Virus record (IMG/VR): IMGVR_UViG_3300045918_000228 | Span: 1 to 38,126 of that record | DNA length: 38,126 nucleotides | Source of the DNA: a virus | Strand: one strand, 5' to 3' | Part shown: positions 1 through 38,126 of the stretch, piece by piece | Numbering within the stretch: position 1 is the stretch's first letter | Layout of the letters: each line of letters begins with the position of its first letter | Translations under genes and position numbers: made by a program | The notes under the pieces: model-generated | Database searches by the model: none | The model's input: only the letters and a program-made list of their open reading frames with translations | What the model was told of the DNA's origin: nothing

Positions 1-127
1 TAACCCATCAATTTACGGCGGTTCGACTGGAATTACACTACCCGGCCCAGCGCAATACTTCATCGCGGTACAAGGTAACGGAACGGCAGCAGGCGCGATA
101 GCGACTATTGCAGCATCGACATACCTT
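1..127. repeat. Terminal direct repeat, left copy (assembly overlap)
   Basis: Bases 1-127 are identical to 38000-38126. An exact overlap of 127 at both contig ends is a common assembly k-mer size, so this most likely marks a circular or circularly permuted molecule of 37,999 bp rather than a biological terminal repeat. The repeat lies inside an open reading frame that stays open across the join, which supports circularity. Confidence 0.95.
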
Positions 128-235
128 GACGTTATAGGGTCTTCGTTGGATGGCGTGTTTGGCACGTTCCCTGCGACGATTACGCCGCCTGCTACGTTCA
201 CGGCAACCAAAGCGCCAATAGTTTTCGTTTACTAA
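1..235 (+). CDS. 3' part of virion protein gene that crosses the contig ends
   Basis: This is the end of the gene that starts at 37611. Codons begin at base 2 and the TAA stop is 233-235. Joined across the 127-base overlap, the protein has 207 residues. It is rich in Ala, Gly, Thr and Val with alternating small and hydrophobic residues, which looks like a beta-rich virion surface or decoration protein. It is the first gene of the structural operon and lies just after promoter 37551. No family is recognised. The next gene starts one base after this stop, so the two are translationally coupled. Confidence 0.8.
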   Translation, partial: NPSIYGGSTGITLPGPAQYFIAVQGNGTAAGAIATIAASTYLDVIGSSLDGVFGTFPATITPPATFTATKAPIVFVY

Positions 236-236
236 A

Positions 237-629
237 ATGCCCGAAAACATACCACCTGAGTTAATGAAGTTGGTGCAGGGGCAGCAGGGCGCGCAGCAAC
301 CGCCGCGCACTTCGCCAATGTCCATGCCGCAACAGAACGAAGGCGAAAAACAAGGCGCGTTGCCAAAAGTGATTATGGCAATGAAAGTTTTGGAAAGCAC
401 GTTGCACATACTCGGCGCGGATACCGACGAAGGGCAGGCGGTTTTATCCGCCCTCAAGATACTGGGTTCCAAGTTTGGAGAAAAAAGCCGCGAAAAAGGC
501 GGCGACATGATCTCAAGCGAATTAGCTAATCTGGTTTCAGGATTGCCGCAGGGCGCTCGCGGAAACGTTGCGCCGCCACAACAACCGCAACAAGGAATGC
601 AACCCGGCGCTCAACCGCCACAAATGTAA
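237..629 (+). CDS. Small Q/P-rich structural-operon protein
   Basis: 130 residues. The ATG follows the previous stop by one base. Residues 1-40 are rich in Gln, Pro and Met, the middle (about 40-100) is predicted helical with the segment ALPKVIMAMKVLESTLHILG, and the C-terminus is again Gln/Pro rich. Its place between a virion surface protein and the scaffold/capsid genes suggests a head-assembly role, but no family is recognised. Confidence 0.75.
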   Translation: MPENIPPELMKLVQGQQGAQQPPRTSPMSMPQQNEGEKQGALPKVIMAMKVLESTLHILGADTDEGQAVLSALKILGSKFGEKSREKGGDMISSELANLVSGLPQGARGNVAPPQQPQQGMQPGAQPPQM

Positions 630-641
630 AAGGAGTTTCAA

Positions 642-839
642 ATGTCGAACGATATTTTCAAGCCTACCGCACCTAGCGCACGTCACCCGCTGGAAACAAA
701 GAAGGTGCATGGCAAGATTCACAATCCGCCACGCATGATGGAGATGGGCGGCGCGTCCAGTCTGCACGCTGCCGGTGGGCCGCATAAGAGCGCTATGCCT
801 GCAATCCGCAAGCCTGGCGACACTGGCCGCACGTTTTAA
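642..839 (+). CDS. Small structural-operon protein of unknown function
   Basis: 65 residues, preceded by a good ribosome binding site (AAGGAG, 7 bases before the ATG). Basic, low in large hydrophobics, with many Pro, Gly, His and Lys, so probably extended rather than globular. It lies 12 bases after the previous gene and 17 before the next. Possibly a minor head protein; this is inferred from position only. Confidence 0.7.
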   Translation: MSNDIFKPTAPSARHPLETKKVHGKIHNPPRMMEMGGASSLHAAGGPHKSAMPAIRKPGDTGRTF

Positions 840-856
840 TCTAGGAGGGCTGAACT

Positions 857-1381
857 ATGTCAAACGTAAGCTTGGAAGGTATGACCCCAGATCAGATAAC
901 TGAATTGGCAATGTCGGCAAAGGGAATGCTGGACAACCCGGCTACCCGTATGCAGGCTTTGGCGCTGCACAAACAGAACAGACCGGATGTAATCATCCCG
1001 GAACTGGATTTGCCAGTTCAGTTCAATACCGCGCTCGCAGAAGAACGCTCTAAGCGCGAGGCGATTGAACAGCGCATGATCGAGGCCGATGTTCGGCGCG
1101 ACATTGAAGGAAAGCGCGCCGCTATGGTGGCAAAAGGCGTTCCGGCAGACAAGGTTCATGAAGTCGAGGCCATGATGCTTGAAAATAGCATTGGCAGTCA
1201 CGAATATGCCGCAAAAGCGTACTTGATGCAGCAAAAAATGGCTGTACCTACCGCGCCTGACTTGGCAAATAGGTATCGCGGTCAGTCGATGCCAGCAATC
1301 GACACAAAAGAATTTGGTGGAAGCGTGAAAAATTGGGCAAAAGCTCAAGCCATGCAGGTGTACCAAGGATTTCAGCGTTAA
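857..1381 (+). CDS. Probable capsid scaffold protein
   Basis: 174 residues with AGGAGGG upstream of the ATG. The protein is charged and strongly helical; residues 60-110 (AEERSKREAIEQRMIEADVR and following) look like a coiled coil. Size, charge pattern and position directly before the major capsid gene are typical of podovirus scaffold proteins, which guide procapsid assembly and leave before DNA packaging. The assignment rests on context and composition, not on a recognised signature. Confidence 0.6.
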   Translation: MSNVSLEGMTPDQITELAMSAKGMLDNPATRMQALALHKQNRPDVIIPELDLPVQFNTALAEERSKREAIEQRMIEADVRRDIEGKRAAMVAKGVPADKVHEVEAMMLENSIGSHEYAAKAYLMQQKMAVPTAPDLANRYRGQSMPAIDTKEFGGSVKNWAKAQAMQVYQGFQR

Positions 1382-1426
1382 ATTGTAATTAGGACGGGCT
1401 GTTTTAATTTTTAAGGAATAATAATC

Positions 1427-2446
1427 ATGGCAACCGCAATTTTAGGCAGTGGAGTAATGCCTGCTGCTGGTGGAATAGCACAGCAACTCACAGATATGAC
1501 ACGTCCCGGATTCATCCCGGCCTTGATTGACCAAACAAGCCAGTCAACCCCATCGTTTGCCATGTTGTTTGCGAACAACCAGTCATTCGGCGGCGGTGCT
1601 TCTCAGATCAACGTTCCGGCTCAGTTTGGTGACATGGTTCAAACCCAAGCATCCGACTATTCTGGCGTGTTCACCCTTCCGAACGACATTCAGGCAATCC
1701 AGAATGCCACGTTCAACGGAAAGATGACGATTACCCCCATCCCAATGTTCGGGGTGGAAGCAATCATACAAGACGGTTACGCGATTATCGACCTAATGGC
1801 TGCGCGCATGAACAGCGCAGGCAATAACTTCTCAAAGTTCGGGCAGACGGCGCTGTATAACAACGCATCTGACACAACCCGCATGATCGGCTTCCCTGCT
1901 GCAATCGACAACGGCACAAACGCAGTTACCTACGGCGGTATCAACCGCAATAGCCAGGCAGCGTGGCAGTCGTACTATCGCTCAGTACCAAACAACACCA
2001 ACCTTACCCGCATGGAGTGCATGAAGCACATCATGAACGTGGTTCAGCAGTCAGGCGGCGAAAAGCCAACATGCTGCTTCGTTGGCGTTGGTACTTGGCT
2101 GTCTCTGGCATCAGATTTCGTTGGCCAGGAAACGTATCAAGTCACACCCGGTAACTCGTTCGACAAGGCAGGTGACGGCCCCCGCTCAGGCTTTGAAGCC
2201 GTCAAGGTTGCCGGTATCCCGATTTTCTGCGACATTAGCTGTGCAAATGGCGATATGTGGATCATCAACAGCAACTACCTGAACCTGTATATCCACGAAA
2301 AACTTTCGTTCGCTATGCACCCGTTCGAGAGTATGTGGTCAAGCGGTCAACTTGGCTATATTGGCGGCATTGTCAACATGATGGAACTGGTCAACGCCAA
2401 GCCGTCAAGTTGCGGTCATGTCACTAACTTGAATTCACTGTCGTAA
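1427..2446 (+). CDS. Major capsid protein
   Basis: 339 residues, ribosome binding site TTAAGGA. The size, the position after the scaffold candidate and before head-tail joining genes, and the mixed sequence with many Asn, Gly and aromatic residues (for example TSQSTPSFAMLFANNQSFGG near the N-terminus) fit a phage major capsid protein, probably of HK97 fold. It would form the icosahedral shell. The stop is followed by GAGGAGAAG leading to the next gene, so the two are co-expressed. I cannot name a close relative. Confidence 0.75.
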   Translation: MATAILGSGVMPAAGGIAQQLTDMTRPGFIPALIDQTSQSTPSFAMLFANNQSFGGGASQINVPAQFGDMVQTQASDYSGVFTLPNDIQAIQNATFNGKMTITPIPMFGVEAIIQDGYAIIDLMAARMNSAGNNFSKFGQTALYNNASDTTRMIGFPAAIDNGTNAVTYGGINRNSQAAWQSYYRSVPNNTNLTRMECMKHIMNVVQQSGGEKPTCCFVGVGTWLSLASDFVGQETYQVTPGNSFDKAGDGPRSGFEAVKVAGIPIFCDISCANGDMWIINSNYLNLYIHEKLSFAMHPFESMWSSGQLGYIGGIVNMMELVNAKPSSCGHVTNLNSLS

Positions 2447-2459
2447 GAGGAGAAGAAAA

Positions 2460-3575
2460 ATGGCACGTATCGGCACAGCAACACCCAAGACGATGGCTCA
2501 AGCTGGTCAGGCGATTGTCCTGAGAAGCGGAGAAGCGCAGGTTATTCCCGGCGGTGAATGGATGATTAATTCCGGGATTTATTCCACGTTGCAATATTAT
2601 GATCCTGTTCCTGGAATATGGCGCAACTACAAAACCAATATGGCTGACGGTACTAAGTACATATCGTCAGATGGTTCAAACTACCGCCTTTTCAACCAAA
2701 CCGGCACGGTTGTCGCTGGTATTGTAACGAACGGCGGAACAGCCAACGCAGCTAAAAATGGCGTGTGGCCTGCAGCAACATCGAACGCCACCACTGGCGT
2801 TACCGTAACCACTACCGCTGGCTCTCTTGCCCCTGCCGGTACGCAACTCTTTAACGCGATTGTTGGCGGAGCCATTAGCGCGACCGTAACCATCAGCGCT
2901 GGCGGAGCGAACTACACTCTTCCGCCTATCGTTCAATTCGGCAACCCAGCGCCCGGCGGACTGGTTGCAACCGGATATGCTGTACTTACATCCGGTGCTG
3001 TTTCAAGCATCGTAGTCACCAATCAAGGCGCTGGATACCCTTCCGCTACCACCGTTTCATTGGTTGCTCAAGCTGGTGACATTGGTGCCGGTGCTGCCGC
3101 AACATGTATTCTGGATACCGCGCAGTCAGGTAAGCTTGTTGCCGTTACTTTGGCGAACAATGCCGGTGGCTATGCTGCCGTCCCAACACTGACCGTTGCT
3201 GGCCTGGCTGGTTCTCCCGCTGTCACCGCTGTGATGGCCTTGAGCGTAGTTACCGCGCCGACTGTCAGTTCAGCATCCGGTGGTGCAAACGGCTACCAGT
3301 TGCAATCGGTGGCTGGATTGTGCGCTGCTACTAATACCACGACAAACCCTGAGTACACTATCAATATGGTGGGCATCAGGAATGCAATATACGCATATGG
3401 AACTTCTGCCACGTTCGCCACGCAAGTAATTCTTGACGGCGGCATCAGCCAGATCGACTCTGCCAACCTTGGCGTGTTCTCTCTGGCTGCCACTGGCACA
3501 ACTCCTGCGGCGACTACATTTGCATCAGGAACGTCTGGCGGACAGAACGACGCAAGCTGGATACTTCCTCTTTAA
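2460..3575 (+). CDS. Virion protein with G/Y-rich beta repeats
   Basis: 371 residues, start supported by GAGGAG 6 bases upstream. From about residue 130 to 275 there are repeats of the pattern G-x-NY-x3-P-x-V: SAGGANYTLPPIVQFG, NQGAGYPSATTVSLV and NNAGGYAAVPTLTVAG, separated by Gly/Ala/Thr stretches. The same pattern appears inside the next two large genes (4065-4946 and 4950-7190). Such repeats are found in head-decoration and fibre-like proteins; here the gene follows the capsid gene, so a capsid decoration or head fibre role is likely. There are few charged residues. Confidence 0.7.
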   Translation: MARIGTATPKTMAQAGQAIVLRSGEAQVIPGGEWMINSGIYSTLQYYDPVPGIWRNYKTNMADGTKYISSDGSNYRLFNQTGTVVAGIVTNGGTANAAKNGVWPAATSNATTGVTVTTTAGSLAPAGTQLFNAIVGGAISATVTISAGGANYTLPPIVQFGNPAPGGLVATGYAVLTSGAVSSIVVTNQGAGYPSATTVSLVAQAGDIGAGAAATCILDTAQSGKLVAVTLANNAGGYAAVPTLTVAGLAGSPAVTAVMALSVVTAPTVSSASGGANGYQLQSVAGLCAATNTTTNPEYTINMVGIRNAIYAYGTSATFATQVILDGGISQIDSANLGVFSLAATGTTPAATTFASGTSGGQNDASWILPL

Positions 3576-3595
3576 TTCATAGCAGGGCTGACGAC

Positions 3596-4060
3596 ATGAC
3601 ATTTTTGAGCGTAACAAACAACGGGGCAGAATCGTTCTCTTGCAAGTATGACGGGATTCTATTTGAATTTCCGGCTGGCGAGAGTACGCCGTGCCCGATT
3701 GCAGCGGCACAGTTCATATTCGGCTTAGGCAGGTCAGACAAGCAGGAAGTGATGGCGCGGCATGGCTGGATAACCCATTCCACTCAGGTAGCAGACGGTC
3801 AGGCAAAACTAAATTCATTTTCTTTTGAAACACACAAAGAACCTGAAGAAGATTTGCCGCCACTCATTATCGACGAGCTTGAGAAGGCAAGGCAAACACC
3901 AACAGAAGACGAGGAAGTGATGTATTTTTCTACGTCGAAAACCGAGCAACGATCAGCCCCGTTGCTAACGGAAGCGGATTCTGAAACAAGTTCTGACGGG
4001 CTTGCGGATGAATCTGTGACCGCCACTTCGGGCAAGATCATCAAGAAACAAGGGGTGTAA
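3596..4060 (+). CDS. Hypothetical structural-operon protein
   Basis: 154 residues. The N-terminal half (about 1-75) looks like a small globular beta domain (FLSVTNNGAESFSCKYDGIL). From about residue 80 the protein is acidic and low-complexity, rich in Glu, Thr and Ser, and probably unstructured. Phage head-closure genes often have this size and place, but I do not recognise the family. Confidence 0.65.
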   Translation: MTFLSVTNNGAESFSCKYDGILFEFPAGESTPCPIAAAQFIFGLGRSDKQEVMARHGWITHSTQVADGQAKLNSFSFETHKEPEEDLPPLIIDELEKARQTPTEDEEVMYFSTSKTEQRSAPLLTEADSETSSDGLADESVTATSGKIIKKQGV

Positions 4061-4064
4061 CTTT

Positions 4065-4946
4065 GTGCCTACCCTTGCCACTTACACCCAACAAACACGG
4101 CGCTTGCTACACGATGCGACCGGACAGTATTACGGGACTTCGCAAGACCCAAACGAACTGACCGACTACATCAATGCAGCGCGCAATCGCCTTGTGCGCG
4201 ACACTGGCTGTTACCGTGCTCTTCAAATCGCCCCAATTACCGCCGGTCAAGAGGCGTACAGCTTCAACACTGGCGGCGTTACGGGTGTACAGGTACTAAC
4301 CAGCAACAGCCTTTTCGCAACCACTCCAAACGTAGTTTTCACGCCTGCCGTTGGCGACGTAGGCACGGGCGCGTCTGGCACGGCGATAATGTCCGGCACG
4401 GCACCGAACCTCACCCTTGTTTCAGTTAAAATGACCTCGGCTGGGTCGAATTACTCGCTACCGCCAACCGTCTCATTCACCGGAGCAGGAACCGCAACCG
4501 GAACCGCTGGAATAATAGCATTCGGCACATTCGACATTTTGAACGTCACGCTGCAATGGGGAAATGTGCGCGCCGGACTGGACTACGCACCATTCACCAA
4601 ATTCAACCGCGACATTCGCGGCTTAATGCAGTACACGCAGCGCCCGACAACGTGGTCAAAGTACGGACAAAATACTGTCTATCTCGGCCCCGTGCCAGAT
4701 CAGATGTACCTTGTTGAGTTCGATACCGTAATGCTGCCACCCGCGCTGGTAAATCAGACTGACGTTGACGCTATCCTGCCGCAATACACTGACCCGATAC
4801 CGTTCTATGCGGCATTCCTTGCCAAGTACAAGGAAGGCGACATGGACGAGGCAGCGAGACTCAAGGAAGAGTACAGGCTTCAAGCGTTGCAAGCTATAGG
4901 TTCCTCGTTCACACGGACTATTCCAAGCCAGTATTCAGCGGGGTAA
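4065..4946 (+). CDS. Head-tail adaptor protein
   Basis: 293 residues with a GTG start, preceded by AGGGGTG. The N-terminus (TLATYTQQTRRLLHDATG, then ELTDYINAARNRLVRDTGCY) matches the helical adaptor proteins that bind under the portal of podoviruses. Residues 90-160 are a beta insertion containing the G-x-NY-x3-PPTV pattern also seen in the two neighbouring large genes; the adaptor fold resumes at about 170 (NVTLQWGNVRAG). The C-terminal part is helical and charged. The adaptor assignment comes from N-terminal pattern and position; the insertion is unusual. Confidence 0.7.
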   Translation: MPTLATYTQQTRRLLHDATGQYYGTSQDPNELTDYINAARNRLVRDTGCYRALQIAPITAGQEAYSFNTGGVTGVQVLTSNSLFATTPNVVFTPAVGDVGTGASGTAIMSGTAPNLTLVSVKMTSAGSNYSLPPTVSFTGAGTATGTAGIIAFGTFDILNVTLQWGNVRAGLDYAPFTKFNRDIRGLMQYTQRPTTWSKYGQNTVYLGPVPDQMYLVEFDTVMLPPALVNQTDVDAILPQYTDPIPFYAAFLAKYKEGDMDEAARLKEEYRLQALQAIGSSFTRTIPSQYSAG

Positions 4947-4949
4947 GTC

Positions 4950-7190
4950 ATGGCGACCGCCCCTAAGCCGCAACAACAGAAAAGCGCCGAAGAAAAGAAG
5001 TTAGACCACTCTTTTTTTGATTACGGCGGCGTGAATACGCAGGCCGACAGAAAATCAATCAAGGATAACGAATTCGCATGGCTGGAAAACGTCATGCCGA
5101 TTGGCCATGGTAATCTGCGATCCATACCCTTTCAGTCTGTTGGACTTCTTGCTTCCACGCTTCCAAACTGCTACTACATGGCAGAAGGGAATATCAGCAA
5201 CGTCGATTACATGATGATGTTCTGCGCGGACGGCTCTGCATATCAAGTCAATCTCACTAGTTATGCTGTCACGACCATCGGCGCGGCAGGGACGTTCTCT
5301 GCCAGCGGCGCCGCCATGTCGCAATGGAAGAACGAGCGCATTGTCATCGCTGACCCAACGAAAGGTTTTTTCGATTGGGACGGAGTCACTCTGACGACCT
5401 ACAAAGGGACGGTCGCTTCTGCCGTAGTCAACACGCAGGGCATGAACTACACGGCATCGCCGACGATTACTCAGACAGGCGGTTCACCGACGACACCAGC
5501 AACCTTCACGGCTACGTTGTTGGCGAACTTGTTAACCCAAGTTGCAGCGGGTACGGGTTACGCTGTTGGCGACCTGCTGACGCTTGCTGGCGGCACATTC
5601 ACAGCAGCGGCGACATTGAGCGTTTCGGCTATTACCGCTGGCGGCGTAATTTCTGGATTAAACCTGATTTCTGGAGGAGTTTACACTGTCGCTCCGGCGA
5701 ATCCTGTGTCCGTAACTGGCGGTCACGGCACTGGCGCGACATTCACAATTAACTTCGGTATCGGCGCGGTCAAGGTGGCTACTCCGGGAGTAGGTTACAA
5801 CTCTACCGGCCCGACATTGAGTGTAACGAACGGCGGCGCGGCGTTCACCGGCACGATTACCGGCACTAACTCGCTGGCTGTAACCAGTGTGACGGGCGGC
5901 CAGATAATCGTTGGCCAGAACGTCTACAACGGCGCTGGAACGCTGCTTTGCACGATCACGGCGGGGACAGCTTCACCGTATACCGTCAGCACAGCGACAA
6001 ATGTCGGCCCGATAGCCATGACCACCGGCGGGGTGAGCGCGGCTCTGTCTGCGGTCATGGCTATCAACACGGGCGGCACGACCATCGAAGTTTATGCCGG
6101 GCGCGTCTGGATGGGCAATAATCGCACCGTGGTATTCACCGCCCCGAACACCTACAACGATTTCAACCCGGTAAATTTGGGCGGCTCGTTCATTATGACT
6201 GACAGCACGTTGCGTTCCGTCATCGAAAGTCTGTATTCGGCAAACAATTACCTCTACGTCATCGGCGGCGAGTCGATAAACATCATCAGCAATGTGACGG
6301 TCACTAGCCCGACCTACAACACGACAACAGGCGCTATCACTGCGCCAGGCACCACAATCTTCTCGAACACGAACCTGACAAGCTCAGTCGGCACGAAGAT
6401 GGGTAATTCCGTGGTGTCGTTCTTCCGCACTCTTTCTTTTGTTAACGATTACGGTGTACAGGGAATTACTGGGTCAACACCACAGAAAATCTCAGATGAA
6501 CTTGATGGAATTTTTCCGAATATTGACTTCACCACATCACCCAGCGGCGGGACATGCGTAATTCACAACATAATCTGTTTGTGCTTTTTGGTGCAGTACG
6601 TTGATCCTGTTACAGGATTACGCCCACTGTTGTTGGTGTTCTTTGGTGGTAAGTGGTTCTTTGCATCTCAGGGCGCTGGCTTGAAGTTTATCGCTACCGC
6701 CTCCCCCAATCCTGACTCGCCAAGCATGTATGGGACTGACGGTTTTCAGCTTTACAAGTTGTATTCTGACTCCATAAACAGCATTACCCAGACGATCAAG
6801 TCAAAGCTCTGGAACATGGGCACGTCACTGACCGTAAAGCAAGTATACAAGATAGGCATCGAGACGCTGACCGTGCCGACTATCTCAAGTTTGGCGCAAG
6901 GCACGATAGATGTATCGGTGGACACAGAGATAACGAATCAAGCGTACTCATTCAGCAATTCCAGCGTGTTACAGTTCTCGAACAACCAGCAAGGAAATAT
7001 AAATTTCATCAATAATTCCGGCGGCGGGTTGAACTTTATTGTCTACGGCTACAAGTTCATTCGCTCTGACGCTACAGGGTTCGGGAATTATCTTGGTCTG
7101 ACGATCACATCAAGCTCTCCGGGGATAATCTATAACTCAATGCACTTGCAGTACGAATTGCGTACTCCGTGGGCTGGTACTCCTTGGTAA
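4950..7190 (+). CDS. Tail nozzle / DNA-stabilisation-like protein
   Basis: 746 residues, starting three bases after the adaptor stop. The N-terminal region (FFDYGGVNTQADRKSIKDNE, then WLENVMPIGHGNLRSIPF) is typical of podovirus tail-hub or nozzle proteins, the P22 gp10 or tail tubular B type, which close the head and extend the tail channel. Residues about 145-370 carry several G-x-NY / G-x-GY-x3-PT modules that interrupt the presumed beta-propeller; from about 375 (TIEVYAGRVWMGNNRTVVFT) nozzle-like sequence resumes. The assignment is by pattern and synteny. Confidence 0.7.
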   Translation: MATAPKPQQQKSAEEKKLDHSFFDYGGVNTQADRKSIKDNEFAWLENVMPIGHGNLRSIPFQSVGLLASTLPNCYYMAEGNISNVDYMMMFCADGSAYQVNLTSYAVTTIGAAGTFSASGAAMSQWKNERIVIADPTKGFFDWDGVTLTTYKGTVASAVVNTQGMNYTASPTITQTGGSPTTPATFTATLLANLLTQVAAGTGYAVGDLLTLAGGTFTAAATLSVSAITAGGVISGLNLISGGVYTVAPANPVSVTGGHGTGATFTINFGIGAVKVATPGVGYNSTGPTLSVTNGGAAFTGTITGTNSLAVTSVTGGQIIVGQNVYNGAGTLLCTITAGTASPYTVSTATNVGPIAMTTGGVSAALSAVMAINTGGTTIEVYAGRVWMGNNRTVVFTAPNTYNDFNPVNLGGSFIMTDSTLRSVIESLYSANNYLYVIGGESINIISNVTVTSPTYNTTTGAITAPGTTIFSNTNLTSSVGTKMGNSVVSFFRTLSFVNDYGVQGITGSTPQKISDELDGIFPNIDFTTSPSGGTCVIHNIICLCFLVQYVDPVTGLRPLLLVFFGGKWFFASQGAGLKFIATASPNPDSPSMYGTDGFQLYKLYSDSINSITQTIKSKLWNMGTSLTVKQVYKIGIETLTVPTISSLAQGTIDVSVDTEITNQAYSFSNSSVLQFSNNQQGNINFINNSGGGLNFIVYGYKFIRSDATGFGNYLGLTITSSSPGIIYNSMHLQYELRTPWAGTPW

Positions 7191-7196
7191 TGAGAC

Positions 7197-7535
7197 ATGA
7201 CAGACTTGAGCATATTCACCAATAATCCGATTGAAGACAAGGGGTCCATGCAGGACTTCTTGCTGGCGAACTCGCTGGCACATAACCAGATTGCAACCGC
7301 AATGCAACAGCGCGGGTTGGCTGTAATATCATACCCGTTGACGAACATTGATAGTGCGATCAATTGGTTGTCAGATCACACTCAGATTCATGAAAACGAG
7401 TTCGCGCAACTTGGCCTTGTCGGGTTACCGAATTTGGAGGATGTGGACTTTGATGAGCAGCAGCAGTATCATGATTGGCAAGAGCTACACGCAGCGGTTC
7501 ATCAGGCGGTCAGCACAGCACTTGGGCTAGTTTAG
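7197..7535 (+). CDS. Hypothetical tail-region protein
   Basis: 112 residues, mostly helical, with an acidic Gln/His-rich C-terminal part (LEDVDFDEQQQYHDWQELHA). It lies 6 bases after the nozzle gene and 10 before the next gene, so it belongs to the tail operon. No family recognised; a small tail or ejection accessory factor is possible. Confidence 0.65.
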   Translation: MTDLSIFTNNPIEDKGSMQDFLLANSLAHNQIATAMQQRGLAVISYPLTNIDSAINWLSDHTQIHENEFAQLGLVGLPNLEDVDFDEQQQYHDWQELHAAVHQAVSTALGLV

Positions 7536-7545
7536 GAGAGGTATT

Positions 7546-8670
7546 ATGAGCTTTTGGGATAATCCATTAAAAGGCATTGGTAATTTCGTATCAGATCCAC
7601 TCCACTCTGGATTGGTTACCGCAGCGCGCGACGCAGTTGAAGTTGGCGCCGCGGACTTTGGGAATACGTTCATTCCAGGTTCAAGCTTACTGACCGATAA
7701 ACTTATCAGCAAAAACGCTCAAAAGTTTCAGAATTCAACTATCGGCAAATTGGGGCAGGTTGGGTCGTCTATTTATGGCGCATTCAATAGTCCGCTTTTT
7801 GCTAAAGGAGTACCCGCAACCGCTGGATCAAGCATAGCAGGAGTTAGTACAGCAGGAACAATGGGCGCCTCCACTGCTGAAAGTGAAGCAATGGCCGCTA
7901 AGTTGGCAGCAATGGGAAGTTCAGCCGGTAGTGCGGCATCAGAAATGGGCGCTAGTACGGCGGCGACAACAGGGGCGGCGACCGGCGCTTCATCAATGGG
8001 AAGTTCAGCAGGTAGCGCGGCATCAGAAATGGCGGCTAGTGCAGCCCCAATTACCGAGGCGTCTTCCGTGCCGGGTCTTAACAACGCTTTAGGAAACGCC
8101 AACCCTAGCGTCCTGAGCGCAACCGCAGACTTAGCAAGCGCAGCAACCGCAGGAATGTCAACCGCCCAGAAGATCGCACTCGGAATGAGCGCGGTAAACA
8201 CGGTTGGTCAATTGGTTGGAGTAGGTCAGAAGACTGTCAACACAGACCCATACGGAACCGGCGCGGCGGCGGGTGCCACGTCAACATCCTTGCTGCAAAA
8301 ATTCAACAGTGGTCAGATCATGCCGTCCGACCAGGCCGGTATTGCCCAATATCAAGATCAGGCCACGGCAGCGATAAGGGACTACTACCAGAAGGCCGGG
8401 CTTGGCGACAGTTCAATGGCGCAACAGGCAATAGCTCAGGTGGGCGTACAGGCAAACCAGATGAGACAGGCCGCGCTGAACAACATGTACTCACAGGCCA
8501 TGTCTGCGGCTGACGTGTCAGGTCAGTACGCCACGGCAGCGGTTCAGCAGGCGGTCAGCCAGAATCAGCTGTTGATGACCGCGCAATCGAGTTTTACCAA
8601 CTTGATGATGCAATACGCGATGGATTCAGGTGGGCAGAAAGAGACTAAAGGAACAGGGGCTACAGCATGA
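7546..8670 (+). CDS. Ala/Ser/Gly-rich internal virion protein
   Basis: 374 residues, ribosome binding site AGGAGAGG. The first 100 residues contain SFWDNPLKGIGNFVSDPL; residues 105-190 are low-complexity Ala, Ser and Gly with two near copies of MGSSAGSAASEM, reflecting a 46-base DNA duplication (7911-7956 and 7995-8040). The C-terminal part is helical and Gln/Ala rich (AIAQVGVQANQMRQAALNNM). Small-residue helices of this type occur in podovirus ejection proteins, which leave the capsid and form a conduit across the envelope. It overlaps the next gene by 4 bases (ATGA). Confidence 0.65.
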   Translation: MSFWDNPLKGIGNFVSDPLHSGLVTAARDAVEVGAADFGNTFIPGSSLLTDKLISKNAQKFQNSTIGKLGQVGSSIYGAFNSPLFAKGVPATAGSSIAGVSTAGTMGASTAESEAMAAKLAAMGSSAGSAASEMGASTAATTGAATGASSMGSSAGSAASEMAASAAPITEASSVPGLNNALGNANPSVLSATADLASAATAGMSTAQKIALGMSAVNTVGQLVGVGQKTVNTDPYGTGAAAGATSTSLLQKFNSGQIMPSDQAGIAQYQDQATAAIRDYYQKAGLGDSSMAQQAIAQVGVQANQMRQAALNNMYSQAMSAADVSGQYATAAVQQAVSQNQLLMTAQSSFTNLMMQYAMDSGGQKETKGTGATA

Positions 8671-10250
8671 CTCCAGAACAAGTAATGGCGGCACTCGGCT
8701 CGGCTAATGGCGGCGGTGGCAAACCTGCCGATACGAAGGCGGCATTTTCAGGAAGCGCACCGCCCGGTATAACTGGCGTTGCAAATATAATGGGCAAACC
8801 TCAAGGAGTGCCAGGACAAACTACCGAGCTACCACCTCAGCAACCCGCCGTACAGCCCCCGGCAGAGGCGCGGCCTGAAATGTTGAAGCAGGGTGTGGGC
8901 GACGTGCGCCAAATCGAACAGCAGCGCCAAGGGCAGGCAGATCAGATGCAGCAGCAGGCGAAGGCAAGCGCCCCTCACATGCCTACCAAGGACGAAATGC
9001 GCTTGCCCCCGCAGCAGGCGCAGCTATTTTTCCCGTTGATGATGTTGTTGTCCGCTATCGGCGGAGCCAAGACCGCCACGCCCATGACCGCCGCACTCCA
9101 GAACATGAATGGAGTGCTGCAAGCTCAAGTGACCGGAAGCAAGGACATGGCAGAGCATCACGAAAAGCTCATGATGGAAAACTACAAGGCCGCGCTCGAA
9201 GCGCACAAGGAAATGCTCGCTGATATGAAGCCGAAGATCGCGGCGCTGGCGAACGGGTCGCCGGAAAGCCTCCAAGAAATGCGCTTCAACCTCATGGAAA
9301 AAGGCTACCGCGCTTCCGAGATCGACCAACTTATGAACGGCGATTCGTACAAGAATCTGATTACCCTGTACAAGGATGGGAGCAACGCGCAGACGGCTAA
9401 TGAGAAGATGCTGATGGCAAAAATTACCGCCGACGCGAACAGGGAATCAAGGGAGAAGATTGCTTCCAAAAGGGATGAAGCACTAAAACATTCAGCAGAA
9501 TTACGCGCCCAAGGAGTTCAGTTAAGTGATGCAGAAAGCGCGGCACTAGAAACAGCAGAAATATCCGGTAAGTTAGACCCGTACAAGGTTAATTCACGGA
9601 ACGTAAAAATGCTTGCCAAGCAATTTATGGATAATCCAGACATTGACATGAACAAACTATCCTATGATGTCGCTGTCAATAAGGCAAAGCTAGGTGCAGA
9701 AAAAGCAGCACTCACCAACATCGAGACGCGAACACAGAACACGGACATTATCCTGAACACTGTCACTGGGCTACAAAAAGAAGCCACAGGCCTTATTGGA
9801 AAATTAAACCATCATAGCGAATGGGTAAACCAGAAAGTCAATGATCTAATTTCCAAGTTCGGGAATGACAAGGAACTGCAAAGGTTGGCGGCAATCATGC
9901 AGGGTATTTCTCGTGAATACGGTCGCGCCATGATGGGGGCTACCTCGCAGGCTCAAATGCACGTTGAGCATAAAAAAAATGCTGAAGAGATTGCCAATAT
10001 GAATATGCCACTAAATAAGCTCATTGGTGCGTTTGAAGGTATAAACATTGATATTGAGTATCTTCAAAAGAATTCAAAAGAAGGCGAACAAAATATCAAA
10101 GACAAAATGGATTCTGGTTACGTCACCCCCGGCGGCGCGTCCGCCCCCGCTGGCGGTGACGGAAAAACTCCAGCGGTTGGCGCGATAGAGGATGGTCATA
10201 AGTTTAAAGGCGGCAATCCTGCCGACCCTGCAAACTGGGTTAAGCAATAA
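8667..10250 (+). CDS. Probable ejection (internal virion) protein
   Basis: 527 residues. The first 115 residues are rich in Gln, Pro and Gly; a short hydrophobic stretch follows at about 118-132 (LFFPLMMLLSAIGG); the rest is a long charged helical region likely to form coiled coils (for example NRESREKIASKRDEALKHSA). It overlaps both neighbours by 1-4 bases. Size, helical character and position after the nozzle gene fit the DNA-ejection proteins of podoviruses. No enzymatic domain is visible. Confidence 0.6.
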   Translation: MTPEQVMAALGSANGGGGKPADTKAAFSGSAPPGITGVANIMGKPQGVPGQTTELPPQQPAVQPPAEARPEMLKQGVGDVRQIEQQRQGQADQMQQQAKASAPHMPTKDEMRLPPQQAQLFFPLMMLLSAIGGAKTATPMTAALQNMNGVLQAQVTGSKDMAEHHEKLMMENYKAALEAHKEMLADMKPKIAALANGSPESLQEMRFNLMEKGYRASEIDQLMNGDSYKNLITLYKDGSNAQTANEKMLMAKITADANRESREKIASKRDEALKHSAELRAQGVQLSDAESAALETAEISGKLDPYKVNSRNVKMLAKQFMDNPDIDMNKLSYDVAVNKAKLGAEKAALTNIETRTQNTDIILNTVTGLQKEATGLIGKLNHHSEWVNQKVNDLISKFGNDKELQRLAAIMQGISREYGRAMMGATSQAQMHVEHKKNAEEIANMNMPLNKLIGAFEGINIDIEYLQKNSKEGEQNIKDKMDSGYVTPGGASAPAGGDGKTPAVGAIEDGHKFKGGNPADPANWVKQ

Positions 10251-11800
10251 TGTCCGGGCCATGGGAAAAGTACGCTGCTACACCCGCTGCAGATTCTGGC
10301 AAGCCATGGGAAAAGTATGCCGCTACAAAGCCGCCCGTAGAAATCCCGCCTGAAATGCAAACTCACATTGGCAAAGACGGGAAGATGGTATCCAACGAGC
10401 CCGGCCTTCAAAGCGGCGGGGTATTTGACGCGTGGAGCGATGCTTCTGACATTGCGGGTACGAACGTGGCGAACGCTGGCGGAAATACCACCCTTGCGAA
10501 TGCTGCCGGTGCGCTCACAAGCGGCGTGGGTGCGGTGATACCTTGGGTGGCTGGCGGTTTTACAAACAAGCTGGCAGGCGGAACAGTGAATAAGGTCACA
10601 GAATCTCTTGGCAAGGCACCTGAAATGGTAGAGAAGACGCTTAAAGGTACTGCAAACACGTTAGGACGTGTCAAGACGCTCGGTGGTGGAGGTTATGACA
10701 CCATCATGGGCAAGAATGCGGCAAAGGCCGCAGGAGAGGCAACGAAGGCCGCTGGTGAGTCTTCCAAAGCAGCGGAAGTTCTCAAGTCTGGCAATATTTC
10801 CGAACTCGAAGCGGGGAAGTTAGTAAAAGGCAAGGAAGCCGACAGACTTACGCATGAAGCCGAAATATCCGCTACCAATGCGCGGGTGGTAGGCGAGAAT
10901 CGCGCCAAAGTTCTTGGAAAGTTCAAAGTAAAGAGCGAAGAAATAGATTCTTCTTTGGTAAAACTAGAGAAGGACATGCACACCGAACGCGACAACTTTA
11001 AGTCGAAATGGGAACCTGAAGTAGCCGCAAAGGAAATATCAGGCGGAAAATTTCAGGATACCAAAGGATTTAAAAATATCATTTCATTGATTGATGACAA
11101 GATCAATAAATTAGACAGCAAATCCGCCAGAGACGCGCTGAAAGCATTAAAAACTCAAATAACGTCTACCGGAAACTTTGCAGGGCTTGATATTGAACGT
11201 CAGTTCATCGGTTCAAAAGTTTACCGTGACGCTCTCTCTCCAGGGTTGCAGGGTGAAGTAAAAGACGTATACCTAGCATTGAACAAAGAAATGGGTAATT
11301 ACTCCAAAGGCTACGGCGAAATGCTCAGTAAATGGGGTGAAGCAAAAGGGCAGCTAGAAATACTAGAAGGCGCAAAGTCGAAGTTTAAAAGCGCAGTAGA
11401 AACACAAACCACACGAACATCAAAAATACAGGGAGAAGCAGCAACCCTGAAAGAAAAAATTAGCGATGCCGGTAAAATACCTAAAGCCAAAGCGCATGAT
11501 TATCATATGGCAATCGAGGACATGAAAAACACGAATGACCATACTCAGATAGCAAGCAAGGCCAAAGGTATGGCTGATAAACTTCTCGATGACAAAGTAA
11601 TCAACGAAGCAAAGTATGCCGACATTAGGAGGCAAATCGAAGAGGCAAAGCAGTTATTTGACAAGCAAATATCTCTTGAAAAGGATGCTGAAAAAGCCAA
11701 AGAACTGGCGAAGAAATACAGGGGTACGATGTACAGAATTATCGGGTACGGTACGCCTATATTAGCTGAAGCTTACATGCTGACACCGAAAGGTAAATAA
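10250..11800 (+). CDS. Probable internal virion protein with GPWEKYA repeats
   Basis: 516 residues. It opens with two copies of a W-E-K-Y-A-A-T motif (SGPWEKYAATPAADSGKPWEKYAAT), here residues 2-26, a motif often seen at the start of phage internal virion proteins. Residues 85-115 are a small-residue hydrophobic stretch, possibly membrane-active. The remainder is a charged coiled coil, ending in a hydrophobic segment near 495-510. No transglycosylase motif is visible. It overlaps the previous stop and the next start by one base each, so it is tightly coupled to both. Confidence 0.6.
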   Translation: MSGPWEKYAATPAADSGKPWEKYAATKPPVEIPPEMQTHIGKDGKMVSNEPGLQSGGVFDAWSDASDIAGTNVANAGGNTTLANAAGALTSGVGAVIPWVAGGFTNKLAGGTVNKVTESLGKAPEMVEKTLKGTANTLGRVKTLGGGGYDTIMGKNAAKAAGEATKAAGESSKAAEVLKSGNISELEAGKLVKGKEADRLTHEAEISATNARVVGENRAKVLGKFKVKSEEIDSSLVKLEKDMHTERDNFKSKWEPEVAAKEISGGKFQDTKGFKNIISLIDDKINKLDSKSARDALKALKTQITSTGNFAGLDIERQFIGSKVYRDALSPGLQGEVKDVYLALNKEMGNYSKGYGEMLSKWGEAKGQLEILEGAKSKFKSAVETQTTRTSKIQGEAATLKEKISDAGKIPKAKAHDYHMAIEDMKNTNDHTQIASKAKGMADKLLDDKVINEAKYADIRRQIEEAKQLFDKQISLEKDAEKAKELAKKYRGTMYRIIGYGTPILAEAYMLTPKGK

Positions 11801-12012
11801 TGGCCGCTCCCAAGAAACCCGCGAAGAAGCCCGATGAATCGCCTCTCGACCAACTGGAAAACTGGCTTGTCGATGAAATGGACAAGCTAAAAACTAGCCT
11901 AGATGCAACACTTACTGATAAGATGAAAATTGCTGACCGAATTATCAAGGTGGCAATGATTAAATTGAAAATAACCGACGATAATGAGTCAAGCGGTTTT
12001 GATGACGATTAA
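11800..12012 (+). CDS. Small charged protein of unknown function
   Basis: 70 residues. A Lys/Pro-rich start (AAPKKPAKKPDE) is followed by an amphipathic helix and an acidic tail ending in DDD. The start overlaps the previous stop (TAATG). Possibly a small internal or tail accessory protein; no family recognised. Confidence 0.6.
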   Translation: MAAPKKPAKKPDESPLDQLENWLVDEMDKLKTSLDATLTDKMKIADRIIKVAMIKLKITDDNESSGFDDD

Positions 12013-12031
12013 CTAACGAAGGGCTGACGAA

Positions 12032-12259
12032 ATGAATGAAGACATGGCATTCCTGCTGAAATTTCTGAACAACGGTATGCGCGTTTTGAGTACCCGCCTA
12101 CTGTTGGTCGTAACACTGTTCATGGCGTTCGGACTGTTCGTGTGGTGCATGATTCAGCCTGACTACTGGCGCATCGGCGCGGCAACAATATTCACGCTTT
12201 TGGTATTTCTTCCCATTTTGGGAATTGACAAGAAGGAGAAGCAAAATGTTCAAACCTAA
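12032..12259 (+). CDS. Small two-helix membrane protein
   Basis: 75 residues. Two hydrophobic segments, about 21-40 (LLLVVTLFMAFGLFVW) and 50-66 (AATIFTLLVFLPILG), are separated by a short polar loop, with a charged C-terminus. Size and topology would suit a class II holin, but it is far from the endolysin gene (17234), so the role is open. The next gene starts inside its last codons. Confidence 0.65.
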   Translation: MNEDMAFLLKFLNNGMRVLSTRLLLVVTLFMAFGLFVWCMIQPDYWRIGAATIFTLLVFLPILGIDKKEKQNVQT

Positions 12260-12437
12260 ACAAGTTAGCTCACCCCCAGCAGAATACGCAACCAAGTTCA
12301 GGCAGAATCAGCCTGACCGTGGCGTTGCTGGAAGCCGGGGCGCTGACGTGCCTCCGCCGGTTGTGACGCGCCACATCATCGGCGCGACCGGCAAGCCTGA
12401 AGCATCAATTCTTCCTGGATTCGGGGTGAAAAAATGA
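12246..12437 (+). CDS. Small basic protein of unknown function
   Basis: 63 residues starting at ATG 12246, chosen because GGAG lies 7 bases upstream; it overlaps the end of the membrane protein gene. Pro-, Gly- and Arg-rich, lacking long hydrophobic segments, so possibly unstructured until bound. The C-terminal end overlaps the next gene by 4 bases. Probably a minor virion protein, on context only. Confidence 0.55.
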   Translation: MFKPKQVSSPPAEYATKFRQNQPDRGVAGSRGADVPPPVVTRHIIGATGKPEASILPGFGVKK

Positions 12438-12736
12438 GATACCTATTTATTTTACTGGCATTCTGTGCAACCGTATCTTTTGGTTCGGTGGGTAGCATTC
12501 CAATCTCCGGTAACTCGGTAACACCGATGACCCAAGGCTATTATTGCCTACCTGCTACCCCTACAGTGCCCGTGGCTCCGTTTATTGCTCCTACGCTAGT
12601 GCAACCTACATCAAACCCTACCACAACGCTTGAAATGACAGATGGCACGTATTATTACGTGATTACCTTCACGACCGGAACCGGGATGATAACTTCCCTA
12701 CCTTCCTGCCCGGTAAGGTACTCCACTCTACAGTAA
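12434..12736 (+). CDS. Small exported protein with Sec signal peptide
   Basis: 100 residues. The N-terminus MRYLFILLAFCATVSFGS looks like a Sec signal peptide, with cleavage expected near residue 17-18. The mature part is Pro/Thr-rich with two Cys (near residues 38 and 92) that could form a disulphide. It is the first of four consecutive genes that begin with export-type leaders (12434, 12746, 12843, 14773), which is unusual in a tail-fibre region. Function unknown. Confidence 0.6.
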   Translation: MRYLFILLAFCATVSFGSVGSIPISGNSVTPMTQGYYCLPATPTVPVAPFIAPTLVQPTSNPTTTLEMTDGTYYYVITFTTGTGMITSLPSCPVRYSTLQ

Positions 12737-12745
12737 GGTGACGAC

Positions 12746-12832
12746 ATGACCATTAAGCGAATTGTTCAGTATTTGGTTTTTGTAACGCTCTTCTTGTCAT
12801 CCTGTCCAGTTCGCTATACTACAAAACAATAA
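12746..12832 (+). CDS. Very short lipoprotein-like peptide
   Basis: 28 residues: MTIKRIVQYLVFVTLFLSSC followed by PVRYTTKQ. The hydrophobic stretch ending LFLSSC fits a lipobox with the Cys at residue 20, leaving a mature lipopeptide of about 9 residues. The start follows the previous gene by 9 bases, and the gene ends 10 bases before the next start, with AAGGAGAG between. It resembles entericidin-like or Rz1-like small lipoproteins in length only. Confidence 0.5.
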   Translation: MTIKRIVQYLVFVTLFLSSCPVRYTTKQ

Positions 12833-12842
12833 GGAGAGTAAT

Positions 12843-14771
12843 ATGAAACACTTAATTCCAGTAGGGCTTGCATTAATCGCTATCACTGCATTAGCTGAAA
12901 CTCTGGTTGCACCAGTCATCATTAACGGCACATTCATACCAGCCATGTCCGGCACTGGCTCAATAACAAGCGTAAGCTGCACCGGTACAAACGGAGTTAG
13001 TTGTTCATCTAACGGATCGACCACGACCCCAGTTTTAACGGTAGGGTACACAGGTCAGGCCGTATCAGCTATACCGGAAACAATAACCGCCGGTGCGGTT
13101 ACATTTCCATTGTCCTCAATCAATCCTATTGATAATGTGTTCACCGTATCGCTTACAGGTAATGTAACTTGGGCGGTATCGAATTGCCCGGTAACCGGAA
13201 CAGTTGGATCGTGGATTGTAATTTACACTGGAACTGGCGCAGCGGCTGTTGTTACCGATCCTGTAGCTGTTACTTATCCCGGTGCTTCACAGCCGACTAT
13301 CAGCACGTCAAACGGTGTTCCGACATACATCCAGTACACGACGATAAACAACTGCACATCTATAGCTGGCTTCGGGATGAACGCTCAGACGAATGCCCTT
13401 ACCGCAACAACAGCGACGAACCAGAGTGGTGGTACAGTGAATGCTATTTCTGCGGTTATCTCCGGTCCAGTTACACAGACATCTACCGGAATAGTGAAGA
13501 ATACAGTTACCAGCTCAGATAATACTACATCTTCAACGGCGCAAATTGTTGTTTCCGCAAGCGGAGGCGCGACCAATATGCCCCAATTGACTTTAGGCGC
13601 ACAAGCGCAAGCCAGAACGACGACACGTTACGGAATACCTATGGGTGGGTATGGGGAGGTATTACTTGGTGGAACATCACCTCTTGGATTAATGATTGGA
13701 ACTGGTATCAATACTGTACCTATAATTTTTGGAACAAGCGACAGTGTATCTCAAATAATATCGTCAAGCGGTGTTCAGGTAACAGGCACAATGAGTGTTG
13801 CTGGCGCATCCGGTGTGCAGGTAACAACTGGATCAGTTACCGTCGGAGGTTCTGGAACTGGCGCAGTAGGTACTCTCGGACTGTCCGGTAAAATGGTTGT
13901 AGATGTGGACAACGGCAATCCTTACGTGGTTGAATCAGCACTGCGTAGGTCGGAAAACACGACCGCCACTCTCGGTGCTGCTGCGTACTGCGGCAGACAA
14001 CGCGGTACTCTCGCATCGCCGGTAGTAGTGCAGAACGGGGACACACTTTGCACGGACTACGCCTACGGGTTTGACAGTGTGGACTATGCTTATGCAACGG
14101 CAATTACAAGCACGGTGAACGGAACGATATCCAACAACGTGATGCCGGGTAAAATATCGTTCCAGACTGCGAACGCTGCTGGCGCACTGACTGAGGCGTT
14201 TAACATTGATGCGGCACAGCGGATTAATGCGGCTAGCGGGGTATCAGTTAATGTAGGCGGAACATCTACCGGATACACGGATATTCTGGTTAATCCAGCA
14301 GCTAAATCAAGCGGTAATTTAATTGATTTACAGATAAATGGAACAAGTAAATTCAAAGTTAATAACGTCGGAGATATTTTTGCTAGCACCCTTTATGTAA
14401 CTGGTAGTAATCTGAGCACTACTGGTGACGGAATACAAACAAAGTTCTACAATTCAGCAGCATCTGGCCGCGCTGTAAACACCGGAACTACTAACATTGC
14501 AATACCTGCAAAACTCAGTACCAGTTATTTATCAGGAATATCAGCCACTGGTGTGACTATAACATTAGCTGCACCCTCTCAGGATGGCGAAATACGGCGT
14601 ATTGTGTTCGCTAATGCGTCAACAGGAATTTCGTGGGCATTCATTGCACCTGCAACAGCACAGATAGGATTACCGACTACTGTTACTGCTGGGCAAGCAA
14701 TTGCAATTGTATACAACTCGCAATTAAGCACACCTGCTAATTCAGCAGCAACCACATGGTATCAATACTAA
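12843..14771 (+). CDS. Tail-fibre-like protein with N-terminal signal-peptide-like leader
   Basis: 642 residues, ribosome binding site AAGGAGAG. Residues 1-19 (MKHLIPVGLALIAITALAE) look like a Sec signal peptide. The rest is Thr-, Ser-, Gly- and Ala-rich with many short beta-type repeats (for example VTGTMSVAGASGVQVTTGSV around 320-340), as in fibrous phage proteins. The C-terminal 100 residues form a distinct domain (RIVFANASTGISWAFIAP). It lies directly before the tailspike, so a fibre role is probable. A signal peptide on a fibre is odd; the N-terminus may instead be a membrane-like trimerisation segment. Confidence 0.6.
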   Translation: MKHLIPVGLALIAITALAETLVAPVIINGTFIPAMSGTGSITSVSCTGTNGVSCSSNGSTTTPVLTVGYTGQAVSAIPETITAGAVTFPLSSINPIDNVFTVSLTGNVTWAVSNCPVTGTVGSWIVIYTGTGAAAVVTDPVAVTYPGASQPTISTSNGVPTYIQYTTINNCTSIAGFGMNAQTNALTATTATNQSGGTVNAISAVISGPVTQTSTGIVKNTVTSSDNTTSSTAQIVVSASGGATNMPQLTLGAQAQARTTTRYGIPMGGYGEVLLGGTSPLGLMIGTGINTVPIIFGTSDSVSQIISSSGVQVTGTMSVAGASGVQVTTGSVTVGGSGTGAVGTLGLSGKMVVDVDNGNPYVVESALRRSENTTATLGAAAYCGRQRGTLASPVVVQNGDTLCTDYAYGFDSVDYAYATAITSTVNGTISNNVMPGKISFQTANAAGALTEAFNIDAAQRINAASGVSVNVGGTSTGYTDILVNPAAKSSGNLIDLQINGTSKFKVNNVGDIFASTLYVTGSNLSTTGDGIQTKFYNSAASGRAVNTGTTNIAIPAKLSTSYLSGISATGVTITLAAPSQDGEIRRIVFANASTGISWAFIAPATAQIGLPTTVTAGQAIAIVYNSQLSTPANSAATTWYQY

Positions 14772-14772
14772 G

Positions 14773-14868
14773 ATGCGCTACGCATACCTGTTACTGCTTG
14801 TTTGGTTAGCTCCATCATTCGCTGACAATATGGCAATGGGTGCAGTCTGTTATTCGGGCAATTGTTAA
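14773..14868 (+). CDS. Very short exported peptide
   Basis: 31 residues: MRYAYLLLLVWLAPSFADNM followed by a short Cys-containing tail. The first 17 residues look like a cleavable Sec signal peptide (SFA-D), leaving about 14 residues with two Cys. The start lies one base after the fibre stop, so translation is coupled, and AAAAGGA for the next gene follows its stop. Function unknown. Confidence 0.5.
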   Translation: MRYAYLLLLVWLAPSFADNMAMGAVCYSGNC

Positions 14869-14880
14869 AAAGGAACTGAT

Positions 14881-16464
14881 ATGACCATACCGCACATATT
14901 CGCAACACAACCAGCAGGGAATGTTCTCGCTTCTTATCTCGATGATAATTTTACGGCGGTAGAAGAACGTAGTGTATTTAATTTCATGACTGCGGCACAA
15001 ATTGCGGATATTCAGGCATATTCGTACACTCCAGCATTAGACCCAACGGCGGCGTTAAACACAGCCTTTGCTGCCGGTGTAGGTTACTGTCCTACCGGCG
15101 GATATAGATTGTCCGCTACCCTGGTTCGGCCTGTTGGCTTGAGAGTGTATGGTGATTCACTCACTAAAACCATATTCAAATTCTATGGAACGACCAACAC
15201 TGATTTTTTTGATTCGACTGCTGATGCTGATTATGGCGGGGTAGCGGATATATATTTCAACGGCAACAGTTTGGCACGGGATGGTTTAAGAATTCGCAGG
15301 TCTTGGGCATCTACAGCGCAGAGATGCAAAGTAACAGGATGCATCAGAGATGGCGTTACCATTCTTGGCGACAACGTAGTAACCACACGTGGAGCGTATT
15401 ACACAGGATTGCAGGATGTGTGGAGCAGCGGAAACAACAGATACGGCATTACCCTTGACACCGAATCTTCGGGTGGCGATAGATGTAACGCAAATACGCT
15501 GATTAACTGCACGGCTCAGGGGAATCTGGGTGGCGGGTTCTATTTTGGCAGGGCAGGATTCAATACCGTAATCGGAGGTAGTGCAGAGGTTAACGGACAG
15601 GTGTTTACATCTGCTACTAGTATTACTGTTGGCACTGGAGCACTTACTCCGACTATAACTACAGGGCAAATAATTGAAATTGGGAATGTAGTCAGACTGA
15701 GTAGAACATCCGATCTGACGAATACATGGATGTTCGGAACCGTTACCGGATATACATCAGGAACAGGGGCTCTGGCAGTAACAATAACAAATGTTGGTAC
15801 AGGTACGGGTACGTTTACGGACTGGACAATAACTGTAGGTGCTGGGATTATTTTCACTTCCGGTGCGCTGTCTAATTCGGTATACGGTATCGACTCCGAA
15901 CAGAATGGGAATCCCATTCCGATGAATCTCGTTTTCAACGGAACCACATCAGGGTGCAATAAAGTGCTCAGCGGTTCGGTTGGTGATAGCACAAGCACGG
16001 TGTACGGAGGGACACCGGATTACACTAATTTTTGTTGGGCGTATAGTGGCACAGCGGCAGGTAGGGTTGACGGTAATATGTCGTTCGGGCAAGCTCCATC
16101 AACGCCAATATTAAACGGTATTGGGTCTCCAGCGCGCAACGTGGTGGGGAGCGATGGCGGTGCGACTACCTACGCAAATTCTTGGGCGGCGTATACAGCA
16201 GGGGGGTTTACGGGGGCTACCTACTGGAAAGATGCAGCGGGATATGTGCATATAGAGGGTGCTGTAAAAAGTGGCGCTTCGGCAACAATAGCTTGGACTA
16301 TGCCAGCAGGGTATTTACCTACAACGGCAAAACAATTTGCGGTGTCAGCGGGTGCAGCCGGCATCACGCCGTCGAATGTTTTTATAGGTACTTCCGGGTC
16401 TGTTGTTGTTACGAGTGCAGATAACTCATTTGTCGCGCTTAACTTTATGTACAGAACGGACTAG
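14881..16464 (+). CDS. Tailspike with pectate-lyase-like beta-helix
   Basis: 527 residues. The N-terminus (IPHIFATQPAGNVLASYLDD) is of the type that attaches phage tailspikes to the tail. Residues about 50-300 show the beta-helix pattern of pectate-lyase-like proteins (VADIYFNGNSLARDGLRIRR; NANTLINCTAQGNLGGGFYF). The last 100 residues, starting near YTAGGFTGATYWKDAAGYVH, form a separate domain like those used for trimerisation or receptor binding. It probably binds and may cut a surface polysaccharide; catalytic residues cannot be placed by eye. Confidence 0.75.
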   Translation: MTIPHIFATQPAGNVLASYLDDNFTAVEERSVFNFMTAAQIADIQAYSYTPALDPTAALNTAFAAGVGYCPTGGYRLSATLVRPVGLRVYGDSLTKTIFKFYGTTNTDFFDSTADADYGGVADIYFNGNSLARDGLRIRRSWASTAQRCKVTGCIRDGVTILGDNVVTTRGAYYTGLQDVWSSGNNRYGITLDTESSGGDRCNANTLINCTAQGNLGGGFYFGRAGFNTVIGGSAEVNGQVFTSATSITVGTGALTPTITTGQIIEIGNVVRLSRTSDLTNTWMFGTVTGYTSGTGALAVTITNVGTGTGTFTDWTITVGAGIIFTSGALSNSVYGIDSEQNGNPIPMNLVFNGTTSGCNKVLSGSVGDSTSTVYGGTPDYTNFCWAYSGTAAGRVDGNMSFGQAPSTPILNGIGSPARNVVGSDGGATTYANSWAAYTAGGFTGATYWKDAAGYVHIEGAVKSGASATIAWTMPAGYLPTTAKQFAVSAGAAGITPSNVFIGTSGSVVVTSADNSFVALNFMYRTD

Positions 16465-16466
16465 TC

Positions 16467-16760
16467 ATGACAAACTATCTGATCATCGCAATCATCCTTC
16501 TGCAACTCGGAGACTTTTGGACTACGAAAGTTGCACTCTCACGAAACTGCCATGAGAGCAATCCGGTGGTGCTTTTCTGTATGAGTAAGTTAGGAACCCT
16601 GCCGGGATTGTTCATTGCAAAAGTTTGGGCAGCCGTGGTTCTCGTTACGGCTGCCTACTATCACACATTTGATGCGACCTATGGCTTGGTTATATTGTCA
16701 GTAGTTACCATGTTTTACTTGTGGGTGGTGGTGCATAATTTTCTTTTACTGAGGGGTTAA
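16467..16760 (+). CDS. Multi-pass small membrane protein
   Basis: 97 residues with three hydrophobic segments at about 4-18, 45-67 and 70-92. Polar residues NCHESNP lie between the first two. It starts two bases after the tailspike stop and opens the lysis region. It could be a holin or antiholin, but two other holin candidates lie downstream (17146 and 17946), so this is left open. Confidence 0.6.
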   Translation: MTNYLIIAIILLQLGDFWTTKVALSRNCHESNPVVLFCMSKLGTLPGLFIAKVWAAVVLVTAAYYHTFDATYGLVILSVVTMFYLWVVVHNFLLLRG

Positions 16761-16762
16761 CG

Positions 16763-17149
16763 ATGGGTGCTTTGGAATGGATTACGGCGGCTGGCTTGAT
16801 GTTCACCATCGCAGGTGGCCTTCTCGGTATCTTGAACCATTTCCTATCGGCCAGAGATGCGGCACAGCAGCGAGAGATCGAAGATTTACGAAAAGCACTC
16901 ACGGAAGAAACGTCGGAACGAAGGTCGATCAACGCGATGTTGTTCCAAAAACATGACGAGGACGCAAACCACCTGCGTGACCTGAAAGAAAAGATCGCCG
17001 GTAACCACTACGAAAAACCAGAGCTTGATCGGAAGTTCGACAAGATCGAAAAAGCGATAACTGATGGATTCCTGATGCTCAACTCGAAATTCGATATGCT
17101 CGGGTGCGGTAAGTCGAAACAATCTTGTGCGACGGGGGATAAACAATGA
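16763..17149 (+). CDS. Membrane-anchored coiled-coil protein, possible spanin component
   Basis: 128 residues. One N-terminal membrane segment (about 6-27, ITAAGLMFTIAGGLLGILNH) is followed by a long charged helix (ARDAAQQREIEDLRKALTEE onward). This architecture fits an inner-membrane spanin or similar lysis accessory. It starts two bases after the previous stop and overlaps the next start (ATGA). No family is recognised with certainty. Confidence 0.55.
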   Translation: MGALEWITAAGLMFTIAGGLLGILNHFLSARDAAQQREIEDLRKALTEETSERRSINAMLFQKHDEDANHLRDLKEKIAGNHYEKPELDRKFDKIEKAITDGFLMLNSKFDMLGCGKSKQSCATGDKQ

Positions 17150-17232
17150 GTGCGGAATTATTGTTAGCGTTACTCGCCGGGGCTGTGTGCGGGTTGGCTA
17201 TTGTGTATGTGGTCACCCACCCGAATAAATAA
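17146..17232 (+). CDS. Very short single-span membrane peptide, holin-like
   Basis: 28 residues: MSAELLLALLAGAVCGLAIV followed by YVVTHPNK. It is one membrane helix with a short basic tail. It overlaps the previous gene by 4 bases (ATGA) and ends one base before the endolysin start. Position directly before the endolysin suggests a holin or export helper role, which is inference. Confidence 0.6.
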   Translation: MSAELLLALLAGAVCGLAIVYVVTHPNK

Positions 17233-17233
17233 C

Positions 17234-17683
17234 ATGACCCCATCTGATAACTGTATTGCGCTGGTAAAGCGTTTCGAGGGGTTCCGGTCACAGCCGTACT
17301 TTTGCCCTGCTGGTAAGGCTACTGTTGGATATGGGTTCACCCACTACGCAGATGGTACACCTGTAAAAATAACAGATGCGCCAATAACCCAGCAGAAGGC
17401 AGATGAGATGCTGGTTGAGATGCTGGCTGATTATGGCAGACAGGTAGCCGCGCTGCTCACCGTACCAGTGATCCAAAATCAATTTGATGCACTTGTAGAC
17501 TTTGCCTACAACCTAGGTGTGGGCAACCTGAAAACATCAACCCTGCTCAAGATGGTGAATTTCGGGCAGTTCGATGTGGCAGCGGAAGAATTCGGAAAGT
17601 GGGTACATGTTGGTTCCAAGACGTTACCCGGCCTAATCACCCGCCGGGATGCTGAACGTAGACTATTTACAACGGAGGCTTGA
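17234..17683 (+). CDS. Endolysin (T4-type lysozyme, muramidase)
   Basis: 149 residues, glycoside hydrolase 24 type. Visible catalytic pattern: Glu15 in KRFEGFRSQPY, Cys24 in the position usually held by Asp, and Thr30 in GKATVGYG, with the family spacing of 9 and 6. The Cys variant occurs in several phage lysozymes. ATG 17234 is chosen because it lies one base after the preceding small gene; an upstream in-frame ATG would overlap that gene. There is no signal peptide, so a holin is needed for release. It cuts the peptidoglycan glycan strand. The last 4 bases overlap the next gene. Confidence 0.9.
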   Translation: MTPSDNCIALVKRFEGFRSQPYFCPAGKATVGYGFTHYADGTPVKITDAPITQQKADEMLVEMLADYGRQVAALLTVPVIQNQFDALVDFAYNLGVGNLKTSTLLKMVNFGQFDVAAEEFGKWVHVGSKTLPGLITRRDAERRLFTTEA

Positions 17684-17949
17684 TGCATATCGAACACGGG
17701 ATAATGATGGTGTGGTTCGCCGCGATACTGGCTTTGACGGCTTGTGGTAATAAGGAAGCTACTTCTACTGGAGCAGTTATTAGCCAAGCTGCAATGGATG
17801 TAGTAACGCCCTACGTTGCGCCACTTGCACCTGTTGCTGTTGTAGACGATAAACCTTTACCGAACCGTAAGCCAGTGGATGACAGTTGCTACGTGGTTCC
17901 TGGGTGCACAAGCGCGATTGCGAAACTTGAAAAGGAGTGGAACAAATGA
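17680..17949 (+). CDS. Lipoprotein, probable outer-membrane spanin
   Basis: 89 residues. The N-terminal segment MMVWFAAILALTAC ends in a lipobox (LTAC, Cys near residue 22), so a lipoprotein of about 68 residues is expected after processing. It follows the endolysin with a 4-base overlap, as o-spanins usually do. The mature part is Pro- and Val-rich and has a Cys pair (YVVPGC). The lipoprotein call is clear; the spanin role comes from position. Confidence 0.65.
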   Translation: MMHIEHGIMMVWFAAILALTACGNKEATSTGAVISQAAMDVVTPYVAPLAPVAVVDDKPLPNRKPVDDSCYVVPGCTSAIAKLEKEWNK

Positions 17950-18464
17950 CAGATTGGACTGAAACACTGAAGGCGTTGGCACCAACGGTCGCTTCGGCCT
18001 TGCTTGGCCCGATGGGAGGAATTGCAGTTACTACGCTGGGAGGTATCTTCGGTGTATCGTCACCTACTCAGGATAAGATCGCTGACGTAATAACCAACGC
18101 GCAACTTACTCCAGATCATATTGCTGAAATTAAAAAGCTCGAACTACAGTATCAAGATGATGAAAAAGAGCGTGGTTTTAAGTATTCTGAGTTGGAATTC
18201 AGAGATGGGGATTCAGCAAGAAATATGCAGGTCGCCACTCACTCCACAATGCCCCCAATACTCGCTATAATCGTCACAGTTGGGTTTTTTAGCATTCTGA
18301 TATTCATGGTAATGAACAGTGCATACAAGCCAACAGAGCCGCTTCTGGTTATGCTTGGTTCGCTTGGTACGGCATGGACTGGAATAATTGGGTTCTACTT
18401 TGGATCGAGTCACGGTAGTCAGGCAAAAGATAAGTTACTGGCTAATTCAACCCCTTCCCCCTAG
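17946..18464 (+). CDS. Holin-like membrane protein (3TM holin type)
   Basis: 172 residues from ATG 17946, which overlaps the previous stop (ATGA). There is a hydrophobic N-terminal segment at about 13-38, a charged helical middle (LTPDHIAEIKKLELQYQDDE), then two membrane segments at about 100-120 and 131-152, followed by GIIGFYFGSSHGSQAKDKLL. This ending is characteristic of the 3TM holin family found in phages and gene transfer agents. It would form the membrane lesion that releases endolysin. It is the last gene of the late arm. Confidence 0.7.
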   Translation: MTDWTETLKALAPTVASALLGPMGGIAVTTLGGIFGVSSPTQDKIADVITNAQLTPDHIAEIKKLELQYQDDEKERGFKYSELEFRDGDSARNMQVATHSTMPPILAIIVTVGFFSILIFMVMNSAYKPTEPLLVMLGSLGTAWTGIIGFYFGSSHGSQAKDKLLANSTPSP

Positions 18465-18484
18465 CGCCTCCCGGCGCTCTTCAG

Positions 18485-18540
18485 TCCGGTAGAGCCTTCC
18501 CAGCGCCTAGCGCCTTCCCAGCTCTACCGGATTCTTTTTT
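18485..18540 (+). terminator. Intrinsic terminator of the late (+) arm
   Basis: Perfect 11-bp inverted repeat, TCCGGTAGAGC (18485-18495) and GCTCTACCGGA (18521-18531), directly followed by TTCTTTTTT. The 25-base loop holds two copies of AGCGCC. It lies 20 bases after the holin-like gene and has a T-tract only on the + strand, so it ends late transcription before the opposing early arm. Confidence 0.9.
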
Positions 18541-18677
18541 ACTTAAATCTCCCCTTCTGCATTAAACGCCTCCAGCGAGTGCAAAATATCGTTCGTACTC
18601 GCACATACCTGCTACCAACTACCTCGCAGTGGTGTGTACAGATAACACTACAATCAACCGGCCAAGGTCTGAGGACT
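18541..18677. other. Convergent intergenic gap
   Basis: 137 bases between the late-arm terminator and the last - strand gene. No gene is seen. The right end, ACTCTACGTT at 18675-18684, is identical to the right end of two attC sites at 21236-21245 and 24199-24208, but the following bases (TCAT) do not fit the core and no left arm is seen. It may be a decayed half-site. Confidence 0.4.
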
Positions 18678-18866
18678 CTACGTTTCATTTCTTAGTTCAA
18701 CGGGAAATTGTTTAGCCAGCCACTCGCTAAAACACTGAGGGCAAAAATTATCATCTGTCGCTTGTTGCAACATCTTAGAATCTTTAGACCTATACAGGTG
18801 TATCCCACCTTTTTGATATTCAGTGGACAAGTCTCCGTGCTTCTTACAAAAATAATATTCTCTCAT
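18678..18866 (-). CDS. Small Cys/His-containing protein, last gene of the early arm
   Basis: 62 residues from ATG 18866, which overlaps the upstream gene's stop (ATGA). Cys in YYFCKKHGD and NFCPQCFSEW suggest a small zinc-binding fold. Its TAG stop lies in the DNA stretch ACTCTACGTT, which resembles the end of an attC site. No family named. Confidence 0.6.
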   Translation of the reverse strand: MREYYFCKKHGDLSTEYQKGGIHLYRSKDSKMLQQATDDNFCPQCFSEWLAKQFPVELRNET

Positions 18867-19042
18867 TTTTTGCATCCTTTGCATCGTTCGTCAGTTGATT
18901 TTTTGTCGTATCGGCATTCGGTAGATAGCGTATCTTCTACCCAAATAGCCTTACGTTCAATTCTCAGCAAGTTACGGTATGCCCCATCCTGCGCCCAATA
19001 TCCTGCGGATCGTTGTGTATTGTGGCAACCCCACTTAGTCAT
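18863..19042 (-). CDS. Small Cys-rich protein
   Basis: 59 residues from ATG 19042, which overlaps the end of the upstream gene; an in-frame ATG at 19048 is possible. The C-terminal sequence RCKGCKK and earlier Cys residues suggest a metal site. Overlap on both sides indicates a tightly coupled three-gene unit (19247 to 18678). Function unknown. Confidence 0.6.
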   Translation of the reverse strand: MTKWGCHNTQRSAGYWAQDGAYRNLLRIERKAIWVEDTLSTECRYDKKSTDERCKGCKK

Positions 19043-19247
19043 TTTCATCTACCTTTTTCAAGGCATCAATCTGCCCTTGTAACTCCAGTATCTTTTCTTC
19101 AATCGTAATTAGCGCATACTGCAACCGTTCTACACGGTATCCCTCTTGCTCAAGCGAGTTAACGAGGTTAAGGTTATCGGCTTTCAACTCCTCAATCATT
19201 GCAACAGCCTCGGCAGGCCATAGTTTCCATGCATCATACCGGTTCAT
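19035..19247 (-). CDS. Small coiled-coil protein
   Basis: 70 residues, preceded by a very strong ribosome binding site (AGGAGGAG, 5 bases before ATG). From about residue 15 onward the sequence is a predicted coiled coil (AMIEELKADNLNLVNSLEQE, then VERLQYALITIEEKILELQG). Function unknown; it opens the last three-gene unit of the early arm. Confidence 0.65.
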   Translation of the reverse strand: MNRYDAWKLWPAEAVAMIEELKADNLNLVNSLEQEGYRVERLQYALITIEEKILELQGQIDALKKVDEND

Positions 19248-19365
19248 TTCAACTCCTCCTAAATTAGTGCCGCTTTAAGCTTTGCAGCCCACCGGGTTAA
19301 TCCCCTAATGCAGTCCCGCCGCAGGGCCGGACAGGTAGCGGCGAACCTTAATGGTGTAAAACATA

Positions 19366-19434
19366 GCCCAATACCAGAATATACACATACCTGACTAATC
19401 GTTTATTGGGACAGGTGTATAAAGTACGTTAGGG
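19366..19434 (+). other. attC-like site 0 (weak left arm)
   Basis: Right core GTTAGGG at 19428, with the TAA stop of the adjoining gene inside it. Left core is GCCCAAT (19366), one base from consensus RYYYAAC. Inner arms TATACACATACCTG and CAGGTGTATA pair with a bulge. 69 bases, a normal attC length. This is the left edge of the recognisable array, and it may be the original entry point rather than a full attC. Confidence 0.45.
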
Positions 19435-19659
19435 GGCTTCGGTAACGTTAACACTAAATTCTTCCCCGTTCTTTCCAGCGTTGTAGGCTTCCATCATAAA
19501 AGACGATACCGCTTTGCACGAAACAAGATCACGTCCAATTATCGCGTCTTCTGGGCATTCGCAAAGTGCATTTACATAAAGGCGCGGCTTTCCATCAATT
19601 GCCATCTCCTGTGTTTCATAATCATTGCAATCTGTACCTACCTTAATTTCAATTATCAT
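19429..19659 (-). CDS. Cassette 1 gene, hypothetical protein
   Basis: 76 residues, small globular alpha/beta composition (IIEIKVGTDCNDYETQEMAI). The start is preceded by GAGGTGAA. The last codons read GAA GCC CCC TAA, with TAA lying inside the GTTAGGG core of the site at 19428. No family recognised. It is a single-gene cassette between attC-like sites 0 and A. Confidence 0.65.
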   Translation of the reverse strand: MIIEIKVGTDCNDYETQEMAIDGKPRLYVNALCECPEDAIIGRDLVSCKAVSSFMMEAYNAGKNGEEFSVNVTEAP

Positions 19660-19683
19660 AGTTCACCTCTTCGTTGTTAAAAT

Positions 19684-19746
19684 GCCTAACCCTACGCTCA
19701 AGCGGGACTGCGCAAAAGCGCGCAGCCCCTTAGCTACACGTTATAC
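19684..19746 (+). other. attC-like site A
   Basis: 63 bases. Left core GCCTAAC (19684-19690), right core GTTATAC (19740-19746). Between them lie CGCTCAAGCGGGACTGCGC and GCGCAGCCCC, which pair with an unpaired A in the left arm (GGG-A-CTGCGC against GCGCAG-CCC) and an AAAAGC loop. The extra base in the left arm is the usual attC mark that sets orientation, and it puts the site on the + strand. Its arms are nearly identical to those of sites D and L. Confidence 0.85.
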
Positions 19747-19913
19747 GCCTCAGGAGGCCTACCGCACTCCGCTGCTTTACGTGACCATATCCATGCGTGC
19801 CGAGCAATTTCTACTTCTCGCTCACTGAACACATCACGAAAACATAGACCATTCCTGTAAACCGCCGTCATGTATTGCTCAAAACCATCAATTTCTTTTT
19901 TCTCGTCACACAT
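19734..19913 (-). CDS. Cassette 2 second gene, small hypothetical protein
   Basis: 59 residues from ATG 19913, with GAGGTGAG just upstream. Mixed alpha-helical composition: CDEKKEIDGFEQYMTAVYRN, then FSEREVEIARHAWIWSRKAA. It ends in ...AYNV with TAG at 19734-19736; the last three residues and the stop are encoded by the right end of attC site A. It follows the 34-residue membrane peptide gene in the same cassette. The family is not recognised. Confidence 0.65.
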   Translation of the reverse strand: MCDEKKEIDGFEQYMTAVYRNGLCFRDVFSEREVEIARHAWIWSRKAAECGRPPEAYNV

Positions 19914-19928
19914 AGCTCACCTCATGAG

Positions 19929-20033
19929 TCACTTGCGAGATGGAGGGTTAATCGTCACGTACACAAGCCCAGCAACGATCACCATCCCACACACCATTCC
20001 AGTCGCAAAAATATGAATATCGCCCATACCCAT
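19929..20033 (-). CDS. Cassette 2 first gene, single-span membrane peptide
   Basis: 34 residues: MGMGDIHIFATGMVCGMVIV followed by AGLVYVTINPPSRK. One membrane helix with a short basic tail. GGAG lies 6 bases before ATG 20033; a second in-frame ATG is at 20027. The leader TTTTGGAGAAGGG is shared with the gene starting at 20321. Function unknown. Confidence 0.55.
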   Translation of the reverse strand: MGMGDIHIFATGMVCGMVIVAGLVYVTINPPSRK

Positions 20034-20050
20034 TCCCTTCTCCAAAAGAC

Positions 20051-20106
20051 GTATAACCCTACAATGAACCAGACCGCCGAAAGCGGCCTGTAACTCTTAA
20101 ATCTTT
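20051..20106 (+). other. attC-like site B (right core decayed)
   Basis: Left core GTATAAC (20051-20057), exactly complementary to the cassette's left boundary GTTATAC at 19740. The inner arms CAGACCGC and GCGGCCTG pair around CGAAA with a mismatch. The right part TAACTC matches sites E and I, but the expected GTTRRRY is replaced by AATCTTT, so this end should be inactive. Confidence 0.6.
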
Positions 20107-20321
20107 TCAGCGCGGCGGCTGGTTATTTCCACGTTGTGCGCCTTCGGCTTTAGCCCTAGCTCATCAGGTTCTATATAGAACACCGGGGCCCTGAATCCAC
20201 ACTCGCACCAAACGCCATAGGTGTTTTCATAGCCTTCCGGCCCTTTCAACTCGTGCCCGCAATCTTTTTCTATGTGGGCATAAGGGCATTCGTATTGCGA
20301 ATAATCTGCTCTGTTTTTCAT
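20097..20321 (-). CDS. Cassette 3 gene, small zinc-ribbon-like protein
   Basis: 74 residues from ATG 20321 (GGAG 5 bases upstream); a longer frame would need GTG at 20342 inside attC site C. Cys and His in SQYECPYAHIEKDCGHELKG and VWCECGFRAPVF suggest one zinc site, as in Lar-like restriction-alleviation and related small phage proteins. That relation is a guess from layout. The stop lies in the decayed right end of attC site B. Confidence 0.6.
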   Translation of the reverse strand: MKNRADYSQYECPYAHIEKDCGHELKGPEGYENTYGVWCECGFRAPVFYIEPDELGLKPKAHNVEITSRRAEKI

Positions 20322-20338
20322 CCCTTCTCCAAAAAGTC

Positions 20339-20407
20339 GCACAACCCACGCTTCGAGCGGGACTGCCGCGAAGCAGCCCGCGTCAGCCCCTCAACTTAAC
20401 GTTGTAA
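20339..20407 (+). other. attC-like site C
   Basis: 69 bases. Left core GCACAAC (20339-20345), right core GTTGTAA (20401-20407). Inner arms CGAGCGGGACTGC and CAGCCCCTCAA carry the extra A in the left arm. Its left part is nearly identical to that of site G. The right core matches the complement of the next site's left core (GTACAAC) at 6 of 7 bases. Confidence 0.8.
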
Positions 20408-20414
20408 CCCCATA

Positions 20415-20831
20415 TCAAAGTGCCTCGCGCGCCCTCATGCGCACTTCAGTTTTATCGTCAAGATACGGGGAGTAATCTTTCTTTTTTGTCCCCGTCATGT
20501 TCGCCCAATACTCCGCACGTTCTGCCCAGTGCTTTTCACATTTAGCGCGCTGAATATCGGTAAGTTCGTCGCTTGGCTCAGGGACGATTCTCACGATACC
20601 AAGAGCCTTAAAGTTCGCAGTTTTTTCATAAAGCCGCGCAATCTCTTCTTTTGCGAAGCCAAGTGCGCCGTAATATCGCTTTTCTACCGTTTTTCCTTCT
20701 GCGCTCATTAGTCGCCGGTTATTCTCATGCACAAGATTGTCCATGTATACCCAGTGCGGCTCGTTGTGGCATATACATTCACACCCTTTTTGCAGCTTTA
20801 TCATAGTTCCGTCTGGTAGTTCGCCTAGCAT
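20415..20831 (-). CDS. Cassette 4 gene, hypothetical protein
   Basis: 138 residues. ATG 20831 is preceded by GGGGGAA. The N-terminal part has the Cys/His cluster GCECICHNEPHW, possibly metal binding; the C-terminal part is helical and charged. Its start codon overlaps the stop of a 32-codon frame that begins inside attC site D (20825-20923), so it may be translationally coupled to that frame. No family recognised. Confidence 0.65.
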   Translation of the reverse strand: MLGELPDGTMIKLQKGCECICHNEPHWVYMDNLVHENNRRLMSAEGKTVEKRYYGALGFAKEEIARLYEKTANFKALGIVRIVPEPSDELTDIQRAKCEKHWAERAEYWANMTGTKKKDYSPYLDDKTEVRMRAREAL

Positions 20832-20923
20832 AATTCCCCCGCACTGTGGTACAACCCTACGCTCAAGCGGGACTGCGCGCCAGCGTGGTTGTTTCCAATT
20901 TCGTTCTTCGCTTCCATGCTCAT
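20825..20923 (-). CDS. Small ORF running out of the attC D loop into the cassette 4 gene
   Basis: 32 residues: MSMEAKNEIGNNHAGAQSRL plus SVGLYHSAGELC. AAGGAG lies upstream of its two ATG codons, in the loop of attC site D. The frame crosses the left arm of the site and ends at TAG in ATGCTAG, overlapping the start of the 20831 gene. A similar frame leaves attC site G (23146-23226). It may be a leader peptide that keeps ribosomes moving through the attC stem, or simply an open frame. Confidence 0.35.
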   Translation of the reverse strand: MSMEAKNEIGNNHAGAQSRLSVGLYHSAGELC

Positions 20924-20974
20924 CACTCCTTCAAAGTTTTGTGATGCGCGCAGCCCCTTAGCTACACGTTAGCC
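20849..20974 (+). other. attC-like site D (long type)
   Basis: 126 bases, a length like Vibrio repeats. Left core GTACAAC (20849), right core GTTAGCC (20968-20974). Left arm CGCTCAAGCGGGACTGCGCG pairs with GCGCGCAGCCCCTTAGC, again with an extra A. The roughly 70-base loop contains an AAGGAG ribosome binding site and ATG on the - strand. Confidence 0.85.
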
Positions 20975-21162
20975 GTCATGTTGGCATAACCCGCTTTCCT
21001 AAACTTGTACATTTCAAAACCAGCTTCGTAGCCTATCTGGTACGCTTCCCCGCATTCTGGGTCGCCATGCGGTGTTTTTCTCAGGTCTAGCCCGTCATTT
21101 TGCAACCCGTGTCCGTATCCAGATTCGTAGCTGTCACAAATTACATATATTCTGCTTGGCAT
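20962..21162 (-). CDS. Cassette 5 gene, hypothetical protein
   Basis: 66 residues from ATG 21162, supported by AGGA 5 bases upstream; an upstream in-frame GTG is less likely. Sequence features: PSRIYVICDSYESGYGHGLQ near the start and a Gly/Tyr-rich middle. It ends ...TANV with TAG at 20962-20964, supplied by attC site D. No family recognised. Confidence 0.65.
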   Translation of the reverse strand: MPSRIYVICDSYESGYGHGLQNDGLDLRKTPHGDPECGEAYQIGYEAGFEMYKFRKAGYANMTANV

Positions 21163-21189
21163 TTTTTTCCTCACTTCGTAGTAAAAAAC

Positions 21190-21249
21190 GGCTAACCTGC
21201 CGTTCGAGTCGGACGCGATGAAGCCGCGCCGCTCAACTCTACGTTATGC
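21190..21249 (+). other. attC-like site E
   Basis: 60 bases. Left core GGCTAAC (21190-21196) is exactly complementary to the cassette's left boundary GTTAGCC (20968). Right core GTTATGC (21243-21249). Arms GAG-T-CGG-A-CGCG and CGCG-CCG-CTC pair with two unpaired bases in the left arm and an ATGAAGC loop, a textbook attC layout. Confidence 0.88.
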
Positions 21250-21792
21250 GTCTCGCCCAAGTAAGCGGTATTTCGTGTCTGTATCACCGGCCAGCCATAC
21301 CGTCCAGTGAACCTCCATTGTTGGTGCGCCGCCACGTTCGCCGCCCATGAAGTCGGGTCGCCACGTCAGCGGCAACACATAGGCCGGAGGATGTTCGCTA
21401 AACAATGCGGCTCTTTTCTTCGCGTGCCAGTATTGAGACTTCAAAACCATCGCAACCGTCCCGGCGCACGTCAGCGCGTGGCGGATGAATTGCTCACTCA
21501 AAGCAAAAGGCGGGTTCGTGATTACCGCATCACAAGTCCGCATCCTGTCCATGAAGCTCCACCCGCCTTCGCCATACCCAGTTTGCCGTAAGTCGCTTGC
21601 GATCACGTCATGCCCGTACTGTTTCAAAACCTCTGCCATTGCTCCGTCTCCGCAAGCTGGCTCCCATATTCGGCACGGATCCAGATTCAAAAACCGCATC
21701 AGCGCGTGCGTCACGTCTGGTGGTGTTGGGTAAAAATCTAATTCTCTGCGCTTGTTGTCCGTGCTGCTGTTCGCTAAATTCAAGGCTTTCAT
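21244..21792 (-). CDS. Adenine-specific DNA methyltransferase (cassette 6)
   Basis: 182 residues. It carries the short phage-type N6-adenine methyltransferase signature: DFYPTPPDVTHALM near residue 20, the AdoMet-binding motif IWEPACGDGAMAEVL near 43, and the catalytic motif DAVITNPPF near 88. It would methylate adenine in phage or host DNA, likely protecting the phage from restriction or serving as an orphan methylase. Start ATG 21792 follows AAGGGAAG. The stop TAA lies within the GTTATGC core of attC site E. It is a single-gene cassette. Confidence 0.88.
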   Translation of the reverse strand: MKALNLANSSTDNKRRELDFYPTPPDVTHALMRFLNLDPCRIWEPACGDGAMAEVLKQYGHDVIASDLRQTGYGEGGWSFMDRMRTCDAVITNPPFALSEQFIRHALTCAGTVAMVLKSQYWHAKKRAALFSEHPPAYVLPLTWRPDFMGGERGGAPTMEVHWTVWLAGDTDTKYRLLGRDA

Positions 21793-21808
21793 GGCTTCCC
21801 TTAAGGAC

Positions 21809-21913
21809 GTATAACTTTACGGTCAAGTCCGACAAACAACAGCGGGCTTGAGTTCTTTACTTTGTTCACGGTTCGGTTGCCGCTGTTGTTTGCGGCTTAC
21901 CTCCACGTTGTGC
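21809..21913 (+). other. attC-like site F (long type)
   Basis: 105 bases. Left core GTATAAC (21809-21815), right core GTTGTGC (21907-21913). A perfect 13-bp pair, CAAACAACAGCGG (21833-21845) and CCGCTGTTGTTTG (21880-21892), forms the inner stem. Outer arms TCAAGTCCGA and GCGGCTTAC resemble those of classical resistance-cassette attC sites. Confidence 0.85.
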
Positions 21914-21949
21914 GTCAAAATCCGCCATGCTGTTGCTGCCACTGCTGGA

Positions 21950-22342
21950 TTACCCATGTTGATTCTGCCTTTGGTCTTCAACACGCTTAATAAACTGGCA
22001 GTTCATGCAAAGTATTTGATATTCTTCCGGCGTATAAGCCGATTTCGCTTTTCTGTATACGCCTCGCTCTCCAAGCGACTTTCTTTCATCACTGCCATTG
22101 TTTAACCGATGATCCAAGGTTAACGCCCTCTTGTCAGAAAACCCGCAAATAGAACAAACATGCCCGTAAATTTCAAATAACTTTTCCCGCTCTTTTGCTT
22201 TTGCTTTGCGAGATTGCGCTGCATACTTTTCAGGGTTTTCATGTCTAAGTCTTTGCATAACCACGCGCTTTTGTTCTCTGGCTTTCTCTAAGTTTCGCGC
22301 ATACCAATCAGCATAATGCTTTTGTGCTTTTGTCTTTTCCAT
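21950..22342 (-). CDS. HNH-type endonuclease-like protein (cassette 7)
   Basis: 130 residues. The N-terminal 60 residues are a basic helix rich in Lys and Arg; the C-terminal part has the HNH/zinc layout GHVCSICGFSDKRALTLDHR, NNG, then ILCMNCQFIKR, with CxxC, DH, N and CxxC in order. It may nick or cut DNA, or bind it without cutting. ATG 22342 sits in a perfect 10-bp inverted repeat (22341-22371). It shares cassette 7 with the cytosine methyltransferase, so a restriction-like pairing is possible but unproven. Confidence 0.8.
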   Translation of the reverse strand: MEKTKAQKHYADWYARNLEKAREQKRVVMQRLRHENPEKYAAQSRKAKAKEREKLFEIYGHVCSICGFSDKRALTLDHRLNNGSDERKSLGERGVYRKAKSAYTPEEYQILCMNCQFIKRVEDQRQNQHG

Positions 22343-23138
22343 TGGAAACTCTCTTTAACAAAGTTTCCAATTGTAGCATATTAACCCGCTTCCACTCGCT
22401 AAAACTTTTCGGACAGCAATTTGAATGCGTAGGCGGCACACAAAGGCACCTGTCCATTGCCAATGGCGTGGTGTCTGTCCAGTGCATGGGCCAGCCGAGA
22501 AGATACCACTCGCTCCAAACCGGATTCAGAGACCCACTGCAAAGTTTCTTCCTCATCTCTACGCCCACAATCTTGTCGAGGTAATCCTTCGCTCTCTTCC
22601 CCCCACCTATCCCCACCGCACCGCCCTGCCCCTTCTTCCCCCGACTGCATGGGGTAGGCCACCAGCCAGAGTCTTTCTCGCTTGTGGGGAGCGGAAACGT
22701 GGTGCGCTCCCAACACACCCCACCGAGCATCATACCCCATCGCGGCAAGGTCACTGATGACCACGGCAAGTCCTCGCTGAACAAGGAGCGGGGAGTTTTC
22801 CACGAACACGAATCGAGGTCGTACCTCACCGACAATTCGCGCCATGTGGCTCCAAAGCCCGGAACTGCCGCCTTCAATTCCCGCGCCTTTCCCTGCAATG
22901 CTGATGTCTTGGCATGGGAATCCGCCGCTGATAACATCAATTCTTCCGCGCCACGGATTCCCGTCGAAGGTTTGCACGTCATCCCAGATGGGGAAGTGAG
23001 GCAACATTCCATCGCGCTGTCTGGCGAGTAGGATGTGCCTTGCGTAGGAATCAAACTCAACAGCGCATCTGGTGCGCCAGCCAAGCAAGTGTCCTCCCAA
23101 GATTCCGCCTCCTGCCCCTGCAAATAGTGCCAACTCAT
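22308..23138 (-). CDS. Second-frame protein overprinting the cytosine methyltransferase
   Basis: 276 residues in a frame shifted relative to the methyltransferase, starting 4 bases after its ATG. It covers the whole methyltransferase gene, runs 91 bases beyond its stop and overlaps the HNH gene start. Segments such as MSWHYLQGQEAESWEDTCLA, PRWGMMLGGVCWERTTFPLP and SGSLNPVWSEWYLLGWPMHW match, from memory, a family often annotated next to phage cytosine methyltransferases (LNPxWxEWLMGWPxxWTDL). Function unknown; it might complete or control the short methyltransferase. Confidence 0.6.
   Translation of the reverse strand: MSWHYLQGQEAESWEDTCLAGAPDALLSLIPTQGTSYSPDSAMECCLTSPSGMTCKPSTGIRGAEELMLSAADSHAKTSALQGKARELKAAVPGFGATWRELSVRYDLDSCSWKTPRSLFSEDLPWSSVTLPRWGMMLGGVCWERTTFPLPTSEKDSGWWPTPCSRGKKGQGGAVGIGGGKRAKDYLDKIVGVEMRKKLCSGSLNPVWSEWYLLGWPMHWTDTTPLAMDRCLCVPPTHSNCCPKSFSEWKRVNMLQLETLLKRVSNGKDKSTKALC
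22341..22371. promoter_or_regulatory. Inverted repeat over the HNH gene start
   Basis: ATTGGAAACT (22341-22350) and AGTTTCCAAT (22362-22371) are perfect 10-bp inverted repeats around an 11-base spacer. On the - strand the second arm contains the bases just before the HNH start and the ATG overlaps it. As RNA it would hide the start; as DNA it could be an operator. The second-frame gene also reads through it. Confidence 0.6.
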
Positions 23139-23142
23139 TCAT
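22399..23142 (-). CDS. dcm: C5 cytosine DNA methyltransferase (cassette 7)
   Basis: 247 residues. Motif I GAGGGILGG (8-16), catalytic motif IV SGGFPCQDIS with Cys77, motif VI FVENSP (usually ENV), motif VIII HKRERLW and motif X AIGNGQVP are all present in order. It methylates cytosine C5 in a specific DNA sequence. It is short for the family because the target-recognition region between motifs VIII and IX-X is reduced. GAGG precedes ATG 23142. The whole gene is overlapped by a second open frame. Confidence 0.9.
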   Translation of the reverse strand: MNELALFAGAGGGILGGHLLGWRTRCAVEFDSYARHILLARQRDGMLPHFPIWDDVQTFDGNPWRGRIDVISGGFPCQDISIAGKGAGIEGGSSGLWSHMARIVGEVRPRFVFVENSPLLVQRGLAVVISDLAAMGYDARWGVLGAHHVSAPHKRERLWLVAYPMQSGEEGAGRCGGDRWGEESEGLPRQDCGRRDEEETLQWVSESGLERVVSSRLAHALDRHHAIGNGQVPLCAAYAFKLLSEKF

Positions 23143-23145
23143 TCC

Positions 23146-23226
23146 TCACTCCGTAAAATTGACGCACAACCCACGCTTCGAGCGGGACTGCGCTTCATCG
23201 GTCTTCGTTTTGTTTTCAGCTTTCAT
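23146..23226 (-). CDS. Small ORF running out of the attC G loop into dcm
   Basis: 26 residues: MKAENKTKTDEAQSRSKRGL plus CVNFTE. It starts in the loop of attC site G, crosses the left arm and stops 3 bases before the methyltransferase ATG (TGAGGAATG). Its position, length and the AQSR segment parallel the ORF leaving site D. No good ribosome binding site is seen. Possibly a leader peptide. Confidence 0.3.
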   Translation of the reverse strand: MKAENKTKTDEAQSRSKRGLCVNFTE

Positions 23227-23255
23227 CGCCGCAGCCCCTCACTTTTACGTTAGGC
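23164..23255 (+). other. attC-like site G
   Basis: 92 bases. Left core GCACAAC (23164-23170), the exact complement of the cassette 7 left boundary GTTGTGC (21907). Right core GTTAGGC (23249-23255). Arms CGAGCGGGACTGCG and GCAGCCCCTC pair with an extra A on the left. Similar to site C in the left part. Confidence 0.87.
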
Positions 23256-23435
23256 AACTGTAGCCATGTCCCGCAGTTCACTAATGCGCGCAGCCAGCTT
23301 TTCAGCAGCTATAGACCATGCGCCTTCGGACGTATCACTTACGGCAACCCAGCTTTCCTTGCAATATGGTATGTACCCAGAGTGCAAGTTTACGACCACC
23401 CAATTCCCGTCTACTTCTACGCAGTCTAAAAACAT
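23250..23435 (-). CDS. Cassette 8 second gene, hypothetical protein
   Basis: 61 residues from ATG 23435, which has AGGAG 6 bases upstream; a longer frame to 23510 would overlap the upstream gene. Sequence features: FLDCVEVDGNWVVVNLHSGY then a helical C-terminal half (GAWSIAAEKLAARISELRDM). The TAA stop is inside the GTTAGGC core of attC site G, which makes the last residue Ala. No family recognised. Confidence 0.65.
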   Translation of the reverse strand: MFLDCVEVDGNWVVVNLHSGYIPYCKESWVAVSDTSEGAWSIAAEKLAARISELRDMATVA

Positions 23436-23460
23436 TTCCCGCTCCTTCTTTGGTTGCGCA

Positions 23461-23688
23461 CTACAGAGGCCATGCCCACACTTCCAGGCCACAGTTTTTG
23501 CAAAACTCATCGCAGTCGCCCATTTCTAGGCTACCGCTTACCATTTTTCGGCGATCATGTATCAAGCGCGCAGCTTTCCGCAAATCAATTACTTCATCGG
23601 CTAGCACTTGCATCACAGTCTCGACCTCTCCATGCCTTCCGGCGCGCTCTGTCGTCCGTGCTATTGATAGTGCAATTTCAATGTCCAT
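23461..23688 (-). CDS. Cassette 8 first gene, hypothetical protein
   Basis: 75 residues, GGAG 8 bases before ATG 23688. Mostly helical with basic patches (LRKAARLIHDRRKMV) and a C-terminal CDEFCKNCGLEVW segment with a CxxC pair that could bind metal. It lies 25 bases upstream of the second gene. Unknown function. Confidence 0.65.
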   Translation of the reverse strand: MDIEIALSIARTTERAGRHGEVETVMQVLADEVIDLRKAARLIHDRRKMVSGSLEMGDCDEFCKNCGLEVWAWPL

Positions 23689-23716
23689 GTTTGCATCTCC
23701 GTTGAAAATAAAACCA

Positions 23717-23774
23717 GCCTAACCTAACATTGCACTCGTACTACCTACGGCAGCCGGTGAATTAAACGTTAGCC
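23717..23774 (+). other. attC-like site H
   Basis: 58 bases. Left core GCCTAAC (23717-23723) is the exact complement of the cassette 8 left boundary GTTAGGC (23249). Right core GTTAGCC (23768-23774). The inner arms are less regular than in the other sites (TGCACTCGTA and AGCCGGTGAA), so folding should be checked. Confidence 0.75.
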
Positions 23775-23813
23775 ACCATGAACGAACTTATCGCGCACGG
23801 TGGCTTAAATCAA

Positions 23814-24116
23814 TTAAGCGGCGAGCTTCTCGCGCAGAAGATAACCCTCAAGCGCCCAAATCTTTTCTCGGGCGTTGGTGCGGGCAATCTTCCGTCCCAG
23901 TTCGACGTTGAAATTTTCCGGGCTTGCGGCGGCGCTTTCGCCCGTCACTGTGAAGCCGTTCTTCAATTTTAGGCAGCACACCGTCAGCGTTGTTTCGGGA
24001 AATACGTGGTAGTCCTCACCAACGATCACTGCGTCAATCTTTTCGGGCGAGAGCCTGGGAGCGTTCAGCCCTTTATCCTGAATTTCGGCTTCAATTGCTT
24101 GTTCGTCTTTGCTCAT
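23814..24116 (-). CDS. Gp49-like phage protein (cassette 9)
   Basis: 100 residues. The segments KGLNAPRLSPEKIDAVI, YHVFPETTLTVCCLKLKNGF, TVTGESAAASPENFNVELGR and KIWALEGYLL are the recognised layout of the Gp49 family of small phage proteins, whose function is unknown. AGGA lies 6 bases before ATG 24116. It is a single-gene cassette, with about 40 unused bases between its stop and attC site H. It is good evidence that typical phage genes, not bacterial ones, occupy the array. Confidence 0.85.
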   Translation of the reverse strand: MSKDEQAIEAEIQDKGLNAPRLSPEKIDAVIVGEDYHVFPETTLTVCCLKLKNGFTVTGESAAASPENFNVELGRKIARTNAREKIWALEGYLLREKLAA

Positions 24117-24153
24117 TTTGTTTCCTTTCTAGTGCCACCAATTAGAGGCTGGT

Positions 24154-24212
24154 GGCTAACCCGGCGTTCAACACGGACTCGCTAAAGCGAGCCGGTTAAC
24201 TCTACGTTAGGC
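24154..24212 (+). other. attC-like site I
   Basis: 59 bases. Left core GGCTAAC (24154-24160), exact complement of the cassette 9 boundary GTTAGCC (23768). Right core GTTAGGC (24206-24212). The stem CGG-A-CTCGC / GCGAG-CCG closes a TAAA loop with one unpaired A on the left, and GTTCAAC and GGTTAACTC flank it as in classical attC sites. A 7-bp inverted repeat (GCCACCA 24134, TGGTGGC 24150) overlaps its left edge. Confidence 0.9.
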
Positions 24213-24401
24213 ACATCCGCGTTGCTCATTAAAACGATCCTCTAACTCTTCTTCAGTCATGCCTTCTGCGCACTCTTTGCATGTTGCATATCCGTGCATA
24301 CAGTTCTCACAAATCTCTTTACCGCACTCAATGCAGTGGAATATCCAAGTTTTCAACCAGCTTGCCTTGTGGCAGTTATCGCAAATATATGCAGTTTTCA
24401 T
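24207..24401 (-). CDS. Small zinc-ribbon protein (cassette 10)
   Basis: 64 residues with four CxxC pairs or near pairs: YICDNCHKA, HCIECGKEICENC and ATCKECAEG, suggesting two zinc sites of treble-clef or zinc-ribbon type. The C-terminus is acidic. AAGGAG lies 11 bases before ATG 24401. Its TAA stop is inside the GTTAGGC core of attC site I, giving a last residue of Ala. Role unknown; such proteins often bind nucleic acid or host proteins. Confidence 0.7.
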   Translation of the reverse strand: MKTAYICDNCHKASWLKTWIFHCIECGKEICENCMHGYATCKECAEGMTEEELEDRFNEQRGCA

Positions 24402-24446
24402 GAGTTAAAAAACTCCTTCCAATGGTGGCAGCATCCTTGCGGAGGA

Positions 24447-24550
24447 AACCTAAGATATTGCGGTTCATACACGGTTGTTTGCTTGTTGCACGTCAGTCCG
24501 CACACATCTGCGCTTACGTTTCCTTTTGGGGTGTCTAAACTACGTTGGGC
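24447..24550 (+). other. attC-like site J (left part decayed)
   Basis: Right core GTTGGGC (24544-24550) follows TAAACTAC as in other sites, and its complement is exactly the left core of site K. The best left core is ACCTAAG (24447), 5 of 7 against the expected GCCTAAC. Inner arms are not convincing. About 104 bases if the left core is right. Confidence 0.45.
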
Positions 24551-24852
24551 GTCTTGCCCTTTGGCGCATTATCAGGAGCATCACGACATCCGCGCTTTAA
24601 TCCGATCAACCACTTTGTTATCTCGTCTGCTCGCCACCGGGTGTTCCTTTTGCCCATCTGTAGGGGAAGCGGGAAAGTCGGGTCATATGATGACTTTTCT
24701 TTGTTTAACATCCTGTAAATGCTTGAGCTGGATAGCTTCGTTATGGCAGAAACTTCTGGCAGCGTCAGCAATTCAAATGGTGGCAAATACGGCTTTTTCT
24801 GTGGGGTTTGTTTCCGCAGTTCCCGCATTCCGATTTCAACGTCATAATCCAT
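24535..24852 (-). CDS. AlpA-like helix-turn-helix regulator (cassette 11)
   Basis: 105 residues. Residues 26-85 match the AlpA/excisionase-type winged helix layout: LLTLPEVSAITKLSSSSIYR (recognition helix), then FPLPLQMGKRNTRWRADEIT and KWL. Family members bind DNA as small transcription factors or directionality factors. It could regulate the phage early operon. AAAGGAAAAG precedes ATG 24852. It ends ...TPNVV with TAG at 24535, and the last residues come from attC site J. Confidence 0.82.
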   Translation of the reverse strand: MDYDVEIGMRELRKQTPQKKPYLPPFELLTLPEVSAITKLSSSSIYRMLNKEKSSYDPTFPLPLQMGKRNTRWRADEITKWLIGLKRGCRDAPDNAPKGKTPNVV

Positions 24853-24875
24853 TTCTTTTCCTTTCTCCGATTCAC

Positions 24876-24997
24876 GCCCAACCCATGCATTCGAGAGGGA
24901 CTGGCCGTATACGTTCGCTTTTCGGCCTGTGGTTTATCAACTCTCAGGGCTACGTTCACGTTCGGTGACGGCCTGCCCCTCAATTTGAACGTTAGGG
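24876..24997 (+). other. attC-like site K (long type)
   Basis: 122 bases. Left core GCCCAAC (24876-24882), exact complement of the cassette 11 boundary GTTGGGC (24544). Right core GTTAGGG (24991-24997). Arms CGAGAGGGACTGGCCGT and ACGGCCTGCCCCTCAA pair with the extra A in the left arm, very like Vibrio-type repeats. Confidence 0.85.
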
Positions 24998-25329
24998 GTT
25001 AACAATTCGCGCATTTCTTTAAGTGTCGGAATCGCGGTTGTCTTTGGCATCATTGTATCGGTTGCCGTATACACAAGCACGACTGCGCCACGGTCTAATG
25101 CATATTCTGCTTCATCTTTTCGTGTTGTTATGTGTCTGTATTTACCAAAGTCGCACCACCATATTTGCTCTGGCGCTTCGTAGGTCGAAACCTCTAACCC
25201 GGCAGTCGAGTCGGACTCTCCGATCATGGCAATGCGCCGCTCTTCCTGCTCGCGGTGCGCAGCCAATGCCTCAAGCGCATCCTCTTTCCAGAGGCGTAGA
25301 GCAACCAGTTCTTTTTCAGCTTCAGTCAT
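24937..25329 (-). CDS. Cassette 12 gene with attC-encoded C-terminal tail
   Basis: 130 residues. The N-terminal third is helical (TEAEKELVALRLWKEDALEA); the middle is a mixed domain (IWWCDFGKYRHITTRKDEAE). The frame reads through the right core of attC site K without a stop, giving ...TPNV followed by about 16 residues (QIEGQAVTERERSPES) coded by the attC arm and loop. The other cassettes here stop at or before this point. AAGGAAG precedes ATG 25329. No family recognised. Confidence 0.65.
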   Translation of the reverse strand: MTEAEKELVALRLWKEDALEALAAHREQEERRIAMIGESDSTAGLEVSTYEAPEQIWWCDFGKYRHITTRKDEAEYALDRGAVVLVYTATDTMMPKTTAIPTLKEMRELLTPNVQIEGQAVTERERSPES

Positions 25330-25352
25330 AACTTCCTTTCAGTTCGCCAGTT

Positions 25353-25412
25353 GTCCAACCCTACGCTAAAGCGGGACTGCGCAAAAGCGCGCACCCTTGC
25401 AGCACGTTTGCG
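25353..25412 (+). other. attC-like site L (right core decayed)
   Basis: 60 bases. Left core GTCCAAC (25353-25359). Arms GCGGGACTGCGC and GCGCGCACCC around AAAA resemble those of site A, but the right core is GTTTGCG (25406-25412), off consensus in the fourth and later positions. As the rightmost site it marks the end of the array, where a dead site would be expected to persist. Confidence 0.65.
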
Positions 25413-25447
25413 GTACTCGTAAGCCGCGCTCTGTATTGCGCGCCAGC

Positions 25448-25717
25448 TTACCGAGAGCGCTTCCGTATCTCAGCAGCCAGGACTGAAAATTGCCATGCAA
25501 GAGACTCTAATTCCGTGCGGTCGTCTTGGTCATCTGTCGTCTCCAGTTTTACTGAGCATTTTTCGGCTCTCTCATCACATACCCGAGCGCACTCCTCGCG
25601 CTCTTCTGTTCTCACCATTTTTGCGAACATCTCAAAGTTAGGCGCGGAATCTTTGAACCATTCGTCTACTGCATGGCGGTTTTTAAATGCTAATTTTGCC
25701 ATTCCCATAGTTTTCAT
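25448..25717 (-). CDS. Hypothetical early protein
   Basis: 89 residues, helical and charged, with the segment FAKMVRTEEREECARVCDER in the middle (two Cys). AAGGTAA precedes ATG 25717. It is the first gene upstream of the attC array on the - strand and is not itself bounded by attC sites. No family recognised. Confidence 0.65.
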   Translation of the reverse strand: MKTMGMAKLAFKNRHAVDEWFKDSAPNFEMFAKMVRTEEREECARVCDERAEKCSVKLETTDDQDDRTELESLAWQFSVLAAEIRKRSR

Positions 25718-25719
25718 AA

Positions 25720-26067
25720 TTACCTTTCAGCTGTCAAAATATGTTCATTTTTTCTTTTCCATATTTTCCATATTTCATAGCATTTTGGACAGCGCACAGA
25801 GTCAACAGATTTACCTGTACGCCGCAATTCTGTCAGCGGTAATTGTGCTCTGCACGTTTTAACAACACACCGCCGTTGCCCCTTTATTGTTACCGCATTA
25901 CGAGTAATCGGCTGTTCTTTTTTAACTGGTTTTTTTATGGATTGGATACCTAATAGCATATCCGCTATGGTAGGTATATTTGGTATGTCCGATATTTTTC
26001 CGGTAGTCCAAATTTGTTTTGGTCTGTCGAGTGAAGATGCGTGACCGCACTTTATTATCGGTCGCAT
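25720..26067 (-). CDS. Hypothetical protein with C-terminal zinc ribbon
   Basis: 115 residues. Basic throughout. Cys residues in RRCVVKTCRA and VRCPKCYEIW near the C-terminus fit a four-Cys zinc ribbon, likely for DNA or RNA binding. Its start overlaps the end of rusA by 13 bases, so it is translationally linked to the resolvase. Function unknown. Confidence 0.65.
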   Translation of the reverse strand: MRPIIKCGHASSLDRPKQIWTTGKISDIPNIPTIADMLLGIQSIKKPVKKEQPITRNAVTIKGQRRCVVKTCRAQLPLTELRRTGKSVDSVRCPKCYEIWKIWKRKNEHILTAER

Positions 26068-26480
26068 AATTCCCTCACGGAGATTACCGCGCCTGATTTC
26101 TCGCTGTACCGCTTGCTGACTTCACAATCGACAACCTGTTTATCATCGTCAAAAATAACCCCATTGCAAGCGTCACAGACGGCTTTGAGCACGTTATCTA
26201 GGTCCGGCTTGGTTGTAGGGTATATTTGATAGTGCAACGCAGCTATGCGCTTTTTGTTGCTCCATGATGTTGGTGGCGTAACCAGTATCAGCAACTCCAT
26301 TTTCACCGCGCCAAGAATTGGCAAATTTTCTCCCATCGCTTCGGCAGCATACACCCTAACCAAATTTTCATAGTTGACGGTCTTTTCGGGCGTGTAGTGT
26401 CCGATAAATTTACCACGCATAACTGAGCGAGCCCGCCCTTTCCCGACTACGTCACCTGGTACTGTAAAAGTTATTTCCAT
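26055..26480 (-). CDS. rusA: RusA-family Holliday junction resolvase
   Basis: 141 residues. N-terminal FTVPGDVVGKGRARSV and the family core PTTKPDLDNVLKAVCDACNG followed by VIFDDDKQVV are clear RusA features, including the Asp cluster that binds metal for cleavage. The enzyme resolves Holliday junctions made during phage recombination and packaging. It belongs to the recombination block with the Sak4-like ATPase and exonuclease further upstream. Confidence 0.92.
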   Translation of the reverse strand: MEITFTVPGDVVGKGRARSVMRGKFIGHYTPEKTVNYENLVRVYAAEAMGENLPILGAVKMELLILVTPPTSWSNKKRIAALHYQIYPTTKPDLDNVLKAVCDACNGVIFDDDKQVVDCEVSKRYSEKSGAVISVRELCDR

Positions 26481-26487
26481 TATCTAT

Positions 26488-26658
26488 TCACCATTGCGCA
26501 CTCGCTACGCATAAATATTCCGCACATTTTGATACCTGATTTTTGCCTGACCTGTATTCCCATTCTGTCCCAAACCTGATCCGTTTCGCGCCGCATCCCC
26601 AAATAACAAACCCGTTAGGCGATATGCAGCGCCGATTCTGGCAGGTCGGGCAGATCAT
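26488..26658 (-). CDS. Small Cys-rich protein
   Basis: 56 residues from ATG 26658, which overlaps the stop of the upstream membrane protein gene (ATGA); a longer frame to 26796 would overlap that gene entirely. The N-terminus ICPTCQNRRCISPNGFVIWG with further Cys (WGCGA, KCAEYLC) suggests a zinc-binding fold. Function unknown. Confidence 0.6.
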   Translation of the reverse strand: MICPTCQNRRCISPNGFVIWGCGAKRIRFGTEWEYRSGKNQVSKCAEYLCVASAQW

Positions 26659-26813
26659 ATTATTTCGTCCCACGTAATCCTCACAGAATGCGGAAATGAA
26701 AACCCGTAGCTCATCCAGTGAGCCACACGCCATGCGTACATCACGATGCAAGCCACAATCAGCGCACCGGCAAAATATATCGCCAGCAATCCGCAAAAAA
26801 CAAGGTTATCCAT
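26655..26813 (-). CDS. Small single-span membrane protein
   Basis: 52 residues from ATG 26813, chosen because GGGAGG lies 5 bases upstream. One hydrophobic segment, about 4-26 (LVFCGLLAIYFAGALIVACI), is followed by a Trp-rich amphipathic tail. It overlaps the upstream and downstream genes by a few bases. Function unknown. Confidence 0.6.
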   Translation of the reverse strand: MDNLVFCGLLAIYFAGALIVACIVMYAWRVAHWMSYGFSFPHSVRITWDEII

Positions 26814-27051
26814 TTTTCCTCCCTGATACTTCGGCAATTTCGCAGATTGCCTGGTTAATGTAGCTCTGGCACTCGTCCAGCTTACACGCCGCCTCGCTTG
26901 CGTACACACCTGCGATGTATAGAGTCTGCGCAGGAAGCGATATTTCATCTCCTGGCGCATCCTCACTCAATTTCTCGCACCTGTCTCGCATGGCTTCCGC
27001 CAAAGCTCGCAGCTCGATCGCCGTAGATCGGTTAATTTCGTTGGTCGTCAT
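26806..27051 (-). CDS. Hypothetical helical protein
   Basis: 81 residues, predicted all-helical (TNEINRSTAIELRALAEAMR, then QTLYIAGVYASEAACKLDEC). It starts 2 bases after the upstream stop and overlaps the next start. No family recognised. Confidence 0.65.
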   Translation of the reverse strand: MTTNEINRSTAIELRALAEAMRDRCEKLSEDAPGDEISLPAQTLYIAGVYASEAACKLDECQSYINQAICEIAEVSGRKNG

Positions 27052-27053
27052 GA

Positions 27054-27257
27054 CTATTCAGCTTCAATTTCCGCTTGTCCGGTAGTCTCTACTTCTACGC
27101 CGGATTTTGTCAGGGCTATCAGGTCGCCTTGGGTTGCTACCGCCGCCAGCACGGTATCTTTCGCTACATGATTTATCGCTTGGCTTTTATTCGCCGCCTC
27201 AACCAGTCGTGTAGTTGCTCCAATTGTTACCGCGTAAATACGTTTCTTCGCTTCCAT
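27054..27257 (-). CDS. Small hypothetical protein
   Basis: 67 residues with GGAG 6 bases before ATG 27257. Layout: a short beta start (RIYAVTIGATTRLVEAANKS), a helical middle and a Glu/Thr-rich tail. It lies downstream of the repeated regulatory module at 27314-27356 and may be the first gene of a separate transcript. No family recognised. Confidence 0.65.
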   Translation of the reverse strand: MEAKKRIYAVTIGATTRLVEAANKSQAINHVAKDTVLAAVATQGDLIALTKSGVEVETTGQAEIEAE

Positions 27258-27313
27258 TTCGTTCTCCTTGGTTAAAAAACAGATTTCATTGTTTCAGGTA
27301 AATTTGATTCTGC

Positions 27314-27356
27314 ATATACCCCATTAGAGCTATATCGGAATACCCCAAATGGGTTA
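27314..27356. repeat. Repeated TACCCC module, copy 2
   Basis: ATATACCCCATTAGAGCTATAT (27314-27335, shown as ATATACCCCA plus TTAGAGCTATAT) and TACCCCAAATGGGTTA (27341-27356). The same two elements occur at 30667-30722 (copy 1), there 16 bases further apart. Both copies lie roughly 57-115 bases upstream of a - strand gene start, suggesting an operator or promoter module, although short peptides in one frame are also similar. Confidence 0.55.
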
Positions 27357-27599
27357 TATGCCAATCTCACGCCTCGGATTGATGAAAGCTCCTATCCTGA
27401 TAAATCGCGTCGCATGGAAGGCAAGAACCGTATCAAAATGTTTGCCATTGGCATGTAGATTACGCACCGCGCTAATTCCCTCGGTAAAATTAGGCATAAA
27501 ATCCTGATAGGCATTTACAACGCGCCACCGTCCCGACCTCCCCGCTAACGGGGTTTGGTTCGGGCAGTAAACAGCCCAGATTCTAAATTTCGCTGACAT
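27354..27599 (-). CDS. Hypothetical basic protein
   Basis: 81 residues, rich in aromatic and basic residues (KFRIWAVYCPNQTPLAGRSG; NAYQDFMPNFTEGISAVRNL). It overlaps the end of the upstream gene (27583) by 17 bases. The stop touches the TACCCC module. Function unknown. Confidence 0.65.
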   Translation of the reverse strand: MSAKFRIWAVYCPNQTPLAGRSGRWRVVNAYQDFMPNFTEGISAVRNLHANGKHFDTVLAFHATRFIRIGAFINPRREIGI

Positions 27600-27756
27600 T
27601 TTTTTCTCCTTGCGCCTCTTTCAGCGCCTCCAGTTCGTTGTAAGTTTCCGATGAAATTTTGAAATACCGGCGGATGCGATTTGCTTCAAGTAAATCTGAA
27701 ACAACGATTTCCACCATCCGGCCACCATCCTCCAAATCCAATTTAATTATTTGCAT
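27583..27756 (-). CDS. Small hypothetical protein
   Basis: 57 residues from ATG 27756 (AGAGGTG 4 bases upstream); a longer frame to 27837 lies inside the ATPase gene and is rejected. Beta start (IIKLDLEDGGRMVEIVVSDL) followed by a helical C-terminal half. It overlaps the end of the ATPase gene by 14 bases. Function unknown. Confidence 0.65.
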   Translation of the reverse strand: MQIIKLDLEDGGRMVEIVVSDLLEANRIRRYFKISSETYNELEALKEAQGEKNVSEI

Positions 27757-28711
27757 TTTGCACCTCTGATATTTTGGTTGATACCCATTCGCAAACGGCC
27801 TGAAATTTGTCTGCCGGAATTTTTGATACGCTGCCAAATCGCTTTACCAATTGCACCCTGATTGTTGGGTGCGTCTGGATTGTGTCGGTAATTTCTGTAA
27901 CCTGGTCGGTGGTAATGTAATCTACCTCTCCGGCTGTCTGTCTGGCTGGTGATGTCGCTGGCGGCACACCTCCTCGCGCCCACTCTGCAATCAACCTGCC
28001 CGATTCCTCGTTTACCTGCCGGTCCAGCGGAAACAGGGCGCGGTGCTGCTCCTGCAATTTAATCGGTTGCGGTATTCCCGGCCTGTCGGCGGTGAAAAGA
28101 AGGCTGGTTGTGAGTTCAAAGGGTAGGTTCTTATCGCAAATTGGAATCCATCCATCAAGACCGGTAAGAGATTGTTTGGCATGGATAACGGTTTTGCCGT
28201 TCTCTCGCACCATTTCAATTTTTTGCTCTGCTCGGAAGCATAGAATAACGTGGGCTTTGATGCGTAGCAGGCCATTCGTAAAGGCCTTTTGGTCAAGTTT
28301 AGGCTTAATCCATGCCGCCATCTTGCACCCCTCGCGTTTTTTCCAGTCGTCACCGGCCATTCGGTCAAGCTCGGATTCCTGCCAGTCCAGGACGCCTCCG
28401 TCACTACTCCACATATGCGATGCGCTATCAACCACGATCACCGGGTACCCTGCCGCGTCTGCCGCCTTGATAGCCTCTAAAAAATTAGTAGGCTTGAACG
28501 GTGCGTCTAGGTCGCCACAATCAAAACTGAATTGGTCGGCGTAGTGCCTGGCACGTCCGTTCTCGGTGTCTATCACGGCAAACGGTTTACCACCTGCCAG
28601 CCCGGAAGCAAGGCGCATGGCGGTAAAAGTTTTTCCGCTGCCAGTTCCGCCCACCAACCCGATTAAAAGCGGGACATTCTCGCGAACGGCTTTTTTAAAT
28701 TGGATTGTCAT
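27743..28711 (-). CDS. Sak4-like phage recombination ATPase
   Basis: 322 residues, RecA-core ATPase. Walker A GGTGSGKT at 21-28, Walker B-like VIVVDSASHM near 90, and a later sensor region HVILCFRAEQK. Such proteins (Sak4 or AAA_24 type) act in phage homologous recombination with an exonuclease and an SSB. The C-terminal third after about 250 is a separate helical extension. Its gene neighbour, 3 bases upstream, is the exonuclease, which fits a RecE-RecT-like module. Confidence 0.85.
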   Translation of the reverse strand: MTIQFKKAVRENVPLLIGLVGGTGSGKTFTAMRLASGLAGGKPFAVIDTENGRARHYADQFSFDCGDLDAPFKPTNFLEAIKAADAAGYPVIVVDSASHMWSSDGGVLDWQESELDRMAGDDWKKREGCKMAAWIKPKLDQKAFTNGLLRIKAHVILCFRAEQKIEMVRENGKTVIHAKQSLTGLDGWIPICDKNLPFELTTSLLFTADRPGIPQPIKLQEQHRALFPLDRQVNEESGRLIAEWARGGVPPATSPARQTAGEVDYITTDQVTEITDTIQTHPTIRVQLVKRFGSVSKIPADKFQAVCEWVSTKISEVQNANN

Positions 28712-28714
28712 TTT

Positions 28715-29731
28715 TTACCTCGCGTATTTGTTAATTTCTGGTTTCACGGTGCCGCCTAAAAAGTTTTCCTTGCTACCTGGCGCGTTTTTGTCCCAGTTCG
28801 CCCCGGCGCCCAATTTCGGTAGTGGCGTTTCAGCCTCCATCATTTCAGCCTCGGCCATGCTCCACGGGGTCGGGTCGGCGACGATCAGGCCCTTTTTCCA
28901 TCCCGGCCATTGGTCGGTAGCCAGTGCCTCGCGCCACAATGCCAGCGCCCGGCGTACCTTAATCTCTGCAACGGCCATCATTGCCGCGCTTGGGCGCACA
29001 AAAAAACAGTCGTATGGGTATGTGTCCTGCATCACGATAAGAAGAGGATCTGGCGTAATACCGGTCTCGGATTTTACGGCTATCGAGTAGTATGCCATCT
29101 GAAAATCATACCCCATCGGCTCGACCTGTTTACGTATAAACGAGTCAGGGCATAGGCAGCTAGTGGATTTAAAATCAGGCATCCATAAAAAATCATGGCT
29201 CAGGAAGTCCGGGCGGACTCGAACCATAACGCCCTCAACCTCGGTGATGATAGTTTGCTCCGGTAGCCCAAATTCCGGCGTGAGTCGCATTCCGCACAAG
29301 TCAGGCTCAGTCGCTACCGCCTCATACACGGCGCAGGCCATGCGCTCAATCTCTGCGTACTCGTCGGGCAGCATCGCTATCATGCCGCAGGATTCTATTT
29401 CCTCGCGTCGATTTTTGATTGATTTATTATTCCAACCGGATGCTGGTTTTCCCAGCGGCTCGGCTTTGGTCGGCTCGGTGCGGTATTCCTCCGGGTCAAC
29501 CTGTACGATGTCCGCCCCTCCCTCCAGCACCATCGAGTGCACAGCGCGGCCAAGCCGGAATTTATCGGCCTGCAATGGCGTGTACTTTGGATTAAGTCGC
29601 GGGTGATGCAGCCAAACATGATGCATATTACCCAGCAAAATGTCGCGCGCGAGGTGGCTGCTCAGTGTCGGCCCCATTCCGGGTACGCATAGGTCGGCGT
29701 GGTATTGTGCTGCCTGTATTTTTAAAATCAT
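28715..29731 (-). CDS. RecE/exonuclease VIII-like PDDEXK exonuclease
   Basis: 338 residues. PD-(D/E)XK nuclease pattern: [11 protein letters not shown] (near 62), [20 protein letters not shown] (Asp ... Asp-x-Lys near 170-188) and [12 protein letters not shown], the Q-x3-Y motif of the RecB-like family. It resects double-stranded DNA ends to make single strands for the neighbouring ATPase. Its start overlaps the RadC-like gene by 4 bases (ATGA), so the three genes form one operon. Confidence 0.88.
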
Positions 29732-30273
29732 ATCATCCCCCGTTCTGCAAAACTCAAAATTGGCGACATACCGGCCACGATAAAATAATCTAGTACGCGC
29801 ACATCCACCAGTGCCAGAGCCTGTTTCAGCGCATCTGTCAGCATTCGGTCGGACTGGCTCGGCTCAGACACGCCGGAAGGGTGATTATGGGCGAAGATCA
29901 CCGCCGCAGCGTTGTGGTGGAGGGCACGTTTTACGACTTCGCGCGGATACACGCTGGTTTGTGTCAACGTTCCGGTGAACATTTCTTCGTATTTTATCGC
30001 TCTGTGCTGTGCATCCAAAAAAACCACTGAAAACACCTCGTGCTCGAGTTGGCACATTTTCATCTGAAGAAATTCTCTACATGCGTTTGGCGAATTCATG
30101 ATGTCTGTATTTCCGCGATACAATCGTAATTCTAAAATTGCTATGGCGTCTCGAATTATTGCGTCACCGGCAGCGTCACCGGAAATTGAATTATCAACTA
30201 TGTAAGCTGGACTTGTTTCGTTTTTTGCTTTCATGATTTCGCCATTAAATTCAAATTCTTGTATTAAACTCAT
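29728..30273 (-). CDS. radC: RadC-like JAB-domain protein
   Basis: 181 residues. The RadC metal motif is complete: Glu near 78-80 ([12 protein letters not shown]), then [20 protein letters not shown] with His129, His131 and Asp142. The N-terminal helix-hairpin-helix part of long RadC proteins is absent, as in the short phage and plasmid form. Its biochemical role is not established; it is often found with recombination and anti-restriction genes. GGAG lies 9 bases before ATG 30273. Confidence 0.88.
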
Positions 30274-30403
30274 GCTCGCTACTCCTAATAAAAATTAACG
30301 TTGTTTAGTATACAGCGGTGGATTGCGCGCCGTCCTTCGCGGTGCGGCCTGCGCCATTTCTAGAGCAGCCGCGTTTTGTTTTGATCGTGGTCATGTTATT
30401 GAA

Positions 30404-30607
30404 CTAAATCAAACGGGAGGCGAGTTCTGCAACAGATTTAAGTGCCGCGAGCGCAGATTTTTTAGTTTTATGATTGTTGCTGATCGCGTTGTATTTATAT
30501 TCAACTCCTGCAAGCCTGCATATTTCCAAAACATCAGAATATCCACGACCATCGGCGTTAATGACACTCCATGTGGAATTAATTTTTTTAGCTGTAATTT
30601 GCAACAT
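30404..30607 (-). CDS. Small hypothetical early protein
   Basis: 67 residues with GGAG 8 bases before ATG 30607. Composition: a short beta region (LQITAKKINSTWSVINADGR) then helical (KKSALAALKSVAELASRLI). A frame from 30693 in another phase is a shadow. It is near the start of the early arm, downstream of the TACCCC module copy 1. No family recognised. Confidence 0.65.
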   Translation of the reverse strand: MLQITAKKINSTWSVINADGRGYSDVLEICRLAGVEYKYNAISNNHKTKKSALAALKSVAELASRLI

Positions 30608-30653
30608 TTTATTTCTCCATGGTTGTTGTTTCGATGTTGTGATCTTACGCCTA

Positions 30654-30752
30654 TCAACATCCCTGTATATACCCCAAAAGAGCTATATACCACGCGCCAG
30701 AATGACTACCCCATTTGGGGTATGGCACACTTTTTGATTCAGTGACTTGCAT
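30654..30752 (-). CDS. Possible 32-residue peptide at the start of the early arm
   Basis: MQVTESKSVPYPKWGSHSGA followed by WYIALLGYIQGC. GAGGTG lies 5 bases before ATG 30752. The frame runs over the TACCCC module copy 1. In copy 2 one frame reads SDIALMGYMQ, similar to WYIALLGYIQ here, which hints at a repeated short coding segment rather than, or in addition to, an operator. Confidence 0.4.
   Translation of the reverse strand: MQVTESKSVPYPKWGSHSGAWYIALLGYIQGC
30667..30722. repeat. Repeated TACCCC module, copy 1
   Basis: ATATACCCCAAAAGAGCTAT (30667-30686, then AT) and TACCCCATTTGGGGTA (30707-30722), the latter a 6-bp palindrome around ATTT. It shares both elements with 27314-27356. It lies between the divergent early and late arms, where operators and promoters of the early arm are expected. 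Confidence 0.55.
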
Positions 30753-30862
30753 ATAACACCTCATGGGTATTGACAAGTGTATAATTACATTATTCTACAC
30801 CAATTTATAATGTTTTCTTTATGGTTATTTGACCACCCATAAGAATTATTTATAAAAAATAC

Positions 30863-30891
30863 TTGACAATCGAATGGATCGCCTGTAGAGT
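30863..30891 (+). promoter_or_regulatory. Promoter P1
   Basis: TTGACA (30863-30868), 17-base spacer, TAGAGT (30886-30891), followed by TCGC and GTCAGG. The same -35, spacer length and -10 occur at 37223 and 37551. The -35 is a perfect sigma-70 match. Expected start is about 30898, giving a structured RNA and reading on into the packaging region. Confidence 0.8.
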
Positions 30892-30897
30892 TCGCAG

Positions 30898-31028
30898 CAA
30901 GTCAGGTGGCTCCTGACATTAACAAGGTGAATCCTCTTTGGTGAGGGTTGCTTATGTGTATTCCCACGTCCTTGTTCGTGCATGAATATAGGTTCGCCGA
31001 CCCAACTCTCACCCAAGAGGATTTTTTT
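30898..31028 (+). ncRNA. Predicted short structured RNA or attenuator after P1
   Basis: From the expected start of P1, a 6-bp hairpin GTCAGG-TGGCT-CCTGAC (30901-30917) is followed by a long stem: AATCCTCTTTGGTGAGGGTT (30930-30949, plus G) pairs with CAACTCTCACCCAAGAGGAT (31003-31022, plus T) over 21 positions with one mismatch and one G-U. Seven T follow at 31022-31028, so the stem can act as terminator. The RNA would be about 130 nt. The 3' arm also covers the ribosome binding site (AAGAGGA) of the next small gene. Confidence 0.6.
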
Positions 31029-31142
31029 ATGTGGTACGTCCTGGCAATTCTCGCGTTAATAGTCACCTGCATCATTTACCCGTTTTTTTTAGTTCTCCTT
31101 GTTTCTGCTGTATTTCTCACGTTGGCAATATCTAACGATTGA
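31029..31142 (+). CDS. Small membrane protein behind the P1 hairpin
   Basis: 37 residues: MWYVLAILALIVTCIIYPFF followed by LVLLVSAVFLTLAISND. Two hydrophobic stretches, or one long one. AAGAGGA lies 7 bases before ATG 31029 and is buried in the 3' arm of the upstream hairpin, so translation is probably regulated. A longer in-frame start at 30954 would lie in the hairpin loop and is less likely. Confidence 0.55.
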   Translation: MWYVLAILALIVTCIIYPFFLVLLVSAVFLTLAISND

Positions 31143-32031
31143 CCGCCCAGGTGCTAAGGCCTGGCGGTTGACCACAGCCATCAGCCCTTAGCGTCTAGGT
31201 TGACCGCGAGAGATCGCGGCGGATTGTAAAGAGGGGCAGCTTCAAACCATCGAAGCCACGACTAGGATGATCGTCAACGCCGAGAGGCGGTTATACCCGA
31301 TCTAAACTACCCAAAATCTTAGCATTCAAAGCCACGCGACATCCTCTCAAATTCCACGGGGGGGTAAGGGGGGGTATGATTAAACACTGCGCAGCAACGA
31401 TAAACACAGAGCGCAACCCGCGCAAAGTTACCGCCAATAGCCAAAAGTCAGCCAAGCATTTTCTTTCAGTCGAAACGATGATACATGTTTCGCCCTCAAG
31501 TCAAAGTCAAACCCGCAGGGCAACTCGCCAGTTCTGAGCCGCTCACCGCTAGGCGCCATCCGCAACTCCTCAGTATCAACAGGATGCGTATCTCTTCTCT
31601 GCAGGCTGCTCTTTGCGTACCTCCCGTAGAGCATGACCATGCGACCCAAGCGGCAGCGCGCTCTATATCCGTGTGCGCGCGTATGTGTGCGGGTGCGTGA
31701 GTAGTTCGTTTATAGTGTGGTAGCTCACTCAACAATCCCTTCCAAGTACCTGATATTAATGACTATTTCTCGGTATTACCGGATGGGTTTTGGTAATACT
31801 TTGGTGTGCTGAATATTTGGGATAATGCAACTCTGACTTGCTTGCTGCTCTGTAGTGTTTCTGGTGAGCTGTATTTCTGTGACGTTGCTGCACTCAACTA
31901 TGGAAAGTTGAATTGGGTTTGAGGGTGGTCGTGGAGGTGGCGCACACATCTCATCAAAAAAAACAAAAAAAAGAATAATGTTTTTTAGTTAATATTATTA
32001 ACGGTTTGGACTGTCTTTTGTCTGGAAGTGC
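31143..32031 (+). other. Noncoding region with many hairpins
   Basis: About 890 bases without a convincing gene. Visible foldable elements: ACCGCC-C-AGG/CCTGGCGGT near 31143-31169; CCGCGA-GAGA-TCGCGG with a GNRA loop (31204-31219); GCGCGC pair near 31658-31680; GTATTACC/GGTAATAC (31773-31799); AGCTCAC/GTGAGCT closing about 31725-31879; TCAACT/AGTTGA near 31900. Also GGGGGGGTAAGGGGGGG (31358-31374). It may hold a large structured RNA and/or the packaging start near the terminase genes. No tRNA is seen. Confidence 0.45.
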
Positions 32032-32236
32032 GTGAGCACCACTCCTGAAAAGGCTCACCTGTGACGTAGTCATCGACGGGATTAGTATTATTCCTATTGA
32101 CAACGGTGCAAATAATGCATTATTCTTTATTGATGAACAGACGGAGAAAGTTAAAGTTTTACAGAATGTCTTGGCTAAAGGCATACGATTTGCGGTTGAC
32201 GCGCGGGATGAACGAACATTACGGGAGTTTGGTTAA
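32032..32236 (+). CDS. Possible small gene needing a +1 shift
   Basis: GTG 32032 (GGAAG upstream) opens MSTTPEKAHL and meets TGA at 32062. Skipping one base at CTG-T-GAC gives a smooth continuation, DVVIDGISIIPIDNGANNAL onward, of 57 residues to TAA 32236, directly before the next ATG. The downstream frame has no ATG, GTG or TTG of its own. This could be a programmed +1 shift, a decayed start or a one-base sequence error. No family recognised. Confidence 0.35.
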
Positions 32237-32500
32237 ATGAAAGAATGTGGAAAATGTGCTGATGCTGGGCGTCCTGCGCTAAAGGATGAGAGCGAGTTTT
32301 ACAAACGTTCTTTATCTGAAGATGGACTGCAATTAATCTGTAAATCGTGTTCAAAATTGAATTCAGAATTACAAGGAAAAAAAGCGAAGAGATTACGTGC
32401 TGTGAAGAAGGCGGCGAGGATTGAGTTGAAAAAAAAGATTGTCAACTCAGCAGGGCTGATTACTGCTGACGGGGCGAAGAGCGCTGCACCCGACGCTTAA
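32237..32500 (+). CDS. Small zinc-binding protein upstream of terminase
   Basis: 87 residues. CGKCADAG near the start and ICKSCSKLNSELQG near residue 35 give a CxxC...CxxC zinc site like that of small HNH-related or zinc-ribbon phage proteins; the HNH catalytic residues are not visible. The C-terminal half is basic and helical. It starts at the base after the previous stop and lies 16 bases before the large terminase, the usual place of a small terminase, but this is only position. Confidence 0.65.
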   Translation: MKECGKCADAGRPALKDESEFYKRSLSEDGLQLICKSCSKLNSELQGKKAKRLRAVKKAARIELKKKIVNSAGLITADGAKSAAPDA

Positions 32501-32515
32501 ATCGGGTGACCTACA

Positions 32516-34336
32516 ATGGCTGAAATAATCAAACCGGCTTTTTCTGCTGAAAAATTTCTTGAGAAGTTTTATGAGTTCGCGGCGACCATTACGATCAGCA
32601 CGAAGGAGTTTGGTCGTCTTCGGCTGACGAAAGACAAGTTGCTTGGAACGCAGATTTATTTCGTTGAGGAAGTTGCGAAAGGTCTTGAGGCTGGTGTGCA
32701 TGAGTTTTATTGTTTGAAGGGTCGCCAAGCATCGGTCACAACGATCTGTCTGATACTGGATGCGTTCTGGCTTGGTAGACACAAGGGATTAACAGGCGCT
32801 TTGGTCACGCACAACGATGATGCTCGTGTGATGTTCCGTGACACGTTCAAGCAGATTGCGGCGACCACCAAAGCGCCGATGAAGATTTCGTTTGTGACGA
32901 ACAACAAGACGTTGCTGGTGACAAGGGGAAATAACAATCGCATGGCGTACCTTGTTGCTGGCAAGGGGGCGAACAGCGCGCTTGGTAAGGGTAATGCGCT
33001 GACGTTCTGCCACTTGACTGAGGAGTCTGCATATGGTGACGAGGAGGGCCTTGCCTCGCTGTCAGCGACTTTTGCCCAGACCAACCCTGACCGGCTGTTT
33101 ATTCACGAGTCCACGGCGCAGGGGTACAACCACTATCACATTAGCTGGGGGATGGCCAAGGAGTCCTCGACAGCGATTGCGATATTTGTCGGGTGGTGGC
33201 GGAACCAGCTTTTCAAGAAGGCAAAAGATTCACCTGAGTACAAGTGCTATTGGGATGGGAAGTTGCTTCCTGAGGAACGAAAGTGGGTGCGAGAGATCAA
33301 GCAGATTTATGATTTTGACATTGACGACGAGCAGATGGCGTGGTGGCGCTGGTGCCTGGCAGAGCAGACAAAGGACGAATTCATCCAGTACCAGAACTAC
33401 CCTCCGACAGAGCACTATGCGTTTGTGAAGTCTGGATCGTTGTTTTTTTCTGGTGCGAGAATCAACGAAGAGTTCAAGCTGGCGATCAAGACGAAGCCGG
33501 ACATGTACCGGTTTGTTCTTGGCGAAGGGTTTGAAGATACTGAATTGGTTCAGTCATCAGAGCGTATGTGCAATATTCGGGTGTGGGAGAAGCCTGTGGC
33601 AGGCGCTTACTACGCCATTGGTGCTGACCCTGCTTACGGGTCGTCCGATTGGAAGGACAGGTTCGTGGCACAGGTATATCGCTGCTACGCCGACGGAATG
33701 GACCAGGTAGCAGAGTTCTGCACGGCTGATTGCTCCCCTTACCAGTTCGCATGGGTGATTTGCTACTTGGGAGGCGCGTACCTTGCGCCAACCGGTTCGA
33801 AGGTAATGTTGAATCTTGAGTTAAACGGGCCGGGTCAGTCGGTATGGCGCGAGATTTTGAACCTGAAGCGACTGTCGATTGTTTCTCAGACCGAGGCAGG
33901 AAAGAAAATATTTTCCGTGGTATCGAATCTTGAGACGTTCATGTACAAGCGAGCGGACTCTGCCGGGGCACCTACCGCTTTCCATACGATCAGCACGACG
34001 AAGGAAAAAGAACGGATGCTGATAGCCTTTAAAGATAACTTTGAAAGGGGTATCATCAAGGTGCATTCGAGGGGTTTGATTGACGAGATGCGTAGTGTTG
34101 AACGTGACGGTTCGTTCATCGGCGCACCCAACCGGCAGAAGGATGATCGGGTTATTGGTTCTGCGCTTGCGACAACTGTGTGGACGGATTACCTGATAAC
34201 ACGGTTGATCGTGGCACGGCCAGGTGGATTGACGCGGGAAGTTTCACAGAAGATTGAAGCTGCAGGTGAAGTTGGGCACCCGATAAACATGGCGAAGTTT
34301 TTAGCAGAAAGGATGGCATCAAATGCAAGAAGATAA
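32516..34336 (+). CDS. terL: Terminase large subunit
   Basis: 606 residues. ATPase part: Walker A-like LKGRQASVTT (67-76, a variant form) and Walker B FCHLTEES with Glu169/Glu170 (164-171). Nuclease part (RNase H fold): Asp371 in YYAIGADPAYGSSD, Glu435 in LNLELNGPG and Asp543/Asp544 in RQKDDRVIG. It pumps phage DNA into the procapsid and cuts it. The start is GGTGACC-supported. The overlap with the next gene is 14 bases. A circularly permuted genome suggests headful (pac) packaging. Confidence 0.92.
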   Translation: MAEIIKPAFSAEKFLEKFYEFAATITISTKEFGRLRLTKDKLLGTQIYFVEEVAKGLEAGVHEFYCLKGRQASVTTICLILDAFWLGRHKGLTGALVTHNDDARVMFRDTFKQIAATTKAPMKISFVTNNKTLLVTRGNNNRMAYLVAGKGANSALGKGNALTFCHLTEESAYGDEEGLASLSATFAQTNPDRLFIHESTAQGYNHYHISWGMAKESSTAIAIFVGWWRNQLFKKAKDSPEYKCYWDGKLLPEERKWVREIKQIYDFDIDDEQMAWWRWCLAEQTKDEFIQYQNYPPTEHYAFVKSGSLFFSGARINEEFKLAIKTKPDMYRFVLGEGFEDTELVQSSERMCNIRVWEKPVAGAYYAIGADPAYGSSDWKDRFVAQVYRCYADGMDQVAEFCTADCSPYQFAWVICYLGGAYLAPTGSKVMLNLELNGPGQSVWREILNLKRLSIVSQTEAGKKIFSVVSNLETFMYKRADSAGAPTAFHTISTTKEKERMLIAFKDNFERGIIKVHSRGLIDEMRSVERDGSFIGAPNRQKDDRVIGSALATTVWTDYLITRLIVARPGGLTREVSQKIEAAGEVGHPINMAKFLAERMASNARR

Positions 34337-34598
34337 AGCACTTGAATCAAGTTTAGAGAACGCAATCAGGGAAAATATTGCACTGGAAACGCGCATCATC
34401 GAACTGGAAGCTCACATCACGGCGCAAGCTGATGTGATCGAAGGATTAAAAAAAGAGGTTGAGCAATCACTATTACTTGTTTCCAAGGCGGATGAGGATC
34501 GTATTAAATTGTTTGGTTATTTTATGATGAGCCTCACGAAAAACGAGAAGGAAGCGATAAAGGAAATTATCATCAGAGAATACGGAACGAAAGATTAA
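34323..34598 (+). CDS. Small coiled-coil protein
   Basis: 91 residues. Residues 5-55 form a heptad-type coiled coil (LESSLENAIRENIALETRII, then ELEAHITAQADVIEGLKKEV). The C-terminal part is also helical (TKNEKEAIKEIIIREYG). It overlaps terL by 14 bases, suggesting a packaging partner or accessory protein. No family recognised. Confidence 0.65.
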   Translation: MQEDKALESSLENAIRENIALETRIIELEAHITAQADVIEGLKKEVEQSLLLVSKADEDRIKLFGYFMMSLTKNEKEAIKEIIIREYGTKD

Positions 34599-34599
34599 A

Positions 34600-35061
34600 T
34601 TGGACTCCGTAAAACCAAAGCGCAAAGGCAAGCAACCTTACGATTTATCGTGTCTGAAATACACGCAAGATCAAATTCGCTTGAAGTTGCAGAAATATTG
34701 TGGAATTACCAGAGCCCTTAAAAGTCGTAGCCCGGCGCTTGGTTTTGCTAAAAGTACAAAGATCAGCCTTAAAGAAATATCGGCGATTTCAAAAATAGAT
34801 TACAGGAATTTAATTTCGTTCAGGAAAAACAAATTCAAACTATGCCGTGCGCAATTGATGCGTTTGATTGATGCAATTGACCTATGCGACAGCGGTAGAG
34901 TTGTGAAAACACAGTCAGGGGTTTACACTATCCATGATGATCCGCAAGTGGAACCTGTACGCGAGATGCACATAGATGTGTTTGGAGGAAGGATTTTGCC
35001 GGGAGTTACGATAGTAAAAGCGCCAAGTAAAATGCCTTCTTTTGATAAACTTTTCGGGTAA
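34600..35061 (+). CDS. Helix-turn-helix-like DNA-binding protein
   Basis: 153 residues with a TTG start at 34600, one base after the previous stop. A basic N-terminus (KPKRKGKQPYD) and the segment ISLKEISAISKIDYRNLISF followed by RKNKFKLCRAQLMRLIDAI look like a helix-turn-helix of the Cro/cI class. The last 45 residues are a beta-rich tail. It lies between terminase and portal, so it could be a regulator or the missing small terminase, which also uses a helix-turn-helix. Both are inference. Confidence 0.6.
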   Translation: MDSVKPKRKGKQPYDLSCLKYTQDQIRLKLQKYCGITRALKSRSPALGFAKSTKISLKEISAISKIDYRNLISFRKNKFKLCRAQLMRLIDAIDLCDSGRVVKTQSGVYTIHDDPQVEPVREMHIDVFGGRILPGVTIVKAPSKMPSFDKLFG

Positions 35062-35066
35062 AAAAT

Positions 35067-35558
35067 ATGAGTATCTTACACACATGGAACTGCATTGCAC
35101 ACGGAGAATTCAAGTCATTTGAAGGCGTTTGTGTGCATGGTTGCGGAACCACAATGGTTCACAAGGTTCTTGGATGCGCCATTTCTGTTGGGAAGTCCAA
35201 GGCAACATCTTCGATGGTTGACAGCAAGATGCGCGACATTGCCGCACAGTTCGGTGTGACTGACCTTGATATCAGGGATGGGCGGTCTTCCGTGCCAAAC
35301 GATTTCAATTTTAACGAAACACGTGACGAAAGCAGGATGCGCTTGGCAGGCCAGACTTATTCCGTGCCAAACGATCCGCAAGAATGCGAAGTGATGAACG
35401 GTGAATTCGTCAACAAACGAGACGACGCAGCGGCCATAGGTCGCGCAGGAACATCGAGTGATAGCAATATGACGCAAGCAATGAAGGGGTATTTTTCAGA
35501 AGCACTGAAGAAAAATACACATATTTCAGCTTCCGATAATTCACAGATACCAGCATAA
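35067..35558 (+). CDS. Hypothetical protein with N-terminal Cys/His motif
   Basis: 163 residues. The N-terminal 30 residues contain Cys9, His12, Cys22 and Cys26 (TWNCIAHGEFKSFEGVCVHG), a possible zinc knuckle. Two copies of S-V-P-N-D occur (near 73 and 93); the remainder is polar. It ends with TAATG shared with the portal gene. Function unknown. Confidence 0.65.
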   Translation: MSILHTWNCIAHGEFKSFEGVCVHGCGTTMVHKVLGCAISVGKSKATSSMVDSKMRDIAAQFGVTDLDIRDGRSSVPNDFNFNETRDESRMRLAGQTYSVPNDPQECEVMNGEFVNKRDDAAAIGRAGTSSDSNMTQAMKGYFSEALKKNTHISASDNSQIPA

Positions 35559-37222
35559 TGAAAATCCCATCAGAAATTGGTCAGCGCAACCTGTTTTACA
35601 CAGAACTCATTGAAAAATGTCTGTGCAGCCGAGAAAACCGAAAGGGTCAGTACGATGCGCTGAGAATGTACTATCTGTTCGGTGGTGACGGAAGCGTTGC
35701 GTGTGCGTTCAACAAAGTCTACCCTCACATCGACCTGCTCACATCGTTCCTGTTCAGTTCTGAGACGACAAAATTCATGGTTGCGCTGGGTGCGAATGCG
35801 GAAGAAGTTGAACATGGGCGCGTCCAGGTGCTAGGTCGCGCAGTAAATGACCGTTGGCTTGAGAGCGGCGCCGACAAAATCATGTCTGGCGCGATAACAT
35901 GGGCGCTGGTGAACAACACAATGCTGGTGAAGCTCGTTCCGGTAGTGAATGAAGTAACAAAAGACCTTGAAATAAACCCATTTTCAGTTCATCCGTCTAC
36001 TTTTGGCGTGTTGCGCGAAGATATTTCATTTTTGGATAGGCAGGAAGCGTTTGTCCACACGTATTACACCACTCACAGCCAACTTGAGATTGACCTAAGC
36101 GGCCACTCCAAGGCAAAAGAAATTCTTGCGGGGCTAAGTGCCTCACCGGGTGTCAGCCAGACAGAAAACGGTATAGACAGGCTGATAATGTCTGTTCTTC
36201 AGCCGCTATCACAATCCACACCGACCAACGGACAGATGCAATTTTCTCTGTCTGCCAGCATCAGCTATTCACCGGAGGTCGCTGAGGACGTTGTTGAGAT
36301 GGTAGAGCTTTGGGTGTGGAATACTGACGAAAACGACTACCAAGTAGTGACCAAGATCAAGGACGGTGCGCTAATTTACGACCGAAAGAACTTCTTTCTT
36401 GAAGGTGAGCATCCGTTTGTCCAAGTGTGCCCGTTGCCGTTGCCGTTCTACTTTTGGGGCATGTCCGAGGTGGCCGGTCTGTCCATGCTTCAGGACTGGC
36501 GCAACGAGCGCGTAGAACAAGTCAGGAAACTACTCAATCTTCAGGTCAAGCCGCCCACTTCACAATCAGGAATGGGGATCCCCGATGAGATGGCCTACGC
36601 TCTATTCTGTGAAGGCGGTCTGTTGGCTGACAAGACGGGCGGCATGGGCGGCAGCGCCAATGTAAAACGGTTCGCACCCATCATTCCGCCGGACATTTTT
36701 GCAGTCATTCACGAGATTGACGCGGCCTTCTCAGAACACTCAGGATTGCCCCCAACAATTCAAGGCAAGGGTGATGCAGGCGTTCGTTCGGGATCGCAGA
36801 CAAGCCAGCTTGCGCGGCTTGGTTCGTCACGTATCAAGAAGCGGTCGCTGGTTATCGAGGACTCGCTAGAGAAGATCGCCACGATGTACCTGAAGTTGAT
36901 GCAGAAGTATGATCCATCGGTTTATTTGGATGATGAAAAAAGGCCGTTCACAGCGTCACAGTTCACGTCAGAATTCACGGTCAAGGTCGATGCCCATTCC
37001 AACAGCCCGATATTTATCGAGGATAAACGAGAGCTTGCCTTCTCAATGCTTCAGCAGCACTTGATTGACCGTGCCCGTGCCATTGACATAGTTGACCCGC
37101 CAAACAAGGAAATAATGCTTCGTGAGTTGAAGAAAATGGAAGCGAGCGAGGCTGAACAGCAGAAGGCCGCTATGCAGGAAAAGGAGAAGATCGAAGTGCT
37201 GAAGCACGGCGGAAAAGAATAG
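35558..37222 (+). CDS. Portal protein
   Basis: 554 residues. N-terminal helices (YTELIEKCLCSRENRKGQYD), the stem/wing region and a typical C-terminal part (FSEHSGLPPTIQGKGDAGVR; RIKKRSLVIEDSLEKIATMY; HLIDRARAIDIVDPP) match podovirus-type portal or head-tail connectors. It forms the dodecameric ring through which terminase moves DNA. It follows terminase by about 1.2 kb and its last codon abuts promoter P2. The family is clear from pattern and synteny. Confidence 0.85.
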   Translation: MKIPSEIGQRNLFYTELIEKCLCSRENRKGQYDALRMYYLFGGDGSVACAFNKVYPHIDLLTSFLFSSETTKFMVALGANAEEVEHGRVQVLGRAVNDRWLESGADKIMSGAITWALVNNTMLVKLVPVVNEVTKDLEINPFSVHPSTFGVLREDISFLDRQEAFVHTYYTTHSQLEIDLSGHSKAKEILAGLSASPGVSQTENGIDRLIMSVLQPLSQSTPTNGQMQFSLSASISYSPEVAEDVVEMVELWVWNTDENDYQVVTKIKDGALIYDRKNFFLEGEHPFVQVCPLPLPFYFWGMSEVAGLSMLQDWRNERVEQVRKLLNLQVKPPTSQSGMGIPDEMAYALFCEGGLLADKTGGMGGSANVKRFAPIIPPDIFAVIHEIDAAFSEHSGLPPTIQGKGDAGVRSGSQTSQLARLGSSRIKKRSLVIEDSLEKIATMYLKLMQKYDPSVYLDDEKRPFTASQFTSEFTVKVDAHSNSPIFIEDKRELAFSMLQQHLIDRARAIDIVDPPNKEIMLRELKKMEASEAEQQKAAMQEKEKIEVLKHGGKE

Positions 37223-37251
37223 TTGACACGCTGAAAAATGTTATGTAGAGT
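37223..37251 (+). promoter_or_regulatory. Promoter P2
   Basis: TTGACA (37223-37228), 17-base spacer, TAGAGT (37246-37251), followed by TCGC and GTCAGG as after P1. It starts at the base after the portal stop. The leader contains GGCTGCCTT/AAGGTGGCC, a 9-bp stem with two G-U pairs. It would transcribe only the 17-codon basic peptide, which has its own terminator. Confidence 0.85.
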
Positions 37252-37310
37252 TCGCGTCAGGGTTTGGCTGCCTTCCCTTTAAGGTGGCCACGCAAGTTAA
37301 GGAGATTACC

Positions 37311-37364
37311 ATGCGTAAAGGCCGTAAGCACAGCCGCAAGGCAGGTCGTAAGTCTAAGCGTTAA
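37311..37364 (+). CDS. 17-residue highly basic peptide
   Basis: MRKGRKHSRKAGRKSKR: 10 of 17 residues are Lys or Arg, plus one His. AAGGAG lies 6 bases before ATG 37311. The gene has its own promoter P2 and its own UUCG terminator, so a short and probably abundant mRNA is expected. The composition resembles protamines and the small DNA-binding J proteins of microviruses, so a DNA-condensing virion peptide is a reasonable guess; a ribosomal or regulatory role is also possible. Confidence 0.7.
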   Translation: MRKGRKHSRKAGRKSKR

Positions 37365-37437
37365 GCCTAGCAACCGGGGCAGCGTCAGATGCCCTCCAAA
37401 TTCCAGCTTCCCCGCAGTCCCCACTGCAATCTCCCGA

Positions 37438-37461
37438 CCCCGCTTCGGCGGGGATTTTTTT
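37438..37461 (+). terminator. UUCG-loop terminator after the basic peptide
   Basis: CCCCGC-TTCG-GCGGGG (37438-37453), a perfect 6-bp stem with the very stable TTCG loop, followed by ATTTTTTT. It separates the basic peptide unit from promoter P3. Confidence 0.92.
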
Positions 37462-37550
37462 CGCCATGACTAACCGCGTTAGTTAGTACTCACTAACACG
37501 AATAATACAGTTTTATTGAGTTACAACGATAGCAAGCACTCACAAAGTTC

Positions 37551-37579
37551 TTGACAACAGTAAATTTCATGCTTAGAGT
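37551..37579 (+). promoter_or_regulatory. Promoter P3 of the structural operon
   Basis: TTGACA (37551-37556), 17-base spacer, TAGAGT (37574-37579). It lies 31 bases before the first structural gene (ATG 37611) and 90 bases after the terminator. It shares the -35, spacer length and -10 of P1 and P2. Confidence 0.85.
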
Positions 37580-37610
37580 GCATGGAAATCGTACCCATAA
37601 GAGGCGCTAA

Positions 37611-38126
37611 ATGTTAGTCGGACAACTCCAGCCAGGGCAGTGTGTTTCAGATCAGCCTGAAGATAATTTTTCAGCTTCAATATATCCCAGTGGCGTACCG
37701 ACAGTCAGTGGCGGCAAGTTGGCGGTAGCAAATATTCCCATCGGCGGCGTTGCGTATGCTTCGCTTGGCACGAACACAGCGGACATTGCAGGCCAACTGT
37801 GGATTACCGATATTTTCATCCCGAACAAAAAGACTATCACTGGAATTGGCTTCCTTCAAGGGGCGACAGCTACGACAGATAAAGTGATGGTTGGAATTTA
37901 CAACGCCCAAGGCGTTTTTATTGCCGCTTCTGCTGTTGCCGGTGTTCTTCTTTCAGGCGCATCAACATTCCAAAAGCAAGCATTGGTTGTACCTGCGGCT
38001 AACCCATCAATTTACGGCGGTTCGACTGGAATTACACTACCCGGCCCAGCGCAATACTTCATCGCGGTACAAGGTAACGGAACGGCAGCAGGCGCGATAG
38101 CGACTATTGCAGCATCGACATACCTT
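37611..38126 (+). CDS. 5' part of virion protein gene that crosses the contig ends
   Basis: 172 codons to the end of the window; with 128-235 from the start of the window, the full gene is 207 residues. It starts LVGQLQPGQCVSDQPEDNFS and is rich in Gly, Ala, Val and Thr, with the segment LWITDIFIPNKKTITGIGFL in a likely beta-sandwich. There is no strong SD; AAGAGGCG lies 3-10 bases upstream. It is the first gene after P3, placed before scaffold and capsid. A surface or head-fibre role is inferred. Confidence 0.75.
   Translation, partial: MLVGQLQPGQCVSDQPEDNFSASIYPSGVPTVSGGKLAVANIPIGGVAYASLGTNTADIAGQLWITDIFIPNKKTITGIGFLQGATATTDKVMVGIYNAQGVFIAASAVAGVLLSGASTFQKQALVVPAANPSIYGGSTGITLPGPAQYFIAVQGNGTAAGAIATIAASTYL
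38000..38126. repeat. Terminal direct repeat, right copy (assembly overlap)
   Basis: Identical to 1-127, 127 bases. See the left copy. The non-redundant genome is 37,999 bp. Confidence 0.95.

Follow-up and report, generated by a model that had tools for sequence, protein, structure and literature searches.

We found that the attC array in the window, by which we mean the whole 38,126-nt stretch of phage DNA analysed here, has reversed polarity, with the genes on the - strand and the attCs on the + strand in all 11 of its cassettes. This inverted polarity, absent from the initial annotation, constitutes our main novelty. The window very likely holds an integron-type cassette array lacking an integrase of its own (a CALIN). 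This array of reversed polarity lies where a leftward phage early operon has its downstream end, and the integron integrase (IntI) is presumably provided in trans.

For the search of attC sites, we used a covariance model (R1, 20 base pairs) built from 32 attCs of bacterial genomes only, applied without filtering to the entire window. R1 returned 11 matches between 19684 and 25413 (5.7 kb), all on the + strand, with bit scores of 79, 68.6, 59.9, 47.9, 36, 35.9, 34.9, 31, 30.5, 21.1 and 20.1. The next match after these 11 reached 12.8 bits at 25192, the highest reverse-strand score within the array was 7.4 bits, and outside the array nothing in the whole window beat E = 2.8 with R1. About 13 sites had been proposed initially; R1 matched 11 of them and did not support those at 19366 and 24447 as attCs. 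The description of 10 sites as being of good quality was fair, with 9 of the 11 matches at E < 1e-5. A lack of covariance matches for the good sites had been named as a refutation, and the matches proved to be far above chance (best E 6e-20); these E-values rule out chance palindromes as the origin of the sites. The sites are as follows, with R1 scores.

19684..19747, + strand: attC S2, 79 bits, E 5.8e-20; core 1 base off many bacterial attCs
20051..20140, + strand: attC S3, long hairpin loop, 35.9 bits, E 8.4e-8
20339..20408, + strand: attC S4, 47.9 bits, E 3.4e-11; 53 consecutive bases equal to a Gallionella attC (L141)
20849..20974, + strand: attC S5, long hairpin loop, 21.1 bits, E 0.0012, core 20862-20961
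21190..21250, + strand: attC S6, 59.9 bits, E 1.4e-14; also in viral contig L227, together with its gene
21809..21914, + strand: attC S7, long hairpin loop, 30.5 bits, E 2.8e-6, core 21812-21910
23164..23256, + strand: attC S8, 34.9 bits, E 1.6e-7; left box pairs 12/12 with the S7 right box
23717..23775, + strand: attC S9, 36 bits, E 7.8e-8
24154..24213, + strand: attC S10, 68.6 bits, E 5.1e-17
24447..24550, + strand: S11, decayed attC, right box only, no R1 match; right box GTTGGGCGT pairs 9 bases with the S12 left box
24876..24998, + strand: attC S12, long hairpin loop, 20.1 bits, E 0.0024, core 24889-24988
25353..25413, + strand: attC S13, right half partly decayed, 31 bits, E 2e-6

The attC layout described initially, with RYYYAAC (R'') on the left, GTTRRRY-like (R') on the right and complementary inner arms, was observed in the R1 matches and their folds together with one-sided extrahelical bases, so the criteria for attC sites are met. 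The extra unpaired A reported in the left arm was confirmed, along with an extra C; both occur in bacterial attCs, and they fix the strand of the window attCs. The CALIN criterion (two or more attCs in the space of a few kb, integrase absent nearby) is likewise met by 11 sites in 5.7 kb. Neither 19366 nor 24447 can be kept as a good attC in the absence of an R1 match; at 19366, the sole fitting element is the right box GTTAGG at 19428. The site at 24447 (S11) is most plausibly an attC in decay, whose retained right box pairs with the following site. Given the decay at S11 and S13, some of the array may no longer be active. Scanning against Rfam matched zero families.

The array occupies the distal part of the early operon, within which the initial annotation had correctly placed it. 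Its genes, and those upstream of it, are listed below.

19429..19659, - strand: cassette gene, phage protein of unknown function (phrog_19569; codon score 0.29 per codon)
20097..20342, - strand: cassette gene, unknown (strand by codon score)
20415..20831, - strand: cassette gene, unknown (codon score 0.22, sense reading -0.06)
20962..21174, - strand: cassette gene, unknown; cassette common to viral contig L227, 85.5% identity up to the crossover
21244..21792, - strand: DNA methyltransferase, N6 type, cassette gene (phrog_799, E 3.7e-52)
21950..22342, - strand: HNH/endonuclease VII-like, gene 2 of a two-gene cassette (phrog_2255)
22399..23142, - strand: C-5 cytosine DNA methyltransferase, cassette gene (PF00145, E 3.8e-29)
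23250..23688, - strand: cassette with two small overlapping genes, unknown (strand by codon score)
23814..24116, - strand: phage N4 gp49/Sf6 gp66 family, cassette gene (PF13876, E 1.7e-31)
24207..24401, - strand: small zinc/RING-like protein, cassette gene (PF14445, E 7.3e-5)
24535..24852, - strand: AlpA-type regulator, cassette gene (PF05930, E 1.6e-9)
24937..25329, - strand: cassette gene, unknown (codon score 0.23, sense reading -0.29)
25448..30273, - strand: upstream part of the leftward early operon, with RusA, AAA ATPase, PDDEXK DUF3799 and RadC

Codon scores, trained on the genes of the window phage outside the cassettes, favoured the - reading in 11 of 11 cassettes, narrowly in the case of the C-5 methylase cassette. 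Since the scores of this cassette were near-even, its - strand was decided by homology, which also backs the - strand for the N6-type methylase, HNH, N4 gp49/Sf6 gp66 and AlpA genes. The usual, if not obligatory, cassette criterion that the gene runs in the direction of its attC is not met in the window. The location of all array genes on the - strand, antisense to the attCs, had received no mention in the initial annotation. A gp49-type gene, inside a cassette in the window phage, was located outside any array in a relative. Searching the window with TIGR02249 yielded no IntI, and no intI or attI remnant was visible; the criterion for a complete integron, namely intI and attI adjoining the array, is thus not met here and is met in the phage contig G055 and other phage contigs.

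The orientation bias was also observed in other viral arrays. Gene strand was assigned by the longest ORF in both array sets, a rule which left about 40% of the viral cassettes undecided. Bacterial arrays with the same attC type contained 99 sense and 16 antisense cassettes (115 decided), whereas viral arrays contained 144 antisense and 23 sense (Fisher p = 6e-36 against the bacterial set, deduplicated); by contig, antisense:sense was 45:5 in viruses and 3:46 in bacteria. Pfam comparison matched 79 antisense viral proteins to 20 families, and 20 sense proteins to only one. The depositor-annotated genes of phage MW202573 are likewise antisense to its attCs. Shewanella phage M16-3 has a canonical array, phage TJE1 has a single weak attC match, and in L246, a phage contig, sense cassettes outnumber antisense ones, an exception for which we have no explanation. 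Large terminase was found in 21 of the 48 attC-bearing viral records, with only one terminase family searched.

Some phages were observed to encode IntI themselves. G055, identified as a phage contig by its terminase gpA, lambda-type portal and Mu-like head protein, carries between terminase and portal an IntI of 340 residues scoring 465 bits (cut-off 265). The array adjoins intI with its attCs in canonical orientation to it, and the methyltransferase gene of the first cassette is transcribed toward intI. Using the G055 IntI as query, we found relatives in 60 viral contigs, 35 of which have attCs on the expected side. The detectable arrays of IntI-bearing viral contigs are inverted, with cassettes pointing to intI: 67 cassettes were antisense and 8 sense, or 41 and 4 after deduplication with first cassettes left out. 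A lambda-type portal was present in 18 of the 39 IntI-bearing contigs checked, and in G101 a phage-type tyrosine integrase gene lies directly downstream of intI. In the IntI tree, 31 viral IntIs formed one branch that included none of the 29 sampled bacterial IntIs (SH-aLRT 92); the tree was made by a quick method with sampling seeded by the phage IntI, and a wider tree is needed to establish the clade. Related IntI occurred in 138 of 369 genomes of the class, of which only one exceeded 64% identity to the G055 IntI; this relative (74%) stands beside RdgC and phage Gp3-like genes and probably lies in a prophage.

We propose, by inference, that a phage operon acquired an integron whose intI ran in the direction of the operon. 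With intI so placed, the attCs would necessarily face against transcription, so that only cassettes with inverted genes would be expressed and kept. The fuller layout is that of other phages, in which the array sits beside their own intI and the cassettes are transcribed toward attI and intI; some phages, such as the window phage, may have lost intI or never had it. Read along the genes, each unit comprises a backwards attC as leader, the start codon, the gene and a stop at or near the crossover box. Such units probably entered as circles through the action of an integron integrase that cuts at G^TT, with both the enzyme and its recombination activity being inferred. Since the window phage has no IntI of its own, the enzyme would be supplied in trans, either by the host or by another (co-infecting) phage. 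Because the attC orientation is fixed and the gene must follow the phage operon, the phage cassette pool would be kept distinct from the bacterial one; the orientation bias is an observation, the selection involved is again an inference.

Operon transcription might be an additional cause of the inversion, a suggestion that remains tentative and, in our judgement, somewhat unlikely. The attC bottom strand is the one that IntI prefers, and transcription would expose the coding strand, which is the same strand, thereby promoting cassette exchange. The geometry of an inverted array always makes the bottom strand the coding one, and in published assays (PMC9892861) recombination of phage attCs was better with bottom than with top strands. 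However, no data here separate this idea from the simple need for co-transcription with intI and the phage operon.

The proposed insertion of circular cassettes makes a prediction about the boxes. A circular cassette inserted by IntI has two ends that are complementary to each other, so pairing is expected between the right box of one site and the left box of the site that follows, and not between the two boxes of a single site. In the window, neighbouring boxes matched at 5.1 of 7 positions, compared with 3.3 within sites and 3.4 after shuffling. Neighbouring-box matching was 5.25 in viral arrays (z = 25), 5.54 in bacterial arrays (z = 26) and 5.8 in intI-bearing viral arrays (z = 19). The window sites are real cassette junctions, with neighbour pairing as predicted by the insertion of circular cassettes by IntI.

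Sharing of single cassettes was also observed. The window cassette at 20969-21243 is 85.5% identical to one in the viral contig L227, an identity that reaches, on its attC side, no further than the GTT of the G^TT crossover. Among otherwise unrelated viral contigs, 29 of 43 single-cassette matches had an end at most 20 bp from a crossover, against 6 expected; the 43 are not independent, as most pairs were counted in both directions. The window proteins had almost nothing in common with those of the first seven attC-bearing viral contigs, indicating that the arrays sit in unrelated phages. We found no close relative of the window phage with a different cassette set, and 15 whole terminase relatives all lacked attC. 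A further refutation named initially, ordinary repeats with no cassette exchange, is averted by unrelated phages sharing single cassettes whose ends fall at the crossover above chance. The proposed assembly by IntI-type recombination gains support from this sharing and from the pairing of neighbouring sites, with the recombination activity itself inferred.

There remains a small chance that we are dealing with structured repeats between genes, be they terminators, hairpins for RNA processing or homology islands, which spread through phages by homologous recombination and no longer involve an integrase. Such an origin would agree with the lack of IntI in the window phage, with the decay of several sites and with the weak terminators thought to be present in attC hairpins (PMC9892861), but it does not account for boxes that pair between neighbours and not within sites, nor for shared homology ending at G^TT, which exchange anywhere inside a repeat would not give. 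These two observations together argue against ordinary homologous recombination between repeats, and we retain the CALIN of reversed polarity as our reading of the window.

The bacterial relatives of these sites bear on the host. Taking a single genome from each species, we searched for the left half of the most frequent window site and obtained at least 120 stretches, many of them in Gallionellaceae, other Nitrosomonadales and Methylobacter. Whole sites were also near-identical to bacterial ones: the S2 core is 1 base off many, and S4 shares a 53-base run. Among genomes with matching stretches, 34 of 40 had an integron integrase above the family cut-off. A betaproteobacterial, Nitrosomonadales-like host can reasonably be inferred but is not shown. 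The near-identity to attCs of Gallionellaceae and relatives could also suggest that a host chromosomal integron stretch was captured whole by the phage as a mere vehicle, or that the contig is chimeric, but this is very improbable, as bacterial array genes lie on the attC strand and those of the window do not, the window genes are phage-type (gp49/gp66, AlpA, methyltransferases) and extend the phage operon, and none of the viral cassette proteins had a match among the fetched bacterial cassettes. Capture of a normal host array was rejected on account of genes that are both inverted and phage-type.

That attCs occur in phages was already known, as stated in the initial annotation. Qi et al. (2023, PMC9892861) described integrase-less clusters of attCs (CALINs) in virulent phages and in uncharacterised ones, complete integrons in a small number of temperate phages, and methyltransferase cargo, and IntI1 recombined 5 of the 6 phage attCs tested there. 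The window array is likewise an attC cluster without integrase and with methyltransferase cargo. In that study, same-direction cassettes were typical, the statement on cassette direction covering TJE1 and PH101, and inversion was unreported; here, genes antisense to attCs are the rule in many phages, including its MW202573, and a phage IntI clade is found in addition. Compared with the sedentary chromosomal integrons of Gallionellaceae, other Nitrosomonadales and Methylobacter, the attC sequence, structure and cassette-end pairing are the same, whereas their genes lie on the attC strand (99:16) and the cassette proteins differ. Inverted single cassettes do exist in bacterial arrays, as a minority (16 of 115 decided); in phages they are the rule and match the operon direction. 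The Treponema 'reverse integron' resembles the phage arrays in its unusual intI-cassette orientation, both running in one direction (PMC4909258, PMC3607928). In Treponema, however, intI points toward attI and the cassettes away, while in phages the cassettes point toward attI and intI and are antisense to attC; the Treponema-type criterion is not met, as the intI-bearing viral contigs have attCs upstream of intI on the opposite strand. Neither reversed polarity as a phage rule nor a phage IntI lineage turned up in the full-text literature, with preprints and most subscription papers outside the search.

Integrons are usually viewed as belonging to bacteria. We consider it likely that phages of environmental proteobacteria keep a reversed integron lineage of their own, with an IntI clade and a separate cassette pool, in which attI, at the downstream end of the operon, would be the entry point of new cassettes, transcription would proceed through the cassettes into intI, counter-defence genes would be rapidly exchanged between phages, and intI-less phages such as the window phage would share the pool. 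Across these phages, the cargo includes DNA methyltransferases, Mom, an Acb2/Tad1-domain protein and a PAPS-reductase-like protein, which suggests an exchangeable counter-defence kit, an inference made without the function of any protein having been measured. If true, the reversed integron owned by phages would act as machinery devoted to reassorting anti-defence genes. It would account for the clean exchange of single small genes among phages, and it would connect the phage and bacterial cassette pools. The origin of new cassettes, and the orientation of attC relative to transcription as a control of recombination, would then become testable.

A complete integron lies between terminase and portal genes on phage contig G055 (IMGVR_UViG_3300009031_000034); its first cassette gene encodes a methyltransferase, and the direction of transcription is toward intI. 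On a further contig, G101, an IntI gene adjoins a second integrase gene within one phage, and the pair is located downstream of an inverted cassette array.

G055 (loci L296 and L297), 7039-10377: complete integron, IntI plus attC array
G101 (locus L429), 8918-13704: phage-type tyrosine integrase and IntI, adjoining genes

Among the 369 bacterial genomes searched for relatives of the G055 protein, a phage-type IntI (74% identity) was found only once, at L428 (G476:C17, 7702-9335). Its neighbours there are RdgC, phage Gp3-like genes and two attCs, and the locus is probably a prophage. Positions 68-5678 of KX853513 (Virus Rctr41k) contain an IntI-like gene, 'xerD', with 44.5% identity to phage IntI, into which ten small genes lead, all in the same direction. 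This gene layout is that of phage integrons with cassettes transcribed toward intI, and the attC model, a covariance model built from bacterial attCs, returned zero sites in this region.

Within the window, a marginal attC-like left half (25192-25255, 12.8 bits) was observed inside the gene at 24937-25329. Since its left box pairs better with the right box of the attC at 24876-24998 than does the left box of the next site (25353-25413), this gene may have extended across a former cassette junction. Left of the first cassette, an inverted repeat (19375-19420) adjoins a GTTAGG box at 19428; this repeat may represent either a terminator or what is left of an attI end.

Regarding cargo, the 79 viral cassette proteins encoded antisense to their attCs include a protein with an Acb2/Tad1 domain and a DNA modification protein of the Mom family; each is of a kind known from phage counter-defence. 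The cassette gene of the N4 gp49/Sf6 gp66 family in the window has a relative (44% identity) adjoining the terminase of a related phage (G010, 35062-35421) and outside any attC array; thus, a phage gene is found both inside and outside a cassette.
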